NCBI RefSeq assembly: GCF_010537335.1
Contig: NZ_AP019711.1
Span: forward strand, 1 to 64,000
Direction of reading: 5' to 3'
Length of the DNA stretch: 64,000 nt
Source: Amedibacterium intestinale
GTDB taxonomy: Bacteria; Bacillota_I; Bacilli_A; Erysipelotrichales; Erysipelotrichaceae
The number at the start of each line of letters is the position of its first letter. Position 1 is the first letter of the stretch. This document shows positions 1 to 64,000 of this stretch, piece by piece. The notes below the pieces were generated by a model. That model did no database searches, was not told the DNA's origin, and was given only the letters and a program-made list of their open reading frames with translations. The position numbers and the translations under genes are program-made.

Positions 1-390
1 TATGGAGATAATACAAGGGCAGCATTGATGACACGTGGATTAATGGAAATGACGCGTTTTGGTGTTGCTATGGGTGGAAAGAAAGAGACTTTCATGGGTA
101 TGACTGGAATTGGAGATTTAATTGTTACTTGTACAAGTCAGCATTCTCGTAATTTCCAGGCAGGTTATGAAATTGGAAAAGCAGGTACTGCGAAAATTTT
201 CTGGGAAACAAATACGAAAACGGTAGAAGGTGTTCGAACAGCGAAAGCAGTTCATGAAAAGGCAAGAGAACTTGGTATTGATATGCCAATCGTAAATGAG
301 ATTTATGCAGTGTTATTTGAAAATAAAAATGCAAGAGAATCTGCAAAACAATTGATGACTAGAGATTTAAAACCAGAAATGGTTTTCTAG
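1..390 (+). CDS. gpsA: NAD(P)H-dependent glycerol-3-phosphate dehydrogenase, C-terminal part
   Basis: The reading frame is open from the first base of the window, so only the C-terminal portion of the gene is present. The visible start, [13 protein letters not shown], is the conserved substrate-binding helix of GpsA, and it is followed by the family's GIGDLIVTC segment. The enzyme reduces dihydroxyacetone phosphate to sn-glycerol-3-phosphate in the cytoplasm, which feeds phospholipids and, relevant here, the CDP-glycerol made by TagD downstream. The apparent internal ATG at 25 is not the true start. A clear intrinsic terminator follows, so gpsA ends its own transcription unit. Confidence 0.93.
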
Positions 391-402
391 TTTAAAAATA
401 GG

Positions 403-433
403 ACATGTGGAGTAATATCCGCATGTTTTTTTA
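403..433 (+). terminator. Intrinsic terminator after gpsA
   Basis: An 8-bp stem, ACATGTGG paired with CCGCATGT (one G-U pair) around an 8-nt loop, runs straight into a U-tract. It lies 12 bases after the gpsA stop. Confidence 0.8.
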
Positions 434-540
434 TTTATAAAGATGATATTTATAATACATTAAGAAAGTGTTTATAATGCTTTATATATATTTAGATTTA
501 TGTATGTTTGGGTATGCTAGAATAAACACAGGTGATGAAA

Positions 541-1320
541 ATGAAGAAAAGAAAGAATTTTATATTTGGAAAAATTGCAGTAATCACTATGTTGCTTGTT
601 GTAGTTTTGACCTCATTTTATATATTTAAGTTATACTCAGATAAACAGATTGAATCCCAAACAAACTTACAAAAGATACGCTTAGAGAAGGAAAAGGTCG
701 AGAATCAGCATTTAAAAATTGATGAAGAGAAAATATCTTCTATAGATAATGTGATGATCGTAGCTCATCCTGATGATGAAACTCTATGGGGAGGAGAACA
801 GCTTTTAAAAGAAAATTATTTGGTTATTTGTATAACGAATGGAGATAATAAAATTAGAAAAAAAGAATTTGAAAAGGTAATGGAAGAAACAAAGGATTAT
901 GGAATTATTTTAAATTATCCAGACAATCCCAAAGGTGTAAAAAGTGATTGGAAAAAAGAAAAAGCAAGTATAAAGAAAGATATAGATTATATTTTAGGAT
1001 ATAAGAAATGGAATAAAATTGTTACACACAATCCAGAAGGGGAGTATGGGCATATACATCATAAAATGACAAACCAAATTGTAACAAAAGAATGCAAGAA
1101 AAAAGATTTAACAAAAAATTTATATTATTTTGCTCATTATTATAAAAAGGATGAATTGAAATCTAAGGGAATTGTAGAAACTTTAAATGAGCAGGAAATT
1201 AGAACAAAACAAAATATAATGGAGAACATGTACCCTTCACAAGCACGTGCATATCATCTATTTGAACATATGATTCCTTATGAAAAATTAATTACTTTTC
1301 AAGACTGGAATAGTAAGTGA
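541..1320 (+). CDS. Membrane-anchored PIG-L family deacetylase
   Basis: The protein has a short basic N-terminus and one hydrophobic segment (about residues 9-30), then a coiled-coil-prone stalk and a PIG-L/LmbE domain that starts with the zinc-binding motif AHPDDE (His76, Asp78, Asp79). Family members remove N-acetyl groups from GlcNAc-containing lipids or small glycosides. The anchor suggests an enzyme held at the membrane, probably facing outward, though topology cannot be proven here. The frame also opens at GTG 532 and ATG 535, but the AGGTGAT ribosome site is best spaced for ATG 541. It lies 18 bases before a YfhO gene and a lipid-linked sugar module, so its substrate may be a GlcNAc on the envelope polymer (inference). 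Confidence 0.82.
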   Translation: MKKRKNFIFGKIAVITMLLVVVLTSFYIFKLYSDKQIESQTNLQKIRLEKEKVENQHLKIDEEKISSIDNVMIVAHPDDETLWGGEQLLKENYLVICITNGDNKIRKKEFEKVMEETKDYGIILNYPDNPKGVKSDWKKEKASIKKDIDYILGYKKWNKIVTHNPEGEYGHIHHKMTNQIVTKECKKKDLTKNLYYFAHYYKKDELKSKGIVETLNEQEIRTKQNIMENMYPSQARAYHLFEHMIPYEKLITFQDWNSK

Positions 1321-1338
1321 TGAAAAAGGAGAAAGAAA

Positions 1339-3867
1339 ATGAAAATGAAGTATCTGAAGAAAGAATGGGTACAGCGTTTATTATTGATTCTTATACCGTT
1401 GAGTATTATATTATTTTTAATAATTTCTTTTGAGGTATATGGATCAAAAGTAGATTGGGTATCGCAGCATGTGGCATTTCCAGATTATTTCCGAAAATTG
1501 TTTTATGAAACTGGAAGTCTGTTTCCGGAATTTTCTATGAATCTTGGTGCTGGGCAAAATTTTGCACAGTTCACATATTATGGTGTAATGAGACCAGATG
1601 TATTGCTTTCTTATTTTTTACCAAATATTTCTATGGAATATTGTACAGTCTTTTTTTCCATAATATATGTGCTTTTATCCGTTCAATTATTTTATAGCTG
1701 GATGAAATCCAAAGTTTCATCTACGTGGATATTATTGTTTGTCTCTTGTTTATTTGTGTTAAGCAGCCCTATTATATTTCATAGTCATCGTCATATTATG
1801 TTTATGTGCTATTTCCCAGGGTTGCTTATGGGATTGATGGGAGTAGACAGTTATTTTGAAAAAAGAAAAACAGGATTGCTTGTTTTTGGCGTGTTTTTCA
1901 TGATTTTGTGTTCTTATTTTTACAGTGTAGCAGGTTTGGCAGTTATTGCTGTATATGGAATTTATGTATGGATGAAAAACTTTCCAAAGAAAACATGGAA
2001 AGCGTTTATTATAGATTATTTTAAATTTCTTGGATGGTTGTTGCTGGGAATTGGATTGTCAGCTTTCTTTCTTATTCCTACTGCTTATGCAATGCTGTTA
2101 CAAACCAGACCTTCTTTGCAGCATCCTTCTTATATCGATTTGTTTATTCCAAAAGAGGGCTTTTCTTCTGTTTTATATAGTAGCTATACACTTGGTTTAA
2201 CATCTATTGGTTTACTTGGTGTCTTACAGGGAATCACAAAAAAAGAAAAAGCACAATGTGTGTTGGGATGGCTGTTGCTGATAATACTATGTGTGCCTTT
2301 GTTTCAGTATATATTAAATGGATTTCAATATATACGTGCAAAATCTTTAATACCATTTATTCCTTTGGTATGTCTCATGGTTGGAAATATGTTGCAGGCT
2401 TGGCAAGATAATAAAATACATATTTCTAGATGGAGTGTTGTCTTTTGTTTTTTACAAGTATTCTTTTTTAATAGGAAACTATATCAAATTGGATTTCTGA
2501 TAGATTTTTTCTTTCTATTATTTCTTCTTTTTATCTTACGTAAAAAGAACTGGAAGCCTCTTTTATGCCTATATTTACTTGTTCCATTTATACTAAATGT
2601 AAACATAAATCTTCAAGAGGATTATGCAGATAAAGCACTGCTTTCAAGGGTACACCACAAAGAAAAAAGTGAACTAATACAGAATACTTTAGATTCTAAC
2701 AATGAACTATATCGATTTGATGATGCGTTTACTCTTTATGGTGTAAATCGAGTCGAAGATTTACGTCAATGGAAAACCACACAGTATTCTTCTAACAGTA
2801 ATCTTTTTTATCGTGATTTTTATTATAATATCATGAAGCAACCTATGAAAAGTGGAAATCATGTGATGATTCCAAGTGTATCAAATCCTTATTTTAATGG
2901 TTTTATGGGAATTCGTTATTTATATGATTATGGAAAAAACAAAGAGACGGAATATGGATATAAGAAAATAGCAAAAAAAGAAGATGGATTTATTGAAGAA
3001 AATAAAGAGGTATTGCCTATTGCATATGTTTCTTATGATATGCTTTCTAAAGAGCAGTTTGAAAATTTATCTTATCCTTATTCAATAGAAGCACTATATC
3101 AAAACACAATAGTAGAAGAAGCGATAGCAAATAAAAAACTGTCTTTATCTGTACAAAAGGTAAAACCACAATTTGATATCGTAGATAAAACAGAAACATT
3201 AAATATAACAAAAGAGCATAATGGGGTTCGTATTAATAATAAGAAAAATGGGAAAATGAAGTTAAGGCTTAAGAAGCCATTAGAAAAGAATCAGTTTTTT
3301 ATCATAAGATTTGATGTAGAGGATATTGCCTTTGAAAATAAAAAACATACAGTAATTTCTATAAATGGGATTATGAATCGCATAAACTCGACTTCAGATA
3401 TGTATCGAAGTGGAAAAGCAGATTTTGAATATGTCTTAAGTTCTAATAAAGAATTGAAGGATATAACGTTTTCTTTTTCTGAGGGAAACTATTCTTTAAG
3501 GAATATTAAATGTTATATTGCGGATGCAGGCGTATTAAAGAAAAGAAAGAAAAATATTGAACCTTTGCATAATGCTAAATGGGAACATAATGTATTGTCA
3601 GGAGATATACAAGTAAAAAAAGATGGATATTTTGTAACATCAATTCCTTTTCAAAAAGGATTTGAAATTTATATTGATAAGCAAAAAGTACAGGTAGAAA
3701 AGGTAAATATGGCTTTTTTAGGAGCTAAAATTACGAAAGGACATCATATGGTGGAAATACGATATCACTTGCCAGGGAAATGGGAAGGTATTGTGGTAAG
3801 TGGAGGAAGTGTTGTAATTCTTTTGTGTATATGGATTTTAAAAAAAGCAAGGAGGGAAAAACTATGA
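1339..3867 (+). CDS. YfhO family GT-C membrane glycosyltransferase
   Basis: This large polytopic protein of 842 residues has about a dozen hydrophobic segments in its first half. A soluble, mostly beta extracytoplasmic region of roughly 350 residues follows, and one last membrane segment (about residues 815-835) ends in a basic tail. That layout and length match the YfhO family. In Bacillus and Listeria, YfhO-type proteins use undecaprenyl-phosphate sugars made by CsbB-like enzymes to glycosylate lipoteichoic acid outside the cell. The stop codon overlaps the start of the next gene (CsbB-like) by four bases, and a GtcA flippase follows, which completes the known three-part system. The polymer modified is inferred. 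Confidence 0.83.
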   Translation: MKMKYLKKEWVQRLLLILIPLSIILFLIISFEVYGSKVDWVSQHVAFPDYFRKLFYETGSLFPEFSMNLGAGQNFAQFTYYGVMRPDVLLSYFLPNISMEYCTVFFSIIYVLLSVQLFYSWMKSKVSSTWILLFVSCLFVLSSPIIFHSHRHIMFMCYFPGLLMGLMGVDSYFEKRKTGLLVFGVFFMILCSYFYSVAGLAVIAVYGIYVWMKNFPKKTWKAFIIDYFKFLGWLLLGIGLSAFFLIPTAYAMLLQTRPSLQHPSYIDLFIPKEGFSSVLYSSYTLGLTSIGLLGVLQGITKKEKAQCVLGWLLLIILCVPLFQYILNGFQYIRAKSLIPFIPLVCLMVGNMLQAWQDNKIHISRWSVVFCFLQVFFFNRKLYQIGFLIDFFFLLFLLFILRKKNWKPLLCLYLLVPFILNVNINLQEDYADKALLSRVHHKEKSELIQNTLDSNNELYRFDDAFTLYGVNRVEDLRQWKTTQYSSNSNLFYRDFYYNIMKQPMKSGNHVMIPSVSNPYFNGFMGIRYLYDYGKNKETEYGYKKIAKKEDGFIEENKEVLPIAYVSYDMLSKEQFENLSYPYSIEALYQNTIVEEAIANKKLSLSVQKVKPQFDIVDKTETLNITKEHNGVRINNKKNGKMKLRLKKPLEKNQFFIIRFDVEDIAFENKKHTVISINGIMNRINSTSDMYRSGKADFEYVLSSNKELKDITFSFSEGNYSLRNIKCYIADAGVLKKRKKNIEPLHNAKWEHNVLSGDIQVKKDGYFVTSIPFQKGFEIYIDKQKVQVEKVNMAFLGAKITKGHHMVEIRYHLPGKWEGIVVSGGSVVILLCIWILKKARREKL

Positions 3868-4808
3868 AGCTGTCTATGATAATACCTTGTTATAATGAAG
3901 AAAAAAATGTAGAGTTATTTTACGAGCGAGTAAAAGAAGTGTTTGCTGATCATAATTTTGAATATGAATACATTTTTATAAATGATGGAAGCAGTGATCA
4001 GACTTATGAGGTGTTGAAGCAGTTAGCACAATTACATAAAGAATCGAATATAACTGTTCTTAATTTTTCTCGTAATTTTGGAAAAGAGAGTGCTATGTAT
4101 GCAGGATTAAAGGAATCTATTGGAGAGTATGCATTAATTATTGATGCTGATCTGCAGCAAGATCCTGCCTATGCTTTATCTATGATGGAAATATTGGATA
4201 AAAGCGAGGAGTGGGATAGTGTGGCAGCGTATCAAAAAGAACGCTTAGAAGGAAAAATATTACGTAGTTTTAAAAAGACATTTTATCATTTGATAAATAA
4301 AATCTCACAGGTAGAATTTGTAGATGGAGCAAGTGATTTTCGATTGTTGAGACGTTCTATGGTGGAAGCAATTCTTTCCTTGCCAGAAAATAATCGATTT
4401 TCAAAAGGTATTTTTTCATGGGTAGGATTTCATACTTACTATATGCCATATGATGTACATGATCGAGCAAATGGAAAATCAAGCTGGTCATTTTGGAAAT
4501 TGATGAAATATGCAATTGAAGGATTTGTATCTTTTACAACTGCACCTTTACGTCTTGCAACGATGCTTGGAATTTTGTGCTCTTTTGTTTCATTTGTGTA
4601 TCTATTTGTGGTAATTATGGAAAAGGTTTTGATGAAAATAGAAATACCTGGTTATGCAACGGTTATTTGTTTAATTCTATTGATTGGGGGTATACAGCTT
4701 TTTTGTGTAGGTATTATGGGAGAATACCTTGCAAGAACATATTTAGAGGCAAAACATCGTCCACTTTTTGTACAGAGAAATAAGATTGATTATAAAAATA
4801 TGAAATGA
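3864..4808 (+). CDS. CsbB/DPM1-like polyprenyl-phosphate glycosyltransferase
   Basis: A GT2 catalytic domain starts with the motif MIIPCYNEEKN and contains DADLQQDP (the metal-binding DxD region). Two C-terminal membrane helices follow, as in CsbB, GtrB and bacterial DPM1-like enzymes. These transfer a sugar from a nucleotide donor to undecaprenyl phosphate on the cytoplasmic face. An in-frame extension opens at 3780, but ATG 3864 has a GGAGGG ribosome site and a 4-base ATGA overlap with the YfhO gene, so the product is 314 residues. Translational coupling to YfhO supports a donor-lipid role for that enzyme. The sugar (GlcNAc in CsbB) cannot be read from sequence. Confidence 0.87.
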   Translation: MKLSMIIPCYNEEKNVELFYERVKEVFADHNFEYEYIFINDGSSDQTYEVLKQLAQLHKESNITVLNFSRNFGKESAMYAGLKESIGEYALIIDADLQQDPAYALSMMEILDKSEEWDSVAAYQKERLEGKILRSFKKTFYHLINKISQVEFVDGASDFRLLRRSMVEAILSLPENNRFSKGIFSWVGFHTYYMPYDVHDRANGKSSWSFWKLMKYAIEGFVSFTTAPLRLATMLGILCSFVSFVYLFVVIMEKVLMKIEIPGYATVICLILLIGGIQLFCVGIMGEYLARTYLEAKHRPLFVQRNKIDYKNMK

Positions 4809-4851
4809 TGGAAGGTTATTAATCATTTTATAAGATATTAAATTAGATTAT

Positions 4852-4922
4852 AAAGCAGCATTATTATATGAATTATTATTTACATATAATTTCATTATGT
4901 GATAGAATTACTCTGCTTTTTA
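4852..4922 (+). terminator. Possible weak terminator in the 130-bp gap before gtcA
   Basis: AAAGCAG and CTGCTTT enclose a long AT-rich segment and are followed by a short T-run. The loop is too large for a confident call. The gap also holds a TATAAT hexamer (4885-4890) without a recognisable -35 box. No gene is seen in the gap. Confidence 0.3.
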
Positions 4923-4938
4923 AAAGGATGTGGTATAA

Positions 4939-5364
4939 GTGGAAAAAGAATTTGAATTGAAGAAAATGTTTATAAAATATAGGGAAATCATTGTATATCT
5001 AATTGTAGGAGGAATGACGACAGTTGTTAGTTTTCTAAGTTATTTTCTATTTTCTTATATATGCAGTATAAATTATTTAGTCAGTAACTTTTTATCATGG
5101 GTATGTGCAGTAGCATTTGCCTATATAACTAATAAAATATGGGTATTTCAAAATCATAATTTTCATTTTTCGTATATAAAAAAAGAATGTATATCATTTG
5201 TGGGTTCAAGAGTAGCCACTTTGTTGATTGATATGCTTATTATGTTTGTAATGGTATCCCTGCTTCATACAAATGATTTAATTGCCAAAGTTGTTGTTCA
5301 AGTTGTAGTAACTATATTGAATTATTTGTTTAGTAAATTTTTCGTATTTAAAAATGAGAAATAA
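4939..5364 (+). CDS. gtcA: GtcA/GtrA family membrane protein (lipid-linked sugar flippase)
   Basis: This small four-helix membrane protein of 141 residues carries the GtrA-family hallmark YLIVGGMTTVVSF near its N-terminus and the paired motif ITNKIWVF in the middle. GtcA/GtrA proteins are thought to flip undecaprenyl-phosphate sugars to the outer face, where a GT-C enzyme such as YfhO uses them. It begins with GTG, preceded by an AAAGGATG ribosome site. Placed after a CsbB-like synthase and a YfhO-like transferase, it completes a three-component glycosylation set. A rho-independent terminator follows, closing this group. Confidence 0.86.
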   Translation: MEKEFELKKMFIKYREIIVYLIVGGMTTVVSFLSYFLFSYICSINYLVSNFLSWVCAVAFAYITNKIWVFQNHNFHFSYIKKECISFVGSRVATLLIDMLIMFVMVSLLHTNDLIAKVVVQVVVTILNYLFSKFFVFKNEK

Positions 5365-5384
5365 AATTATGAATTGATATTTTG

Positions 5385-5439
5385 AGTCAAATAATCTGGA
5401 GGTCTTTATATAAGTATCTAACCAGTTTTTGACTTTTTA
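5385..5439 (+). terminator. Intrinsic terminator after gtcA
   Basis: An interrupted stem pairs AGTCAA with TTGACT and, inside, CTGG with CCAG, and runs directly into TTTTT. It separates the glycosylation group from the exporter genes. Confidence 0.65.
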
Positions 5440-5528
5440 TTTTATGTTTTGGTTTAAATAGTGTGTATATGGATTCTTAAAAAAAACTTAAAAATAAAAA
5501 AATATATAGTAATCTGGTCTTTTTGTTG

Positions 5529-5563
5529 TATAATACAATAGATATGTTATGTGGAAAAGGAGG
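5529..5563 (+). promoter_or_regulatory. Probable -10 box and strong ribosome site for the tagGH operon
   Basis: TATAAT lies at 5529-5534. No good -35 hexamer is visible 17 bases upstream. An AAGGAGGT ribosome site at 5557-5563 fixes the tagG start at ATG 5569 rather than GTG 5551. Confidence 0.45.
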
Positions 5564-5568
5564 TACTT

Positions 5569-6387
5569 ATGTTTAAGAGTATCGCTTATGTATTGAGAGA
5601 AAATTTAACAAATGTATATAGAATTTTTTGTATTGCAAGATATGAACTTCTTGCGGATATGAGAGATTCAAAGTTTGGTCTTTTTTGGAACTTTGCATCT
5701 CCAGCTATACAAGTATTTACCTATTGGTTAATCTTTGGTATTGCATGGCATAAAAAACCAGTAGGAGGAATTGGCTATCTTCCATGGCTTGTTGTTGGTT
5801 ATGCAGCATGGTGGTTTATTCAGCCTTGTATTCAAAATGGATGCAGTGCAATTTTTTCTAAGACGAATGTAATTACAAAAATGAAGTTTCCAGTAAGTGT
5901 ATTACCAGCAACGATTTGTGTAAAAGAATTTTTTAATCATTTTTGTATGCTGATCATAACATTTGTAACTTTGGCTATATGTGGTTATTTTCCAAATATT
6001 TATTGGCTAGGCTTGATTTACTATTCTTTATGCGCTTTTGTTTTAGTAGAAGCTATATCATTAATTTTATCTGTTTTAACAATGCTTTGGAGAGATATAA
6101 GAAAACTAATTACTTCTTTAATGCGAATGTTAATGTATTTTTCTCCGGTTATTTGGGAATGTCATTTTGATAAAACAGTACCTTTTTATGAACTGTTAAA
6201 TAAAGTGATTAAACTAAATCCTATATACTATATTGTAAATGGTTATAGAGAATCTGTTTTCTATGGAAAAACATTTCTAGATCATCCTGCACAAACTTTA
6301 TATTTTTGGGTAGTTGTATTAATTTTATTTACGATTGGATGTATGTTAATGTACAAGTTTAAACGTAAGTTTATTGATTTGATTTAG
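5569..6387 (+). CDS. tagG: ABC-2 type teichoic acid/polysaccharide export permease
   Basis: The product is 272 residues with six predicted membrane segments. An amphipathic N-terminal stretch contains ARYELLADMRDSKFG, typical of TagG/TarG/Wzm permeases, and the sequence GYAAWWFIQPCI is in the first helices. The protein forms the channel through which lipid-linked wall teichoic acid is moved across the membrane. The upstream GTG at 5551 was rejected because the strong ribosome site sits between it and ATG 5569. The ATPase partner starts 13 bases downstream and tagD follows, which supports a teichoic-acid substrate over a generic O-antigen. Confidence 0.88.
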   Translation: MFKSIAYVLRENLTNVYRIFCIARYELLADMRDSKFGLFWNFASPAIQVFTYWLIFGIAWHKKPVGGIGYLPWLVVGYAAWWFIQPCIQNGCSAIFSKTNVITKMKFPVSVLPATICVKEFFNHFCMLIITFVTLAICGYFPNIYWLGLIYYSLCAFVLVEAISLILSVLTMLWRDIRKLITSLMRMLMYFSPVIWECHFDKTVPFYELLNKVIKLNPIYYIVNGYRESVFYGKTFLDHPAQTLYFWVVVLILFTIGCMLMYKFKRKFIDLI

Positions 6388-6400
6388 GTTGGTGATGTAA

Positions 6401-7243
6401 ATGTCAGAAAAGAGTCATATTGAATATGCTGTGGAAATGGAGCATGTGTCAAAAATTTATAAATTAAAGAAAAAAGATAATCAAAGCAAGCAGGGAGACG
6501 AACGTTTTTATGCTTTAAAAGATATTAATTTGAAAATAGAAAAAGGAGATGTTGTTGGTATTCTAGGAACGAATGGTTCAGGTAAATCAACGTTATCTGT
6601 TGTTTTGTCCGGAATATCTGATATAGATGAAGGAAATTTAACAATTCATGGAGAACAAGCTCTAATTTCTATTAATACAGGATTAAATCAGCAGTTGACA
6701 GGATTAGAAAATATTAATGTAAAAGGTGCTTTGATGGGATTAAGTAAGAAAAAAATCAAAGAAATTACAAATGATGTTATTGAATTTGCAGAGTTAGGGG
6801 ATTTTCTGTATCAGCCGGTAAAGAAATATTCAAGTGGTATGAAATCACGATTAGGATTTTCTATTTCTTTAGCGCTTGATCCTGATATTTTTATTGTGGA
6901 TGAAGCTTTATCTGTAGGAGATAAAGGTTTTGCGAAGAAATGTATGAATCGAATGAAAAAATTACGAGATGAAAAAAATAAGACGATTTTGTTTGTATCT
7001 CATTCTTTGCCTCAAGTTAGAGAGTTTTGTAAAACAGGACTTTGGATTGAAGGTGGAAAGCTAGTAGAAATGGGACCAGTTAATGAGGTATGTGATCATT
7101 ATTCGGAATATGTTGATAAATTAAACTCTTTATCTGATAAGGAGAAGAAAAAATTGCTGGATGAAAAATTTAATAAAAGACTTCTTCCAAAAGAGGAAAA
7201 ACAAGGTTTATGGAAGAAAGTAAAAAAGATAATTAAAGGATAG
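6401..7243 (+). CDS. tagH: Teichoic acid export ABC ATPase
   Basis: This is an ABC ATPase with Walker A GTNGSGKST, signature YSSGMKSRLGF, Walker B IFIVDEAL and the switch histidine in FVSHS. An extra short C-terminal tail of about 40 mostly charged residues follows. The insertion GDERFYALKDINLKIEKGD and the overall layout are those of the TagH/Wzt subfamily, which powers export of undecaprenyl-linked polymers through TagG. No large C-terminal substrate-binding domain is present, unlike B. subtilis TagH. The gene is 13 bases after tagG and 8 bases before tagD and is surely co-transcribed with both. Confidence 0.9.
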   Translation: MSEKSHIEYAVEMEHVSKIYKLKKKDNQSKQGDERFYALKDINLKIEKGDVVGILGTNGSGKSTLSVVLSGISDIDEGNLTIHGEQALISINTGLNQQLTGLENINVKGALMGLSKKKIKEITNDVIEFAELGDFLYQPVKKYSSGMKSRLGFSISLALDPDIFIVDEALSVGDKGFAKKCMNRMKKLRDEKNKTILFVSHSLPQVREFCKTGLWIEGGKLVEMGPVNEVCDHYSEYVDKLNSLSDKEKKKLLDEKFNKRLLPKEEKQGLWKKVKKIIKG

Positions 7244-7251
7244 GTAGATAT

Positions 7252-7638
7252 ATGAAAACGGTTATTACATATGGAACTTTTGATTTATTTCATATTGGAC
7301 ATTTAAATCTTCTAAAAAGAGCAAAGGAACTTGGAGATTATTTGATTGTTGCGGTTTCAAGTGATGAATTTAATTTAGGAAAAGGGAAAGTTTGTAAAAT
7401 TAAAGATACAGACAGAATGGCAATCGTAGAAGCTATAAAATATGTAGATAAAGTTATTTTAGAAACTAGCTGGGATCAGAAAATTGAAGATGTAAAAAAA
7501 TATGATGTTGATGTTTTTGTCATGGGTGATGATTGGAAAGGTAAATTTGATTTCTTAAAAGAATACTGTGAGGTTGTATATTTACCTAGAACAGAAGGTA
7601 TAAGTACAACACAGCTAAAAGAAGAATTAAAGAAATAA
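7252..7638 (+). CDS. tagD: Glycerol-3-phosphate cytidylyltransferase
   Basis: This compact nucleotidyltransferase of 128 residues has the HxGH motif FHIGHLNLL and the C-terminal signature RTEGISTTQL, both diagnostic for TagD/TarD. It joins CTP and sn-glycerol-3-phosphate to give CDP-glycerol and pyrophosphate in the cytoplasm. It is the only CDP-alditol synthase in the window, so the three downstream TagF-type domains presumably use CDP-glycerol. The glycerol-3-phosphate can come from GpsA at the left edge. The gene is full length and lies 8 bases after tagH and 14 bases before the first polymerase. Confidence 0.95.
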   Translation: MKTVITYGTFDLFHIGHLNLLKRAKELGDYLIVAVSSDEFNLGKGKVCKIKDTDRMAIVEAIKYVDKVILETSWDQKIEDVKKYDVDVFVMGDDWKGKFDFLKEYCEVVYLPRTEGISTTQLKEELKK

Positions 7639-7652
7639 CATGAGGTGTCAAC

Positions 7653-10600
7653 ATGGTAGCAAGTTATAAAGTTAGTGTAATTATTCCAATTTACAATGTA
7701 GCAGAATATTTAGAAGAATGTTTAGATTCCATGGTAAATCAGACAATTGACAGTCTTGAGGTTATCATGGTGGACGATGGATCAACAGATATTAGTGGAA
7801 TCATTGCGAAACGGTATGCAGAAAAATATGATAATTTCTTTTATTATCTAAAAGAAAATGGTGGTTTAGGAAATGCAAGAAATTATGGTTTACAGTTTGT
7901 AAATGGAGAATACATCGTATTTCTTGATTCTGATGATGTCGTACCAAATGATGCATATGAAGCAATGTACAACAAAGCTGTTGAAACCGGAAACGATATG
8001 GTAGTTGGTGATGTAAAACGATTTAATTCTACAAGAGTGTATAACTCAGCATTACATCGTAAAGCGTTTTTAAATGCAAAAGATTTCACAACAATTTTAG
8101 AAACACCAGAACTTATTTATGATACAACTTCATGGAATAAATTAATTAAGTTTTCTTTTTGGAAAAAACATGATTTTAAGTTTCCAGAGAAAATTTTATA
8201 TGAAGATATTCCAGTTACAATGCCATTACATTTTTATGCAAATTCTGTTTCTATAATTAATCAAGTTGTTTATTTGTGGAGAGCGCGAGATGGAGCAAAT
8301 AAGTCTATTACACAAAATCGAAAAGAGTTAAGAAACTTTACAGATCGTATTAAAATCATGAAAATGGTTGATGCATTTTATCAAGAGCATGTAAATGATG
8401 AGCGCGCATTATACATGAAAGACTATAAATGGATGGAAGTAGATTTAAAACTTTACATTCAGGAGTTGATTGATGCAGATGAAGAATATATGGATAAATT
8501 GTTTGGTATAATTCAAGATTATTTTCCTTCTTTTAGAGAAGATTCATTTAAGGATTTACCAGCTATTGATCGTATGAAATATTATTTGATAATGCATAAT
8601 CAAAAACAAAAGTTGATTGAACTATTGAAATACGAGAAAGAATGTTATCGCACTTTAAAAGTAAAAAAAGTGACAGAAAAACATGGAATTAAGTATATAG
8701 GTAATTTTCCATTTGATTACTTTCCAAAAGAGTACTATGATATGACACGTGAGTTTAACTTATGTAGAGAAACACGTGCTGTTCATAGTGCAAAGTGGGA
8801 TGGCAAAGTATTGACAATAGAAGGTTTTAATTTCATTAATCGATTAACATGTCCAAAGCAAGAATCACAGAAACTTAGTGCTTCTTTAGTTAATATTAAT
8901 ACGAATGAAAAAATTCCTCTGCCTTTAAAAGTCAAAAAGGCAAAAGGTGTTCGTGGTAAATATGGATTTAAAGCTAGTCGAAAGAATAAAAAATTTGCTT
9001 TCTTCAACTATAATTGGTCAGGGTATCAAATAGAAATCGATTTTAATCGTTTGGAAATTTTAAAAATAGCCAATGGTCAGTTGAAAGTGGAATTGTTATA
9101 TCAGCGTGATGAGCTTGAACGCGTATTTTATGTTGGCGGTCCTGTTGCGGGTGATGATCCAAGACCTTCATTTATAAACAATCAAGGGATAAATATATTG
9201 CCGTTTTATAATTTGGGTTATGACTTGTGTTTTGAATGTACGCATTTAGATGCTATTGCGGAAGAGTGTACGCTGCAGGATAATTTCTTGTTGTTAAAAG
9301 GAATGGCAAGAAAACAGGTGGCGATAAAAGCAGTTGGACAAAACAATGTCATTATTCCAGAGATAACTTATTCGAAAACAAATAAGAACTATGCTTATGA
9401 CACAAATCAAAATTTATATCATTTTCATGCAAAATTTGATTTAAATGCTTTAGAATCATCTAATACATATTCTTTAGAATATGATGATAAGAATAATATG
9501 TTTATAGATTGCTTGCATACTTCTTACTATGAACAAATACCTGGCCGCCTTATGCGAATTTCTTATCGAGAAGGTACCATAATTGATTTTCCGACTTATA
9601 AAAGTGTATTAACAAATTACACTGTAAATAATTTGAAAGTTAATTTGAAAGTTACAGTATTTGGTATAAATCGTATGGAGGAAACTGTTTCTTTAGTCTT
9701 TAAATCACAAAACAATAAGTTAACTTCTCCTAAAGTTAATGTTGAGAATATTGAATTTAAAAACAATAAGGCTATTTGCAGTTTTACAATTGATTTTAAG
9801 GATGAAGCGTTTATCAAAAACTTAATGGCTGATAAATGGACGATGTATTTGATATATCATGAAGGAAATAATGAAATTGAAGAACCTGTTTATGGAGATT
9901 TTATTTCAAACGAAGAAACGATACAAGATAAGGCTTATTCTTATAAAATAAAGGCAGAAAAAAATGTTGATTCGAGTTATGCTTATTTATTAGTTAATCG
10001 AGTTTGGAAATGGTATGAGAGTAATAAATTAAGAAGAAAAGCTATTGTATTGTTTATATATCCATTGTTTAGATTACTGCCTATAAGAAAAAATACGATT
10101 GTATTTGAAGGATGGTGGGGACAAAAATATCATTGTAATCCACGAGCTTTCTATGAATATATGAATGAGCATCATCCAGAATATAAATGTATTTGGTCGC
10201 TTAATGATGAAAGGTTACCTATTGATGGAAATGCTAAAGTTGTAAGAAGAAATTCATTAGCTTATCATAAAGTAATGGCTCGTAGTCAATATTTCGTTAA
10301 TAATGTTAATTTTGATGAATCTTATCGTAAACGAAAAGGACAAATTGAAATTCAAACTATGCATGGAACACCTTTAAAAACATTGGGATTGGATGTTCCT
10401 GGTGAATTGCCTACAGAAGAAGCTAGAAGAAAATTCATTGAAAAATGTGATCGTTGGAATTATTTAGTGGTTCAAAGCGATAAAGCATCAAAAATTACAG
10501 CAAGTTGCTATGCATTTAAAAAGCAGTTTTTGCGTACTGGTTATCCAAGAAATGATGTTTTATTTGCAAAAAATAACGAGAGTGATATTAATGCTATTAA

Positions 10601-11156
10601 ATCTAAATTAGGTATACCTGCAAATAAAAAAGTTATTTTATATGCACCGACATGGCGTGTACGCAATCGATTTGATATGCAGATTGATGTTGATAAACTA
10701 AAGGAAAGTATTTCAGACGAATATGTGTTATTATTGCGTATTCATCCATTCGCAGTACGCGGCTTGGATGAAAGTTTAATTGATAATCAGTTTATTTTTA
10801 ATGTTAGCACTTATCCTTATGTTGAAGAACTGTATTTAATTTCTGATATGGTAATAACAGACTATTCATCCGTTATGTTTGACTATGCTATTTTAAATCG
10901 TCCAATGTTATTCTTTACATATGATTTAGAGGATTACAGAGATACATTGCGTGGCTTTAATTTTGATTTTGTTGCGGAAGCACCAGGTCCTTTATTAAAA
11001 ACTTCTGATGAAGTCATTGATGCTGTTGTTAACATAACAGAGGTATCAGAAAAATATGATGAGGCATTACAGAAATTCCGTAGAAAATTTTGTGAATATG
11101 AGCATGGAAATGCATCAGAACAAATATATAGTATCGTTATGAAAGGGAATGAATAA
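7653..11156 (+). CDS. GT2 - CDP-glycerol glycerophosphotransferase fusion (TagF-like)
   Basis: This is a very large two-enzyme protein of 1167 residues. Residues about 5-250 are a GT2 glycosyltransferase, with VSVIIPIYNVAEYLEE at the start and FLDSDDVV carrying the DxD. A poorly classified middle of about 500 residues is rich in beta-type sequence. Residues about 800-1160 are a TagF-type domain with HGTPLKTLGL (His904), APTWR, RIHPF and TDYSSVMFDYA. The C-terminal domain adds glycerol phosphate from CDP-glycerol to a lipid-linked acceptor, and the GT2 domain could add a sugar to the same chain. Together they may build a repeating glycosyl-glycerophosphate polymer (inference). Confidence 0.88.
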   Translation: MVASYKVSVIIPIYNVAEYLEECLDSMVNQTIDSLEVIMVDDGSTDISGIIAKRYAEKYDNFFYYLKENGGLGNARNYGLQFVNGEYIVFLDSDDVVPNDAYEAMYNKAVETGNDMVVGDVKRFNSTRVYNSALHRKAFLNAKDFTTILETPELIYDTTSWNKLIKFSFWKKHDFKFPEKILYEDIPVTMPLHFYANSVSIINQVVYLWRARDGANKSITQNRKELRNFTDRIKIMKMVDAFYQEHVNDERALYMKDYKWMEVDLKLYIQELIDADEEYMDKLFGIIQDYFPSFREDSFKDLPAIDRMKYYLIMHNQKQKLIELLKYEKECYRTLKVKKVTEKHGIKYIGNFPFDYFPKEYYDMTREFNLCRETRAVHSAKWDGKVLTIEGFNFINRLTCPKQESQKLSASLVNINTNEKIPLPLKVKKAKGVRGKYGFKASRKNKKFAFFNYNWSGYQIEIDFNRLEILKIANGQLKVELLYQRDELERVFYVGGPVAGDDPRPSFINNQGINILPFYNLGYDLCFECTHLDAIAEECTLQDNFLLLKGMARKQVAIKAVGQNNVIIPEITYSKTNKNYAYDTNQNLYHFHAKFDLNALESSNTYSLEYDDKNNMFIDCLHTSYYEQIPGRLMRISYREGTIIDFPTYKSVLTNYTVNNLKVNLKVTVFGINRMEETVSLVFKSQNNKLTSPKVNVENIEFKNNKAICSFTIDFKDEAFIKNLMADKWTMYLIYHEGNNEIEEPVYGDFISNEETIQDKAYSYKIKAEKNVDSSYAYLLVNRVWKWYESNKLRRKAIVLFIYPLFRLLPIRKNTIVFEGWWGQKYHCNPRAFYEYMNEHHPEYKCIWSLNDERLPIDGNAKVVRRNSLAYHKVMARSQYFVNNVNFDESYRKRKGQIEIQTMHGTPLKTLGLDVPGELPTEEARRKFIEKCDRWNYLVVQSDKASKITASCYAFKKQFLRTGYPRNDVLFAKNNESDINAIKSKLGIPANKKVILYAPTWRVRNRFDMQIDVDKLKESISDEYVLLLRIHPFAVRGLDESLIDNQFIFNVSTYPYVEELYLISDMVITDYSSVMFDYAILNRPMLFFTYDLEDYRDTLRGFNFDFVAEAPGPLLKTSDEVIDAVVNITEVSEKYDEALQKFRRKFCEYEHGNASEQIYSIVMKGNE

Positions 11157-11182
11157 GCCATACAGTTTATGTATGGCTTTTC
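11156..11182 (+). terminator. Hairpin between the two GT2-TagF genes
   Basis: A perfect 9-bp stem, AGCCATACA with TGTATGGCT around a 5-nt loop, ends in TTTT. It starts on the last base of the upstream stop codon. It has the form of a terminator, possibly partial, that would lower expression of the genes after it. Confidence 0.65.
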
Positions 11183-11203
11183 CCCTATGGAAAGGATGAG
11201 AAG

Positions 11204-13792
11204 ATGAACACACCACTTGTAAGTGTAATTGTTCCCATTTATAATGTTGAACAATATTTACATCGATGTTTGAATTCATTGGCACATCAGACATTGAATG
11301 AAATTGAAATTATTGTTATTGATGATGGATCAACAGATAATAGCTTGAATATTGCTAAATCATTTGAAAAAAAATATCCAGATCAATTTATTGTTATCCA
11401 AAAAGATAATAGTGGAGTAGCTGATTCACGCAATATGGGGATTTTACAAGCTAAAGGGAAATATCTTGGCTTTGTCGATAGTGATGATTTTGTAGATGAA
11501 ACAATGTATGAAAAGCTTTTTACGAAAGCAAATCAGCAAAATGCTGATATCTCAGTTTGTGCATATTATGGATTAAATGAGAAAAATGGAACATTTCGTC
11601 CTTTTCAATTTGGACGAATGGAATTCTTTAATAAAAGTATGAAAGAAGCACCAGAATTGCTTAGAGTAAACAGTTCCTATGTTTGGCATAAACTTTTTCG
11701 TCGAGAATTTATAATTGATAATTGTATAACTTTTCCAACAGGTGTTATTTTTGAAGATATGTATTTTGCCTGGATAGCAATTTCAAAGGCGAATAAGATT
11801 GTTAAAGTTGATGAAGCACTTTATTACCATGTTTTGAGTCGTCAAGGTTCATATATGTCATCATATTCAATGAAATTATTTCATTTATTTGATGTGTTAG
11901 AGATGATACAAAATGAGTTTTTGAATGATGAAGATATGAAAAAGCATATGGATATGCTGGAATTTGTTTCAATCAAACATAGTATTATGCGACTACAGGA
12001 TCTTCCTAAATGTCCAAATCAAAAATTAAAAAAAGCAATGATTAAAAAAGTATTTGATTTCTTAGATGAGAAATATCCAAATTGGAGAACAAATAAAATT
12101 TTCTTTGAAGAACAATTTGGTAATAGGATAGGAAAAAATTTGATTAAATATAGAATGTTTTGGAATATATATCGATTTATCCCCTATAAAGGAATGCAGA
12201 TAGGGAAAAAATGTATAATGTTTATAAGTAAAGCAAAGAATCTTATAAAAAAATGGGAACATATTTCAGAATTTTCATATGCCAGAATGTGTAAAACAAA
12301 ACCTTTGATAGAAAATCGTGTACTTTTTGAATCATTTCATGGTACGACTGTTTCTGATTCTCCATTTGCAATGATGAAAGAACTGCAAGATACATCTTCG
12401 AATTATGAACTCATTATAGCAACAAAGAAAAATAAGATAAGTGAACATCAAAATCTATTAAATCATTATGGAATAAAAGCTAAGCTGGTTATTATTTACA
12501 GTAAAGATTATCAAGAAGCTTTAGCTACAAGTAAGTTTTTGGTTAATAATGTAAGTTGGCCTCCTTATTTTGCACTGCGTGAAGGACAAAAGTATATAAA
12601 TACTTGGCATGGCACCCCAATGAAAACATTAGGTAAAAAAAGACAATTAGCTATTCAGGATATGAGCAATATGCAGCGTAATTTTCTTCATTCTACACAT
12701 TTGTTGTTTCCCAATGAATATACTAAAAAAAGTATGTTTGAAGATTATAATTTAGAAAAACTGTATTGTGGAAATAGTATAGTTCAAGGATATCCTAGAA
12801 ATACTATATTTTTTAATCAGAAATCTGCTCAGGAAATTCGAAAAAAATATAATTTTAACGATAAGCAGGCAATTGCATATATGCCTACATGGCAGGGGAG
12901 TGCGAGCTATGCTATTGATATGAAAAAAATAGAAGAAGATATGTTACATTATTTGAAACATATTGATGAATTATTAAGGGATAATCAAATTATGTTTATT
13001 CATTTACATTCTCTTTTAGAAGATAAAATTGAAATTAAAGGGTTTAAACATATTCAAAAATTTCCTGAACTAGAGGATAATAATTATTTTTTAAATGCAT
13101 GTGATGCGCTCATTACAGATTACTCTAGTGTTTTATTTGATTATTCTTTAACGGGAAAGAAAATTTTATTAGACTTACATGATAAAGAAAAATATCAGAA
13201 TGAAACAGGACTGCAAATTCAACCGGAAGATTTACCATTTGCGAAAGCTTATTCACTTTCAGATATTCAGTTGTTTTTAAATGATATTAATGCGTATCAG
13301 CCTGTTGATGTAGAAAAATTTAATAGCTATAAAGGAAAATTCTTAAAGTGGGATAGCAGTAACAATACAAAAATTATTAACGATTTATTTTTTAAAGAAG
13401 ATTCAAAATGTCATTACGAAAAAGAACCAGTTCATTTGTATTTTATGAAAAAAATAATTGATGAAAGTGGATTGCCTGATCTTGATAGAGTAGCCAATGA
13501 TCCTAAAGGAGTTGCTATATTTCATAGAAATGATTTTACACCAGTTTTGCAGCGTTACTTATTACGAAAATACAATGATAAGCTTTGCTTCTTAGTAAGT
13601 GATAAGCGCATGCAATTGACGCTAAAAGAAAAAGTTTGTAAAATCTTTGGCTTTAAGTTATCTGAAAAAGCATACCAGTTAGAAATGCATCGGATATTGC
13701 CTTTTGTAGAAATAAGTCAAATTACAGATTTTCAAAAATCAGCGTATACAAGAAATTTAATTAATGGTTTACACTTGAAAGAGGTGGAATGA
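11204..13792 (+). CDS. GT2 - CDP-glycerol glycerophosphotransferase fusion, second copy
   Basis: This 862-residue protein has the same architecture as its neighbour but lacks the long middle region. Residues about 5-230 form a GT2 domain (VSVIVPIYNVEQYLH; DxD in FVDSDDFV). Residues about 370-730 are the TagF-type domain with HGTPMKTLG (His469), MPTWQG, HLHS and TDYSSVLFDYS. A further 130 residues at the C-terminus are of unclear nature. It probably polymerises or extends a glycerol-phosphate-containing glycan on undecaprenyl pyrophosphate at the inner membrane face. ATG 11204 has the GGAAAGGATGAG ribosome region. It overlaps the next gene by four bases. Confidence 0.87.
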   Translation: MNTPLVSVIVPIYNVEQYLHRCLNSLAHQTLNEIEIIVIDDGSTDNSLNIAKSFEKKYPDQFIVIQKDNSGVADSRNMGILQAKGKYLGFVDSDDFVDETMYEKLFTKANQQNADISVCAYYGLNEKNGTFRPFQFGRMEFFNKSMKEAPELLRVNSSYVWHKLFRREFIIDNCITFPTGVIFEDMYFAWIAISKANKIVKVDEALYYHVLSRQGSYMSSYSMKLFHLFDVLEMIQNEFLNDEDMKKHMDMLEFVSIKHSIMRLQDLPKCPNQKLKKAMIKKVFDFLDEKYPNWRTNKIFFEEQFGNRIGKNLIKYRMFWNIYRFIPYKGMQIGKKCIMFISKAKNLIKKWEHISEFSYARMCKTKPLIENRVLFESFHGTTVSDSPFAMMKELQDTSSNYELIIATKKNKISEHQNLLNHYGIKAKLVIIYSKDYQEALATSKFLVNNVSWPPYFALREGQKYINTWHGTPMKTLGKKRQLAIQDMSNMQRNFLHSTHLLFPNEYTKKSMFEDYNLEKLYCGNSIVQGYPRNTIFFNQKSAQEIRKKYNFNDKQAIAYMPTWQGSASYAIDMKKIEEDMLHYLKHIDELLRDNQIMFIHLHSLLEDKIEIKGFKHIQKFPELEDNNYFLNACDALITDYSSVLFDYSLTGKKILLDLHDKEKYQNETGLQIQPEDLPFAKAYSLSDIQLFLNDINAYQPVDVEKFNSYKGKFLKWDSSNNTKIINDLFFKEDSKCHYEKEPVHLYFMKKIIDESGLPDLDRVANDPKGVAIFHRNDFTPVLQRYLLRKYNDKLCFLVSDKRMQLTLKEKVCKIFGFKLSEKAYQLEMHRILPFVEISQITDFQKSAYTRNLINGLHLKEVE

Positions 13793-14904
13793 TGTCGATA
13801 CAAAAAAAAATACTTTATTTTGTTTTAAAAATTTGTTCATTATTATTACCTTTTTTCCCAATAAAAAAGAATAAAGTTACTTTTGTTACTTTAACTTCAG
13901 ATAATTTATGTTATGATTTTGCTCAAATAGATAAGGCTTTAAAGCATGAAGGCGGATATGATATTCATTATATCTTAACTACTATACATAAAACACTTTG
14001 GGGGCAATTCTCGTATTTTTTAAACTGTATTTATCAGCTATTTTCAATCAATACAAGTTCTGTGGTTATTATAAATGACAATAACTATGTGATTTCAAAT
14101 TTTAAAAGAAGAGGTGTACATGTCATTCAGATATGGCATGCGTGTGGAGCTGTAAAAAAGTTTGGTAACCAAATATCTAGAGAATATCAAATAAAAGATT
14201 ATGATACAATCTTGTGCACATCAGAAAAATGGAAACCTGTTTATGCAGAGGCATTTGGTGTTAATGAAAATCAAGTTAAAGTAACGGGTACACCACGCTC
14301 AGATTTATTATTTGATAAAAATTATTGTGAAAAATTAAGTCAGAAATTAGAATATCGATATCCTCAGCTAAAAGGGAAATATGTCGTTTTATATGCACCA
14401 ACATTTCGTGGAAATTTAGTAAAAGGATTACGGTATGAAGAAATTGATATTGAGAAAATAGCAGCTCAACTTCCGGAAAATTTTATTATTTTATATAGAA
14501 TGCATCCATTACTGAAAAATGTGATATTAGGAAAAGCAAACAATGTACTGAATGTAAGTGAAGATGATTTAAATGAACTTCTGGCAAGAGCGGATTGTTT
14601 TATATCAGATTATTCTTCTTTAATTTTTGATTATTCAATTCTAGAACGTAAGGAGATAATGTATGTACCTGATTTAGAACAATATCGAAAAACATTAGGT
14701 TTAAATATTGACTATAGTACAATTCCAGCACAGGTTTGTTTTACTGAAGATGAATTATTGAAGGCTATACTTGATGTTGATGGATGGGATAGAGAGATGG
14801 TTAGAGACTTCAAAAATGTTTATTTTAAATATCATGATTCTAAGAGTGTTGATCGTATTGTAGAATTGATACATGAATTTGTATATGGTACAAAGCAAAA
14901 TTGA
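13789..14904 (+). CDS. CDP-glycerol glycerophosphotransferase family protein (TagB/TagF-like)
   Basis: A single TagF-type domain of 371 residues, close in size to TagB. An N-terminal hydrophobic stretch (about residues 8-26) may act as a membrane patch. In place of HGTP it has QIWHACGAVKKFG, the variant typical of a TagF-like subgroup, followed by GTPRSD, APTFRG, RMHPL and SDYSSLIFDYS. It could be the primase adding the first glycerol phosphate, or a branch transferase; the sequence alone does not decide. The start overlaps the preceding stop (ATGATG after a GAGGTGG ribosome site), so translation is coupled. Confidence 0.85.
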   Translation: MMSIQKKILYFVLKICSLLLPFFPIKKNKVTFVTLTSDNLCYDFAQIDKALKHEGGYDIHYILTTIHKTLWGQFSYFLNCIYQLFSINTSSVVIINDNNYVISNFKRRGVHVIQIWHACGAVKKFGNQISREYQIKDYDTILCTSEKWKPVYAEAFGVNENQVKVTGTPRSDLLFDKNYCEKLSQKLEYRYPQLKGKYVVLYAPTFRGNLVKGLRYEEIDIEKIAAQLPENFIILYRMHPLLKNVILGKANNVLNVSEDDLNELLARADCFISDYSSLIFDYSILERKEIMYVPDLEQYRKTLGLNIDYSTIPAQVCFTEDELLKAILDVDGWDREMVRDFKNVYFKYHDSKSVDRIVELIHEFVYGTKQN

Positions 14905-14937
14905 TATGGAATCATAAATGTATTAGGAGAATTAAAT

Positions 14938-15921
14938 ATGAAAGAGAGAAACTATTATCTTGATAATTGTAAAGTGTTTCTAATTATTTTAGTTGTTATG
15001 ACACACTTTACAGGTCCTTTTCAAAGAGTATCACAAAACTTTTTATCCTTTGCTGTTTTTACAAATGCTTTTTATATGGCAGCATTTGTATTGATTTCAG
15101 GATATTTTTCTAAAAGATATGATTTCATTAAATCAATTAAGACTTTATTGATTCCTTATTTAATAATGCAAGCTGTATGTATTTTTGTGGATATATTTAT
15201 TACCCATTCATCTAATTCATTAAGTTTTATATACCCTAAATTCACGCTTTGGTATCTTTTGTGTTTGTTTGGCTGGAGAGTTTTAACAAATTATATTGGT
15301 AAAACTTCATGGCTCATTCCTATTTCTATTTTGATATCTTTAGGTATTGGATATGTTGATGGAATTAACAAAGCTTTCTCGTTATCGCGTTTTTTCTACT
15401 TTTATCCTTTTTTTCTAAGCGGCTATTTTTTAGAAGATATTAATCGTATTTTAAAATGGAAAAAACCAATTATTATTGTGGCTTCTTTCTTGATACTATG
15501 TACTATTTTCTTTTATATGCACCAGTATGGTACTTCCTCAATAAAAGGAATGTTAGAAGGAAGTGCACCTTATTCTAAATATGGAATAAATGCTTTATAT
15601 CGTTTATTTGCATATGGATTAGCTTATCTTATGACTTTTTGTTTTGCTATGATAGTTCCTAGAAAAAAATGGTTTTTCAGCTACTTAGGTAAGAGAACGA
15701 TGAGTATATATATTTTTCATGGTGTTATTTATCAAATTATAAGTAAAGCCACTCCACTTTATGATTATATAAATAAAAGATGGGAATTAATAATTTTTAT
15801 GGTTTTCTTATTATTTCTTGTGTGGGTGCTAGGTACGAAACCATTTGTATGGTTAACTAATAAGATTTCATCTTTTCCAATAGAGCGTGTTTTTTTTAGG
15901 AAAGTAAGGGAGATAGGATAA
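14938..15921 (+). CDS. Membrane acyltransferase family 3 protein
   Basis: This polytopic protein of 327 residues opens with RNYYLDNCKVFLIILVV and MTHFTGPF, the pattern of family 3 acyltransferases (OafA/fucose 4-O-acetylase-like) in which a conserved His in the first helices is catalytic. About ten hydrophobic segments follow. These enzymes move acyl groups, usually acetyl, onto extracytoplasmic or lipid-linked sugars. Lying among teichoic acid genes, it may O-acetylate the polymer or its sugar. A good AGGAGAATT ribosome site precedes the ATG. The stop shares one base with the next start (TAATG). Confidence 0.8.
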   Translation: MKERNYYLDNCKVFLIILVVMTHFTGPFQRVSQNFLSFAVFTNAFYMAAFVLISGYFSKRYDFIKSIKTLLIPYLIMQAVCIFVDIFITHSSNSLSFIYPKFTLWYLLCLFGWRVLTNYIGKTSWLIPISILISLGIGYVDGINKAFSLSRFFYFYPFFLSGYFLEDINRILKWKKPIIIVASFLILCTIFFYMHQYGTSSIKGMLEGSAPYSKYGINALYRLFAYGLAYLMTFCFAMIVPRKKWFFSYLGKRTMSIYIFHGVIYQIISKATPLYDYINKRWELIIFMVFLLFLVWVLGTKPFVWLTNKISSFPIERVFFRKVREIG

Positions 15922-17444
15922 TGATGTTATATAAAGAAAAGTTTGTTCAATTTTGCAAGAAATTTGTACTAGGATTGACCGGAATAATTCTTATATTCCT
16001 AACATATTATAGCTTATTATCTACCAGTGTACTGGATCCTTTAAAAGTTGAAACTATTGTTTATGTAAAAGACAATATCCCATTATTAATTTTAGCTGCA
16101 TTACTATTGGGAATTGGAATTATATGTCTTGGCTCTTTATTAAAGACATGGCAACCTAATGTAGTACGTTGGAGAATACTTGTTTCGATTTTTGTTTTTA
16201 TATTAGGAATTGGGTGGATTTTTCTAAATAAGTCTCTTCCATTTGCAGATGGATTGATGATTGATCAAGCTATTGATGAATTTGCAGTTAACGATTATAG
16301 TCAACTTGCGCCAAATGGGTATTTTGGGAAATTTCCTTTTCAATTAAACTTTATGATGTTTTTACAATGTTTATATAGTTTTGTTGGAAATCATAATTAC
16401 ATTTTTTTACAGGCTCTAAATGTTGTATCATTGATAATTACAATATTACTTGTAGCGAATATTGCTGGAAGAGTATTTAAAAGTACTCATGTTGAAGTAA
16501 TTACATTACTTCTTTCAGCGTTATTTCTTCCTTTGATTTTCTATTGTTCTTTTATATATAGTACTATTTATGGACTTTTATTTTCGACCATATCGCTTTA
16601 TTTTATGATTCGTTATATGGAAACCCATAACATGAAGTATAGCTTTGGAATTATTTTGCCTTTACTTTTAGCTGTTACTCTTAAAAGCAATTATTTAATT
16701 ATATTAATAGCTATTATATGTATGTTAGTCATGGATATGATTGCAAACAAAAAAATTGCACCAGTTGTTATTATAGTATTGTTATTAATTGGACAAATGA
16801 TTCCAGGAAGACTTATTAAATCCTATTATCAAAATGCAACAGGAATGGAGATTTCAAAGGGAATTCCTAGTATCGCATGGGTGGCGATGGGAATGGAAAA
16901 TGGTCCAAAAGCACCTGGATGGTATAATAAAACAATGTTTAAAAGCTATAAAAAAGCAAAGTATAACAGTGAAGAAACAGCAGAATTAAGTAAAAAAAAT
17001 ATTACACAGAGGCTAGACTATTTTAAAGACAATCCGAATAAAGCACTTGTGTTTTATCGAGATAAAACGATTTCGCAGTGGAATGAGCCAACGTTTGAGT
17101 CTTTATGGGTTACATATCATGGGCCTCACATGAAAAAAACACCGATTTCTTCATTTCAAAAAACGATTTTTTATGGGAAATTAAATAAAGTATATTTAAT
17201 TTATACAAATTTTTACCATTTGATTATTCTGTTATTTGCGATTTTGGGTATTTATATATGTTGGAAGCGTCATACTTACGCAGTAATTTTATTTGCAGTT
17301 ATTTTTTTAGGAGGATTTTTCTTTCATACGCTGTGGGAAGCAAATTCAAAATATACTATTACGTATTTTCTTATGTTAGTACCATATGCTGCATCAGGAA
17401 TTTGCTTGTTACTGAATTTAACAAAGAAAGGGGAGGTAAAGTAG
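15921..17444 (+). CDS. Multi-pass membrane protein, probable GT-C glycosyltransferase
   Basis: This 507-residue protein has about eleven membrane segments and one acidic first outer loop containing PFADGLMIDQA, which resembles the acidic catalytic loop of PMT/GT-C transferases. A soluble stretch at about residues 300-410 breaks the helices, and the last segments are again hydrophobic. GT-C enzymes use polyprenyl-phosphate sugars outside the cell, and a CsbB-type donor synthase lies two genes downstream at 19348, so this pair may be a second decoration unit. I do not recognise a named family, so the function is inferred from topology and context. Confidence 0.6.
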   Translation: MMLYKEKFVQFCKKFVLGLTGIILIFLTYYSLLSTSVLDPLKVETIVYVKDNIPLLILAALLLGIGIICLGSLLKTWQPNVVRWRILVSIFVFILGIGWIFLNKSLPFADGLMIDQAIDEFAVNDYSQLAPNGYFGKFPFQLNFMMFLQCLYSFVGNHNYIFLQALNVVSLIITILLVANIAGRVFKSTHVEVITLLLSALFLPLIFYCSFIYSTIYGLLFSTISLYFMIRYMETHNMKYSFGIILPLLLAVTLKSNYLIILIAIICMLVMDMIANKKIAPVVIIVLLLIGQMIPGRLIKSYYQNATGMEISKGIPSIAWVAMGMENGPKAPGWYNKTMFKSYKKAKYNSEETAELSKKNITQRLDYFKDNPNKALVFYRDKTISQWNEPTFESLWVTYHGPHMKKTPISSFQKTIFYGKLNKVYLIYTNFYHLIILLFAILGIYICWKRHTYAVILFAVIFLGGFFFHTLWEANSKYTITYFLMLVPYAASGICLLLNLTKKGEVK

Positions 17445-17445
17445 T

Positions 17446-19335
17446 ATGAAAAAGATTTTTATTTTTGTAGTATCTGTATGTATGGGGTTGGGAGTATTGT
17501 TTTCTGAAAACATATTTCCAGATAAGGTACATGCTGAACAAGGGGATGGTAATTTTTCGATAAATGTCATCAGTGTCGGGAATGGGGAATCTATTCTGAT
17601 ACAATGCGGTGGTGAAAATATGCTGATAGATGCAGGATATTCCACTATAGAAGAAGAAAAAGGGAATGGTTCAGCAAATGCTTTAAGTAAATATTTAATG
17701 GAAAACGGTCAACTTAGTAACGATGAGCGTTCTCGTTTTGAAGAAGAGGTTAAACGATTAGCTGAAGAAAATCCTAACAATACCGTAACCAATTTTTTAG
17801 AAAATTTAGGTATTAAGGAAATAGACCATATGATTGCTACACATCCACATTATGATCATATTGGTGGATTTATTCAAGTTATCAAAAGATATGCAGGGGC
17901 AGATACTAAAGTTTGGTGGTCTCAGCCATTAAGTGATAATTCATATTTTGTCGCATATCAATCAATTTTAAGGGATATGTTGTTTGAAAAAGGTGCTATT
18001 GATCCATTTTATTCCTGCAACAATCCTCAACCGGGAGATTATATCATGCTGGGAAAAGGAAATGATAAAGCACGTGTTTTGTTTTTAACATCTTCAGAAA
18101 ATGATGGAGCTAGAGGAACAGAAGAAATTAATAATGAATCTTTGGTAGTTCGTGTAGATTATAAAAATACTTCTTATTTATTTACAGGAGATTTACAAAG
18201 AGAAGGACAGCTTCGATTATTAAAGAACGCTCCAAATGTTCTTTCTGACCTACAGGAAAGAGCACTTAACGGTGATAATAATTTAAAGGATTTATTAAAT
18301 GTAACAAATATTTTGGATGTTGATGTATTAAAACTACCTCATCATGGAATGTTAAATCTTGGAAATTTAGGCGGAAGTTCAAAAACTTCTGGAAATATTG
18401 AATTATTTAATGCCGCCCATCCATCAATTTCCTTAGTGTCTACGAATGGTGATTCAGGAATGAATAACTATTCTTTACCAGGAATTCGTACAAGAAGAGA
18501 TTTGAGTTATTCAGATATTTATTCAACAGCTACGAATGGAAATTTAAAAGTTACTACAGATGGAACTTCTATTTTTGTGAATGGATCACCTTTGGAAAAG
18601 CACTATCACTTAGAAAAGCCACAGAACTTTTCTGCGGATATTGTGAGTAATGGGGTTGAATTAAAGTGGAGTCCTGTTGAAAATGCACAGCAGTATCGTG
18701 TTTATTATCAAGAATCTCCAAATGATGAATGGCATTGGATTAGCAATCTATCACCAGATACTACACACTACACATTTGATGATGGTATAAAAGGAAAAAA
18801 ATATTGGTTTGTTGTTCGAGCTAGTTATTATACTGATGGTGCCTGGTATCACAGTGATGCTAATTTCTCTAATGAAATCACATATCCAGCTCCATCTAAA
18901 GAATTTTCTGGTTTTCATGCAGCTAGAGTATTCGAGAGTCCTAATGCTTCAAAATATTGGAGTTATGATCCCTATCGAGATGTATGGATGAATAGAATGA
19001 CGAAGTATAATGGAAAAGCCTTATTGTTGACTAGACAAATGGTTAAAGATGGAAATACAACCTATTATTCTGCGTATTATAATGGGAAATGGGTTGGTTA
19101 TGTAAATAGCTATGCATTAAAAAATACAGTAACTAAGGATACTTATCAGGGATGGGGAACTTATGAAGATACATTTAACACTCCAAATCCTGCCAAATAT
19201 TGGAGATATGACCCGTATAAAAATAAAAAACTGGACATAAAACGTCAATTAGCAAAACCAGATGGAAGTATGTATTATTCAGCTTACTATAAAGGTAAAT
19301 GGATAGGTTATGTGAATAGCTGGGGATTTCAATAA
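17446..19335 (+). CDS. Secreted metallo-beta-lactamase-fold protein with FnIII and GW-like repeats
   Basis: A signal peptide (residues 1-30, likely cut after VHA) precedes an MBL-fold domain of the ComEC/Pce type (about 35-350). Its metal motif is THPHYDHIGG (His133, His135, Asp137, His138), with later ligands in FTGDLQ and LPHHG. A fibronectin type III-like domain lies at about 385-480. Two C-terminal repeats (about 490-560 and 571-629) each run from a KYW.YDPY core to YYSAYY.GKW.GYVNS, resembling GW/SH3b wall-binding modules. It is probably a wall-bound phosphodiesterase or phosphoesterase. By analogy with pneumococcal Pce it may trim the teichoic polymer encoded here. The function is inferred; the domain order is seen. 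Confidence 0.78.
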   Translation: MKKIFIFVVSVCMGLGVLFSENIFPDKVHAEQGDGNFSINVISVGNGESILIQCGGENMLIDAGYSTIEEEKGNGSANALSKYLMENGQLSNDERSRFEEEVKRLAEENPNNTVTNFLENLGIKEIDHMIATHPHYDHIGGFIQVIKRYAGADTKVWWSQPLSDNSYFVAYQSILRDMLFEKGAIDPFYSCNNPQPGDYIMLGKGNDKARVLFLTSSENDGARGTEEINNESLVVRVDYKNTSYLFTGDLQREGQLRLLKNAPNVLSDLQERALNGDNNLKDLLNVTNILDVDVLKLPHHGMLNLGNLGGSSKTSGNIELFNAAHPSISLVSTNGDSGMNNYSLPGIRTRRDLSYSDIYSTATNGNLKVTTDGTSIFVNGSPLEKHYHLEKPQNFSADIVSNGVELKWSPVENAQQYRVYYQESPNDEWHWISNLSPDTTHYTFDDGIKGKKYWFVVRASYYTDGAWYHSDANFSNEITYPAPSKEFSGFHAARVFESPNASKYWSYDPYRDVWMNRMTKYNGKALLLTRQMVKDGNTTYYSAYYNGKWVGYVNSYALKNTVTKDTYQGWGTYEDTFNTPNPAKYWRYDPYKNKKLDIKRQLAKPDGSMYYSAYYKGKWIGYVNSWGFQ

Positions 19336-19347
19336 GAGGAGGAAATT

Positions 19348-20304
19348 ATGAATACGGTTCTATATTTAGTTATACCTTGTTATAACGAAGAAGAAGTACT
19401 ACATGAAACAGCACGCCAATTAAAAGAAAAAATTGAAATTATGATAAGTAAAGGAACGATTTCAAATCAAAGTCGAATTATGTTTGTTAATGATGGTTCT
19501 AAAGATAAAACTTGGAGTATCATAAAAGAATTACATAATAAAGACAGTTTGTTTTCTGGATTAAATTTATCACGTAATCGCGGGCATCAAAATGCACTTT
19601 TGGCTGGTTTGATGACAGCTAAAGATTTAAGTGATGTAACGATTTCATTAGATGCTGATTTACAAGACGATATTCATGTTATCGACCGTTTTATTGAAAA
19701 ATATCACGATGGATATGATGTTGTATATGGAGTTCGCAGTTCGCGTGCTAAAGATACTTGGTTTAAAAGAAATACAGCATTGGCATTTTATAGATTTCAG
19801 GAGAAAATGGGAGTTAATTCCGTTTACAATCATGCAGATTACAGATTAATGAGCAAACGTGCTCTAGAAGCTTTATCACAATTTAAGGAAGTAAATTTAT
19901 TTTTACGTGGGTTGGTACCGTTAGTTGGTTTTGATTCTTGTATCGTAGAATATGAAAGAAATGAGCGATTTGCTGGAGAATCAAAATATCCTTTAAAGAA
20001 AATGTTATCTTTTGCATGGGATGGAATCACATCATTCAGTATAAAGCCAATACGATTTGTAACTTTGATAGGAATTATAATATTCGTAGTTAGTATTTTA
20101 GTAACATTTTATTGTATCATTAGAAAATTGATGGGGGATACAGTAGATGGATGGACATTTTTATCTTGTTCAATATGGGTATTAGGAGGCATTCAGCTTT
20201 TATCTATTGGAATCGTTGGAGAATATATTGGAAAAATCTATAGTGAAACAAAAGCAAGACCTCGATATATAATAAAAGAAATATTAGATGAAAAAACCGT
20301 ATAG
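19348..20304 (+). CDS. Second CsbB/GtrB-like polyprenyl-phosphate glycosyltransferase
   Basis: A GT2 domain of DPM1 type (LVIPCYNEEEVLH; SLDADLQDD for metal and nucleotide binding) is followed by two C-terminal membrane helices, 318 residues in all. It is homologous in layout to the enzyme at 3864 but clearly diverged. It should load a sugar onto undecaprenyl phosphate. The preceding GT-C-like gene at 15921 is the best candidate user. The AGAGGAGG ribosome site lies 12 bases after the stop of the MBL-fold gene, so it belongs to the same operon, and a strong terminator follows. Confidence 0.86.
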   Translation: MNTVLYLVIPCYNEEEVLHETARQLKEKIEIMISKGTISNQSRIMFVNDGSKDKTWSIIKELHNKDSLFSGLNLSRNRGHQNALLAGLMTAKDLSDVTISLDADLQDDIHVIDRFIEKYHDGYDVVYGVRSSRAKDTWFKRNTALAFYRFQEKMGVNSVYNHADYRLMSKRALEALSQFKEVNLFLRGLVPLVGFDSCIVEYERNERFAGESKYPLKKMLSFAWDGITSFSIKPIRFVTLIGIIIFVVSILVTFYCIIRKLMGDTVDGWTFLSCSIWVLGGIQLLSIGIVGEYIGKIYSETKARPRYIIKEILDEKTV

Positions 20305-20311
20305 TATGTAT

Positions 20312-20360
20312 AAAAGACTATTGATAAAACACTTTTCATACCTTATCAGTAGTCTTTTTA
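20312..20360 (+). terminator. Strong intrinsic terminator ending the envelope locus
   Basis: A 16-bp stem with one G-U pair (20312-20327 with 20343-20358) ends in a T-run. It is the longest perfect-type terminator stem noted in the window. Confidence 0.88.
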
Positions 20361-20399
20361 TCGTGAAAGACATGATGTATATGATGTGAATTAAAAAGG

Positions 20400-20421
20400 T
20401 GCTCCAAAAATAGTTGGGGTT
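20400..20421 (+). repeat. ISL3 left terminal inverted repeat
   Basis: It starts TGCTCCAAAAAT and ends TTGGGGTT. It pairs imperfectly with the right end. Confidence 0.75.
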
Positions 20422-20486
20422 AGCTGAATTTGATCTTCGAGATTACTTGGGGGCGGCATATACCCTATTTCGTTGAGAGGGTCTAA

Positions 20487-20526
20487 AGGGCTCATCACCT
20501 GTCCTAGGTGGTGGGCTCCTTTTTTT
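20487..20526 (+). terminator. Terminator hairpin inside the ISL3 left end
   Basis: A 13-bp wobble-containing stem (20488-20500 with 20506-20518, extendable by one pair) is followed by seven T residues. It points into the element and would stop outside transcription from running antisense through the transposase. The transposase stop codon lies in its loop. Confidence 0.7.
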
Positions 20527-21035
20527 CGACCATCTTTACGCTTTTGTCTTTCTCGTCGATCGCAAATTCTATGCCTTTTTCAAGGACCAACATGCATCGG
20601 TTACGGAATCGTTCCCAATTGGTATATCCGTTGGCTGCCTTGGTAATCAGCTTGACGGTTCCGTTGAGTCGTTCCATCAGTGCGTTGTTGAGCCTTTTAT
20701 ATCCGACAGTGATTTGTCCTGTCTTTCTCGAGAGCTTGTATTCGGTTTTGGCTATGTAGAAAGAATTGATGATCTCGGTTTGCCAGTTGGCTAATGTGTA
20801 ACTAAACTTGACCATTTCTTCTACATTGCTTTCTCTGAAATCGGTAATGACTTTTTTCAAAGCAGCAGGTGCCGTTTCAAGTGTGTTCGAGACATAGAAA
20901 TCCGTAAGTTCATCCTTTAATTCCCAGGCCGTGTTTATATCCGGATGAATAGATACAAGCGCATTGGCATAATCGTATGGGTTCATATATCGTTTTAGAA
21001 CCTTATTATATTCTTTTGGTCTTAAAATATCGAAA
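20504..21035 (-). pseudogene. ISL3 transposase, C-terminal fragment
   Basis: This is the second half of the ISL3 transposase, starting at FDILRPKEYNK and ending at the stop in the terminator loop. It holds the conserved RLNNALMERLNGTVKLI segment, in which a Glu of the DDE triad is expected. The continuous minus frame reading in from 21424 comes from the inserted IS3 DNA and is not part of the protein. Joining base 22346 directly to 21035 restores a 483-residue frame. No start codon or ribosome site is present, so the fragment is not expressed as an active enzyme. Confidence 0.85.
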
Positions 21036-21038
21036 AGT
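21036..21038. repeat. IS3 target duplication, left copy
   Basis: AGT here matches AGT at 22346-22348. The size was chosen because removing one copy plus the IS3 element restores the ISL3 frame. Confidence 0.7.
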
Positions 21039-21137
21039 GTGATGTTAGAATAAAAACTGGACAGTCCTAATAGAGAAACATGCATGTTTTTGATACAATT
21101 ATAATACATGTAAAAGAAGTAACATAAGGAGTAAAAA

Positions 21138-21437
21138 ATGGCAAAAAAGAAACCAGTATTTGATAACGATTTTAGAAGCAACGCTGTACGATATGTACAA
21201 CAACATACAAACCTTACTATGAAAGAATGTGCTGCAAACTTAGGAGTAGGAAGAAGCACCTTATCCAGATGGATAAGCGAATCAAAAAAATCAGAAAACG
21301 GTTCTGTAGAAATGAGAGGAACGGGTAATTTCGAATCTGATGAAGCTAAGGAAATTGCACGCCTGAGACGTGAATTGCGTGATACGAAGGATGCCCTTGA
21401 AATCTTAAAAAAGGCAATAGGCATACTGGGAGATTAA
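21138..21437 (+). CDS. IS3-family transposase OrfA
   Basis: The 99-residue product has an N-terminal helix-turn-helix of the HTH_Tnp_1/Hin type (MKECAANLGVGRSTLSRWI) that binds the element ends. A heptad-rich tail, ARLRRELRDTKDALEILKKA, forms the coiled coil where OrfA and OrfB products dimerise. It starts at ATG after an AAGGAG ribosome site. Alone it usually acts as a regulator of transposition. The A-AAA-AAG slip site near its end directs some ribosomes into the orfB frame to make the full OrfAB transposase. Confidence 0.92.
   Translation: MAKKKPVFDNDFRSNAVRYVQQHTNLTMKECAANLGVGRSTLSRWISESKKSENGSVEMRGTGNFESDEAKEIARLRRELRDTKDALEILKKAIGILGD
21407..21413 (+). other. Programmed -1 frameshift site
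   Basis: The heptamer A AAA AAG is in the correct zero-frame phase within the OrfA Leu-Lys-Lys codons. It is the classical IS3-family slippery sequence, and the orfB frame is -1 relative to orfA. Confidence 0.8.
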
Positions 21438-21457
21438 CCTCTGCTGTATATGAACAA

Positions 21458-22324
21458 GTGGAAGATGCCGCAGAAAAGCAAAGAGAATTTTCTGTTTCCG
21501 GTGTGCTTGAAAAATTAGGCATTTCAAAATCTGGATATTATGACTGGAAAAGACGAGATAAAAGCAAAACTGCAAAACGAAAGGAACGTGTTATAGAAAA
21601 GATAAAAGAAGTCCATAAAAAGTCATATGAAAATTATGGTGCACCTAAAATCACTCGTGAATTAAGAAAACAGGGAGAAGTGATTTCAGAGCGTACAGTA
21701 GGAAAATATATGCGCGAAAACGGCATTAAAGCCCAATATATCAAGCATCGAACAAAAACGACGAGAGACTGTGATTATTCAACGACTCTGGCCAATATAC
21801 TAAAAAGAGATTTTCAACCAGATGAACCAAATGCAGCATGGTGTACTGATATCACATATATATGGACGCAGGAAGAAGGTTTTGTCTATTTGACAAGTAT
21901 CATGGATCTGTATTCGCGTAAGATCATAAGCTGGAAACTGAGCAGGACGATGGAAGTAAAAGATGTGTTAGAGTGTTTGGAAAAAGCAAAAGAAAGAAGA
22001 AATATGGAAAAACCAGTTGTCATCCACAGTGACAGAGGAGTGCAGTTCGTTTCAAAATGGTATCAGGAATTGACGGCAGGAATGAAGCGCAGCTATTCAG
22101 CAAAGGGAAATCCATGGGACAATGCATGCATAGAATCGTTTCATTCTCTAATTAAAAGAGAGTGGCTGAATAGAAAAAAGATCATTGATTATCAAATGGC
22201 ATACCAAATGGTATTTGAATATATCGAAACATTTTACAATACAGTTAGGATTCACAGTCATTGTGACTATGAATCTCCTAACAATTACGAACGAAGTTTT
22301 AAAAATAAAAAATGTATCAATTAA
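21458..22324 (+). CDS. IS3-family transposase OrfB (DDE integrase domain)
   Basis: Residues about 1-100 are an HTH_21-type region (SVSGVLEKLGISKSGYYDWK). Residues about 115-280 form an rve integrase core with the DDE triad in WCTDITYIW, IHSDRGVQF and NACIESFHSLIKRE. It lies in the -1 frame relative to OrfA, and the frame stays open upstream to the slip site, so the active product is the OrfAB fusion. The codons near 22300 run to the right end of the element. No disrupting mutation is visible. Confidence 0.93.
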   Translation: MEDAAEKQREFSVSGVLEKLGISKSGYYDWKRRDKSKTAKRKERVIEKIKEVHKKSYENYGAPKITRELRKQGEVISERTVGKYMRENGIKAQYIKHRTKTTRDCDYSTTLANILKRDFQPDEPNAAWCTDITYIWTQEEGFVYLTSIMDLYSRKIISWKLSRTMEVKDVLECLEKAKERRNMEKPVVIHSDRGVQFVSKWYQELTAGMKRSYSAKGNPWDNACIESFHSLIKREWLNRKKIIDYQMAYQMVFEYIETFYNTVRIHSHCDYESPNNYERSFKNKKCIN

Positions 22325-22345
22325 ATGTGTCCGAATTCTTGACAT

Positions 22346-23265
22346 AGTACCAGTGGTTTTCCATCGGCGCCTTTAGATCTTGTAAAGTGCTTGAACAGGA
22401 GTCCGTTCTTGTGTTTTAACAGATAATAGTTTTCTTCTTGTTCCTGGGTGCGTTTCGATGTGTTGATGCATCGCAGGGGGTTCATGATCCTTAAGCGAAC
22501 CCTGTCCACTCTGCGGTGCAGTTCCTGTGAAACATGATAATGGTCGACCACATGAATCGCATTTTTGAAATGTTTTTTAATAATCCTGCGGTATGGTTCG
22601 TACATATCCGTAATCATGATATGGACCTGATCTATTTCATATTTTGGTATATTTGAGAAGTATTTATCTAAATATTCATATCGTCGACTAGGCAAGATAT
22701 CGATTGGCTGCCCATTGGTCTGATCGATCAAAAGACAGATGTACTTACTGTTTTGTGTTTTGGAATGAAAGGCATAGTTTTCATCTGTGCACATGATTTC
22801 TGGCAGTTTTGCCCTTGGAATCGAAACAACCGAATCGAAGATCGATGAAACAGAAGTTGGAGAAATATGATATCTCTTAGCTGCGTGGGTAAAGGTTTCG
22901 CCAGGTTCTTGCAAGTCCTTGAGGATCTGAAGCATCAGATCTGAAGAAATCTTCATGTTCTGGAAGACGAAAGGATTGTATTCATAGAACGTTTTGTGGC
23001 ATATTGGGCAGATATATCGCCTGGCATGGTATTGAAGAACACATTTTTTATCGGCCAGTAACGAGTGCTGGATTGTCTTGGTCACATATCCCTTGATCTT
23101 CGTGATGGGATTTCCACATTCAGGACAAGCTGGTCGAGAATCTAAAAGCTTTACATCGATGATCGTCTGTTCATTTCGTCTAATACAGGAACAGGATTCT
23201 AAAATCGATGAATCCAGATTGAAGATTGTGCAAATAGAAGCTTCGCAATTGATAAAGTCTTGCAT
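22346..23265 (-). pseudogene. ISL3 transposase, N-terminal fragment
   Basis: This holds the start and first two thirds of an ISL3 transposase. It begins at ATG with an AGGAGGTGACAC ribosome site. It contains two zinc-ribbon cysteine pairs (CPECGNP and CPICHKTF), a helix-turn-helix (TFTHAAKRYHISPTSVSSIF) and the first catalytic part of DDE_Tnp_ISL3, with ICLLIDQT and IHVVDHYHV. The frame continues for eight codons into the inserted IS3 DNA before a stop, so any product would be truncated. The missing tail is at 20504-21035. Confidence 0.87.
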
Positions 23266-23359
23266 ATTGTGTCACCTCCTGATAAAGCAAGTCTTCGTAC
23301 ACCTTAACTATAAGCGAAGCAGGCATATCTGGATATACATATCGGGTTGGTCGCTGTTT

Positions 23360-23815
23360 TTATCGACTTAAAAATGCATAAGAACCGAATTTTCGAAAAA
23401 GCGAGCTCCGGCGTAAGAAGGCAAGATAATCCGAATCTTCTGAAGATTTTGGAAAAGGTGGGAAAAAACTTTTGATGAATCTGTAGAAATAAGAATCTTC
23501 TAATGATCGGTCAGGCTCTTTATTCAAAACCTTTCGGATGGATAAATAGACATGATTGAATCCTGGAACTACAAAAGAAGGAAGAATGATATGAATAGCA
23601 CCACATTCTTTACACCGACATCGCTGGGCATTGATCAAAACAGTGCGAGTCACAAAGATAAATTTACGAACACGATGTCCATAAAAAATCAAAGAACCCT
23701 TCGCATGACAACGAGGACATTCCATGGTATGGATCGTAATATTAAATTTATTGATTAAATTGTCATATGAGCGTTGATTAAATTGTTCATTGTGATTACA
23801 ATATAGATGTAACAT
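23360..23815 (-). CDS. Zinc-ribbon accessory protein of the ISL3 element (DUF6431-like)
   Basis: This 151-residue protein has a treble-clef style zinc ribbon: CPRCHAKGS and, about 35 residues later, CRCKECG. A basic alpha-helical C-terminus follows. I believe it belongs to the DUF6431-type proteins, but that assignment is from memory of the pattern. It lies 94 bases upstream of the transposase on the same strand and within the same terminal repeats, so it travels with the element. It may help recognise DNA ends or control transposition. No good ribosome site precedes the ATG at 23815, and the start could instead be the Met before CPRC at about 23725. Confidence 0.6.
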   Translation of the reverse strand: MLHLYCNHNEQFNQRSYDNLINKFNITIHTMECPRCHAKGSLIFYGHRVRKFIFVTRTVLINAQRCRCKECGAIHIILPSFVVPGFNHVYLSIRKVLNKEPDRSLEDSYFYRFIKSFFPPFPKSSEDSDYLAFLRRSSLFRKFGSYAFLSR

Positions 23816-23922
23816 GAGTGGTACCGAACAGGGCCACAGAAAAGCGGTTGCCGGGGTGAGAAAATATGGTAACTGCTTTTTTTAATGCCTGTTATTATCC
23901 TTTCGATCATAGTATAATACGA

Positions 23923-23943
23923 AACCCCAAAAAGTTTGGAACA
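23923..23943 (-). repeat. ISL3 right terminal inverted repeat
   Basis: Read inward on the minus strand it begins TGTTCCAAAC and ends TTTGGGGTT, matching the left end with one gap. Confidence 0.75.
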
Positions 23944-24083
23944 AAAAAAGGGCAGGTAAGTTCCTTGCCCCAAGTAATCTTGGGTAAACCCCTAACCCTA
24001 ACCATTCTTGGATAACCATTAAAAACAAAGCAACATAAGGAGCATATACTATATAAGATAGTTTATGAATTTAGTAAATGAAT

Positions 24084-24112
24084 TTGCAAATGGTTATAAA
24101 CAAGAGTAAAAT
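24084..24112 (+). promoter_or_regulatory. Sigma-A type promoter of glgP
   Basis: TTGCAA, a 17-base spacer and TAAAAT lie 31 bases before the glgP start, followed by an AGGAGGT ribosome site. This falls outside the insertion element, so glgP kept its promoter. Confidence 0.65.
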
Positions 24113-24142
24113 GAAAGTGTTGCGATAGGAGGTAACATACCA

Positions 24143-26554
24143 ATGGCAAATACATTAGAAATTAAAGAACAATTCAAAGAAGATTTTAAAAGAAGGATTG
24201 TTGAACGCTACGGTCGCCCTTTGGAACAGGCTCATATTACAGAAAAATATATGACATTAGGAGAAATGGTTAGAGATTATGCCAGTATAAACTGGAGTGA
24301 TAGTAAAAATGCTGTTGCTGAATCAAAAAGTAAACAAATGTATTATTTCTCTATGGAATTCCTAATGGGACGACTATTAACAAATAATTTAATGAACTTA
24401 GGAGTTTATGATGTAGTGAAAGAAGGACTTGCTGAACTAGGTATTGATCTAAATGAATTGGAAGATTTAGAAAGTGATGCAGGACTTGGAAATGGAGGCT
24501 TAGGAAGATTGGCTGCTTGTTTCCTTGATTCGCTAGCTTCTTTAAATTTACCGGGAAATGGAAACTGTATTCGATATGAATATGGATTGTTTAAACAAAA
24601 AATTGTAAATAATGAACAGGTAGAAGTTCCTGATCAATGGCTATCTTTAGGGAATGTCTGGGAAGTTCGTAAACCTAAACATGCAGTCGATGTAAAATTT
24701 GGCGGACATGTAGATATGTGGATGGGGGAAGATGGAAAAGCTGTCGTTAATCACTATCCAATTCTTGTTGTTCGTGCAGTGCCTTATGATGTACCTATTG
24801 TTGGATATGATACAAAAGTTACAAATACGCTTCGTTTATGGAGTGCAGAGGTCGCAGATGATGCGTGTGATGCAGCAAGTTTAAACGAATATGTTAACGA
24901 AGTACGTGAAATATGTCGTAATGTATATCCCGACGATTCTACGGAACATGGAAAAAAATTACGTTTAAAACAAGAATACTTCTTTGTTGCGGCTGGATTA
25001 AACAATATTATAAAAACACATATGGAGACATATGGAACATTAAGCAATTTTGCAGAGAAAAATGCCATTCAGTTAAATGACACACATCCTGTATTATGTA
25101 TTCCAGAATTAATGCGTATTTTACTAGATGAATACAAAATGGAATGGGATGAAGCTTGGAATATTACGAAGAAAACAATGGCATATACAAATCATACCGT
25201 ATTAAGTGAAGCACTTGAAAAATGGCCAATTCAATATGTACAAGAATTATTGCCACGTGTGTATATGATCATAGAAGAAATAGATCGTCGCTTTAAATAT
25301 GCATTGTCTCATGAATTTGGACGCACTGATTTAATAAATGAATGTGCCATTTTAAAAGACGGTCAAGTGCATATGGCGAATTTAGCAATCGTTGGTTCTC
25401 ACAGTGTAAATGGAGTTGCGGCATTGCATACAGAAATTTTAAAGAATGATGTTTTAAAAAACTTCTATGAAATTTATCCATCTAAATTCAATAATAAAAC
25501 AAATGGTATTACACATCGCAGATGGCTTTTATACTCTAATCCTCAGTTAACAAAATTGCTGGAAAAAACAATTGATTCTGACTTTAAAAAACATCCTGAA
25601 AAGTTAGAAAATTTAATGAAGTATGTAGATAATGAAGATTTACAGAAAGAATTTATGGAAGTGAAGATGGAACGTAAGAAAATTCTTGCGAAATATATTA
25701 AGGATACATTAAATATTGATATTGATGTTAATTCTATTTTTGATGTACAGGCAAAAAGACTTCATGCATATAAACGTCAATTATTAAATATTATGAATAT
25801 TATGCATTTGTATTTCAAAATGAAAGAAGATCCATCTTATAGAATTTATCCAAGAACCTTCATCTTTGCGGCTAAAGCAGCGCCATCTTATACGTTTGCG
25901 AAAGAAGTTATTAAACTAATTCATTGTGTTGCAGATAAAGTTAATAACGATAGCGATGTTTCACCATTCATGAAAGTTGTCTTTATACCAAATTATGGTG
26001 TTTCTATTGCGGAAATTTTGATGAATGCGGCAGATGTTTCAGAACAGATTTCTACTGCAGGTAAAGAAGCAAGTGGAACTGGTAATATGAAATTTATGAT
26101 GAATGGTGCGATTACTCTTGGTACAATGGATGGTGCCAATGTGGAAATCGTAGAACGTGTCGGTATGGAGAATGCGGAAATCTTTGGACTTCGTGCAGAT
26201 GATGTAGCCTTGATACATCGTGAAAATTCATACGATGTATGGAAAAAATATCATCAGAATCCTGAAATCAAACGTGTGGTAAACAGTTTGATTGATAATA
26301 CGTTCTCATCTGATCCAAAAGATTTTAAATTGATTTATAACGAACTAATGTTTAAAAATGATGAATATCTTCTGTTAGCTGATTTTGAAGCATATGTACA
26401 TGCACAAAATCGTGTAGAAGAACGTTATAAAGATAGAAAAGGATGGGCTAGAATGTGCCTGGTAAATATTGCACAGTCAGGATATTTCTCAAGTGACCGT
26501 ACGATTGAAGAATATGCAAAAGAGATTTGGAATATTGAATCTGTAAAAATGTAA
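24143..26554 (+). CDS. glgP: Glycogen/starch (alpha-glucan) phosphorylase
   Basis: A full-length GT35 phosphorylase of 803 residues. It shows the glycine-rich LGNGGLGRLAACFLDSLA segment, the catalytic-site stretch KTNGITHRRWL and the pyridoxal-phosphate region EASGTGNMKFMMNGA, whose Lys binds PLP. It cleaves alpha-1,4-glucans with phosphate to release glucose-1-phosphate in the cytoplasm. The next gene is a type I pullulanase, which would remove alpha-1,6 branches, so the two form a glycogen or maltodextrin breakdown pair. The terminator between them and a separate promoter suggest independent control. Start ATG 24143 has a good AGGAGGT site. Confidence 0.96.
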   Translation: MANTLEIKEQFKEDFKRRIVERYGRPLEQAHITEKYMTLGEMVRDYASINWSDSKNAVAESKSKQMYYFSMEFLMGRLLTNNLMNLGVYDVVKEGLAELGIDLNELEDLESDAGLGNGGLGRLAACFLDSLASLNLPGNGNCIRYEYGLFKQKIVNNEQVEVPDQWLSLGNVWEVRKPKHAVDVKFGGHVDMWMGEDGKAVVNHYPILVVRAVPYDVPIVGYDTKVTNTLRLWSAEVADDACDAASLNEYVNEVREICRNVYPDDSTEHGKKLRLKQEYFFVAAGLNNIIKTHMETYGTLSNFAEKNAIQLNDTHPVLCIPELMRILLDEYKMEWDEAWNITKKTMAYTNHTVLSEALEKWPIQYVQELLPRVYMIIEEIDRRFKYALSHEFGRTDLINECAILKDGQVHMANLAIVGSHSVNGVAALHTEILKNDVLKNFYEIYPSKFNNKTNGITHRRWLLYSNPQLTKLLEKTIDSDFKKHPEKLENLMKYVDNEDLQKEFMEVKMERKKILAKYIKDTLNIDIDVNSIFDVQAKRLHAYKRQLLNIMNIMHLYFKMKEDPSYRIYPRTFIFAAKAAPSYTFAKEVIKLIHCVADKVNNDSDVSPFMKVVFIPNYGVSIAEILMNAADVSEQISTAGKEASGTGNMKFMMNGAITLGTMDGANVEIVERVGMENAEIFGLRADDVALIHRENSYDVWKKYHQNPEIKRVVNSLIDNTFSSDPKDFKLIYNELMFKNDEYLLLADFEAYVHAQNRVEERYKDRKGWARMCLVNIAQSGYFSSDRTIEEYAKEIWNIESVKM

Positions 26555-26563
26555 TAGATAATT

Positions 26564-26598
26564 TCAAGGCACGAATATTCGTGTCTTGAGGTTTTTTT
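26564..26598 (+). terminator. Intrinsic terminator after glgP
   Basis: A 12-bp stem with one G-U pair (26564-26575 with 26578-26589) runs into GG and then seven T residues. Confidence 0.82.
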
Positions 26599-26610
26599 AT
26601 AAAGAAAGTT

Positions 26611-26619
26611 TGATATAAT
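26611..26619 (+). promoter_or_regulatory. Extended -10 promoter of the pullulanase gene
   Basis: TGATATAAT is an extended -10 element with no clear -35 box. It lies 19 bases before the ATG and just after the glgP terminator. Confidence 0.55.
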
Positions 26620-26637
26620 TAGACTAGGTGATGAAAG

Positions 26638-28758
26638 ATGCGACAGCAAACATATTATGAAGCTTATCTTGACGATTTTGATAAAATTGTAGTGTATCTA
26701 TCTAGAAACAGTTATGGTGGAAGCAGCAATCGCTTTTATGTAAAAGATGACGATGGAAATATATATAATCTTCTTATACAATCTGTAGAAACAACACAAA
26801 ATAATTATACAAAGTATACTCTATTGTTAAATGAAGAATTGGAAATTGGAAAAGAATACTATGTTGTACATCAACATGCACGTGCTGTCATTTTACAATA
26901 CAGCGCTATTGTGAAAACGCAGCGCTTTGATGACATGTTTTACTATGATGGTGCTGATTTAGGATACACTTATAACAACAAGTATACATCTTTTGCCTTA
27001 TGGGCACCTTGTGCAAGTCGTGTAAAATTGGAAATTGCGAAAAACAATGTAACATATACGTATGAAATGCAAAGAACAGAAAAAGGAGTATTTCGCTATT
27101 CTGTATTAGAAAATCTGGAAAATGCAACTTATGTATATTTTGTCAGAGTAAATGGAGAATGGAAAGAAACAATTGACCCTTATGGAAATGCATCAATAGA
27201 AAATTCTCGAAGATCAGCTGTAATTGATATGAGAAAAATAAAGGTAAAAGATTATCCTTTACCAGAAATGAAAACAGCATGTGATGCGATTATATATGAA
27301 GTCAGTGTACGTGATTTTACAAGTCAAAAGAGTACAGGAATACTACATAGAGGAACTTTTAATGGATTTGTAGAGGAAAATGAATATACAAAAGAGAAGT
27401 GTACAGGATTTTCATATTTAAAATCATTAGGCATTACACATGTGCAGCTGATGCCGGTTATGGATTTTGGTTCTGTGAATGAGATTTATCCAGAATTGCA
27501 TTATAACTGGGGATATGATCCAATACAATATCGTGTACCGGAAGGAAGTTTTTCCATAGCTCCGCAAAATCCATATGATCGAATTTTTGGGCTGGTCAAT
27601 CTTGTGGAGGAATGTCATAAAGCAGGAATTCGTGTAAATCTTGATGTTGTATTTAATCATGTATATGATAAGGAAACCCACTTTTTTGAAAATACAGTGC
27701 CTAATTATTATTTCCAAATGAATGAACAAGGGGATTTTTCTAATGGTACGTGGTGTGGAAATGATATAGACAGCAAACGTAAGATGTGTGCAAAATATAT
27801 TGTGGATACTTGTATTTATCTAGTGAAAACCTATCATATTGATGGACTTCGCTTTGATTTGATGGGAATTCTAGATTATCATCTGATGAATGAAATACAA
27901 CAAAAGTGCAAAGCTTTAAATCCGAATTTTATGGTTTATGGAGAAGGCTGGGATATGCCAAGTTTTTTAGATTACCGAGAAAGAGCAAGTATTGTAAACA
28001 GTTTTAAAATGAATGAGGTTGCTCATTTTTCTGATCGTTTTCGTGATGTTGTAAAGGGTAGAACCGGAGCACATGAAGTAAATGTAAAGGGATATTGCAG
28101 TGGGGCTGTTTATTTGATTGATATCATGAAAAATGTTATGAGTGGAAGCTGTACTCATGAAGGAATGGATCCTATGTTTGCCAATCCAAGAAATGCAGTT
28201 AATTATGTAGAATGCCATGATAATATGACAAGCTGGGATAAGCTGAAAGAATGTTGTAAAGAAGATAGCAAAGAAATACGCATTGCGCGTCATAAAATGA
28301 TGATTGCAGCTGTAATGTTTGCGCAAGGAATTCCGTTTTTACATAGTGGTCAGGAATTTGCACGCAGCAAACATGGGTTGTCCAATACGTATGAGGAAAG
28401 TGACGATGTAAATAAGCTTGATTATGAAAGAAGAAATCAGTATCAGGATATTGTGGATTGTACAAAAGATTTAATAGAAATACGAAAGAATCATGCATGC
28501 TTACGTTATGCAGAAAAAGAAGAAGTTGAAGAAAATGTTCGTTTTTCCAGTATTGAACAGCAGGTATTGCTGTATCAATGTAAAGACAGTGAAGAAGTTT
28601 TAACAATTTTCTTTAACCCTACAAATGGGACTTTCCATTATGAATTCGATCAGGATCAAACATTGATTTATTATAATAAGAAAATTGAAGAATCTGGCTG
28701 CAGGCATTTAACGATCGCACCTTTTAGTGTTATTGTCGCATGCCATAAATACTCATAA
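26638..28758 (+). CDS. Type I pullulanase (alpha-1,6-glucan debranching enzyme)
   Basis: This GH13 enzyme has 706 residues. It has an N-terminal beta region (about 1-90), a CBM48-like domain (about 95-190) and then the catalytic barrel with the pullulanase I signature YNWGYDPIQY. The catalytic regions are DVVFNH, GLRFDLMG (nucleophile Asp), VYGEGWD (acid Glu) and VECHDN. There is no signal peptide, so it works inside the cell on glycogen or imported maltodextrins alongside GlgP. The AGGTGATG ribosome site fits ATG 26638, and the nearby ATG at 26631 is out of frame. The protein is complete. Confidence 0.92.
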   Translation: MRQQTYYEAYLDDFDKIVVYLSRNSYGGSSNRFYVKDDDGNIYNLLIQSVETTQNNYTKYTLLLNEELEIGKEYYVVHQHARAVILQYSAIVKTQRFDDMFYYDGADLGYTYNNKYTSFALWAPCASRVKLEIAKNNVTYTYEMQRTEKGVFRYSVLENLENATYVYFVRVNGEWKETIDPYGNASIENSRRSAVIDMRKIKVKDYPLPEMKTACDAIIYEVSVRDFTSQKSTGILHRGTFNGFVEENEYTKEKCTGFSYLKSLGITHVQLMPVMDFGSVNEIYPELHYNWGYDPIQYRVPEGSFSIAPQNPYDRIFGLVNLVEECHKAGIRVNLDVVFNHVYDKETHFFENTVPNYYFQMNEQGDFSNGTWCGNDIDSKRKMCAKYIVDTCIYLVKTYHIDGLRFDLMGILDYHLMNEIQQKCKALNPNFMVYGEGWDMPSFLDYRERASIVNSFKMNEVAHFSDRFRDVVKGRTGAHEVNVKGYCSGAVYLIDIMKNVMSGSCTHEGMDPMFANPRNAVNYVECHDNMTSWDKLKECCKEDSKEIRIARHKMMIAAVMFAQGIPFLHSGQEFARSKHGLSNTYEESDDVNKLDYERRNQYQDIVDCTKDLIEIRKNHACLRYAEKEEVEENVRFSSIEQQVLLYQCKDSEEVLTIFFNPTNGTFHYEFDQDQTLIYYNKKIEESGCRHLTIAPFSVIVACHKYS

Positions 28759-28782
28759 AGAGTATAGATTAAACAAATATAT

Positions 28783-28810
28783 TTGACATTCAAAGCATTT
28801 TTGATATAAT
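28783..28810 (+). promoter_or_regulatory. Near-consensus sigma-A promoter of the first degV gene
   Basis: TTGACA, a 16-base spacer and TATAAT, with a TGA just upstream of the -10 (extended). It is the best promoter match noted in the window, so this gene should be highly expressed unless repressed. Confidence 0.82.
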
Positions 28811-28820
28811 GAACAAGAAT

Positions 28821-28864
28821 CTTCTTCACAGAGCAATCTCTGTGCCAAAACAATAAGAAGGAGG
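28821..28864 (+). promoter_or_regulatory. 5' leader hairpin of the first degV gene
   Basis: CACAGAG and CTCTGTG form a perfect 7-bp stem with a CAAT loop (28827-28844). CTTCTT at 28821 can also pair with AAGAAG at 28857, next to the GGAGG ribosome site, which would stack on the hairpin and could reduce translation. Confidence 0.5.
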
Positions 28865-28871
28865 AAAGATA

Positions 28872-29726
28872 ATGAAAATTGCTGTTGTTACAGATAGTGG
28901 AAGTGGATATACTGCAAAAGAAGCACAAGAGAATGGGTTATTCTTTTTGCCTTTGCAGGTTATTGTGAAAGATAAGATGTATTTAGATGGAGTGGATCTT
29001 TATACAGAAGAATTATATGAAATGCTTAGAAATGGGGAAATGCCAACAACTTCTATGCCTCCTATGGGACGTATTGAAGAGTTGTTTGAGAAATTAAAAG
29101 AAGAAGGGTATGAAGCTGTTATTGCAGTTCCTTTAACTGCCGGATTATCATCCACAAGCAGTGTTATGCAGGCGGCGGCAAATCGTCATGATGTAGATTT
29201 GCGTATCATTAACTGTTACAGTACTTGTATGATTCAGCGTTATTTGGCAGATAGTGCAAAAGCATTAGCAGATAAGGGATATGATGCAGATGAAATCGTT
29301 CAGCGTTTAAATGTGTGTGTAGAGCATAGTGATACGCTAATTATTCCAGATGATCTTCAACATTTAAAACGTGGGGGAAGATTAACTCCTTTGGCTGCCG
29401 CTTTAGGTGGTTTATTGAAAATTAAACCTGTTTTAAAACTTAATGAAGACAGCGAAGGAAAAATTGATGTTTTTGATAAAGTAAGAACAATGTCTAAGGC
29501 AATGAGCAAAGCAGTTTCTACTTTTTCAGAAGCAAATCTGGATGAAAATTATCAGTTGTTTGTTTTGCATAGCGGCGTACCAGAAGAAGGAAACAAACTG
29601 AAAGAAATGCTGAAAGATAGTTTCGCAAATAATGATGTATACTGCGGCTTGATTAGTGCTGTTATATCATCACACACAGGTCTTGGATGTTTAGGTATTC
29701 AATATATCAAAAAAATAGAGATATAA
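28872..29726 (+). CDS. DegV family protein (FakB-like fatty acid-binding subunit)
   Basis: A complete DegV protein of 284 residues. It has the N-terminal VVTDSGSGYTAKEA strand-loop, the TTSMPP segment near residue 60 whose Thr-Ser lie at the fatty-acid carboxylate, and the central DLQHLKRGGRLT motif. Characterised DegV members are FakB proteins that present fatty acids to the FakA kinase for phosphorylation and entry into phospholipids. The ligand of this protein is unknown. A close paralogue follows 113 bases later. The two share the core but differ in the pocket, so they may prefer different acyl chains. No fakA is seen here. Confidence 0.92.
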   Translation: MKIAVVTDSGSGYTAKEAQENGLFFLPLQVIVKDKMYLDGVDLYTEELYEMLRNGEMPTTSMPPMGRIEELFEKLKEEGYEAVIAVPLTAGLSSTSSVMQAAANRHDVDLRIINCYSTCMIQRYLADSAKALADKGYDADEIVQRLNVCVEHSDTLIIPDDLQHLKRGGRLTPLAAALGGLLKIKPVLKLNEDSEGKIDVFDKVRTMSKAMSKAVSTFSEANLDENYQLFVLHSGVPEEGNKLKEMLKDSFANNDVYCGLISAVISSHTGLGCLGIQYIKKIEI

Positions 29727-29732
29727 AAATTT

Positions 29733-29790
29733 AAAAAGGGGATATAAGACATTGTGTTGTCTAACACTAGTGAAGAGTATCTCTTTTTTT
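29733..29790 (+). terminator. Terminator between the degV paralogues
   Basis: AAAAAGGGGATA pairs with TATCTCTTTTT through wobbles, enclosing a small AGACA/TGTCT stem, and ends in a long T-run. The second gene has TATAAT at 29807-29812 for its own start. Confidence 0.6.
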
Positions 29791-29839
29791 CTTTTAGAAT
29801 ATGCGGTATAATATAAATGTAATATAGGAGGAAAAGTGT

Positions 29840-30691
29840 ATGAAAGTAGCTTTTGTTACAGATAGTGGAACTGGAAAAACAGTATCTGAATTAAAACAGG
29901 ATGGAATCTTCAGTGTACCTTTACAGGTAAGTTATGATAATACAAACTATCAGGATTTAGAAGAGTTAGGAATTGAAGAAATGTATAGACTGATGAGAGA
30001 TGGAGTCATGCTTTCTACATCGCTTCCTTCTTTAGGAAAAATTGAAGCATTGTTTGAACATCTGAAAAATGAAGGATATGAACAAATTTTCGCAGTTCCT
30101 ATTTGTACAGGATTAAGCGGCACAATTAATGCTATGCAAATGTGCGCGAAAACGGTAGGAATTCTTTTTGATTATGTAGATTGTAATGTGACGGCTGTTG
30201 TTCAGGATTATATGATTCATCTTGCGAAAGACTTGCATGAAAAAGGAAAATCAATTTCTGAAATAAAAGCAGTATTGGAATCTGTCGTTGATTCTACAAA
30301 TACGTATTTGCTGCCAAATGATTTGCATCATTTAAAACGTGGTGGAAGGTTAACACCACTGGCAGCTACCTTGGGAGGATTATTAAAAATCAAACCGATT
30401 TTAATGATTAACAAAAATACTTCTGGAAAAATTGATGTTGCGGACAAGGTTCGTACAATGCATAAGGCTATGGATAAGGTCATTCAGCGAATGAAAGATG
30501 AACATGTCAATAAAGATTATATGATTACAGTAGCACATGCAGATGATATAGAAGAAGCATGTTATTATATGAGTAAAATAAAAGAAGCATTTCCTGACGC
30601 AAAACATCAGATTATTAAACTGGTAAGTGTTGTAGGAGTGCATACAGGTATTGGATGTCAGGCAGTTCAGTATTTTAAAATGGTAAAGTAA
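29840..30691 (+). CDS. DegV family protein, second paralogue
   Basis: This 283-residue protein has the same family pattern as its neighbour: FVTDSGTGKTVSEL at the N-terminus, STSLPSLGK near residue 60 and DLHHLKRGGRLTPL in the middle. It is therefore likely also a fatty-acid-binding FakB-type protein. The pair probably arose by tandem duplication. Divergence is highest in residues about 20-60 and 100-150, around the acyl pocket in known structures. It has its own AGGAGG ribosome site, a candidate -10 box and a terminator, so the two paralogues can be regulated separately. Confidence 0.92.
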   Translation: MKVAFVTDSGTGKTVSELKQDGIFSVPLQVSYDNTNYQDLEELGIEEMYRLMRDGVMLSTSLPSLGKIEALFEHLKNEGYEQIFAVPICTGLSGTINAMQMCAKTVGILFDYVDCNVTAVVQDYMIHLAKDLHEKGKSISEIKAVLESVVDSTNTYLLPNDLHHLKRGGRLTPLAATLGGLLKIKPILMINKNTSGKIDVADKVRTMHKAMDKVIQRMKDEHVNKDYMITVAHADDIEEACYYMSKIKEAFPDAKHQIIKLVSVVGVHTGIGCQAVQYFKMVK

Positions 30692-30696
30692 ATAAA

Positions 30697-30745
30697 AACA
30701 CTGCATAGAAAGATGTATGTTTGCATCTGTATGCAGTGTTTGTTT
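30697..30745 (+). terminator. Terminator between convergent genes
   Basis: An 11-bp stem (30697-30707 with 30730-30740) holds a second small AGATG stem inside and is followed by TGTTT. It sits between degV and the anti-sigma gene that points toward it and may serve both directions. Confidence 0.7.
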
Positions 30746-30768
30746 ATAAAGGGATTTTTAGAAATATT

Positions 30769-31530
30769 TTACCTTTTTTGTACGGATTGCTGTTTGTGAT
30801 GTTTTCCTTTCTGTTTTCCATGATGTTTTCCTTTTGAGGAAGTATCTTCATCATATAAGGCTAAAATATCGTATAGTTCTCTCATACTTTTACTTTTTAA
30901 CTCTGTTTCACTGTAGGTGGAATCATACAGCAGAATTTCTTGTATAACACTGTATTTTCCAAAAGAGATTTTCTGTTCTCTAGAGCGTTCAAAAGTATCT
31001 TTATTTGGGCAGGAACAGTGATATTTTGAAGAAGAAAGTCGTTCTTCAAGAAAGTCATTGATCTGCTTTTCTAATTTGTTTTCCTGCTGTTTCTGTTCAC
31101 TGTATATTCCAATTTCTAAAAAGCCTTCTTTCATATATTCTTGAAAAGCAGTATCCTGCATCATTAAATTCATACCTTCCATTAATGTTTTCCCTTTTAA
31201 AGATGTTACAAAAGATAAGTTTTTGACATCTTCATTATAGGATGTGACATCAATAATGATATTTTTTTCATTGACTGCCCACTCCATGCTGGGGTTAATG
31301 TCAACACTGATATAAGATATGGAATCTAAAGACGATACGGGATTGTTTTTAACAGACTGCCTTGTAAGAAAGGAAGGAAAGATAAATAGTAAAAGAAGAC
31401 ATGAAGTAATGAGAAGTGCAAGTGCTGGCTTTTGATAGGGGTGTTTTTTTTGTTTGCGCATAACATATGCCAATGTCTTATTTTTAGTTTCCTCACTGGC
31501 ATGAATATCATTGAATTCATCGAAATGCAT
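30769..31530 (-). CDS. RsgI-type membrane anti-sigma factor
   Basis: The 253-residue protein has a short cytoplasmic N-terminus (about 1-38) and one membrane helix (ALALLITSCLLLLFIF). An extracytoplasmic part begins SYISVDINPSMEWAVN, the pattern of the RsgI middle domain, and a charged Lys/His tail with GKHHGK repeats ends it. Such proteins hold their ECF or SigI-type sigma factor until an outside signal triggers release. It overlaps the sigma gene by 14 bases and starts at ATG 31530, eight bases after AGGAGG; the GTG at 31539 is too close to that site. Its likely partner is the upstream sigma factor. Confidence 0.8.
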   Translation of the reverse strand: MHFDEFNDIHASEETKNKTLAYVMRKQKKHPYQKPALALLITSCLLLLFIFPSFLTRQSVKNNPVSSLDSISYISVDINPSMEWAVNEKNIIIDVTSYNEDVKNLSFVTSLKGKTLMEGMNLMMQDTAFQEYMKEGFLEIGIYSEQKQQENKLEKQINDFLEERLSSSKYHCSCPNKDTFERSREQKISFGKYSVIQEILLYDSTYSETELKSKSMRELYDILALYDEDTSSKGKHHGKQKGKHHKQQSVQKR

Positions 31531-31999
31531 CAAGATCACCTCCTAATAAATCCTTAAGTTCATCTTTTGCACGTTTTAACCAGGTGTGGATGGTGTTTTC
31601 TTTTTTGTGAAGAATATCTGCAATTTCTTTTATTTTATATCCTTCATAATAGTGCAGATAAATTACCTTGCGGTAGTTTTCATTAAGTTTGTAGAGAGCA
31701 TCAAGCATATAAGATGTGTTTTCCTGGGAAATGCCATAGGTTTCTATAACATCACTTAAAGAAGCATGCTTATGAAACCAGTCCCTGTATGTGCTTTTAC
31801 AGGCATTCATGGTAACTTTTACAATCCATGCTTTTTCATGTTCTCTATCATTAAAATCTTTTGCCTGCGCATATTTTAAAAATACTGTCTGAAAAATATC
31901 GTCAATATCAGATTTTTGTTTTTTATGCAGACAGCAGATTTTTTGTACAAGATCGCCATATTGATGAATGGCATACGTCATTTCTTCTTCACTCTTCAT
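31517..31999 (-). CDS. ECF-type RNA polymerase sigma factor
   Basis: This 160-residue sigma-70 family protein has region 2 (residues about 10-75, with DIDDIFQTVFLKYAQ and the -10-binding stretch HEKAWIVKVTMNACK). Region 4 (about 105-150) has the helix-turn-helix YKIKEIADILHKKENTIHTWLKRAK. No region 1.1 or 3 is present, as expected for ECF factors. It is followed by and coupled to an RsgI-type anti-sigma gene, so its activity should depend on an envelope signal. The divergent-looking repeat-protein gene upstream on the same strand has an ECF-like promoter and is a candidate target. Confidence 0.9.
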   Translation of the reverse strand: MKSEEEMTYAIHQYGDLVQKICCLHKKQKSDIDDIFQTVFLKYAQAKDFNDREHEKAWIVKVTMNACKSTYRDWFHKHASLSDVIETYGISQENTSYMLDALYKLNENYRKVIYLHYYEGYKIKEIADILHKKENTIHTWLKRAKDELKDLLGGDLDAFR

Positions 32000-32022
32000 A
32001 CATCTTCCTCATAACTGCCTGT

Positions 32023-32052
32023 ATTATACTATGATAGCTGTATACAAGACAA
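32023..32052 (-). promoter_or_regulatory. Sigma-A type promoter of the sigma/anti-sigma operon
   Basis: On the minus strand TTGTCT, an 18-base spacer and TATAAT lie about 24 bases before the sigma gene. This implies basal expression independent of the ECF factor itself. Confidence 0.55.
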
Positions 32053-32057
32053 TTTTT

Positions 32058-32633
32058 TTACATGTTCTTTCTTGGGCAATTTGGATTGTTGCCGCTGCCA
32101 TCTTGTTTTCTTTGACGCATACCATTACCATTACCATTAGGATTATTGACAGTATTATTTCCATCTAGACAGGAACCATCTTTTTTTCTCAGACGATTAC
32201 CATTTTGAGCAGTGTTAGTGTCTTTTGTGTTTTGAAAAGAATTTTGTTTACCCTGCTGCGTACCATCGCAGTTAGGATTGTTGGCAGTATTATTTCCATC
32301 TAGGCAGGAGCCATCTCTTTTTCTTAGACGATTGCCATTTTGAGCAGTGTTAGTGTCTGCTGCATTTTGATAAGAATATTGTTTGCCCTGCTGTGTACCA
32401 TCACAGTTAGGATTGCTGGCAGTATTGTTTTCATCTAGGCAGGAGCCATCTCTTTTTCTTAGAAGATCACCGTTTTGTTTGGCAGTCGTGGTTGCAGCTG
32501 CTTCCTGCAGCGTTATGCCTGTATTTGCCTCTGATGTCTCTTCTTGTGCCTGCAAATTCCATAATTGGACACCTGTGAATAACATCCCTGCTGTTAATGC
32601 TGTGCTAAATAAAATTTTTGTTGCTTTTTTCAT
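32058..32633 (-). CDS. Secreted Asn-rich tandem-repeat protein
   Basis: After a signal peptide (MKKATKILFSTALTAG, cut near residue 28) the 191-residue protein consists largely of a 45-residue unit repeated twice and a partial third time. Each unit has the core LRKRDGSCLDGNNT followed by NNPNCDGTQQGK, with two cysteines. The third unit drifts into a Gly/Asn/Pro-rich tail that ends NPNCPRKNM. I recognise no family. The Asp/Asn spacing hints at metal binding or a disulfide-linked fibre, but that is speculation. The ATG at 32633 was chosen over 32642 because AAGGAG abuts the latter. It is encoded just upstream of an ECF sigma/anti-sigma pair. Confidence 0.72.
   Translation of the reverse strand: MKKATKILFSTALTAGMLFTGVQLWNLQAQEETSEANTGITLQEAAATTTAKQNGDLLRKRDGSCLDENNTASNPNCDGTQQGKQYSYQNAADTNTAQNGNRLRKRDGSCLDGNNTANNPNCDGTQQGKQNSFQNTKDTNTAQNGNRLRKKDGSCLDGNNTVNNPNGNGNGMRQRKQDGSGNNPNCPRKNM
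32133..32477 (-). repeat. 135-bp coding tandem repeats (about 2.5 copies)
   Basis: The DNA of the repeat protein shows near-identical 135-bp units. The phrase around the Gly-Ser-Cys-Leu-Asp codons recurs three times at exact 135-base spacing. Such arrays change copy number easily by slippage or recombination. Confidence 0.8.
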
Positions 32634-32657
32634 AGAAATCATCTCCTTTTCACTTAT

Positions 32658-32686
32658 AACACGCAGCTAGAGGTAAAAACCTTTCA
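32658..32686 (-). promoter_or_regulatory. ECF-like promoter of the repeat-protein gene
   Basis: On the minus strand TGAAAGGTTTTT (an ECF-type -35 with T-run), a 16-base spacer and CGTGTT lie about 25 bases upstream of the ATG. The match to general ECF consensus (TGAAAC, CGTC) is partial. Confidence 0.4.
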
Positions 32687-32776
32687 AAAAAAGAAAAAAA
32701 TTTTTATGATGGGTAAAAAACAGACTTTTTAGGAATACTAATGTATAATATAGAAGAATGTTTTGGAGGTGTTATC

Positions 32777-35599
32777 ATGAACCATGACTATATTGATATT
32801 AAAGGGGCACGAGAAAATAACCTGAAAAATATAGATTTAAAAATACCAAGAGATAAGTTTGTCATAATGACCGGGGTAAGCGGATCTGGGAAAACATCTC
32901 TTGCGTTTGATACGATATATGCAGAAGGACAGCGTCGCTACGTAGAATCTTTAAGTGCATATGCTCGTCAATTCTTAGGAAACAGTGAGAAACCAGATGT
33001 GGATTCTATTGAAGGATTATCTCCTGCAATTTCCATTGACCAGAAAACTACCAGCAACAATCCAAGGTCTACAGTAGGAACGGTAACGGAAATATATGAT
33101 TATCTTCGTTTATTATATGCACGTATTGGAGTTCCTTATTGTCCAACACATAATGAACCGATTACTTCTCAAACCATTAAGCAGATGGTAGATCGAATTA
33201 TGGAACTGGAAGATAAAACACGTTTAACGATTTTATCTCCTGTTATAAAAGCGAAAAAAGGAACGCATAAAGACTTTTTGGAAAAGCTAACCAAAGAAGG
33301 CTATATCCGTGTACGCATTGATGGAGAAATGCGTCTTTTGGAAGAAGTAGATGCATTAGAGAAAAACAAAAAACATGATATCGATGTGGTAGTGGATCGT
33401 ATCGTTAAGGGAAATGATCGTTCCCGCTTGCACGACTCACTGGAAACGGCTTTAAAATTAAGTGATGGATTGGCAGTGGTTGCGTATAATGAGGAAGAAA
33501 TTTTATTTTCCAGCAATTATTCTTGTAAATACTGCGGTTTTTCTGTTCCTAAATTAGAACCTAGACTGTTTTCTTTCAATGCTCCTTTTGGAGCGTGTGA
33601 TGCATGTAAAGGATTAGGAATTACACAGAAAGTAGATGTGGATTATTTGATACCGGACAAAAGCAAATCTATTGCGGAAGGTGGTATTATATATTATAAA
33701 AATATATATGGTACAGAGAATCTGGAGTGGCAGAAGTTTGCGGCGTTACTAGATTATTATGATATTGATGTACATAAACCAATTAAAGATTTTACAAAAA
33801 AAGAACTGGAATATGTATTATACGGTTCTAAAGATATCATTGATTATAAACTGCATTCTCGAAGTGGAACGCAAATGAAAAAAAGTGAATTTATAGAAGG
33901 TGTTTGTACTTTAATTGAACGACGTTATATGGAAACAACTTCTTCCAGCGCAAGAGAATGGTATGGTACGTTTTTAGCGGAAGCACCATGTCCAAAATGT
34001 GGTGGAAAACGTTTGAATGAACAGGCTTTAAGTGTGCGTGTAGGAGGCTTGAATATTTATGAATGGACAACGATGTCTGTTAAGCAGGCCGTAGCCTTTA
34101 TGCAGGAGTTAAAGCTTAGCAAGCAGGAAGAAGATATTGCTCGTTTGATTTTAAAAGAAATCCGTGAGCGTTTAAGTTTTCTGCATAATGTTGGTCTTGG
34201 GTATTTAACATTGGATCGTCTGGCAGGAACATTATCTGGTGGAGAGGCACAGCGTATACGTCTAGCTACACAGATTGGTTCTCATTTAAGTGGTGTTTTA
34301 TATGTGTTGGATGAACCTAGTATTGGTCTTCATCAAAGAGATAATGATCGCTTGATTAAAACTTTGAAAGATATGCGTGATTTAGGAAATTCTTTGATTG
34401 TTGTAGAACATGATGAAGATACTATGCTGGCAAGCGATTATATTGTGGATATTGGTCCTGGGGCTGGTATTCATGGTGGAAATGTTGTGGCAGCAGGAAC
34501 ACCTGAAGAAGTTATGGCAAATCCAAATTCTTTAACAGGACAGTATTTAAGTGGAAAATTAAAAATTGAAGTTCCAAAGAAGAGAAGAAAAGGAAATGGA
34601 AAAAAACTGGAAGTTGTTGGGGCAAGTGAAAATAATCTAAAAAATGTCAGTGTGAAACTTCCATTAGGTACCTTTACGGTGGTTACCGGTGTCAGCGGTT
34701 CTGGAAAATCTTCTTTAGTGAATGAAGTCTTAAGCAAGGGAATCATGCATGCGCTAGGAAGAACTCGAATGAAACCTGGAAAATGCAAGAAAATTAAAGG
34801 CATTGAAAATATTGATAAAATTATTGATATTTCACAGGATCCAATTGGGCGTACCCCTCGAAGCAATCCTGCAACCTATACAGGTGTGTTTGATGATATA
34901 CGAGAATTGTTTGCGCAGACACCAGAAGCAAAAATGCGTGGTTATGAAAAGGGACGTTTTTCTTTTAATGTAAAAGGAGGACGATGTGAAGCCTGTCAGG
35001 GAGATGGAATACTTCGTATTTCGATGCACTTTTTACCAGATGTATATGTACCTTGTGAAGAATGTGGTGGAAAACGTTATAATGATGAAACTCTGCAGGT
35101 TACCTATAAAGGGAAAAATATTTATGATGTTTTGGAAATGAGCGTGGAAGAGGCATTGGAATTCTTCTCTAGCTTGCACAAAATTAAACATAAGCTGCAG
35201 ACGTTAAAAGATGTTGGACTGGATTATATAAAACTAGGACAAAGTGCTACCAGCCTTTCAGGTGGGGAAGCACAGCGTGTAAAATTAGCCAGTGAACTGC
35301 AAAGAAAAGCGACAGGAAAAACCCTGTTTGTACTTGATGAGCCAACAACAGGTTTACATACACATGACGTTAAAAAACTAATAGAGGTATTGCAGCGTAT
35401 TGTGGATAATGGAGATAGCGTGCTTGTCATCGAGCATAATCTGGATGTTATTAAATGTGCAGATTATGTTATTGATATAGGAGCGGAAGGTGGAGATGAG
35501 GGTGGAAACATCATTGCATGTGGAACACCGGAGCAAATTGCACAGGTAGAGGAAAGCTATACCGGAAAATACTTGAAAAAAGTATTAGAGAAAGGGTGA
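32777..35599 (+). CDS. uvrA: Excinuclease ABC subunit A
   Basis: Full-length UvrA of 940 residues with two ABC modules (Walker [11 protein letters not shown] and [10 protein letters not shown]; signatures [12 protein letters not shown] and [12 protein letters not shown]). It also has the zinc-finger cysteine pairs CKYC.../CDACKG and CEACQGDG.../CEECGGKR. It scans DNA for bulky lesions with UvrB in nucleotide excision repair. The frame opens at 32741, but ATG 32777 follows a GGAGGTG site and gives the usual start [14 protein letters not shown]. No LexA-type box is visible upstream; a TATAAT lies at 32744-32749. The gene starts an apparent operon with hprK, the lgt fusion and trxB; uvrB is not in the window. 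Confidence 0.97.
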
Positions 35600-35603
35600 A
35601 AAT

Positions 35604-36551
35604 ATGGAAGCAGAGCGTAGTGTTGCGGTTGAAAAACTGACAAAGGCTTTTGATATTGAACAAATAACAGGAGATAAAGAATCTTTAAAAAGACGTATTT
35701 CCATTGCGGATACAAATCGTCCTGGTTTAGAATTAGCTGGTTTTTTTGAAAGCAGTCAAAGAAAACGTCTAGTCATTTTAGGAGATAAAGAAATTGCGTA
35801 TATTGAAACGATGAGCCAGGCAAAGCAAAGAAAGTCTTTTGATTTTTTGACTGGAGAAGAAACACCGGCAATTATTATTACAAAAGATCACAAATGTCCT
35901 GAAATTTTACGCAGAATTGCTAAACGTAAAAACTTTCCTGTTTTCTTATCCTCATCTCCAACTTATCGTTTAATTGTGAATATTGTGGCATTTTTAGATG
36001 AAGAGCTGGCAGAAAATGAAAGTCTTCATGGCGGACTTCTTTCTATTTATGGAAAAGGAGTTTTGATTCGTGGAGAAAGCGGTATGGGGAAAAGTGAAAT
36101 AGCTTTAGAACTAATCAAAAGAGGACATTTGCTGGTGGCAGATGATCGTGTAGATTGTTATCGTATTCATAATAAAATTATTGGTAAGGCACCGGAATTG
36201 TTACGGGATATGCTGGAAATTCGCGGAATTGGTGTTATCAATGTTGCACGAATGTTTGGGGTATCTTCTGTGCTGTCAAAAGCGGAAATAAATTTTGAAG
36301 TCGTTTTGCAGGCATGGGATAAAGATAAGGATTATGATCGTGTAGGAATTGAAGAGAAAAAACATGAGAATATTTTAGGACTTGAGATACCTAAAATTAT
36401 TCTTCCAGTTAGAGAAGGACGTTCTATGGCAGTTATCATTGAATCTGCAGTTACTAATTTTATGCTGAGTGAAATGGGCTTAGATAGTGCCAAAGAATTT
36501 GAACAGCGTGTATTAAGCTACATTGCGAAAAATCAGACAGAAAGTGAATAA
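35604..36551 (+). CDS. hprK: HPr kinase/phosphorylase
   Basis: This 315-residue bifunctional enzyme has an N-terminal regulatory domain (about 1-130) and a catalytic domain with the P-loop GESGMGKSE and the following DDRVDCYR. The HprK signature region EIRGIGVINVARMFG is also present. It phosphorylates HPr at Ser46 with ATP or pyrophosphate and removes that phosphate by phosphorolysis, producing pyrophosphate. HPr-Ser-P is the co-repressor for CcpA. The gene is 4 bases after uvrA and 11 before the lgt-ppaX fusion, whose PpaX-like domain is the enzyme known to clear the pyrophosphate. Confidence 0.97.
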   Translation: MEAERSVAVEKLTKAFDIEQITGDKESLKRRISIADTNRPGLELAGFFESSQRKRLVILGDKEIAYIETMSQAKQRKSFDFLTGEETPAIIITKDHKCPEILRRIAKRKNFPVFLSSSPTYRLIVNIVAFLDEELAENESLHGGLLSIYGKGVLIRGESGMGKSEIALELIKRGHLLVADDRVDCYRIHNKIIGKAPELLRDMLEIRGIGVINVARMFGVSSVLSKAEINFEVVLQAWDKDKDYDRVGIEEKKHENILGLEIPKIILPVREGRSMAVIIESAVTNFMLSEMGLDSAKEFEQRVLSYIAKNQTESE

Positions 36552-36562
36552 GGAGGAATTCT

Positions 36563-38032
36563 ATGCAGTTTTTTCCAGATATGAGCACATTTATCAAAAT
36601 TGGAAACTTTCAAATCACATGGTATGCGATCATTATTTTGACAGGCGCATTTTTAGCTTATTATTTAACTCTTCGCCAAGTTAGAAAATGGGGATATAAA
36701 GATGAAATTTTTGAAAATTTCTTCTTATTGTTATTGCCAATTGGAATTCTTGGGGCAAGAATTTATTATGTAATCTTTGAGTGGGAACAATATGCGGCAG
36801 ATCCTATTTCTATACTTTATATATGGAATGGGGGACTTGCGATTTATGGCGGTATTATTGCAGGTACGATTTTTGGAATCTTTTATTTCCGTCATTATCG
36901 TATTGATATCTTACGTATGGCAGATGCCATCTTTCCTAATTTGATGCTTGCACAGGCAATTGGAAGATGGGGAAATTTTATGAATCAGGAAGCATATGGC
37001 GGTATTGTTAGTGCTGATTATTATGCTCATTGGCCGGCTTTTATTCGAGATAATATGTACATTGATGGATATTTTCGTCAGCCTACCTTTTTATATGAAA
37101 GTATTGGAAACATCATAGGTTTTATTCTGATTACATTTGTATATAAAAAATATGGAAGAAAAAAACGTGGCGATTTGATGTTTGCATATTTATCATGGTA
37201 TGGGATGGTACGTTTCTTTGTGGAAGGATTACGAAGTGATTCTTTAATGATTGGAAATATTCGTGTCTCACAAATGCTGTCACTGCTGCTTGTTTTAGCT
37301 GGTGTGCTTGGTATTTTGGGAGTATGGCATCGTTTGTTTAAAAATGTATGGCCGTTTAAAAAGCAGAAACCAGCCGTTATCTTTGACTTGGATGGAACAC
37401 TTGTAGATACAAAAGAATTAATTTATAAATCATTTATTCATACTTTTGAAAAATATAAACCTGGTTATCATTTAAGTGAAGAAGAATTAAAATCTTTTTT
37501 GGGACCAAGTTTAAAAAATTCTTTTTTACGTTATTTTGATGAAAGTCAGATTGATGAAATAATTGCATATTATCGTGAATTTAACCATGCGCATCATGAT
37601 GAATATATAAGAGAAGTACCTAATGTGGAACAAACGTTAAAGTATTTAAAAGAGAATGGCTATCCTTTAGCGGTTATGTCAAATAAGTTAAGTGATATTG
37701 TAAGAATGGGACTTCAATGTTTTAAACTTGAAGATTATTTTGAAGTTATTCTTGGAGGAGAAGAAATCAGTGAATCCAAGCCAAGTCCACAAGGAATTTT
37801 AGAGGCATGTGAAAAACTGCATGTTCCACATGATAATGTAATTTATGTTGGGGATTCTCCAACGGATATTCAGGCATGTAAAAATATGGCTGCTTTTTCC
37901 GTAGCGTTTGTATTAGAGGAAAGCCGAAAAGAAGAAATGGAAAAAGAAAAGCCATGTGCATTGATTCAAGATATGAAAGAGTTAATAACTCTTGTAAAGG
38001 AGGATAAAGAATGGAGCGACACTACGATTTAG
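36563..38032 (+). CDS. lgt: Fusion: prolipoprotein diacylglyceryl transferase (Lgt) + HAD pyrophosphatase (PpaX-like)
   Basis: One continuous frame of 489 residues. Residues about 1-265 are Lgt, with seven membrane helices and the signature AQAIGRWGNFMNQEAYGG; this domain attaches diacylglycerol to the lipobox Cys of prelipoproteins. Residues about 270-485 are a cytosolic HAD domain that begins VIFDLDGTLVDT. Its FLGPSLKNSF and YYREFNHAHHDEYI segments resemble PpaX, the pyrophosphatase encoded separately after lgt in B. subtilis. No stop, frameshift or internal ribosome site is evident at the join. The stop overlaps trxB by 22 bases. Fusion seen; PpaX identity inferred from motifs and gene order. 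Confidence 0.9.
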   Translation: MQFFPDMSTFIKIGNFQITWYAIIILTGAFLAYYLTLRQVRKWGYKDEIFENFFLLLLPIGILGARIYYVIFEWEQYAADPISILYIWNGGLAIYGGIIAGTIFGIFYFRHYRIDILRMADAIFPNLMLAQAIGRWGNFMNQEAYGGIVSADYYAHWPAFIRDNMYIDGYFRQPTFLYESIGNIIGFILITFVYKKYGRKKRGDLMFAYLSWYGMVRFFVEGLRSDSLMIGNIRVSQMLSLLLVLAGVLGILGVWHRLFKNVWPFKKQKPAVIFDLDGTLVDTKELIYKSFIHTFEKYKPGYHLSEEELKSFLGPSLKNSFLRYFDESQIDEIIAYYREFNHAHHDEYIREVPNVEQTLKYLKENGYPLAVMSNKLSDIVRMGLQCFKLEDYFEVILGGEEISESKPSPQGILEACEKLHVPHDNVIYVGDSPTDIQACKNMAAFSVAFVLEESRKEEMEKEKPCALIQDMKELITLVKEDKEWSDTTI

Positions 38033-38934
38033 TTATTATTGGAGCAGGGCCTGCAGGAATGACAGCAGCAATTTATGCAAGTCGAGCTGGACTTAAAACA
38101 GCAATGTTAGAAATGGGAGCACCTGGAGGGAAACTGATTAAAACATATGAAATCAGCAACTGGCCAGGAATTAAAGGTACCAATGGCGCAAAGCTTGCGA
38201 ATGATATGTTTGAGCATTCTACTCACTTTGGTGCAGAATACTTGTATGGAAATGTTGTGAAAGTAGAAGATGGAGAAGAGTATAAAACAATTATTTGTGA
38301 GGATGGTACAGAGTATAAAGCGAAAGCAGTAATTGTAGCAACAGGTACAAAAGAGCGTATGATGAATATTCCAGGCGAAGAAGAGAATGTTGGACGCGGT
38401 GTTTCTTATTGTGCAGTATGTGATGGAGCATTCTTTAGAAATCAGGAAATTGTAGTCATTGGCGGAGGAAACTCCGCATTGGAAGAAGCCTTGTATTTAA
38501 GTGAAATTGCCAGCAAGGTATATGTTGTTATTCGACGTGATGTATTCAGAGCAGATGAAATTGTACAGAAAGCAGTAGAAGAAAATGAAAAGATTGAAGT
38601 TATTCGAAAACATGTACCACTTCGTGTAATAGATGATGGAAATCGTGTAACTGGAATTGTTCTTCAAAATGTTGATACAAAAGAAGAAATGACAGTAGAA
38701 ACACATGGTATTTTCCCATATATAGGTTTAGATCCAGCAACTTCGTTCCTTGAAGGATTGGATGTTTTAGATACATATGGATATATGACAGTCGATGAAA
38801 ACTGTGAAACAAAAGTAAAAGGTATTTATGGAGCAGGGGATGTCATTCATAAAAACCTGCGTCAGGTTGTTACCGCAACAAATGATGGGGCAATTGCAGC
38901 ACAGCATGCATTTCATGAAATAAAAAAAATATAA
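38011..38934 (+). CDS. trxB: Thioredoxin reductase
   Basis: This 307-residue low-molecular-weight flavoprotein has the FAD-binding GAGPAGMTAAIYA, the redox-active YCAVCDGAFF (Cys-Ala-Val-Cys) and the NADPH-binding GGGNSALEEA. The C-terminal FAD motif is GIYGAGDV. It reduces thioredoxin with NADPH. Its start, with an AAAGGAGG ribosome site, lies within the last codons of the lgt fusion, so the genes are translationally coupled. The order hprK-lgt-ppaX-trxB resembles that of other Bacillota. A terminator follows immediately, ending the uvrA operon. Confidence 0.96.
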   Translation: MERHYDLVIIGAGPAGMTAAIYASRAGLKTAMLEMGAPGGKLIKTYEISNWPGIKGTNGAKLANDMFEHSTHFGAEYLYGNVVKVEDGEEYKTIICEDGTEYKAKAVIVATGTKERMMNIPGEEENVGRGVSYCAVCDGAFFRNQEIVVIGGGNSALEEALYLSEIASKVYVVIRRDVFRADEIVQKAVEENEKIEVIRKHVPLRVIDDGNRVTGIVLQNVDTKEEMTVETHGIFPYIGLDPATSFLEGLDVLDTYGYMTVDENCETKVKGIYGAGDVIHKNLRQVVTATNDGAIAAQHAFHEIKKI

Positions 38935-38941
38935 GTAATAG

Positions 38942-38993
38942 AAAAGATTCTATACATATTGTGTATTCTTATACAGTGTATAGAACCTTTTTT
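38942..38993 (+). terminator. Terminator between trxB and the AraC gene
   Basis: TTCTATACA pairs with TGTATAGAA over a 20-nt loop, with AAAAG/CTTTTTT flanks. The flanks make it usable in both directions between two convergent genes. Confidence 0.75.
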
Positions 38994-39843
38994 ACTTTGT
39001 CTTTTTTTGATGGTATAGACGATATTGATAAGGTGTTTGATTATAATATCCCTTGAAAGAGAAGATAAATGATTTCACACTGGAAAACCCATATGCATAG
39101 GCAATATCCTGCATGCTTTTTTTAGAATATACAACATCATTTATACTAGAATTTAAACGGTAATTGGTAAGATATGTTTTGAAATTAACACCAAAAAGTG
39201 ATTTAAAAAGACGACTTACATATTCTGCATTTAAATGAAACCTTTCCGCAAAATCACAAAGAGATATATCATGTTTATAATTTGTTTCTATATAATCCAG
39301 CATATCACGCTGTAGTTTTTGATTGTTTATATAACTTTTATCAATATTTTCTATTTGATAACTTGTTACCAGAATATGAAGAAGCATATATACGTAGGCA
39401 TCAATTTTTAACTTATCATATTTTTTTGGAGATGTAAGAGATTGATAAAAAAAGTTAAAAATCTCAAAAAACATGGGGTGATAAGGTTTATCGTAAATAT
39501 CAAATACAAGAGAATCTATGGAAGGAATTGCTTTTTTTAAAAAGTCATAAGGGATAATGAGCAGCAATACCTCCGATGTAAGGTTATCAGATGCAATCTG
39601 ATGAATTTGTGCACTGTTCACAAAAATAAAGTCCCCCTCATGTAACATACGAGTTTTGTTTTGAATCGTTAATTTCGCACTTCCTTTACGAATATAAGAA
39701 AATTCAATACTACGATGCCAATGAGGAGGGATACAAGTGGTGTCGATAGGAAAATTGGAAGCTTTTATTGTTTCGGCATTGATAAGATGAATCATGACAT
39801 CCTGATCAGGATTTGGTTTTATAATTTCATAAGTTGATTTCAT
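38992..39843 (-). CDS. AraC family transcriptional regulator with cupin sensor
   Basis: The 283-residue protein has an N-terminal cupin (about 15-95, with the metal-type pattern PPHWHRSIEFSYIRKG and EGDFIFVNS). A C-terminal AraC double helix-turn-helix (about 175-280) includes ISLCDFAERFHLNAEYVSRL and MQDIAYAYGFSSVKSFIFSF. Such regulators usually sense sugars or glycosides and activate a neighbouring operon. The frame extends to a TTG at 39900, but that lies at the predicted transcript start, so ATG 39843 is preferred. It is divergent from the PAP2-kinase-esterase operon, its most likely target. Confidence 0.88.
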   Translation of the reverse strand: MKSTYEIIKPNPDQDVMIHLINAETIKASNFPIDTTCIPPHWHRSIEFSYIRKGSAKLTIQNKTRMLHEGDFIFVNSAQIHQIASDNLTSEVLLLIIPYDFLKKAIPSIDSLVFDIYDKPYHPMFFEIFNFFYQSLTSPKKYDKLKIDAYVYMLLHILVTSYQIENIDKSYINNQKLQRDMLDYIETNYKHDISLCDFAERFHLNAEYVSRLFKSLFGVNFKTYLTNYRLNSSINDVVYSKKSMQDIAYAYGFSSVKSFIFSFKGYYNQTPYQYRLYHQKKTK

Positions 39844-39885
39844 ATATGAATCACTCACTTTCGTATTTTGGGAATTTAAAACAAA

Positions 39886-39899
39886 TAAAAACGTTTTCA
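39886..39899 (-). promoter_or_regulatory. cre-like site (CcpA box) at the araC start region
   Basis: TGAAAACGTTTTTA on the minus strand matches the cre consensus TGWAARCGYTWWCA at 13 of 14 positions. It lies just downstream of a minus-strand TATAAT (39913-39908), a position where CcpA usually represses. Confidence 0.6.
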
Positions 39900-39970
39900 A
39901 TACATTAATTATATCAAAAAAAGGGAATTTTTAAATCAAAATAAGGAAACAAATAGAAAAAAGAAAGATA

Positions 39971-39996
39971 TATAATAGTTAGTGTAAACGGATACA
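39971..39996 (+). promoter_or_regulatory. -10 box and cre-like site before the PAP2 operon
   Basis: TATAAT (39971-39976) is followed seven bases later by TGTAAACGGATACA (39983-39996), a 12/14 match to the cre consensus. No good -35 is visible, which fits a promoter needing an activator such as the adjacent AraC protein. Confidence 0.5.
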
Positions 39997-40021
39997 TTGT
40001 ATAGTAAAGGAGAGATATATC

Positions 40022-40888
40022 ATGGAAAGTGGTTTTCATAAAAGAAATGCGATTCTTATCGCAATCGTTTGTTTTGTCTGTATGCTGATAGGATCTTTTT
40101 ATGATTATCAAATATCATCTGCAGTATTTAATACAGATAGCTGGTTTGGAATTCTTGGGGCAGCCTATGGACAAATGCCAGTATCTTTAGGACTTATTCT
40201 AAGCAGTGTGTTGCTTTTTTCCATAATGGAAAAAAGAATGTGTATAAAAAGTGTATTGCAGGGAATTGCCTGCGTACTTATGTGTCTTCTTGGAGCAATG
40301 CAGATGTGGATGGAACCCATGATGTATATACCAGATATGAACATGGTGTTCAATACGATCATAAATATTGTGATCATTGGGGGAAGCAGTTATTTGCTGC
40401 TGCGTTATACAAAAGGCAGAGATCAACGCGAAGTGATGAGAGTTGTTAAGTTTATTATATTCGTTATTTTTGCACAGTTAATTTTGATCAATATTATCAA
40501 ACCTCTTGCGGCAAGACCTAGAATGCGAATGCTGGAGGTTACACCGCAGGCTCATTTTCAAAACTGGTGGGAATTTGGCACTGCACAAAAAACCCAGCTT
40601 ATGGCAATGCTTGGCATAGCCAGTGAAGAATTTAAGTCTTTTCCAAGTGGACATACGGGAAGTGCAGCAGTGTTATTGGCATTCTCTGTCTTGCCTTTGT
40701 TACATCAGGATAGTAAAAAAGCAAAACAGTGGTTTTGGATTGCGGTTGTGGTAACCATTCTTGTTGCTTTTTCAAGAATTGTTATGGGAGCACATTTCTT
40801 AAGTGATGTTACGATGGGATTTAGTGTGTCTTTCCTATGCAGCTTTGTTGGTTATAGAATATTCTTTAAGGAAAGGAAGGTAAAATAA
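40022..40888 (+). CDS. PAP2 superfamily membrane phosphatase
   Basis: The 288-residue protein has about seven membrane segments and the three PAP2 motifs: KPLAARPRMR (C1), FPSGHTGSA (C2, catalytic His) and RIVMGAHFLSDV (C3, nucleophile His). Family members hydrolyse phosphatidate, phosphatidylglycerol phosphate, undecaprenyl pyrophosphate or similar lipid phosphates on the outer membrane face. The insertion between C1 and C2 is longer than in most small members. It is the first gene of an operon with a ROK kinase and two esterases, which does not point clearly to one substrate. The ribosome site is AAGGAGAG. Confidence 0.88.
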   Translation: MESGFHKRNAILIAIVCFVCMLIGSFYDYQISSAVFNTDSWFGILGAAYGQMPVSLGLILSSVLLFSIMEKRMCIKSVLQGIACVLMCLLGAMQMWMEPMMYIPDMNMVFNTIINIVIIGGSSYLLLRYTKGRDQREVMRVVKFIIFVIFAQLILINIIKPLAARPRMRMLEVTPQAHFQNWWEFGTAQKTQLMAMLGIASEEFKSFPSGHTGSAAVLLAFSVLPLLHQDSKKAKQWFWIAVVVTILVAFSRIVMGAHFLSDVTMGFSVSFLCSFVGYRIFFKERKVK

Positions 40889-40889
40889 A

Positions 40890-41792
40890 ATGAGTTATAT
40901 TTTAGGATTGGATGTTGGAGGAAGTGCTATTAAATATGCACTTATGGATAAAGAGGCAAACTTTATAGAAAAGGGTACGATACCTACCCCATTAGATACA
41001 AAAGAACATTTCATAGAGGCGATTGTTTCTATTTACAATAAGTATGAAGATAAATTAGAAGGTCTTGCCCTTAGCATGCCGGGAAATATAAATAGTGATA
41101 CAGGACATATTGATACACCAGGGGCATTAGAGTTTAATTATAATACCAATATTTTTGATTCTATTCATGAAAAAATTCCAAATATAAAGATTTCTGTACA
41201 AAATGATGGAAAGTGTGCAGCATTGGCAGAACTTTGGATGGGAAATTTAAAAGATGTAAAAAATGGTGCTGTATTAGTATTAGGATCTGGAATTGGCGGA
41301 GGTCTTATTGCGAACAGAGAATTGCTTACAGGAAGTCATTTCTTTGCGGGAGAGTTATCGTATTTGATCGAAAATCCTGAAAGTGTTGGCTTTGAAAATG
41401 TATTTGCTATGCATGGAGGTACCGGTGCTTTATGTATGAGAACAGCTGCTTTAAAAGGATTAAAAGCAGAAGATGTTGATGGAAAACAGGTGTTTGAATG
41501 GATCAAGCAGCAAGATAAAGATGCATTAGAAGCATTTGATCATATGACAACGCATTTGGCCACACAGATTTTTAATATTCAATGTTTTATTGATCCAGAA
41601 ATTGTATGTATTGGTGGAGGCGTATCAAAACAGCCTTTGGTTGTGGAAAAAATTAATGAGAAACTGAATAAAATTTATGAAAAAATGCCATTTCCTACAC
41701 CGCGAGTAAAAGTTACAACTTGTAAATACAACAATGATTCTAATTTAATTGGTGCACTTTATAATTATATTCAACATGACAAAGGGGAATAA
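40890..41792 (+). CDS. ROK family sugar kinase
   Basis: A 300-residue ROK kinase with the phosphate motif LGLDVGGSAIKYALMD at the N-terminus, LALSMPGNIN, QNDGKCAALAE (catalytic Asp region) and GSGIGGGLI. The zinc-binding CxCGxxGC motif of most ROK glucokinases and repressors is missing, and there is no DNA-binding domain, so it is a kinase and not a regulator. The likely substrate is a hexose or amino sugar released from a glycoside. It starts one base after the PAP2 stop, which implies tight coupling, and ends three bases before the first esterase. Confidence 0.88.
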   Translation: MSYILGLDVGGSAIKYALMDKEANFIEKGTIPTPLDTKEHFIEAIVSIYNKYEDKLEGLALSMPGNINSDTGHIDTPGALEFNYNTNIFDSIHEKIPNIKISVQNDGKCAALAELWMGNLKDVKNGAVLVLGSGIGGGLIANRELLTGSHFFAGELSYLIENPESVGFENVFAMHGGTGALCMRTAALKGLKAEDVDGKQVFEWIKQQDKDALEAFDHMTTHLATQIFNIQCFIDPEIVCIGGGVSKQPLVVEKINEKLNKIYEKMPFPTPRVKVTTCKYNNDSNLIGALYNYIQHDKGE

Positions 41793-41795
41793 GTT

Positions 41796-42917
41796 ATGAC
41801 AAGAAAATATGATATACGATTATTAGAAAAACTAAAAGAAAGAGAAGGAAAAGGAAACTATAAAGGACAGGAATTGATCATTAAGCGTTTGCCAGACTGT
41901 GATGAAGATGGGGCAATGGATCCTAGACTTTTTGAAGATCAAAAAAAGATGTTAAAGATGTTGAAAATCATGCCAATGTTTATGGTGAAGAAAATGATGA
42001 AAGTAGATCCAGAACATATTGATAATTTAAGAGAAATGTTCAATGGAATTAAATCTGTACCGGTAGTTACCAGAGAGATTACAACAAAAAAACATGAAGT
42101 AGAAACTGCCAAGGGAATCACATGTGATGTTTATCAGTATACAAATGAAAAAACAACAAAAGAATCACCTGTTTTATATTACATTCATGGTGGTGGATTT
42201 TTTGGAGGACATCATGGTGTTGTCGAAGAATCTTTGAAACTGATGGTAGAGAAATTTGGTTTTACGATTTTTTCGGTAGATTATCGTTTGGCTCCTGAAC
42301 ATCCTTATCCAAATGGACATGAAGATGTATATGCGGTATTAAAATGGATTTATCAAAACGGGGAAATGTTAAATATTAATCCTGAAAAAATTTGTGTAGC
42401 TGGAGATTCCGCAGGAGGAAATCTAACACAATATTGTTCAACAAAAGATAGAGAAGAAAAAACAAATATGGTAAAAGCACAGCTGTTATTATACCCAACA
42501 CTAAATATGTGTGGAGTTGAGGATGAATTTTTCAAATGGGATATCTCTTTGTATCCTATGATACCATCACAGAAAAAAGGATTAAGCAAGATGTTAAAGA
42601 TGTTTGGTGGAATGACAGGGGGATTGGAACCTTTATTAAAATGTAAGAAAGAAGATGTATGTGGTCCTTATTTAAACCCATATACAAGAAAAGATCCTGA
42701 AAACAATCCGCCAACATTTGTAACGGCTGGAGAACATGATTATCTTAAAGTAGAAACTTTGGCATGGGCTGCAAAGCTTCATAAAGCTGGAGTAGAAACA
42801 AAAGCCATCGTTTATAACGGTCTAGGGCATGCCTACTTTGATAACTGCGGAGTATTGCCGCAAACAGAAGACTGTATAGAAGAAATGGGAAAATTTATTA
42901 TAGAACATACAAAATAG
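41796..42917 (+). CDS. Alpha/beta hydrolase of the hormone-sensitive lipase family
   Basis: This 373-residue esterase has the oxyanion-hole motif YYIHGGGFFGG, the nucleophile elbow GDSAGGN (catalytic Ser) and a C-terminal His in GLGHAYFDN. The first 90 residues form a Met/Lys-rich cap that is longer than usual. There is no signal peptide, so it acts in the cytoplasm, probably removing short acyl groups from small molecules or sugar esters. It lies between a ROK kinase and a type-B carboxylesterase. This suggests a pathway that deacylates and then phosphorylates an acylated glycoside (inference). Confidence 0.87.
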   Translation: MTRKYDIRLLEKLKEREGKGNYKGQELIIKRLPDCDEDGAMDPRLFEDQKKMLKMLKIMPMFMVKKMMKVDPEHIDNLREMFNGIKSVPVVTREITTKKHEVETAKGITCDVYQYTNEKTTKESPVLYYIHGGGFFGGHHGVVEESLKLMVEKFGFTIFSVDYRLAPEHPYPNGHEDVYAVLKWIYQNGEMLNINPEKICVAGDSAGGNLTQYCSTKDREEKTNMVKAQLLLYPTLNMCGVEDEFFKWDISLYPMIPSQKKGLSKMLKMFGGMTGGLEPLLKCKKEDVCGPYLNPYTRKDPENNPPTFVTAGEHDYLKVETLAWAAKLHKAGVETKAIVYNGLGHAYFDNCGVLPQTEDCIEEMGKFIIEHTK

Positions 42918-42933
42918 AAAGGAAGCAGATAGT

Positions 42934-44502
42934 ATGACTGTTCGATTTGAATATGATGGATTACCAATTATTAAAACAACAAGCGGGGAGTTAAAGGGAT
43001 ACAAATATGATGGAATTTATACGTATAAAGGAATCCCTTATGCACATGCGAAAAGATGGCAAATGGCTGAATTATCTTCTTGGGATGGTGTATTTGATGC
43101 GACGAATTATGGACGTGTAGCACCTTTGATGATGCAGGATAATCCAAAAGGAGAAATGAAGTGTCCACATATGTACTGGCCACAAGATGAAGATTGTTTA
43201 TCTTTAAATATATGGACAAAGGATGTAAATAAAAAGAAACCAGTTATGGTATGGATTCATGGAGGAGGTTATTTTGCGGGTTCCTCTATTGAACAGCTTG
43301 CATACGATGGGGCAAATATTGCAAAGGAAGATTGTGTTTGTGTATCTTTGAATCATCGTTTGAATATTCTTGGGTTTCTTGATTTAGAGCCATTTGGGGA
43401 AAAATACAAGAATTCTGCAAATGCAGGACTAGATGATATTGTTAAGGCACTCACATGGATTCATAACAATATTGAAGCCTTTGGCGGAGATCCGGATAAT
43501 GTTACTTTATTTGGACAATCTGGTGGTGGAATGAAAATTAGTTTATTGATGCAGATTCCTGCAGCAGAAGGGTTATTCCACAAAGCTATCATGATGTCTG
43601 GAATTGGTGGAAACTTTATGCCTCCATGTCCAAGAGAAAATGGAGATGGAACCTTAATCGTTACCAAAATGCTGGAAAAACTTGGATTAAGCGTAAACGA
43701 TATAGACAAGCTTGAAACAATGCCATATCAGCAGGTATTTATGGCTTATGGACAGGCTATGCCGGAAGTTGTGAAAATGGGAGGATATGTAGGAAACAAT
43801 CCACGTATTGATGATTACTGTTTAGGGGAAGGAAATATGAGTGAATTTACGAATCAGTCAAAAAATACACCGGTAATCATTGGTTCTGTATTTGGGGAAT
43901 TTGGTGGATTTATGCCTCTTCCATTCGCAAAACATGAAGTATCAGATGAAGTGGTAAAACATGCATTAGAAGAAAGATTTAAAGAAAATACAGACGAATT
44001 GATTTCTTTGTTTAAAGAAGCATATCCAAATAATGCGATTGCAGACTTACTTGTTATTGACACCTTATTTAGAACATTAAACAATCAATTTACAAAAGAT
44101 AAAGCAGCTTTGCATCAAGCACCTGTATACAATTATTTATTTAATGTGGACTTCCCATTTGATGGAGGAAGTGCTGCATGGCATTGCAGTGATATTCCTT
44201 ATTTCTTTGGAAATATTGAAAAAGCACCTTATACAAACAGCATTCCTTATGCAGAAAAACTGCAAAGTGAAATGTTTGGGGCATTTTTGGCATTTGCGAA
44301 AACAGGAGATCCAAATCATGATGGTATGAAGCACTGGGACCCATCTACAGAAACACAAATTCATACGATGCTGTTTGGTAAAGATACGCATCAGGAAATT
44401 AATCATGATGAAAAACTGATGGCAAAATTAAAAGAGGTATTACCTGAATTAACAGCGGACATGTTAATGACAATGATGGATGATATGAATATTCAGCATT
44501 AA
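42934..44502 (+). CDS. Type-B carboxylesterase (PnbA-like)
   Basis: The 522-residue protein has the family's N-terminal TTSGELKGYKYDGIYTYKGI. It also has EDCLSLNIW with VMVWIHGGGY, the nucleophile elbow FGQSGGGMK (catalytic Ser) and the C-terminal HCSDIPYFFG carrying the catalytic His. There is no signal peptide. Bacterial members hydrolyse aromatic or short-chain esters. It is unrelated in sequence family to the preceding HSL-type esterase, so the operon carries two distinct esterases, perhaps for different acyl groups on the same compound. A strong terminator follows directly. Confidence 0.9.
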   Translation: MTVRFEYDGLPIIKTTSGELKGYKYDGIYTYKGIPYAHAKRWQMAELSSWDGVFDATNYGRVAPLMMQDNPKGEMKCPHMYWPQDEDCLSLNIWTKDVNKKKPVMVWIHGGGYFAGSSIEQLAYDGANIAKEDCVCVSLNHRLNILGFLDLEPFGEKYKNSANAGLDDIVKALTWIHNNIEAFGGDPDNVTLFGQSGGGMKISLLMQIPAAEGLFHKAIMMSGIGGNFMPPCPRENGDGTLIVTKMLEKLGLSVNDIDKLETMPYQQVFMAYGQAMPEVVKMGGYVGNNPRIDDYCLGEGNMSEFTNQSKNTPVIIGSVFGEFGGFMPLPFAKHEVSDEVVKHALEERFKENTDELISLFKEAYPNNAIADLLVIDTLFRTLNNQFTKDKAALHQAPVYNYLFNVDFPFDGGSAAWHCSDIPYFFGNIEKAPYTNSIPYAEKLQSEMFGAFLAFAKTGDPNHDGMKHWDPSTETQIHTMLFGKDTHQEINHDEKLMAKLKEVLPELTADMLMTMMDDMNIQH

Positions 44503-44509
44503 GAAAGCA

Positions 44510-44547
44510 AGCAGAAGACGATAAGTGAGGTTCTTCTGCTTTTTTTT
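44510..44547 (+). terminator. Terminator of the PAP2-esterase operon
   Basis: AGCAGAAGA pairs with TCTTCTGCT (9 bp) and runs into eight or more T residues. Confidence 0.85.
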
Positions 44548-44616
44548 AAAATATTTTCACTTAATTTTGTATTCTTATGGATTCATTTCGTAATGAATTA
44601 TGAAGAGGTGGAGAAT

Positions 44617-44913
44617 ATGGAGAAAAGCTATCAGGATATTGAAGAAATGATTTATTATTTAGGAAAACTGTGTAGGGAAAAAGCAATTTTAAAGTGTGGA
44701 GAAGAAGAACAGGTTTATGATGAGGGGACAAATTTGTCAAAAGAAATACGAGAAATTTTAGTAAACTTAACATTATTTCAATGTCAAATCCTTTTAAATG
44801 ATTATTTCGTTCCTATTAATAAAAACTGGTGGAAAGGAATTTATGAGAAACCATATTATGAACAGCAGAAAAACATTGCGGTGCATGCATTCTATCGTTG
44901 CTTAAATACTTAA
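44617..44913 (+). CDS. Small hypothetical acidic protein
   Basis: This 98-residue soluble protein starts MEKSYQDIEEMIYYLG. ATG 44617 is preferred to ATG 44593 because GAGGTGGAG stands just before it. The sequence is helical and amphipathic at the N-terminus and richer in aromatic residues near the C-terminus (NWWKGIYEKPYYEQQ). I recognise no domain or motif. It lies alone between a terminator and ptsI with about 100 bases on either side, so it may be transcribed into ptsI. Codon use looks like that of its neighbours, which supports a real gene. Confidence 0.6.
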   Translation: MEKSYQDIEEMIYYLGKLCREKAILKCGEEEQVYDEGTNLSKEIREILVNLTLFQCQILLNDYFVPINKNWWKGIYEKPYYEQQKNIAVHAFYRCLNT

Positions 44914-44945
44914 AAAATGATATTATAAAATATGTAGGATGTATA

Positions 44946-44961
44946 TAGTAAGCGATTACTA
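44946..44961 (+). promoter_or_regulatory. Palindromic cre-like element upstream of ptsI
   Basis: TAGTAAGCGATTACTA is a near-perfect palindrome with core GTAAGCGATTAC. It resembles a cre box but lacks the outer T and A, and as RNA it would form a 6-bp stem with a GCGA loop. It lies about 53 bases before the ptsI ribosome site. Either role is possible. Confidence 0.4.
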
Positions 44962-45014
44962 AACCCTAATAAATACTTTTTAAATAGTATCATTAGCAAG
45001 AGGAGGATATACAT

Positions 45015-46718
45015 ATGTTGAAAGGTATTGCGGCATCTGCCGGTATTTCTATCGCAAAGGCTTATAAGCTGGAATCACCAAAAGTTGAAATTGTAAAAAA
45101 AGAAGGAGACCCAGCAAAAGAAGTTGAAAAGTTCAATGCAGCTTTGGAAAAAACAAAAACAGATATTGAAGGAGTAAAAGAAAGAGCTTCTGAAAGATTA
45201 TCTGCTGAAGAACTAGCTGTATTTGATGCACATTTAATGATGGCAGGAGATCCTGAATTTGCTGCTCAGATCATTGCAATGATTGAAAATGATAAAGTAA
45301 ATGCTGAATTTGCTGCTGATACAGTTGCATCTCAGATGGTAGCAATGTTTGAATCTATGGATAATGACTACTTTAGAGAACGTGCTGCAGATATTAAAGA
45401 TGTTACCTATCGTTTAAAATGCAATCTTTTAGGATTGACAATTCCTGATTTAACAAGCATTAATGAGGATTCTATCATTGTTGCTTACGATTTGACTCCA
45501 TCAGATACAGCACAGTTAAATCACTTTGTAAAAGGTTTTGCGACTTCTATTGGTGGAAAAACAAGTCACTCTGCAATTATGGCAAACTCTTTGGAAATTC
45601 CTGCAGTAGTAGGTTGTGGAGATATTATGTCAGCTGTAAATCATGGGGATACAATGATTTTGGATGCTGTAGAAGGAAATGTAATTATTAATCCAACAGA
45701 AGAAGAAATTAAAGAATATGAAGCAAAAGCAAAAGCATTTGCGGAAGAAAAAGAAGCATTAAAAGTATTGGTAAATGCAAAATCTGTTACAAAAGATGGA
45801 CATGAAGTAGAACTTGCTGGAAACATTGGTGGATTTAAAGATGTTGAAGGTGTATTGAAAAATGGTGGAGAAGGAGTTGGATTGTTCCGTACAGAATTCT
45901 TGTATATGGATAATGATCACTTCCCAACAGAAGAAGAACAGTTTGAAGCTTATAAAGCAGTATTAGAAGGAATGGGTGGAAAACGTGTTGTTGTTCGTAC
46001 ACTAGATATTGGTGGAGACAAAAAATTAAAATACTTCACATTCCCAGAAGAAATGAATCCATTCTTAGGATATCGTGCAATCCGTTTATGTTTGGATAGA
46101 ACAGATATTTTCCGTACACAGCTTCGTGCGTTGATTCGTGCTTCTGTATATGGTAAATTATGCATCATGTTCCCAATGATTGCGACAGTAAAAGAATTCT
46201 GTGATGCAAAAGCTATTTATGAAGAAGAAAAAGCGAAATTAATTGCAGAAGGTGTAAAAGTTGCTGATGATATTCAGGTAGGTATGATGGTTGAAATTCC
46301 AGCTGCTGCAGTAAATGCAGATAACTTTGCTAAACATGCGGATTTCTTCTCAATTGGAACAAATGACTTGATTCAGTATTCTATGGCAGCGGATCGTATG
46401 AGTGAAAATGTATCTTACTTATATCAGCCATATAACCCATCTGTACTTCGTCTAATTAAAATGACAATTGATGGTGCTCATAAAGAAGGTAAATGGGCTG
46501 GTATGTGTGGAGCAATGGCTGGAGAAGAAAATGCAGTTCCTATTTTATTAGGTTTAGGATTAGATGAATTCTCAATGTCAGCTACACAGATTTTAAATGC
46601 TCGTAAAATGGTAAATTCTTTAAGCAAAGCAGAAATGGAAAAACTTGCTGAAGAAGCTGTATCATTGTCTACTGCTGAAGAAGTTCTTGAATTAGTAAAA
46701 AACAGAGTTTCTAAATAG
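45015..46718 (+). CDS. ptsI: Phosphoenolpyruvate-protein phosphotransferase (PTS enzyme I)
   Basis: Full-length enzyme I of 567 residues. The N-terminal HPr-binding domain is followed by the phosphohistidine loop [18 protein letters not shown] (active-site His). The PEP-binding barrel has [16 protein letters not shown]-type contacts and [11 protein letters not shown] with the catalytic Cys in GMCGAMAGE. It takes phosphate from PEP and passes it to HPr, the protein that HprK at 35604 regulates. ptsH is not adjacent, which differs from many genomes. The ribosome site is AGAGGAGG. Its last codons and terminator are duplicated at 48785 by the insertion sequence downstream. Confidence 0.97.
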
Positions 46719-46809
46719 TAGAGAAAATTATAGAAATTAAGAAGGAGGAAGTTTGTATTCTTCCTTCTTTTATCATTTTTTGTATATAGTGGGTTAGATA
46801 TGGTAAAAT
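46705..46809. repeat. 105-bp direct repeat, left copy (target duplication)
   Basis: It matches 48785-48889 at 104 of 105 positions; the difference is G at 46793 versus A at 48873. It includes the last four ptsI codons and stop, the ptsI terminator and a promoter. The bases before and after the two copies differ, so the limits are sharp. Confidence 0.93.
46738..46770 (+). terminator. ptsI terminator
   Basis: AAGAAGGAGGAAG and CTTCCTTCTT form a stem with a small internal bulge around TTTGTATT, then TTTTATC. An identical copy is at 48818-48850. Confidence 0.7.
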
Positions 46810-46834
46810 CTCGTCTTTGACAGTTAGAAAGCGA

Positions 46835-46880
46835 AAAAAGTGCATTAAAGACTTTAGAATTAAGCTTTTTTGCACTTTTT
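46835..46880. terminator. Hairpin at the left end of the IS1634-type element
   Basis: AAAAAGTGCA pairs with TGCACTTTTT (10 bp), with T-runs in both directions. It can end transposase transcription and block transcription entering from the duplicated promoter on the left. Confidence 0.7.
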
Positions 46881-46899
46881 GTCTTTGTAACGAATTGTG

Positions 46900-48642
46900 C
46901 TATATATGATGTTCTTTTGTGTATTTGATAATATTTCTCATTGTGGATCGTTTTATTATTTCTCTGTCTGTTTCAAAACCAAACAACTCATGCAGTAAAT
47001 CTGTTAAATCTGTTCGTGTGTAAGAAGGTATATATCCTAATCCTTCTTTTAATTTTGTTACGTTCATCTTTCTCAATGTATCTATTATTTGTTCAGATGT
47101 ATATTTTTTCTCTAATTTATATTCTAATATTCGATATATCAGAAGGGACAAGAAACAAATCAGGAAATGCGCTTTGATCCTGTCTTCTCTTTGCAGATAG
47201 ATTGGTCGTGCATCAAAATCCGTTTTCATTATTCTAAAGCACTCTTCGATCTGCCATCTGCGTTTGTTGATAGCGATGATCTCCGCTACATCACCTTCCA
47301 TATCTGTGCTTACCGCATAGAAACCATCATACATTGCTTCTTTATCTATAGCCTCCTGATCGATTTCGTAGATTTCTTCTTCTGCTACTTCTCCATTCGC
47401 TGTGATGGAAGTCCTCTTTGTAAATCTGCTTGGATCATTCGGATTTTTTCTATTCTTTTTGATTTTTCCATTTTTACTTATCATGTTTTTTGCTCTGTCT
47501 ATCTGCCCTTGTCTTATCTTTTCCTGATAAGCTTTATATTTTGGAGAATAGGTAACGATAAGAGTTTCCGATATCTTTTTAGATTCTATAGGTACTTCTT
47601 TATAATAGATGGATTCATATACCTCTGGGTCATTTTCATCAAGATCTTTCAAATCAATGAATGTGCTGCTTCCTACTTTTCGATATTGTTTCGTATTTAA
47701 AGCGATATCTCTATCTTCTTTCTTTAATTTTTTTAATGACTGTGTAATGACATAGGATCTTCCTCCTATATCATTGAACAGTTTGTTATTCTGTGATGCC
47801 AGTCCACTGTCTGAGCAGTAGATGAATTCGGAACAGTCGAAATCCTGAATAACTTTATGTTCTAATGGTTTCAAGGATTTCTGTTCGTTTTGATTTCCGG
47901 GAAAGATATCAAAAGCTAAAGGGAAACCATCTCCATCCATGAATAACCCCATGCCTACGATAGGATTTGGACGATGTTCTTTGCTTTTTCCGTATTTTTT
48001 AAGTTCATCTTCTTGTTCGATTTCAAAGTAATAGTTCGTACAGTCATAATAAAGAACTTTTGTGTTTCTTTTATGAAGAAAGTTAGAATTTCGATAAACT
48101 TCCGCCTGTATGTAATCAGATTCCTCGGCCAATATAGATAAGGAACGATAGATATCCTGTAATTTATACTTTGGCTGTTCCAGCAGAGAATGAGCGAAAG
48201 AGAAAGAAGAGCGTTTACTGGAAGGATATAGAACACGAGCGTAGACAAGATCGCAGAGGATGCGATGGATATCATATTCGAATTTATGATGATTCTTAAT
48301 ATTACGACAAATATTGTCAAAATGAAGATTGGAACAGATGGATTGAAGGAATAGGTAGCCAACATTAAATAACAAAACTTCATTTTTTTTGATTTTTTTG
48401 TCGCTAGAGAAAGGTATGAGAACAGGTGCAGTATCCTGTTGATGGGATAAAGTGTCCTTTTTAGCTTCAGAACGAGCCCATTCCAATAATTTTTCTTCAT
48501 TATTATCAAATTGAGGAAGCAGGTCATTTAATCGACCAAGCTTTCTAAAAATGCGACTAGAAGTTTTACCATTGTTTTTGCGATAAGAACTCATAATATA
48601 AATGCTTTTGGAATTGCCAGTGCCATTGATTGCAACGTACAT
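46900..48642 (-). CDS. IS1634-family transposase
   Basis: This DDE transposase of 580 residues starts MYVAINGTGNSK, a form typical of the IS1634 group. The acidic residues lie in YYDCTNYYF, IYCSDSGLAS and RRWQIEECFRIMKTDF; the last is the Y/R-E-K signature of the IS4 superfamily. An insertion of about 150 residues between the second Asp and the Glu is normal for this family. The minus frame opens at 48690, but a GGGTGATG site lies six bases before ATG 48642. No stops or frameshifts are seen, so it may be active. Confidence 0.93.
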   Translation of the reverse strand: MYVAINGTGNSKSIYIMSSYRKNNGKTSSRIFRKLGRLNDLLPQFDNNEEKLLEWARSEAKKDTLSHQQDTAPVLIPFSSDKKIKKNEVLLFNVGYLFLQSICSNLHFDNICRNIKNHHKFEYDIHRILCDLVYARVLYPSSKRSSFSFAHSLLEQPKYKLQDIYRSLSILAEESDYIQAEVYRNSNFLHKRNTKVLYYDCTNYYFEIEQEDELKKYGKSKEHRPNPIVGMGLFMDGDGFPLAFDIFPGNQNEQKSLKPLEHKVIQDFDCSEFIYCSDSGLASQNNKLFNDIGGRSYVITQSLKKLKKEDRDIALNTKQYRKVGSSTFIDLKDLDENDPEVYESIYYKEVPIESKKISETLIVTYSPKYKAYQEKIRQGQIDRAKNMISKNGKIKKNRKNPNDPSRFTKRTSITANGEVAEEEIYEIDQEAIDKEAMYDGFYAVSTDMEGDVAEIIAINKRRWQIEECFRIMKTDFDARPIYLQREDRIKAHFLICFLSLLIYRILEYKLEKKYTSEQIIDTLRKMNVTKLKEGLGYIPSYTRTDLTDLLHELFGFETDREIIKRSTMRNIIKYTKEHHI

Positions 48643-48784
48643 ATTCATCACCCAATATAATAATAACACATATAGCACAATATAGCACATAATAGAACAT
48701 AAAATTTGACAAAAAAAGTAAAAGAAAAGCGCCTGTTTAAAGCGCCATAGTAAATTTATGAAATTTTATATGTGTCAAACTCCC

Positions 48785-48889
48785 GAGTTTCTAAATAGTA
48801 GAGAAAATTATAGAAATTAAGAAGGAGGAAGTTTGTATTCTTCCTTCTTTTATCATTTTTTGTATATAGTGGATTAGATATGGTAAAAT
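48785..48889. repeat. 105-bp direct repeat, right copy (target duplication)
   Basis: The right copy of the target. It begins with a relic of the ptsI 3' end and ends exactly at the last base of the -10 box that drives the thioesterase gene. Confidence 0.93.
48860..48889 (+). promoter_or_regulatory. Promoter of the thioesterase gene inside the duplicated segment
   Basis: TTGTAT, an 18-base spacer and TAAAAT preceded by TGG (extended -10). The same promoter occurs in the left copy (46780-46809), where it now points into the insertion element. Confidence 0.55.
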
Positions 48890-48919
48890 ACAAGAAGGAT
48901 AAAGAATGGAGAAATTATT

Positions 48920-49324
48920 ATGGAATCTATGGAACAATTACAAAAAAGATTAAATTCCTCTAGTATGTATCTGCAAAGCAATGACATGAAAGTGGTAGAA
49001 GTAAAAGAAGGGTATGCAAAAGTAGAAATGCGTATAGATAAGCATATTTTGAATATACATGGGTTTGTTCATGGTGGGGCTTTATTCTCTTTGGCAGATA
49101 CTGCAGCAGGAGCCGCAAGTTTTACAAGTGGAAGAGACAGTGTAACTTTATCTGGTACGATAAATTATATAAAGCCAGGAAAAGGTGGAAAACTTATCGG
49201 AATTGCACAGAAGATTTCTGCTGGAAGAACAACAGGTGTATATGAGGTATTTATCTTTAATGATGAAGATGTGTTATTGTCTAGGGCAACCTTTACGATG
49301 TTTTTTTTAGATGGAAATCGCTAG
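48920..49324 (+). CDS. PaaI family thioesterase (hotdog fold)
   Basis: A single hotdog domain of 134 residues with the PaaI-type catalytic segment NIHGFVHGGALFSLADTA and the later TLSGTINYIKPGKGG. Enzymes of this family hydrolyse acyl-CoA thioesters, often aromatic or medium-chain, as tetramers in the cytoplasm. The substrate is not readable here. Before the insertion element arrived this gene followed ptsI directly, about 200 bases downstream, with the terminator and its own promoter between. Both are preserved next to it by the 105-bp duplication. Confidence 0.88.
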   Translation: MESMEQLQKRLNSSSMYLQSNDMKVVEVKEGYAKVEMRIDKHILNIHGFVHGGALFSLADTAAGAASFTSGRDSVTLSGTINYIKPGKGGKLIGIAQKISAGRTTGVYEVFIFNDEDVLLSRATFTMFFLDGNR

Positions 49325-49387
49325 TTACTATTCACCGACAAGTAGAGATAAAATAGAATATAAATAAAAAGAAAGCTGGTAAATCAC

Positions 49388-49465
49388 ATGTACATTAAAA
49401 AGTCAGATTTCTTGAAAGATGATTTTGGAGATTATGATGATACAAACTACTTTAAATACGAATAA
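49388..49465 (+). CDS. Possible 25-residue acidic peptide before the DUF3990 module
   Basis: ATG to stop encodes MYIKKSDFLKDDFGDYDD followed by seven more residues (aromatic, Lys and Glu). It ends 17 bases before the first DUF gene. The upstream AAAGAAAG is only a weak ribosome site. It could be a leader peptide, an unannotated small component or chance. Confidence 0.3.
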   Translation: MYIKKSDFLKDDFGDYDDTNYFKYE

Positions 49466-49482
49466 CAGGGGGTGTTTCAACC

Positions 49483-49722
49483 ATGTTAGATAACTCTAAA
49501 ATAACTAATACAGATGAGCTGGAATTCGCTGTATTCTGTATCGAAAATATTGCCATTAGACTGGGAAAAAATGCCGAAGAAGTTTATCGGGCGTTGACTG
49601 AAAAAAGCGATATTTTACATAGCTATATCGTACCAGAGTATGAAATGCTTCATACCCAAAGCAAGGACTATATCATAGATGATATTATTGGTTTAATGGA
49701 AGAAAGGGGTATCCAATTATGA
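49483..49722 (+). CDS. DUF3791-like small protein
   Basis: This 79-residue, mostly helical and acidic protein contains LEFAVFCIENIAIRLG and ends YIIDDIIGLMEERGIQL, a pattern I associate with DUF3791 proteins that accompany DUF3990 genes in gut Firmicutes. It overlaps the following DUF3990 gene by four bases (ATGA) and has a GGGGGTG ribosome site. By position and size it could be an antitoxin or chaperone-like partner. No DNA-binding motif is evident. The family name is from pattern memory, and the role is inferred. Confidence 0.6.
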   Translation: MLDNSKITNTDELEFAVFCIENIAIRLGKNAEEVYRALTEKSDILHSYIVPEYEMLHTQSKDYIIDDIIGLMEERGIQL

Positions 49723-50192
49723 TTTTATATCATGGCTCCTATGTGGATGTCCAAACTCCAGATTTATTACATTCCAGAAAAAATGTTGATTTTGGACGTG
49801 GTTTTTACACAACACCTATTTATGAACAGGCAGTAAAGTGGTGTGAAAAATTCAAGCGTCGTGGTAAAAAAGGAATTGTTTCTCGCTACAGTTTTGATGA
49901 AAATGCTTATCAGGAACTCCAGATTTTGAAATTTGAAAGCTATTCTGAAGAATGGCTCGACTTCATTTTGAAATGCAGAAGCGGAACTGATACAACTAAT
50001 TATGATATAGTGATTGGCGGTGTCGCCAATGATAAGGTATTTAATACCGTTGAGCTTTATTTTGATAATCTAATTGGCAAAGGGGAAGCTATTCGCCGCC
50101 TGCGCTATGAAAAGCCAAACTTACAAATATGTTTTCGAACACAGAAAGCTCTTGATGAATATTTGCACTATGAGGGGAGTGAACAGCTTTGA
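49719..50192 (+). CDS. DUF3990 protein, ADP-ribosyltransferase-like fold
   Basis: The 157-residue protein starts MILYHGSYVDV and has VDFGRGFYTTPIYEQAVKW soon after, then FNTVELYF. This reproduces the order His (residue 5), Tyr (30) and Glu (112) seen in PARP-like H-Y-E ADP-ribosyltransferases and fits DUF3990. Such a fold suggests NAD-dependent modification of a protein or nucleic acid. It is joined by 4-base overlaps to small genes on both sides, as in toxin-antitoxin or effector-immunity modules. Activity has not been shown from sequence; a degenerate, non-catalytic ART fold is also possible. Confidence 0.68.
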   Translation: MILYHGSYVDVQTPDLLHSRKNVDFGRGFYTTPIYEQAVKWCEKFKRRGKKGIVSRYSFDENAYQELQILKFESYSEEWLDFILKCRSGTDTTNYDIVIGGVANDKVFNTVELYFDNLIGKGEAIRRLRYEKPNLQICFRTQKALDEYLHYEGSEQL

Positions 50193-50398
50193 TTGCCAAT
50201 CCTATTTTATTACAAAAAAAATATACTCGAATTATTGAGCGATTTTCGAAAAAAGAAAACTTATCCTTGGATGAGGCCTTAAGCTTTTTCTATCACTCAA
50301 CCATTTATCGTCTAATCAGCGAAGGAGTATCGGATCTGCACTGTATGAGCGATGAGTATTTGACAGAGGAAATGATTTTAGAGTATAAAGAAAAATAG
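50189..50398 (+). CDS. Small partner protein of the DUF3990 module
   Basis: This 69-residue helical protein begins with a poorly hydrophobic IANPILLQKKYTRIIERF and ends EYLTEEMILEYKEK. It resembles the DUF3791-like protein at 49483 in size and acidity and in its helical C-terminal DEYLTEEMI, so the module may contain two related small proteins around the ART-like one. The start codon at 50189 overlaps the preceding stop. The next alternative start is not obvious. I cannot name a family with confidence. Confidence 0.5.
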   Translation: MIANPILLQKKYTRIIERFSKKENLSLDEALSFFYHSTIYRLISEGVSDLHCMSDEYLTEEMILEYKEK

Positions 50399-50752
50399 AA
50401 CTATCTCAGTGCAAGCCAACTCTTTTCAATGATACATCACAATATTTCTGTTTGTATAATCTTTAATTTCAAAGGCATGACAAGGACTTTTGTCTGTCCT
50501 GTTTCAACAAGTCTCATATGATTTAGAGCAGCCAATGAATGCCTCTAAAGCTTGACTATAACCTTTCACAAGGCACTTTCCCCTCAATCAGCATTTAATG
50601 CTTTAAGTTTTGAAAAAAAGTTTTCCACATAGTAAAAAAACGTATGGCTGATGTCCTGAAAGTGCTTTTTTATCGTATTTATTTGAACGAAAATTTCGTC
50701 TAAAATACTATAATTTATTTGGGTAATCATTATCGCAATTTACAAAAAACTA
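50399..50752. other. Gap of about 350 bp without an intact gene
   Basis: Both strands are broken by stops. Short minus-strand stretches of ordinary-looking coding composition (for example MRLVETGQTKVLVMPLKLKI) hint at a decayed gene, but I recognise none. No repeats or tRNA fragments were seen that would mark an attachment site. Confidence 0.4.
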
Positions 50753-50781
50753 TAGACAAAAAAGACAATAAATAGTATCAT
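50753..50781 (+). promoter_or_regulatory. Probable tRNA-Leu promoter
   Basis: TAGACA, a 17-base spacer and TATCAT lie 18 bases upstream of the tRNA. A TATACT follows at 50781. Confidence 0.45.
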
Positions 50782-50799
50782 ATACTAGTATATGGTACT

Positions 50800-50885
50800 G
50801 CAGGAGTGGTGGAATGGCAGACACGCTGTCTTCAGGCGGCAGTGCGAGCAATCGCGTGAGAGTTCAAATCTCTTCTCCTGCACCA
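50800..50885 (+). tRNA. tRNA-Leu (anticodon CAG)
   Basis: The 86-nt gene has a 7-bp acceptor stem (GCAGGAG with CTCCTGC) and an encoded CCA end. The anticodon arm is CTGTC-TTCAGGC-GGCAG, giving CAG. A long variable arm (TGCGAGCAATCGCG region) and the T-arm loop TTCAAAT are present. The long variable arm and anticodon identify a class II tRNA-Leu reading CUG. Confidence 0.95.
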
Positions 50886-50897
50886 AATATGTATTAT

Positions 50898-50924
50898 AAC
50901 GGCTCTATATCGGCCGTTTTTTTT
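50898..50924 (+). terminator. tRNA-Leu terminator
   Basis: AACGGC pairs with GCCGTT over a 9-nt loop, followed by T residues. Confidence 0.82.
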
Positions 50925-50983
50925 ATTTATAAAGTATTCAAAATGTAACAATAAAGTGCATAGAAGAAAGTACGTTTAAATAG

Positions 50984-51020
50984 ATTACTTGTGAAAAATG
51001 ACACCGTTTTCATTAGTGAA
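50984..51020 (+). promoter_or_regulatory. Two operator-like palindromes upstream of the hydroxyproline operon
   Basis: ATTACTTGTGAA (50984-50995) and TTCATTAGTGAA (51009-51020) each match TTCACTTGTGAA (51156-51167) at 10 of 12 positions. They are candidate sites for the XRE-cupin regulator. Confidence 0.45.
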
Positions 51021-51147
51021 TCAAAAGTTTTTAAGCAAATCAATAGAAAATAAGGTAAAAAGATGGTATATTAAATTCTTTTTTATATGAAATTGGCTTA
51101 TTTTTGTTATTTTTTTAACAAATTGAGGTAAAAATTTAAGAAGAGTA

Positions 51148-51176
51148 TAGACAGCTTCACTTGTGAAATATATAAT
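51148..51176 (+). promoter_or_regulatory. Promoter with embedded palindrome for the hydroxyproline operon
   Basis: TAGACA, a 17-base spacer and TATAAT. The perfect palindrome TTCACTTGTGAA (51156-51167) occupies the spacer, an ideal place for a repressor to block polymerase. Confidence 0.6.
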
Positions 51177-51204
51177 TAGTAATGTAAAGACGAGGAGGGA
51201 AGTA

Positions 51205-51780
51205 ATGAATAAGAATATTGGAGAACTGATAAAACAAAAGCGTACGGAAAATAAGATGACACTTAAGGATATTAGTGAAGCAACCGATTTATCCATTGGC
51301 TTTTTATCACAGCTGGAACGAGGATTAACATCAATTGCTCAAGATACATTAAAAAAAGTCGCAAAGGCTTTAAATGTAGAAATGAGTTACTTCATGGATC
51401 AGCCAAAATCAAAAGAAAAAGTAGTGCTAAGAAGCTACGAAAAAGAAATTCTTAGAATTGAGGGTGGTTCCATCATTGAATATTTAATGACAAATATGGT
51501 TACCCAGGCTGAAATGTTACCAAAACTGGTAGAAATCCTTCCGCAGAAAGAAGTAGAAGAATCTTTAACATATTCTCATGAAGGAGAGGAATTCGTTTAT
51601 GTTTTAGAGGGGATTTTAACTTTGAAGGTTGAAAACGAAGTTTATGATCTATATCCTGGCGATTGTGCACATTATCTTTCTACAAGAGCGCATAACTGGA
51701 GTAATCAGACAAACAAGGTTGTAAAATTCATTACGATTAATACCCCAAACCTTTTTAAAGAAACAGGAGAGACGATATGA
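51205..51780 (+). CDS. XRE-cupin transcriptional regulator
   Basis: The 191-residue protein has an N-terminal HTH_3 domain (IGELIKQKRTENKMTLKDI through LSIGFLSQLERG). A C-terminal cupin_2 domain (about 110-185) contains YSHEGEEFVYVLEGILTL and LYPGDCAHYLS. Such proteins sense a small metabolite in the cupin and often regulate amino-acid catabolic operons, here probably hydroxyproline or proline. ATG 51205 has a GAGGAGGG site, and the frame's earlier ATG at 51163 lies inside the promoter region. It overlaps the activase gene by four bases, so it controls its own operon. Confidence 0.9.
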   Translation: MNKNIGELIKQKRTENKMTLKDISEATDLSIGFLSQLERGLTSIAQDTLKKVAKALNVEMSYFMDQPKSKEKVVLRSYEKEILRIEGGSIIEYLMTNMVTQAEMLPKLVEILPQKEVEESLTYSHEGEEFVYVLEGILTLKVENEVYDLYPGDCAHYLSTRAHNWSNQTNKVVKFITINTPNLFKETGETI

Positions 51781-52691
51781 AAGAGCCTACCATAGTGAAT
51801 ATTCAGAAATATTCTGTACATGACGGAGATGGCATTCGTACAACAGTTTTCTTCAAAGGGTGTTTGTTGAACTGCTGGTGGTGTCACAATCCAGAAAGTC
51901 AGAAATATACCCCTGAATTAATGTTTACAAAAGAAAAGTGTACGGGATGTGGATATTGCGAGAAAGCATGTACACATGATGCTATTACAGTGGAAAGTGA
52001 TGGAATAGCCCACACAGATCCTTCAAAATGTGTATTGTGTGCAGATTGTTTAGATTATTGTGTTCAAAATAATCGTGAAATTGTAGGGAAAACTTACAGC
52101 ATTAAAGAATTGATGAAAATCATCAATAAAGATGCTCACTTTTATGAAGAAAGTGGCGGTGGAGTAACTTTATCAGGTGGAGAAGTTATGACACAGGATA
52201 TGGAATATCTGGAAGAATTATGCAAAGCATTAAAAGAAAAAGATTATAATATCGCAATTGATACCTGTGGTTATGCACCAAAAGAAAATTATGAGCGATT
52301 ATTGCCATATGTTGATACATTCTTATATGATATCAAAACATTAGATGATGAAGTACATCAGAAGTATATGGGAAAATCAAATGATTTAATTTTACGTAAT
52401 TTGGAATTTTTAGCTGATAACAATGCTAATATCAATATTCGAATTCCGGTTGTAGAACCTGTAAACAGTGATGAAGAAACAATGATGGATATTATCAAAT
52501 ATCTAAAAGAAAGAATCGGAATTGTAAAGGTAAATTTATTGCCATATCACAATACGGGAAGCAGTAAGTATGAAAAGCTGGGGCGTGAATATCCAGCAAA
52601 AGATTTAAAAGTGCCTAGCAAAGAGCATATGGAAAAGCTGAAAGTTCTATTTGAGGAACATGGTTTCAAACAGGTGAAGATAGGAGGATAA
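51777..52691 (+). CDS. hypG: Glycyl-radical enzyme activating enzyme (HypG-like)
   Basis: A radical SAM protein of 304 residues. It has the cluster motif GCLLNCWWCHNPE (CxxxCxxC), typical of GRE activases, then a ferredoxin-like insert with two 4Fe-4S cysteine sets (CTGCGYCEKAC and CVLCADCLDYC). ESGGGVTLSGGE follows, which binds SAM. It cleaves S-adenosylmethionine to place a radical on the glycine of its partner. The partner is the GRE 3 bases downstream. The name hypG is assigned by that pairing rather than by unique residues. Both proteins are oxygen-sensitive, pointing to an anaerobe. Confidence 0.9.
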   Translation: MKEPTIVNIQKYSVHDGDGIRTTVFFKGCLLNCWWCHNPESQKYTPELMFTKEKCTGCGYCEKACTHDAITVESDGIAHTDPSKCVLCADCLDYCVQNNREIVGKTYSIKELMKIINKDAHFYEESGGGVTLSGGEVMTQDMEYLEELCKALKEKDYNIAIDTCGYAPKENYERLLPYVDTFLYDIKTLDDEVHQKYMGKSNDLILRNLEFLADNNANINIRIPVVEPVNSDEETMMDIIKYLKERIGIVKVNLLPYHNTGSSKYEKLGREYPAKDLKVPSKEHMEKLKVLFEEHGFKQVKIGG

Positions 52692-52694
52692 ACA

Positions 52695-55076
52695 ATGGAA
52701 CTTAGAGGAATGAATGATCGTATCAAAAAGCTTAGACTTCAAAGTGAAGAAACTACACCACACATTTTTATGGAACGTGCAATGTTGATGACAGATGCTT
52801 ATAAAAAATACGAAGGTGAAGTATCAATTCCAGAACTTCGTGCACTTTCTATGAAAGAAATTTTCTCACGTAAAACAATCACAATTGAAGATGGAGAATT
52901 GATTGTTGGGGATAAAGGGGCTGGTCCACAGTCTACACCAACATTCCCAGAGTTATGCTGTCATACTTTGGAAGATATGAAGGTTATGAATGATCGTGAA
53001 CTAATTTGTTTTAAAGTTAGCGATCAGGATTTAAAACAGCAGGAAGAAGTTATTATTCCATTCTGGGAAAAACGCTCTATCCGTCATAAAATTATTAACT
53101 CTATGTCTCAGGAATGGAGAGATTGCTATGAAGCAGGTATCTTCACTGAATTTATGGAACAGCGTGGTCCAGGGCATACAGTAGGTTCTGAAAAAATTTA
53201 TGCAAAAGGTTTCTTAGATTATCAAAATGATATCAAAAAAGCATTGGATTCTATTGATTATTTAAATGATCCAGAAGCAATCGAAAAAAGAGATGAACTT
53301 CGTGGTATGAGCATCATGTGTGATGCAATTATGATTCTTGGTGAACGTTATGCGAAATTAGCTAGAGAAATGGCTGAAAAAGAAACAGATTCAGCTCGTA
53401 AAGAAGAATTGTTACAGATTGCGGCAAACTGTGATGTAGTACCTGCACATAAACCACAGACATACTGGCAGGCTATTCAGATGTACTGGTTTGTACATTT
53501 AGGGGTTACAACAGAATTAAACCCATGGGATGCTTATTCTCCAGGACGTTTGGATCAGCATTTAAATCCATTCTATGAAGCAGATATCGAAGCTGGACGT
53601 TTGGATAAAACAAAAGCAAAAGAATTGTTAGAATGTCTATGGGTTAAATTTAACAACCAGCCAGCTCCTCCAAAAGTAGGTATCACTTTAAAAGAATCTT
53701 CAACATATACTGACTTTGCTAATATCAACACTGGTGGTATTACAGCAGATGGAGAAGATGGAGTTAACGATGTATCTTATTTGATTTTGGATGTAATGGA
53801 TGAAATGAAGTTATTACAGCCATCAAGTAATGTACAGATTTCTAAGAAAACACCAATGAAGTTCTTAAAAAGAGCTTGTGAAATTAGCCGTAAAGGTTGG
53901 GGACAGCCTGCCTTCTATAACACAGAAGCAATTATTCAGGAATTATTGAACGCAGGAAAATCTATTGAAGATGCTCGTCGTGGTGGAACATCTGGATGTG
54001 TTGAAACAGGTGCATTTGGACGTGAAGCTTACATCCTTCAGGGATATTTCAACCTTCCAAAAATTTTGGAAATTACAATGCACAATGGATTTGATCCAGT
54101 TGGTGGAAAACAGTTAGGTCTAAAACTTGGTAATGCAGAAGATTTCAAAACATATGATGAATTATTTGATGCATATAAGAAACAGATTGAATATTTTGCA
54201 GATATAAAAGTAAAAGGTAGCAACATGATTACTCGTATTTATGCAAAATATATGCCAGCTCCATTCTTGTCAATTATTACTGATGATTGTATTTCAAGTG
54301 GAAAAGATTACAATGCTGGTGGTGCTAGATACAATACAAACTATTTACAGGGTGTTGGTATCGGTACAATTACAGACTCTCTTGCTGCAATTAAATATAA
54401 TGTATATGATGAAAAGAAATTTACAATGGCAGAATTGATGCGTGCAATGGATGCTAACTTTGAAGGGGAAGAAAATGCATTGATTTATAACCTTGTATCT
54501 CGTAAAACTCCAAAATATGGAAACGATGATGACTATGCAGATTCTATTATGAAGGAAGTATTCACATTCTATAAAGATACAATTACAGGACGTCCGAACA
54601 TGCGTAATGGACAGTGGAGAATCAATATGCTTCCAACTACATGTCATGTTTATTTCGGTGAAGTTATGCTTGCTTCTCCAAATGGACGTAAAGCACACAA
54701 ACCAGTTAGTGAAGGTATTTCTCCAGAAAAAGCTGCAGACGTTCATGGACCAACTTCCGTTATCCGCTCAGCTAGTAAAATGGATCACCTTTCTACAGGT
54801 GGAACATTGTTGAACCAGAAATTTACTCCTGCTGTAGTTGCTGGAGAAGAAGGTTTAACAAATATGGCAAATCTAATTCGTTCTTACTTTAATATGGATG
54901 GACATCATATTCAGTTCAACGTTATCGATCGTGAAACATTAATTAAAGCACAGCAGAATCCTGCAGAATATCGTGATTTGATCGTACGTGTAGCTGGATA
55001 TTCTGATCACTTCCGTAATTTAAGCAAAGAATTACAGGATGAAATTATTAACCGTACAGAACAAAGTTTTGACTAA
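52695..55076 (+). CDS. hypD: Glycyl-radical trans-4-hydroxy-L-proline dehydratase
   Basis: A glycyl-radical enzyme of 793 residues with the active-site Cys435 and Glu437 in TSGCVETGAFG and the radical Gly768 in RVAGYSDHF. Length and motifs fit the diol-dehydratase-like branch that includes HypD, which dehydrates trans-4-hydroxyproline to 1-pyrroline-5-carboxylate. Assignment to HypD rather than a glycerol or propanediol dehydratase rests mainly on the pyrroline-5-carboxylate reductase encoded 20 bases downstream, the known HypD partner. Codon use is strongly biased, which suggests high expression. The activase lies immediately upstream. Confidence 0.88.
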   Translation: MELRGMNDRIKKLRLQSEETTPHIFMERAMLMTDAYKKYEGEVSIPELRALSMKEIFSRKTITIEDGELIVGDKGAGPQSTPTFPELCCHTLEDMKVMNDRELICFKVSDQDLKQQEEVIIPFWEKRSIRHKIINSMSQEWRDCYEAGIFTEFMEQRGPGHTVGSEKIYAKGFLDYQNDIKKALDSIDYLNDPEAIEKRDELRGMSIMCDAIMILGERYAKLAREMAEKETDSARKEELLQIAANCDVVPAHKPQTYWQAIQMYWFVHLGVTTELNPWDAYSPGRLDQHLNPFYEADIEAGRLDKTKAKELLECLWVKFNNQPAPPKVGITLKESSTYTDFANINTGGITADGEDGVNDVSYLILDVMDEMKLLQPSSNVQISKKTPMKFLKRACEISRKGWGQPAFYNTEAIIQELLNAGKSIEDARRGGTSGCVETGAFGREAYILQGYFNLPKILEITMHNGFDPVGGKQLGLKLGNAEDFKTYDELFDAYKKQIEYFADIKVKGSNMITRIYAKYMPAPFLSIITDDCISSGKDYNAGGARYNTNYLQGVGIGTITDSLAAIKYNVYDEKKFTMAELMRAMDANFEGEENALIYNLVSRKTPKYGNDDDYADSIMKEVFTFYKDTITGRPNMRNGQWRINMLPTTCHVYFGEVMLASPNGRKAHKPVSEGISPEKAADVHGPTSVIRSASKMDHLSTGGTLLNQKFTPAVVAGEEGLTNMANLIRSYFNMDGHHIQFNVIDRETLIKAQQNPAEYRDLIVRVAGYSDHFRNLSKELQDEIINRTEQSFD

Positions 55077-55095
55077 TTTGAAAGGAACATAGATT

Positions 55096-55902
55096 ATGAG
55101 TAAAAAGATTGGGTTTATCGGTAGTGGAAATATGGGAGGTGCTATGATCGGTGGGATCATCAAAGCTTCCCTAACTGCTAAAGAAAATATTTATGTATCA
55201 GATATTAATGAAGCAAGTCTTAATAAAATGAAAGAAAGCTATGGGGTAAATACAACAACAGATAATGCTGAATTAGCTAAAGAATGTGATATTATCGTAT
55301 TATCTGTAAAACCTTTCCTTTATCCAGTAGTTATCAATCAGATTAAGGATGTTGTAAAAGAAGATGTAATTATCGTTGTTATAGCGGCTGGACAGTCTTC
55401 AGCAGCAGTAGCAGAACTATTTGGAAAAGAAATTAAAGTTGTTAAAACAATGCCAAATACACCTGCACTAGTTGGAGAAGGTATGGCTGCAATCGCACCA
55501 GCTAAAAATGTATCAAAAGAAGAAACAGAAGAAATTGTCGCAATCTTCAACAGTTTTGGTAAATGCGAAATCGTACCTGAACATTTGATGGATGCAGTAA
55601 CAGCTGTTAGTGGATCTTCACCTGCCTATGTATATATGCTGATTGAAGCTATGGCTGATGCAGCTGTAGTTGAAGGTATGCCTAGACCTCAGGCTTACAA
55701 ATTTGCAGCACAGTCTGTACTAGGAAGTGCAAAAATGGTTCTTGAAACAGGAAAACATCCAGGGGAATTGAAAGATATGGTTTGTTCTCCAGGAGGAACT
55801 ACAATTGCTGCAGTAGCAAAATTGGAAGAAACAGGTTTTCGTTCAAGCATTATGCAGGGAATGAAAGCTTGTGCTGATAAATCTAGAGAAATGTCTAAAT
55901 AG
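55096..55902 (+). CDS. proC: Pyrroline-5-carboxylate reductase
   Basis: The 268-residue enzyme has the Rossmann motif GFIGSGNMGGAMIGG, the VKTMPNTPALVGEGM segment and the C-terminal ProC signature near VCSPGGTTIAAV. It reduces 1-pyrroline-5-carboxylate to proline with NAD(P)H. Placed directly after HypD, it turns the dehydration product of hydroxyproline into proline. That regenerates oxidised cofactor and supplies proline for synthesis or Stickland-type use. The gene is complete and starts at ATG with a GAAAGGAAC ribosome site. Confidence 0.95.
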   Translation: MSKKIGFIGSGNMGGAMIGGIIKASLTAKENIYVSDINEASLNKMKESYGVNTTTDNAELAKECDIIVLSVKPFLYPVVINQIKDVVKEDVIIVVIAAGQSSAAVAELFGKEIKVVKTMPNTPALVGEGMAAIAPAKNVSKEETEEIVAIFNSFGKCEIVPEHLMDAVTAVSGSSPAYVYMLIEAMADAAVVEGMPRPQAYKFAAQSVLGSAKMVLETGKHPGELKDMVCSPGGTTIAAVAKLEETGFRSSIMQGMKACADKSREMSK

Positions 55903-55951
55903 AACTCATTTAATTTAAAAGAAGAATTTATTGAAAGATAGAGAGATGGTT

Positions 55952-56833
55952 ATGAATATTACTACTATTATTATTACATTATTAGTTATTTTATTAGTTG
56001 GATATGCTGCATTCTTTGCATACGACTTATTTAAACATAAAGATGAATTTGAAAAAGAAACAAACTTCTGGATAACTGGTGTTATTGGGGCAATCGTTAA
56101 CTTCTTTGATCCACTTGGAATTGGAGCATTTGCACCGCAGACAGCTTTATTGAAATTTACAAAACAAACAAGAGATAAACTGATTCCAGGAACAATGAAT
56201 GTTGCCAATACAATTCCAGTATTATTACAGGCATTGATTTTCACAACTATTGTAAAAGTTGAAGCTTTAACATTGGTTGTTATGTTGGTAGCAGCTATGC
56301 TGGGAGCTATTTTGGGAGCTGGTGTAATTTCTCGCATGTCTGAAAAGAAAATTCGTTTGGTAATGGGATTTGCATTGGCTTGTACAGCTTTGATTATGTT
56401 AGCTAGTTTATTAGGATTATTCCCAATCGGTGGTACTGCTATTGGACTTTCTGGAGTTAAACTTGTATTTGCAGGAATCGTAAACTTTGTGTTAGGTGCT
56501 TTAATGACTGCTGGTGTTGGCTTATACAATCCATGTATGGTACTTGTTTATATGTTAGGTATGTCACCAGATGTAGCATTCCCTATCATGATGGGTTCAT
56601 GTGCATTCTTGATGCCACCTGCTTCTGTAAAATTCATTAAAGAAGGAGCATATAACCGTAAATCTGCATTATCTATGTGTATTTTTGGTTCTATTGCGAC
56701 TTTAGTAGCTTCTATTTTGATTAAATCACTTCCACTTGATGTATTGAAATGGATCGTTGTATGTGTTACAGTTTACACATCAACAGTAATGCTTCGTGCA
56801 GGTTTAGCGAAAGTAAAAGGGGCAAATAATTAA
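55952..56833 (+). CDS. TSUP (TauE/SafE) family transporter
   Basis: This 293-residue membrane protein has about eight helices in two similar halves, with the TSUP-type FFDPLGIGAFAPQTALL in the first and TAGVGLYNPCMVLVYMLGM in the second. TSUP proteins carry small anions such as sulfite, sulfoacetate or organic acids. Here it is the last gene of the hydroxyproline operon, 49 bases after proC and before a terminator. It may therefore import hydroxyproline or export a product; this would be a less usual role for the family. ATG 55952 fits the AGAGAG ribosome site; TTG 55931 was rejected. Confidence 0.82.
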   Translation: MNITTIIITLLVILLVGYAAFFAYDLFKHKDEFEKETNFWITGVIGAIVNFFDPLGIGAFAPQTALLKFTKQTRDKLIPGTMNVANTIPVLLQALIFTTIVKVEALTLVVMLVAAMLGAILGAGVISRMSEKKIRLVMGFALACTALIMLASLLGLFPIGGTAIGLSGVKLVFAGIVNFVLGALMTAGVGLYNPCMVLVYMLGMSPDVAFPIMMGSCAFLMPPASVKFIKEGAYNRKSALSMCIFGSIATLVASILIKSLPLDVLKWIVVCVTVYTSTVMLRAGLAKVKGANN

Positions 56834-56842
56834 ATTAAAGAT

Positions 56843-56879
56843 AGAGATTAGAACATGATTGATTCTAATCTCTTTTTTT
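56843..56879 (+). terminator. Terminator of the hydroxyproline operon
   Basis: A perfect 11-bp stem, AGAGATTAGAA with TTCTAATCTCT, is followed by T residues. Confidence 0.9.
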
Positions 56880-56988
56880 CAATTTTCTAACCTCATTGAT
56901 TTTATTTATAGAAATGCAGAAGTAAATAAATTGACGTAAAAATATAGCATCATTATAATAATATGGAAATAGAAAGAGGGTATAACAG

Positions 56989-57408
56989 ATGAAAAAAATA
57001 TATACAGCATCGTTTATTTATTTTTTACTGGCGATGGCAGGAGGTGTTTTTTATAGAGAATTTACAAAGATATTTAACTTTACAGGAATAACAACATTAT
57101 CTTATGTGCATGTACATTTCCTGGTATTAGGTACTTTCTTGTTTCTTTTGTTGTTAGTATTAACTAAAAACTTTTCTATACTAGACAGTAAATGGTTTTC
57201 ACGTTTCTTTATAGTATATAATATTGGTCTTCCTGTAATGGTTGGTATGTTTATTTTAAGAGGAATCTTGCAAGTCACAGGAAGTGGAATAACAAGTGGA
57301 ATGAATGGGATGATTGCAGGAATTGGCGGAGTTTCCCATATACTTTTATTTGTAGCATTGTGTATGATGTTTGCATCTATCAAACAGGCAATCAAAGAAG
57401 CAAAATAA
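56989..57408 (+). CDS. DUF2871-like four-helix membrane protein
   Basis: This 139-residue protein has four membrane segments and two histidines in the second (TTLSYVHVHFLVLGTF), plus a later GGVSHILLFVAL. The pattern fits DUF2871, a family of uncharacterised Firmicute proteins distantly similar to haem-copper oxidase subunit fragments, so the histidines might bind a cofactor (speculative). It stands alone with its own AGAGGG ribosome site and terminators on both sides. The function is unknown. Confidence 0.65.
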   Translation: MKKIYTASFIYFLLAMAGGVFYREFTKIFNFTGITTLSYVHVHFLVLGTFLFLLLLVLTKNFSILDSKWFSRFFIVYNIGLPVMVGMFILRGILQVTGSGITSGMNGMIAGIGGVSHILLFVALCMMFASIKQAIKEAK

Positions 57409-57432
57409 TTATGTTGGAAAAATAAAATATAG

Positions 57433-57491
57433 ATCTACTAAATTCGTAGTATTTCAATAGCACCCATTTGGGTGCTTTATTTGTAGTAGAT
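57433..57491 (+). terminator. Two-tier hairpin after the DUF2871 gene
   Basis: The inner stem AGCACCC/GGGTGCT (7 bp, ATTT loop) is followed by TTTATTT. An outer ATCTACTA/TAGTAGAT stem encloses it. The inner part alone is a good terminator. Confidence 0.75.
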
Positions 57492-57611
57492 TTAACGAAA
57501 AAAATCAAGAGGTTATATATGAAATCTATTGTGTTCATTATGGGGAAATGGTATATATTAAGTAGAATGATACAAAAAGATGTTTACAAAAAAGTAAGAA
57601 ACTAATATAGA

Positions 57612-57639
57612 TTAAGGATTGTGGTAAAATAATCCTTAA
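57612..57639 (+). promoter_or_regulatory. Perfect inverted repeat overlapping an extended -10 box
   Basis: TTAAGGATT and AATCCTTAA (9 bp each) flank ten bases that hold TGGTAAAAT, an extended -10. A dimeric repressor binding here would cover the promoter of the small genes downstream. Confidence 0.55.
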
Positions 57640-57666
57640 ACATAAATATAGCAGGAGATGATAACC

Positions 57667-57708
57667 ATGGTTTTGTTTCTGTTATACGTTAAATCTTTCA
57701 GTGTTTAA
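57667..57708 (+). CDS. Possible 13-residue leader peptide
   Basis: ATG with an AGGAGATGATAACC ribosome site encodes MVLFLLYVKSFSV and stops 41 bases before the small membrane-peptide gene. It is hydrophobic, with no run of one regulatory amino acid. It may be a leader or a small peptide in its own right. Confidence 0.35.
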   Translation: MVLFLLYVKSFSV

Positions 57709-57749
57709 CAGTTATCTTTTCACATTAAAAAATAAAAGGAGTGAAAATC

Positions 57750-57890
57750 ATGAATAAATAAAACCTAAGAAAGTTTAAAGAAAGTGGAGAAAAATATTCT
57801 ATTTCAAAGAGTTTTGCACAGTCTTACAATAGAGGAAGATTATTAATTGCAGGAATTCTCGCCTTGCTTATTTTAATTTTGTGTCTATAA
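57750..57890 (+). pseudogene. Small membrane-peptide gene with in-frame TAA at codon 4
   Basis: After an AAAGGAGTG ribosome site the frame reads Met-Asn-Lys-stop, then continues open for 42 more codons as NLRKFKESGEKYSISKS, a polar middle (FAQSYNRGR) and a hydrophobic end (LLIAGILALLILILCL). It then stops just before a terminator. No alternative start codon lies between the TAA and the rest. The layout of a basic, polar N-terminus, one membrane helix and its own ribosome site and terminator argues that this was a 46-residue gene inactivated by one nonsense change. Sequencing error or suppression are other options. Confidence 0.55.
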
Positions 57891-57915
57891 TATGTAAAAA
57901 ATTCTTTTTAAAAAA

Positions 57916-57955
57916 TGGTTCCAAAATCACATGCTATTTTGGAGCCACTTTTTCT
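57916..57955 (+). terminator. Terminator used as group IIC intron target
   Basis: TGGTTCCAAAAT pairs with ATTTTGGAGCCA (12 bp, one G-U) and runs into CTTTTTCTT. The group II intron begins within a few bases of it. Confidence 0.85.
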
Positions 57956-58484
57956 TGTGGTACGCTAAGCATGGCATACATCTAGGTGGTGAAAGTCCAC
58001 TGTGGGGGCGTTCATCGCAACCGCCAACCACTAGCCAAAGTCAAGGGTGTCCATCGTGAGGTGGAATCTGAAGGAAGACAGAGGCAAAACTCCGGTCTGA
58101 GGAATACGAATCACATCAGGCATATCATGGGGATGAGTGTGCCAAACAACACAAAGTCCAAAAGAGTTGCGGATAAAACTGTGATATGTAAATGTGGCAG
58201 ATATATGGAGGGAAAGAGGTATGACCTTATCTTGGGAGGTCTTGCAGAGGAAAAAAAACCTAGTAACAACGAACTGCAAGAAGTCAGCAGACGTCATAGT
58301 AGCGAGGAAATTCCTGTAATGGGAATGGAGTGAAGGACAGAACAGATTTAGCAGTTATTGAAAATGAAATTGAAGGTATGTACGAAACCACGAAACAGTG
58401 AACAGACTAGGACCATGAGTAGACAAAGAACGGATGAAAGTGGAAGTCAGTGCATACATAGCGAAGAAATGGAGATAACGGAAT

Positions 58485-59768
58485 ATGAAAACAGAGGAAA
58501 GATTATTGGAACAGATGTTACATTTTACAAATCTGCAAACTGCATATGAGCGTGTAGTAAAGAATAAAGGTGCAGTAGGAATAGATGGAGTGGAATATAC
58601 AGAGCTGGGAGCGTATTTGGGGAAATACGGGAAGGAAATAAAAGAACAGATACGTAACAAAAAGTATAAACCACAACCAGTAAAACGAGTAGAGATTCCA
58701 AAAGCAGATGGAGGAGTAAGAAATCTAGGAATACCAACAGTAGTAGACAGATTTATCCAGCAAGCAATCCTGCAGGTGCTCACACCAATTTATGAACCTA
58801 AATTCCATGAACATAGCTATGGTTTTCGACCAAAGAAATGTTGCGAGATGGCAATTATCAAGGTGCTGGAGTATATGAACGATGGCTTTCACTGGATAGT
58901 AGACATAGATTTAGAGAAGTTCTTTGACAATGTAAATCATGACAAGCTGATTACGTTAATCATGAAAGATGTGAAGGATGGAGAAATCGTATCTCTGATT
59001 AGGAAATATCTAAAAAGTGGAATCATGATAAATGATGAATATCGAGAATCCGTCATAGGAACACCACAGGGAGGAAATCTGTCTCCGTTATTGAGTAATA
59101 TTATGTTGAACGAGCTTGATAAAGAACTGGAGGCAAGAGGACTGAATTTTGTGAGGTATGCGGATGACTGCATTATCTTGGTAGGAAGTTCAAAGGCAGC
59201 AGATAGAGTCATGGAGAATGTGTTCAAATTTATAGAAAAGAAATTAGGATTAAAAGTAAACATGACTAAAAGCAAAGTATCAAAGCCGAATGAAATAAAA
59301 TATCTGGGATTTGGATTCTATAAAGACCTAACAGATGGATTATGGAAAGCAAAGCCACATGAAAAGGCGATACAGAAGCTGAAAATGAAATTAAAAAAGC
59401 TGACACAGAGAAGCTGGTCAGTGGAAATGGACTACCGGTTAGGTAAGATAAAACAGTGTATCGTAGGATGGGTAAATTATTTTAGAATAGGAAACTTCAG
59501 AGAGATATGTCGAGAAATAGATAGAAACATACGGTTTCGTATCCGGATGTGCATATGGAAGCAATGGAAAAGAATAAGAACGAAACATCATGCATTAAAA
59601 CGATTAGGAATAGAAGAATGGAAAAGCAGGTCATGGTCAAACAGCCGAAAGGGCTATGCAAGATGTGCAAGCACATTTTTAAAAGTGGCAATATCCAATA
59701 AGATACTAAAGAAAAGAGGTCTAACATCCATGTTAGACCAATATCAGAAAATACATATTCTAGTATAA
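58485..59768 (+). CDS. ltrA: Group II intron reverse transcriptase/maturase
   Basis: The 427-residue intron-encoded protein has RT blocks in order, including KADGGVRNLGIPTVVDR, YGFRPKKCCEMA, VDIDLEKFFDNVNHD, GTPQGGNLSPLLSN and the catalytic FVRYADDCIIL. A maturase (domain X) region follows with IVGWVNYFRIG. There is no C-terminal HNH endonuclease, as expected for class C introns, which use single-stranded or nicked targets. It helps splice the intron RNA and copies it into DNA. A longer-looking frame at 57986-58333 upstream lies in the structured RNA and is not a protein. Confidence 0.95.
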   Translation: MKTEERLLEQMLHFTNLQTAYERVVKNKGAVGIDGVEYTELGAYLGKYGKEIKEQIRNKKYKPQPVKRVEIPKADGGVRNLGIPTVVDRFIQQAILQVLTPIYEPKFHEHSYGFRPKKCCEMAIIKVLEYMNDGFHWIVDIDLEKFFDNVNHDKLITLIMKDVKDGEIVSLIRKYLKSGIMINDEYRESVIGTPQGGNLSPLLSNIMLNELDKELEARGLNFVRYADDCIILVGSSKAADRVMENVFKFIEKKLGLKVNMTKSKVSKPNEIKYLGFGFYKDLTDGLWKAKPHEKAIQKLKMKLKKLTQRSWSVEMDYRLGKIKQCIVGWVNYFRIGNFREICREIDRNIRFRIRMCIWKQWKRIRTKHHALKRLGIEEWKSRSWSNSRKGYARCASTFLKVAISNKILKKRGLTSMLDQYQKIHILV

Positions 59769-59774
59769 ATCTGA

Positions 59775-59806
59775 ACCGCCGTGTGCCGAACGGCATGCAC
59801 GGTGGT
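59775..59806 (+). ncRNA. Group II intron domain V
   Basis: A 32-nt hairpin ACCGCCGTG...CACGGTGGT has an AT bulge on the 3' side and a GAAC loop. The catalytic triad reads CGC, the class C form, rather than AGC. Confidence 0.85.
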
Positions 59807-59897
59807 GTGAGAGGACAGTAATTGAACTAATCAATTACTTCCTACTCGATTATTTGTTAAATTTTTTATCTTTCAAAAAAAGTATTATCATGATCTT

Positions 59898-61208
59898 TTA
59901 TACTTGCTTATTCTTTTTGATATGCCATAGATAAAAGATGGCTAAAAGAGCACAAAACAACTCACAAACAGGGAAAGCTAGCCATATACCTGTTATACCA
60001 AAACATATAGATAAAAGAAAGGCGCATAAAATAATTCCAAAAAATCCTCTAAATAAAGCTAAAATAGATGAGTATTTGCTTTTTTCAATGGCGGCTAGCC
60101 AGCTGATAGTAGAAATATTGATGCCTGTAAATAAGAAACCAAGAAAGTAAATACGTAATCCATCTGAAGCAAAATTAGCAAGAGTCTGATTGTTTTCACT
60201 GTTAAAAATCGCAATGATATCTCCTGTAAATAGATATACAAGAAGAATAAGAAGGATACTAACGATAAAAGATACTTTTAAAGATAATGTTAATAAATGA
60301 TTGATATTATTTGTTTCTTTTTTACCATAACATCGACTGATCAAAGGTTGACAGCCCAGAGATATACCTGTAAATATCGCAATCGAAACCAAAGATAAAT
60401 TGGCAATGATGCCATAAGCAGCAACTGCAATATTGCCAGCTTGTGCCAAGAGTAAAAAGTTAAAAACAATTAAAACGATTCCTGAAGAAAATTCATTTAT
60501 AAAAGAAGAGAAGCCTAAGGTAAATATGGTTTTTAAATAAGAGATTTTCAAATCTTTTAAAACAAACTTTAAAGAATTTGTTTTTTTAAAAAAATGAATA
60601 GATAAAATACATAGACTGATGATAGGAGCTAATCCAGTCGCAAAAGCGGCACCAAAAATACCCCAGTTAAGTGGGTACATAAAAACATAATCCAAAATGA
60701 TATTTGATAAACTTCCAATTAACATCCCGCTCATAGCTAGTTTCGGATCATTGTCATTTCTAAGATAAGCAATCATAATATTATTCAAGATGAAAAAAGG
60801 GGCAAAGCATAAAATGGTTTTTAAATATAAAGTAGTTGTTGGCAATATTTCTCCATTTGCACCTAATATAGATGCGATGTCTTCGCTAAAAAGAATACCT
60901 GTCATACATAATAAAATTCCAGAAAGTGTTCCAAAAAGAAATGTAAAGCTAAATAAAGAAGAAGCTTCTGCATTTCTTTTCTGACTATGTAAAATAGTAA
61001 ATCGTGTGGCAGAACCAATCCCCAATAACAAGGCAAAGGCAGACATTAGATTATATACAGGTATTGCGATATTTAAGGAAGCTAGTCCATTGCTACCTAA
61101 ACAGGCAGAGATAAAATACGTATCTGCGAGTACGTATAAGGAAATAGCGAGCATTCCTAATACATTGGAAGATACATATTTCATAAAATCGTTTCGTAAT
61201 GTATTCAT
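59898..61208 (-). CDS. MATE family efflux transporter
   Basis: The 436-residue protein has twelve membrane segments in two six-helix halves. It shows MATE patterns such as ADTYFISACLGSNGLASLNIAIP at the first half and GISLGCQPLISRCYGKKE near its end. MATE proteins export cationic or drug-like compounds with Na+ or H+ exchange; the substrate here is unknown. ATG 61208 has an AGGAGG site. It follows a GNAT acetyltransferase gene on the same strand, but a terminator hairpin between them suggests separate transcripts. It is convergent with the group II intron. Confidence 0.9.
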   Translation of the reverse strand: MNTLRNDFMKYVSSNVLGMLAISLYVLADTYFISACLGSNGLASLNIAIPVYNLMSAFALLLGIGSATRFTILHSQKRNAEASSLFSFTFLFGTLSGILLCMTGILFSEDIASILGANGEILPTTTLYLKTILCFAPFFILNNIMIAYLRNDNDPKLAMSGMLIGSLSNIILDYVFMYPLNWGIFGAAFATGLAPIISLCILSIHFFKKTNSLKFVLKDLKISYLKTIFTLGFSSFINEFSSGIVLIVFNFLLLAQAGNIAVAAYGIIANLSLVSIAIFTGISLGCQPLISRCYGKKETNNINHLLTLSLKVSFIVSILLILLVYLFTGDIIAIFNSENNQTLANFASDGLRIYFLGFLFTGINISTISWLAAIEKSKYSSILALFRGFFGIILCAFLLSICFGITGIWLAFPVCELFCALLAIFYLWHIKKNKQV

Positions 61209-61243
61209 GTATTTCCTCCTAAGAATATGTATGAAATTATATC

Positions 61244-61272
61244 AAAAAAGAAAAAGAGAAATCTCTCTTTTT
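61244..61272 (-). terminator. Hairpin after the GNAT gene
   Basis: AAAAAGAGA pairs perfectly with TCTCTTTTT over a 4-nt loop. Read on the minus strand it is followed by more T residues and overlaps the stop of the GNAT gene. Confidence 0.7.
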
Positions 61273-61795
61273 ATAATTTTTTAGGATGCATCATATAAGA
61301 AACAATGCTTCCATATCCATTTTTAAATGTTTGCGTATATTCATCAAAAGATATATCACTGGAATAATACATGATTTCAAAATCCTGTGTAAAGGCATTC
61401 ACACGTAAATGAGATCTTAAAAAACCATTTGTCATATAAAACTGCTTTCTTTTTTCACGTAGTTCTTTATGTTCTTTTAAGCATTCCATCGTATCTTCAA
61501 TTTCCAGGAAAATTCTTTTACCTTCATATTTGTTCTTTAATAAGGTTAATGCAGTACTTCCATATCCTTTCCCTCTGCAGTTTTTATCAATGGCAAAATA
61601 ATCAATAAATACCATGTCTTTATGTTCTACTGCAATAAAAAGTCCTACACAAACTTCATCATCTATTAAAGCATATAGTTTTACATGTTTTCTTCTGAAT
61701 AGAAAAAATGGCTTTTTTTCAACAGCTGGGAAAGCTTCGTTGTAAATTTCTTTTATTTTCTTTTTATCTTCTGCATTTGCTAATCTAAGAATCAT
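61271..61795 (-). CDS. GNAT family N-acetyltransferase
   Basis: A single GNAT domain of 174 residues with the acetyl-CoA-binding motif CRGKGYGSTAL after FIDYFAIDKN and a core EIEDTMECLKEH helix. Members acetylate amines on proteins, antibiotics or small metabolites. Nothing in the context fixes the substrate, although the MATE gene nearby might hint at detoxification. The start ATG 61795 has an AGGAGGAAG site. The gene is complete. Confidence 0.87.
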   Translation of the reverse strand: MILRLANAEDKKKIKEIYNEAFPAVEKKPFFLFRRKHVKLYALIDDEVCVGLFIAVEHKDMVFIDYFAIDKNCRGKGYGSTALTLLKNKYEGKRIFLEIEDTMECLKEHKELREKRKQFYMTNGFLRSHLRVNAFTQDFEIMYYSSDISFDEYTQTFKNGYGSIVSYMMHPKKL

Positions 61796-61887
61796 ATACT
61801 TCCTCCTGTCTTATTATTATACAATAGAAACAACGATTCTGCCTAGCTATCTATTCGTGTTATAATACAGGAAAGGAAGGGATCATA

Positions 61888-63204
61888 ATGGAACAGGAAT
61901 CTTTATTTGAGGAAGTATCTTTTCAGCCTTTAGCAAGCAGAATGCGTCCTGCATCTCTTAGTGAATATGTAGGACAAAAACATTTGGTTGGGGAAGGAAA
62001 AGTTCTTTGGAAACTGATTGAAAAAGATCAAATCACAAGCATGATTTTCTGGGGACCTCCAGGAGTAGGAAAAACCACATTGGCAAGAATTATTGCGCAT
62101 CATACAAAGTCAAGATTTATTGATTTTTCTGCGGTTACAAGTGGAATAAGAGAAATACGACAAGTTATGAAAGAAGCACAGGACAGCATGGTATATGGAC
62201 AAAGAACGATTTTATTTGTAGATGAAATACATCGTTTTAATAAAGCTCAGCAGGATGCTTTTCTTCCTTATGTAGAAAAAGGAAGTATTATTTTAATTGG
62301 TGCGACAACTGAAAATCCTTCCTTTGAAATCAATTCAGCATTATTGTCTCGCTGCAAGGTCTTTGTGTTAAAAGCTTTAGAAGATGAAGATATTTTGGAA
62401 TTGTTGAAAACAACGCTGCATAGCCCAAAAGGACTTGGCAAGGAAAACATACAAATAGAAGAATCTATATTGAAACAATTGGCTGCATTTGCGAATGGGG
62501 ATGCCAGAGTGGCGTTAAATACATTGGAAATGTGTGTGTTAAATGCAGAAAATACAGATGGTGTACAAATCGTAAATGAAGAGGTATTGGCACAATGTAT
62601 TTCACAGAAATCTTTATTGTATGATAAAAAAGGAGAAGAACATTATAATTTGATTAGTGCCTTGCATAAATCAATGCGAAACAGCGATGTACAGGCATCT
62701 ATTTACTGGCTGGCAAGAATGCTGGAAGCAGGAGAAGATCCGCTGTATATTGCCAGAAGACTTGTTCGTTTTGCTAGTGAAGATGTCGGTATGGCAGATA
62801 GCAGAGCATTGGAAATCTGTGTGTCTGTATATCAGGCATGTCATTTTATTGGAATGCCTGAGTGCAGTGTACATTTAACACATGCAATCACTTATTTATC
62901 CTTAGCTCCAAAAAGCAATGCATTGTATATGGCATATGAACATGCCAAAATCGATGCGATGAAAATGCGCAGTGAACCAGTGCCTTTGCATTTACGAAAT
63001 GCAGTAACCAGTTTAATGAAAGAACTGCATTATGGAGAAGGATATCAGTATGCACATGATCATGAAGATAAATTAACCGCAATGAAATGTCTTCCTGACT
63101 CGTTACAAGGCAAGCTATATTATAAGCCAACAATCCAAGGCTCGGAACAAAAAGTAAAATTACGTATGGAACAGATTGAAAACTGGAAGAAAAACAATAC
63201 ATGA
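61888..63204 (+). CDS. rarA: Replication-associated recombination protein A (RarA/MgsA AAA+ ATPase)
   Basis: The 438-residue AAA+ clamp-loader-like ATPase starts with LASRMRPASLSEYVGQKHL. It contains Walker A GPPGVGKTTLAR, Walker B LFVDEIHRFN and sensor 1 IGATTENPSF, then the C-terminal MgsA domain (GEDPLYIARRLVRFASEDVG). It acts at stalled replication forks with SSB, and its homologue Mgs1/WRNIP1 does the same in eukaryotes. It is transcribed away from the GNAT gene. GGAAAGGAAGG before ATG 61888 is the ribosome site. Confidence 0.96.
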   Translation: MEQESLFEEVSFQPLASRMRPASLSEYVGQKHLVGEGKVLWKLIEKDQITSMIFWGPPGVGKTTLARIIAHHTKSRFIDFSAVTSGIREIRQVMKEAQDSMVYGQRTILFVDEIHRFNKAQQDAFLPYVEKGSIILIGATTENPSFEINSALLSRCKVFVLKALEDEDILELLKTTLHSPKGLGKENIQIEESILKQLAAFANGDARVALNTLEMCVLNAENTDGVQIVNEEVLAQCISQKSLLYDKKGEEHYNLISALHKSMRNSDVQASIYWLARMLEAGEDPLYIARRLVRFASEDVGMADSRALEICVSVYQACHFIGMPECSVHLTHAITYLSLAPKSNALYMAYEHAKIDAMKMRSEPVPLHLRNAVTSLMKELHYGEGYQYAHDHEDKLTAMKCLPDSLQGKLYYKPTIQGSEQKVKLRMEQIENWKKNNT

Positions 63205-63274
63205 TTCTTCTTGTATATACGTAAATAGAACTATAAAATAAATTAGAAAAGGAATATGGAAAGGGGCGTATTAA

Positions 63275-64000
63275 ATGAGTGATACGATAGTAAAATGCAA
63301 AGCTGTTTTTTTTGATATTGATGGAACCTTTTATGATCATGTGACAAATCAAATCTTGCCATCTTCCATACAGGCAGTAAAAGAGCTAAAAGAAAAAGGG
63401 TATAAGGTTGCCTTGTGTTCTGGAAGACCTTTGCGTATGGCGAAAGAACTTCCTTTATTTGAAAATATTTCATGGGATGGTTTTGTTGGAAGTGCGGGAA
63501 ATGTAGTCTATGATGAAAATTTAAATATATTAGTAAAAAAAGGATTTGCAGATGAAGAATTGCAAAACATATTTTCTATTGCGAAAGAAAAGGATATTGC
63601 CTGTTACGTAAATGGGGAAGATGTGTATTTAACAAAAGATGATGAAGAGGCAAAGAAAGTTTTAAAACAGTTTCATGTAGAAATACCAAAAGAAATAAGA
63701 GAGTATAAAACAGGAGATCAGGTAGAAATGATTAGTATGTTTAAAGGATATGATTATGATTATTCTGCTTTCTTAAAGGTAAAAGATTTGCGACTTCAAA
63801 AATCAAGTGGTGTCATTATGGATATTGTGAAAGATGGAGTAAACAAAGTACATGGCATTGATGCATTGATGGAATATTGGGGCTTAAAAGAGCATGGATA
63901 TATAGCATTTGGAGATTCTATGAATGATAAAGAGATGCTGGAACATGCTAATATTGGAATTGCCATGGAAAATGGTGATGAGGCTTTATTTTCTTATGCA
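63275..64000 (+). CDS. Cof-type HAD-IIB family hydrolase, N-terminal part
   Basis: The frame runs from ATG 63275, after AAAGGGG, to the window edge without a stop, giving 242 visible residues. It has the HAD nucleophile FFDIDGTFYD, ALCSGRP (motif II Ser), a Cof-type C2 cap in the middle, and FGDSMNDKEML (motif IV Asp residues). Such phosphatases act on sugar phosphates, nucleotides or pyridoxal phosphate. The last few dozen residues lie outside the window. It follows rarA by 70 bases, and no terminator is seen between them. Confidence 0.9.
   Translation, partial: MSDTIVKCKAVFFDIDGTFYDHVTNQILPSSIQAVKELKEKGYKVALCSGRPLRMAKELPLFENISWDGFVGSAGNVVYDENLNILVKKGFADEELQNIFSIAKEKDIACYVNGEDVYLTKDDEEAKKVLKQFHVEIPKEIREYKTGDQVEMISMFKGYDYDYSAFLKVKDLRLQKSSGVIMDIVKDGVNKVHGIDALMEYWGLKEHGYIAFGDSMNDKEMLEHANIGIAMENGDEALFSYA

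Follow-up and report, generated by a model that had tools for sequence, protein, structure and literature searches.

The window, that is, the whole stretch of 64,000 nucleotides of Amedibacterium intestinale DNA analysed here, carries on its plus strand the genes listed below, one of which encodes a secreted MBL-fold protein.

1339..5364, plus strand: YfhO, a CsbB/PgfS-like GT2 and GtrA, a three-part extracellular glycosylation set (PF09586, PF00535, PF04138)
5551..7638, plus strand: TagG and TagH, a polymer export ABC transporter, and TagD, for CDP-glycerol synthesis (domain scans)
7653..13792, plus strand: two GT2-TagF fusion polymerases/transferases (PF00535 and PF04464)
13789..14904, plus strand: TagF3, a single-domain CDP-glycerol glycerophosphotransferase and the linkage partner of the MBL gene (PF04464, 5.8e-70)
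14938..15921, plus strand: acyltransferase-3 membrane protein, the first of the two genes that separate TagF3 from the MBL gene (PF01757)
15921..17444, plus strand: weakly PMT/GT-C-like membrane protein, directly upstream of the MBL gene (PF13231, 0.0057, under cut-off)
17446..19335, plus strand: secreted MBL-FnIII-GW protein of 629 aa (list of open reading frames, domain scans, structure model)
19348..20304, plus strand: PgfS/CsbB-like GT2, directly downstream of the MBL gene (NF047588, 1.9e-71, under its cut-off)

A PIG-L gene also stands upstream of the MBL gene, before YfhO. The locus, which totals genes for TagG, TagH and TagD and three genes with TagF domains, is of the glycerol-phosphate wall-polymer type and includes an extracellular glycosylation set. 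The preliminary description had placed the MBL gene between wall-polymer glycosyltransferase genes. It does lie in an operon of the TagG/H/D/F type with a GT2 gene downstream, but it sits close to the 3′ end of the cluster and its upstream flank is the weakly PMT-like gene; just one further glycosyltransferase gene stands between it and insertion-sequence debris. Insertion sequences lie beyond 20.5 kb. At 20504-23815, directly behind the polymer locus, an IS3/IS150-type transposase pair (21138-22324, plus strand) is flanked by two minus-strand fragments of ISL3-type transposase, which looks like the insertion of one element into another.

The open reading frame at 17446-19335 (plus strand) was confirmed with exact boundaries. 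A ribosome-site-like GGGGAGG stands 5′ of the gene, its start lies 1 nt past the stop codon of the preceding gene, and the next gene begins 12 nt 3′ of it; by this spacing, the MBL gene reads as a member of the operon. The features of the gene and its product are as follows.

17446..17535, plus strand: signal peptide, residues 1-30 (inspection of the sequence; helix 2-20 in the model; cleavage probably at VHA^EQ)
17545..18597, plus strand: ComEC/Pce-type MBL domain, residues 34-384 (VIA-align span 34-385; PF00753)
17842..17859, plus strand: metal motif II, HPHYDH, residues 133-138 (motif alignments)
18127..18141, plus strand: motif III, INNES, residues 228-232 (Asn229/Asn230 in motif alignments)
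18616..18822, plus strand: FnIII domain, residues 391-459 (PF00041, 6.3e-7; Foldseek FnIII matches)
18898..19122, plus strand: GW-like repeat 1, residues 485-559 (PF13457, above cut-off)
19123..19332, plus strand: GW-like repeat 2, residues 560-629 (score of the alignment between repeats; NF033202)

The N-terminus, MKKIFIFVVSVCMGLGVLFSENIFPDKVHA^EQ, is a signal peptide by inspection, and the structure model has a helix at residues 2-20. Pfam Lactamase_B (PF00753) matches the frame above its cut-off at 3.9e-11, and fn3 (PF00041) also passes its cut-off once the middle segment is scanned by itself. The first GW repeat barely passes the Pfam cut-off (21.4 versus 21 bits, PF13457) and the second, at 17.7 bits, falls under it, while the NCBIfam model GW_glycos_SH3 (NF033202) reports two stretches. 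The local alignment of the two repeats scores 162, compared to 31 ± 6 for shuffled sequences (maximum 63, n = 1000), and they are clearly tandem copies of one another. The signal peptide, the FnIII-like domain and the two GW-like repeats of the preliminary description are all borne out in this way, and with SH3-like GW repeats behind a signal peptide the product belongs among the GW-repeat proteins. GW and fn3 are the only C-terminal Pfam matches, and choline-binding repeats are absent. A GDPD or PhoD catalytic domain was not found, as Pfam gives the MBL domain alone and the modelled fold agrees.

An AlphaFold2 model was built from a 31-row alignment. The MBL domain is mostly confident (10-residue blocks up to pLDDT 97) with lower values in loops, the FnIII domain is acceptable, and the GW region is poorly modelled with low confidence. 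In the Foldseek ranking, Pce came second to the MBL domain of ComEC, which led the list. The same order was obtained by VIA-align, with Z 29.9 for ComEC (9IC4; 2.4 Å over 259 residues) and Z 25.7 for Pce (1WRA; 3.5 Å over 268 residues), the next best being RNase J at Z 17.4 and all others at or below that value. It was also obtained by a sequence search with a profile of five orthologs (ComEC 2.4e-25, Pce 1.6e-9). The ComEC/Rec2 model TIGR00361 of NCBIfam matches the protein at 2.2e-12, far under its cut-off. A helical insertion at residues about 70-120 (17653-17805), located after the first strands and ahead of the metal motif, is common to the five orthologs and missing from the aligned ComEC.

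The metal site was compared residue by residue with that of Pce. In addition to HPHYDH and INNES, the protein has the motifs TGD (D249) and PHHG (H299-H300), and all of these, with Asn229/Asn230, are conserved in five of five orthologs; the aligned counterparts in Pce are HTHSDH, DNSNS, GGD and NHHH. Numbered along 2BIB, the aligned Pce positions are H85, H87, D89, H90, D203 and H228-H230, in agreement with the zinc ligands of Pce (Hermoso et al. 2005). Since the six ligand positions are the same, the predicted metal site is complete by the Pce standard, and the intact HxHxDH centre of the preliminary description is upheld; a fold lacking a complete metal site, which would have spoken against it, was not what the model gave. 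An interim reading of the site as incomplete, for want of a histidine in motif III, was dropped because the aligned Pce also has asparagine there. ComEC has been described with asparagine in place of the motif III histidine of Pce (PMC8579336); the sequence alignment obtained here, at odds with that wording, puts asparagine in both. Loss of metal ligands is documented for some ComEC MBL domains (S. pneumoniae; PMC5031224), and the MBL fold might here serve only for binding, as a sensor or scaffold without catalysis, but H133, H135, D137, H138, D249, H299 and H300 are invariant among 31 relatives and in the five orthologs, with N229 nearly so among the relatives, which makes this reading very improbable.

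A profile search of 315 genomes of the source organism's order found this MBL subtype in only five (1e-147 or better; next match 1e-45): the source genome and, in another family, Longibaculum muris DSM 29487 (locus L105; genome G486), G564, G552 and G550, making two families in all. In all five genomes the setting is a teichoic-acid locus, so that the other outcome which would have counted against the preliminary description, repeats of a non-wall-binding family together with no conserved tag linkage in relatives, did not occur. TagF3 immediately precedes the MBL gene in the four relatives, with a gap of 9 or 72 nt or an overlap of 29 or 17 nt, and in the window the two are separated by the acyltransferase-3 and weakly PMT-like genes. 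As TagF3 was found in 63 of the 315 genomes, the chance that all five carriers would have it is P = 2.8e-4, a value that ignores kinship. The MBL subtype is missing from 58 of the 63 genomes bearing TagF3, including the only other genome of the genus, and the MBL gene is accessory to TagF3 loci. G563 and G564 belong to one genus. In G563 a MazF-like gene directly follows TagF3; in G564 the MazF-like gene comes only behind the MBL gene and the gene next to it, indicating that these last two form an optional two-gene unit. No gene resembling TagF3 stands within 10 kb at the other ComEC-like loci that the scan retrieved. A single-protein query returned no matches to related loci, and an alignment query was needed to find them. 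Searches of plasmids and phages by tblastn gave only MBL matches at 23-32% identity, and the GW region had no relatives in the viral sequence collection.

Among readings with a different function, the main one takes the protein for a nuclease, or a general phosphodiesterase, of the kind found as a domain in ComEC, which is secreted, stays on the wall and degrades extracellular DNA; the tag locus would then be no more than a place of insertion. In its favour, no solved structure is closer in fold or sequence than the MBL domain of ComEC, which has phosphodiesterase and nuclease activity (PMC8579336). In a quick tree of 36 rows, the window MBL groups with the four orthologs and two secreted MBLs of G562 with 100% SH-aLRT support, and neither of these two has tag genes beside it, which counts against an enzyme tied to the tag polymer. 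Both G562 proteins are large (L098 9683-12319 and L099 5296-7155); one has an acidic insertion and FnIII-like repeats and the other has Big-like repeats. Against the nuclease stand the position at TagF3 loci, kept in five genomes of two families, the lack of a match to the ComEC channel (PF03772) in the source genome, and the way in which the relatives' enzymes appear to be held, which is common to peptidoglycan hydrolases and is described below. On balance we regard it as unlikely.

In the four relatives (L095, L096, L097 and G486), the FnIII domain and GW repeats are replaced by a C-terminal type I dockerin (PF00404). The gene that follows, in four of four, encodes a protein with a signal peptide, an Ig-like and a cadherin-like (PF12733) domain and a C-terminal membrane helix. 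Pfam and NCBIfam showed neither a dockerin in the window protein nor an Ig/cadherin-like membrane protein in the gene 3′ of it. A profile of the Ig/cadherin-like protein gave 29 matches in 21 of 45 genomes. Among 24 loci examined (L239-L257 plus L105, L106, L107 and L095), a gene for a dockerin protein stands directly before the Ig/cadherin-like gene in 23, and the remaining locus runs off its contig. The six non-MBL dockerin partners tested are all peptidoglycan hydrolases, five being glucosaminidases (PF01832) and one a GH25 enzyme; conversely, 3 of 13 dockerin matches are without an Ig/cadherin-like neighbour. The source genome itself has two such pairs outside the window, a GH25-dockerin protein followed by an Ig/cadherin-like protein at G000:C1:2283692-2286411 (L250 2693-5412, plus strand), the latter stopping short of the C-terminal membrane helix, and a glucosaminidase-dockerin protein followed by an Ig/cadherin-like protein at G000:C1:1119692-1123140 (L254 1193-4641, minus strand). 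The arrangement is thus a habit of wall hydrolases in the order, the teichoic-acid MBL being one of them, and since the device is shared with peptidoglycan hydrolases, it gives an independent reason to count the MBL as an enzyme that acts on the wall.

The Ig/cadherin-like membrane protein would be the receptor of the dockerin. It is not supported as a classical cohesin, as there is no Pfam cohesin match and a profile comparison with two cohesins gave a probability of 1%; its N-terminal domain resembles Ig domains of the invasin/intimin type (Z 10.4), and a single cohesin-FnIII construct is one of those tied at Z 8.1. The source genome does contain a match to classical cohesin (1.9e-9) at G000:C1:110237-110542 (L176), in a frame of 2242 aa, which is a possible other partner for the dockerins of this genome. 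A literature search found no description of the arrangement of a dockerin gene followed by an Ig/cadherin-like gene. We consider it an even chance that in members of this order such pairs hold wall hydrolases, namely glucosaminidases, a GH25 enzyme and a teichoic-acid MBL phosphodiesterase, at the membrane, as a non-cellulosomal use of dockerins in wall remodelling, and that the window MBL has exchanged this device for FnIII and GW while keeping its place in the operon. The pairing amounts to a concrete prediction of how lytic enzymes are kept in place.

Taken together, the data make it reasonably probable that the MBL protein is a secreted, wall-retained and metal-dependent phosphodiesterase with an editing or trimming action on the glycerol-phosphate polymer that its own locus makes. 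The signal peptide would export the protein, and the two GW repeats, with FnIII as a spacer, would hold it on the wall, probably sitting on the polymer made by the neighbouring TagD, TagF and TagGH genes. The metal centre could then hydrolyse a phosphodiester of this polymer, acting on it once finished. The analysis shows the domain architecture, the predicted fold, the metal ligands at motif level, the operon context, the TagF3 linkage across five genomes and the dockerin arrangement of the relatives, whereas the catalysis, the substrate, the binding of GW to the polymer and the bond cleaved are inferred. The interpretation in the preliminary description is partly supported: its core, a polymer-editing or polymer-trimming role, is strengthened by the fold, the ligands, the tag linkage in five of five genomes and the hydrolase-type anchor of the relatives, but Pce is not the nearest relative and phosphocholine is an improbable target. 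The secreted, surface-displayed architecture and the Pce-type fold would also suit an enzyme acting outside the cell, for example on phosphodiesters of the host or diet; given the operon position and linkage, and the relatives' pairing of the MBL with the sort of membrane protein that otherwise accompanies wall hydrolases, this is quite improbable.

The main alternative as to the bond is that the MBL cuts the attachment of the polymer to peptidoglycan or lipid, releasing whole chains rather than editing substituents or chain ends. This would follow the logic of WhyD, a membrane-anchored GlpQ-type wall-polymer hydrolase for which chain release has been proposed (PMC9208761), and a membrane location, as for the peptidoglycan hydrolases, would likewise apply to the relatives' enzyme. 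The linkage, however, is to one particular glycerophosphotransferase and not to linkage-unit genes, and the sequence does not tell editing, trimming and cutting off the wall apart. We consider chain release possible but clearly the less probable. The association with TagF3 weakly suggests a writer-eraser pair, in which the MBL would remove glycerol-phosphate units added by TagF3, and this is weakly favoured over release of whole chains. LicD and Pce form such a pair for phosphocholine. To our knowledge, little is known of polymer-editing enzymes inside teichoic-acid operons beyond that pneumococcal case. If the proposal is true, the ComEC/Pce MBL fold has also been recruited to edit glycerol-phosphate polymers without phosphocholine, and the ortholog in the named strain Longibaculum muris DSM 29487 is available for deletion and wall analysis. 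The tag locus of L. muris (L063 7102-13404) has a LicD gene and, in addition, genes for a cytidylyltransferase-oxidoreductase fusion and an aminotransferase-like protein, which suggests that a phospho-substituent is made there and not in the window organism. The substrate of the MBL may therefore differ between members, since a LicD gene sits in that locus.

The closest known system by fold and sequence, the C-terminal MBL domain of the DNA-uptake nuclease ComEC, has the NN-x-S and HHG motifs in common with the window protein. In 9IC4 it reads HPDADH at motif II, compared to HPHYDH, and is fused to a membrane channel, whereas PF03772 does not match the frame at 17446-19335; the window protein also has the helical insertion and extra wall-binding domains. 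Pce/CbpE (2BIB, 1WRA) is likewise a secreted MBL with the same ligand pattern and C-terminal wall-holding repeats, but the two MBLs are 18% identical, the repeats of Pce bind choline whereas GW with FnIII, or dockerin in the relatives, occur here, and the present gene is located in the tag operon. Because LicD (PF04991) has no match in the source genome, which is 97.7% complete, phosphocholine is an unlikely substrate. The parallel with Pce drawn in the preliminary description therefore holds for the fold, the ligands and the presence of wall-type repeats, and fails for the substrate, the repeat type and the rank of nearest relative. The Listeria autolysins Ami, Auto and LygA also carry GW repeats on secreted wall enzymes, although their catalytic domains are peptidoglycan hydrolases and not MBLs. 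The GW domains of LygA bind galactosylated wall teichoic acid (PMC10335673); GW proteins can nevertheless be retained by the wall when lipoteichoic acid is missing (PMC4944223), and GW alone is therefore no proof of polymer binding. Finally, the teichoicases GlpQ, PhoD and WhyD act at the cell surface and cleave wall teichoic acid (PMC7086022, PMC9208761), as is proposed here. GlpQ and WhyD are GlpQ-type phosphodiesterases and PhoD is an iron/calcium phosphodiesterase, whereas the window enzyme would use the unrelated MBL domain and, unlike these three, is encoded inside the biosynthesis operon.
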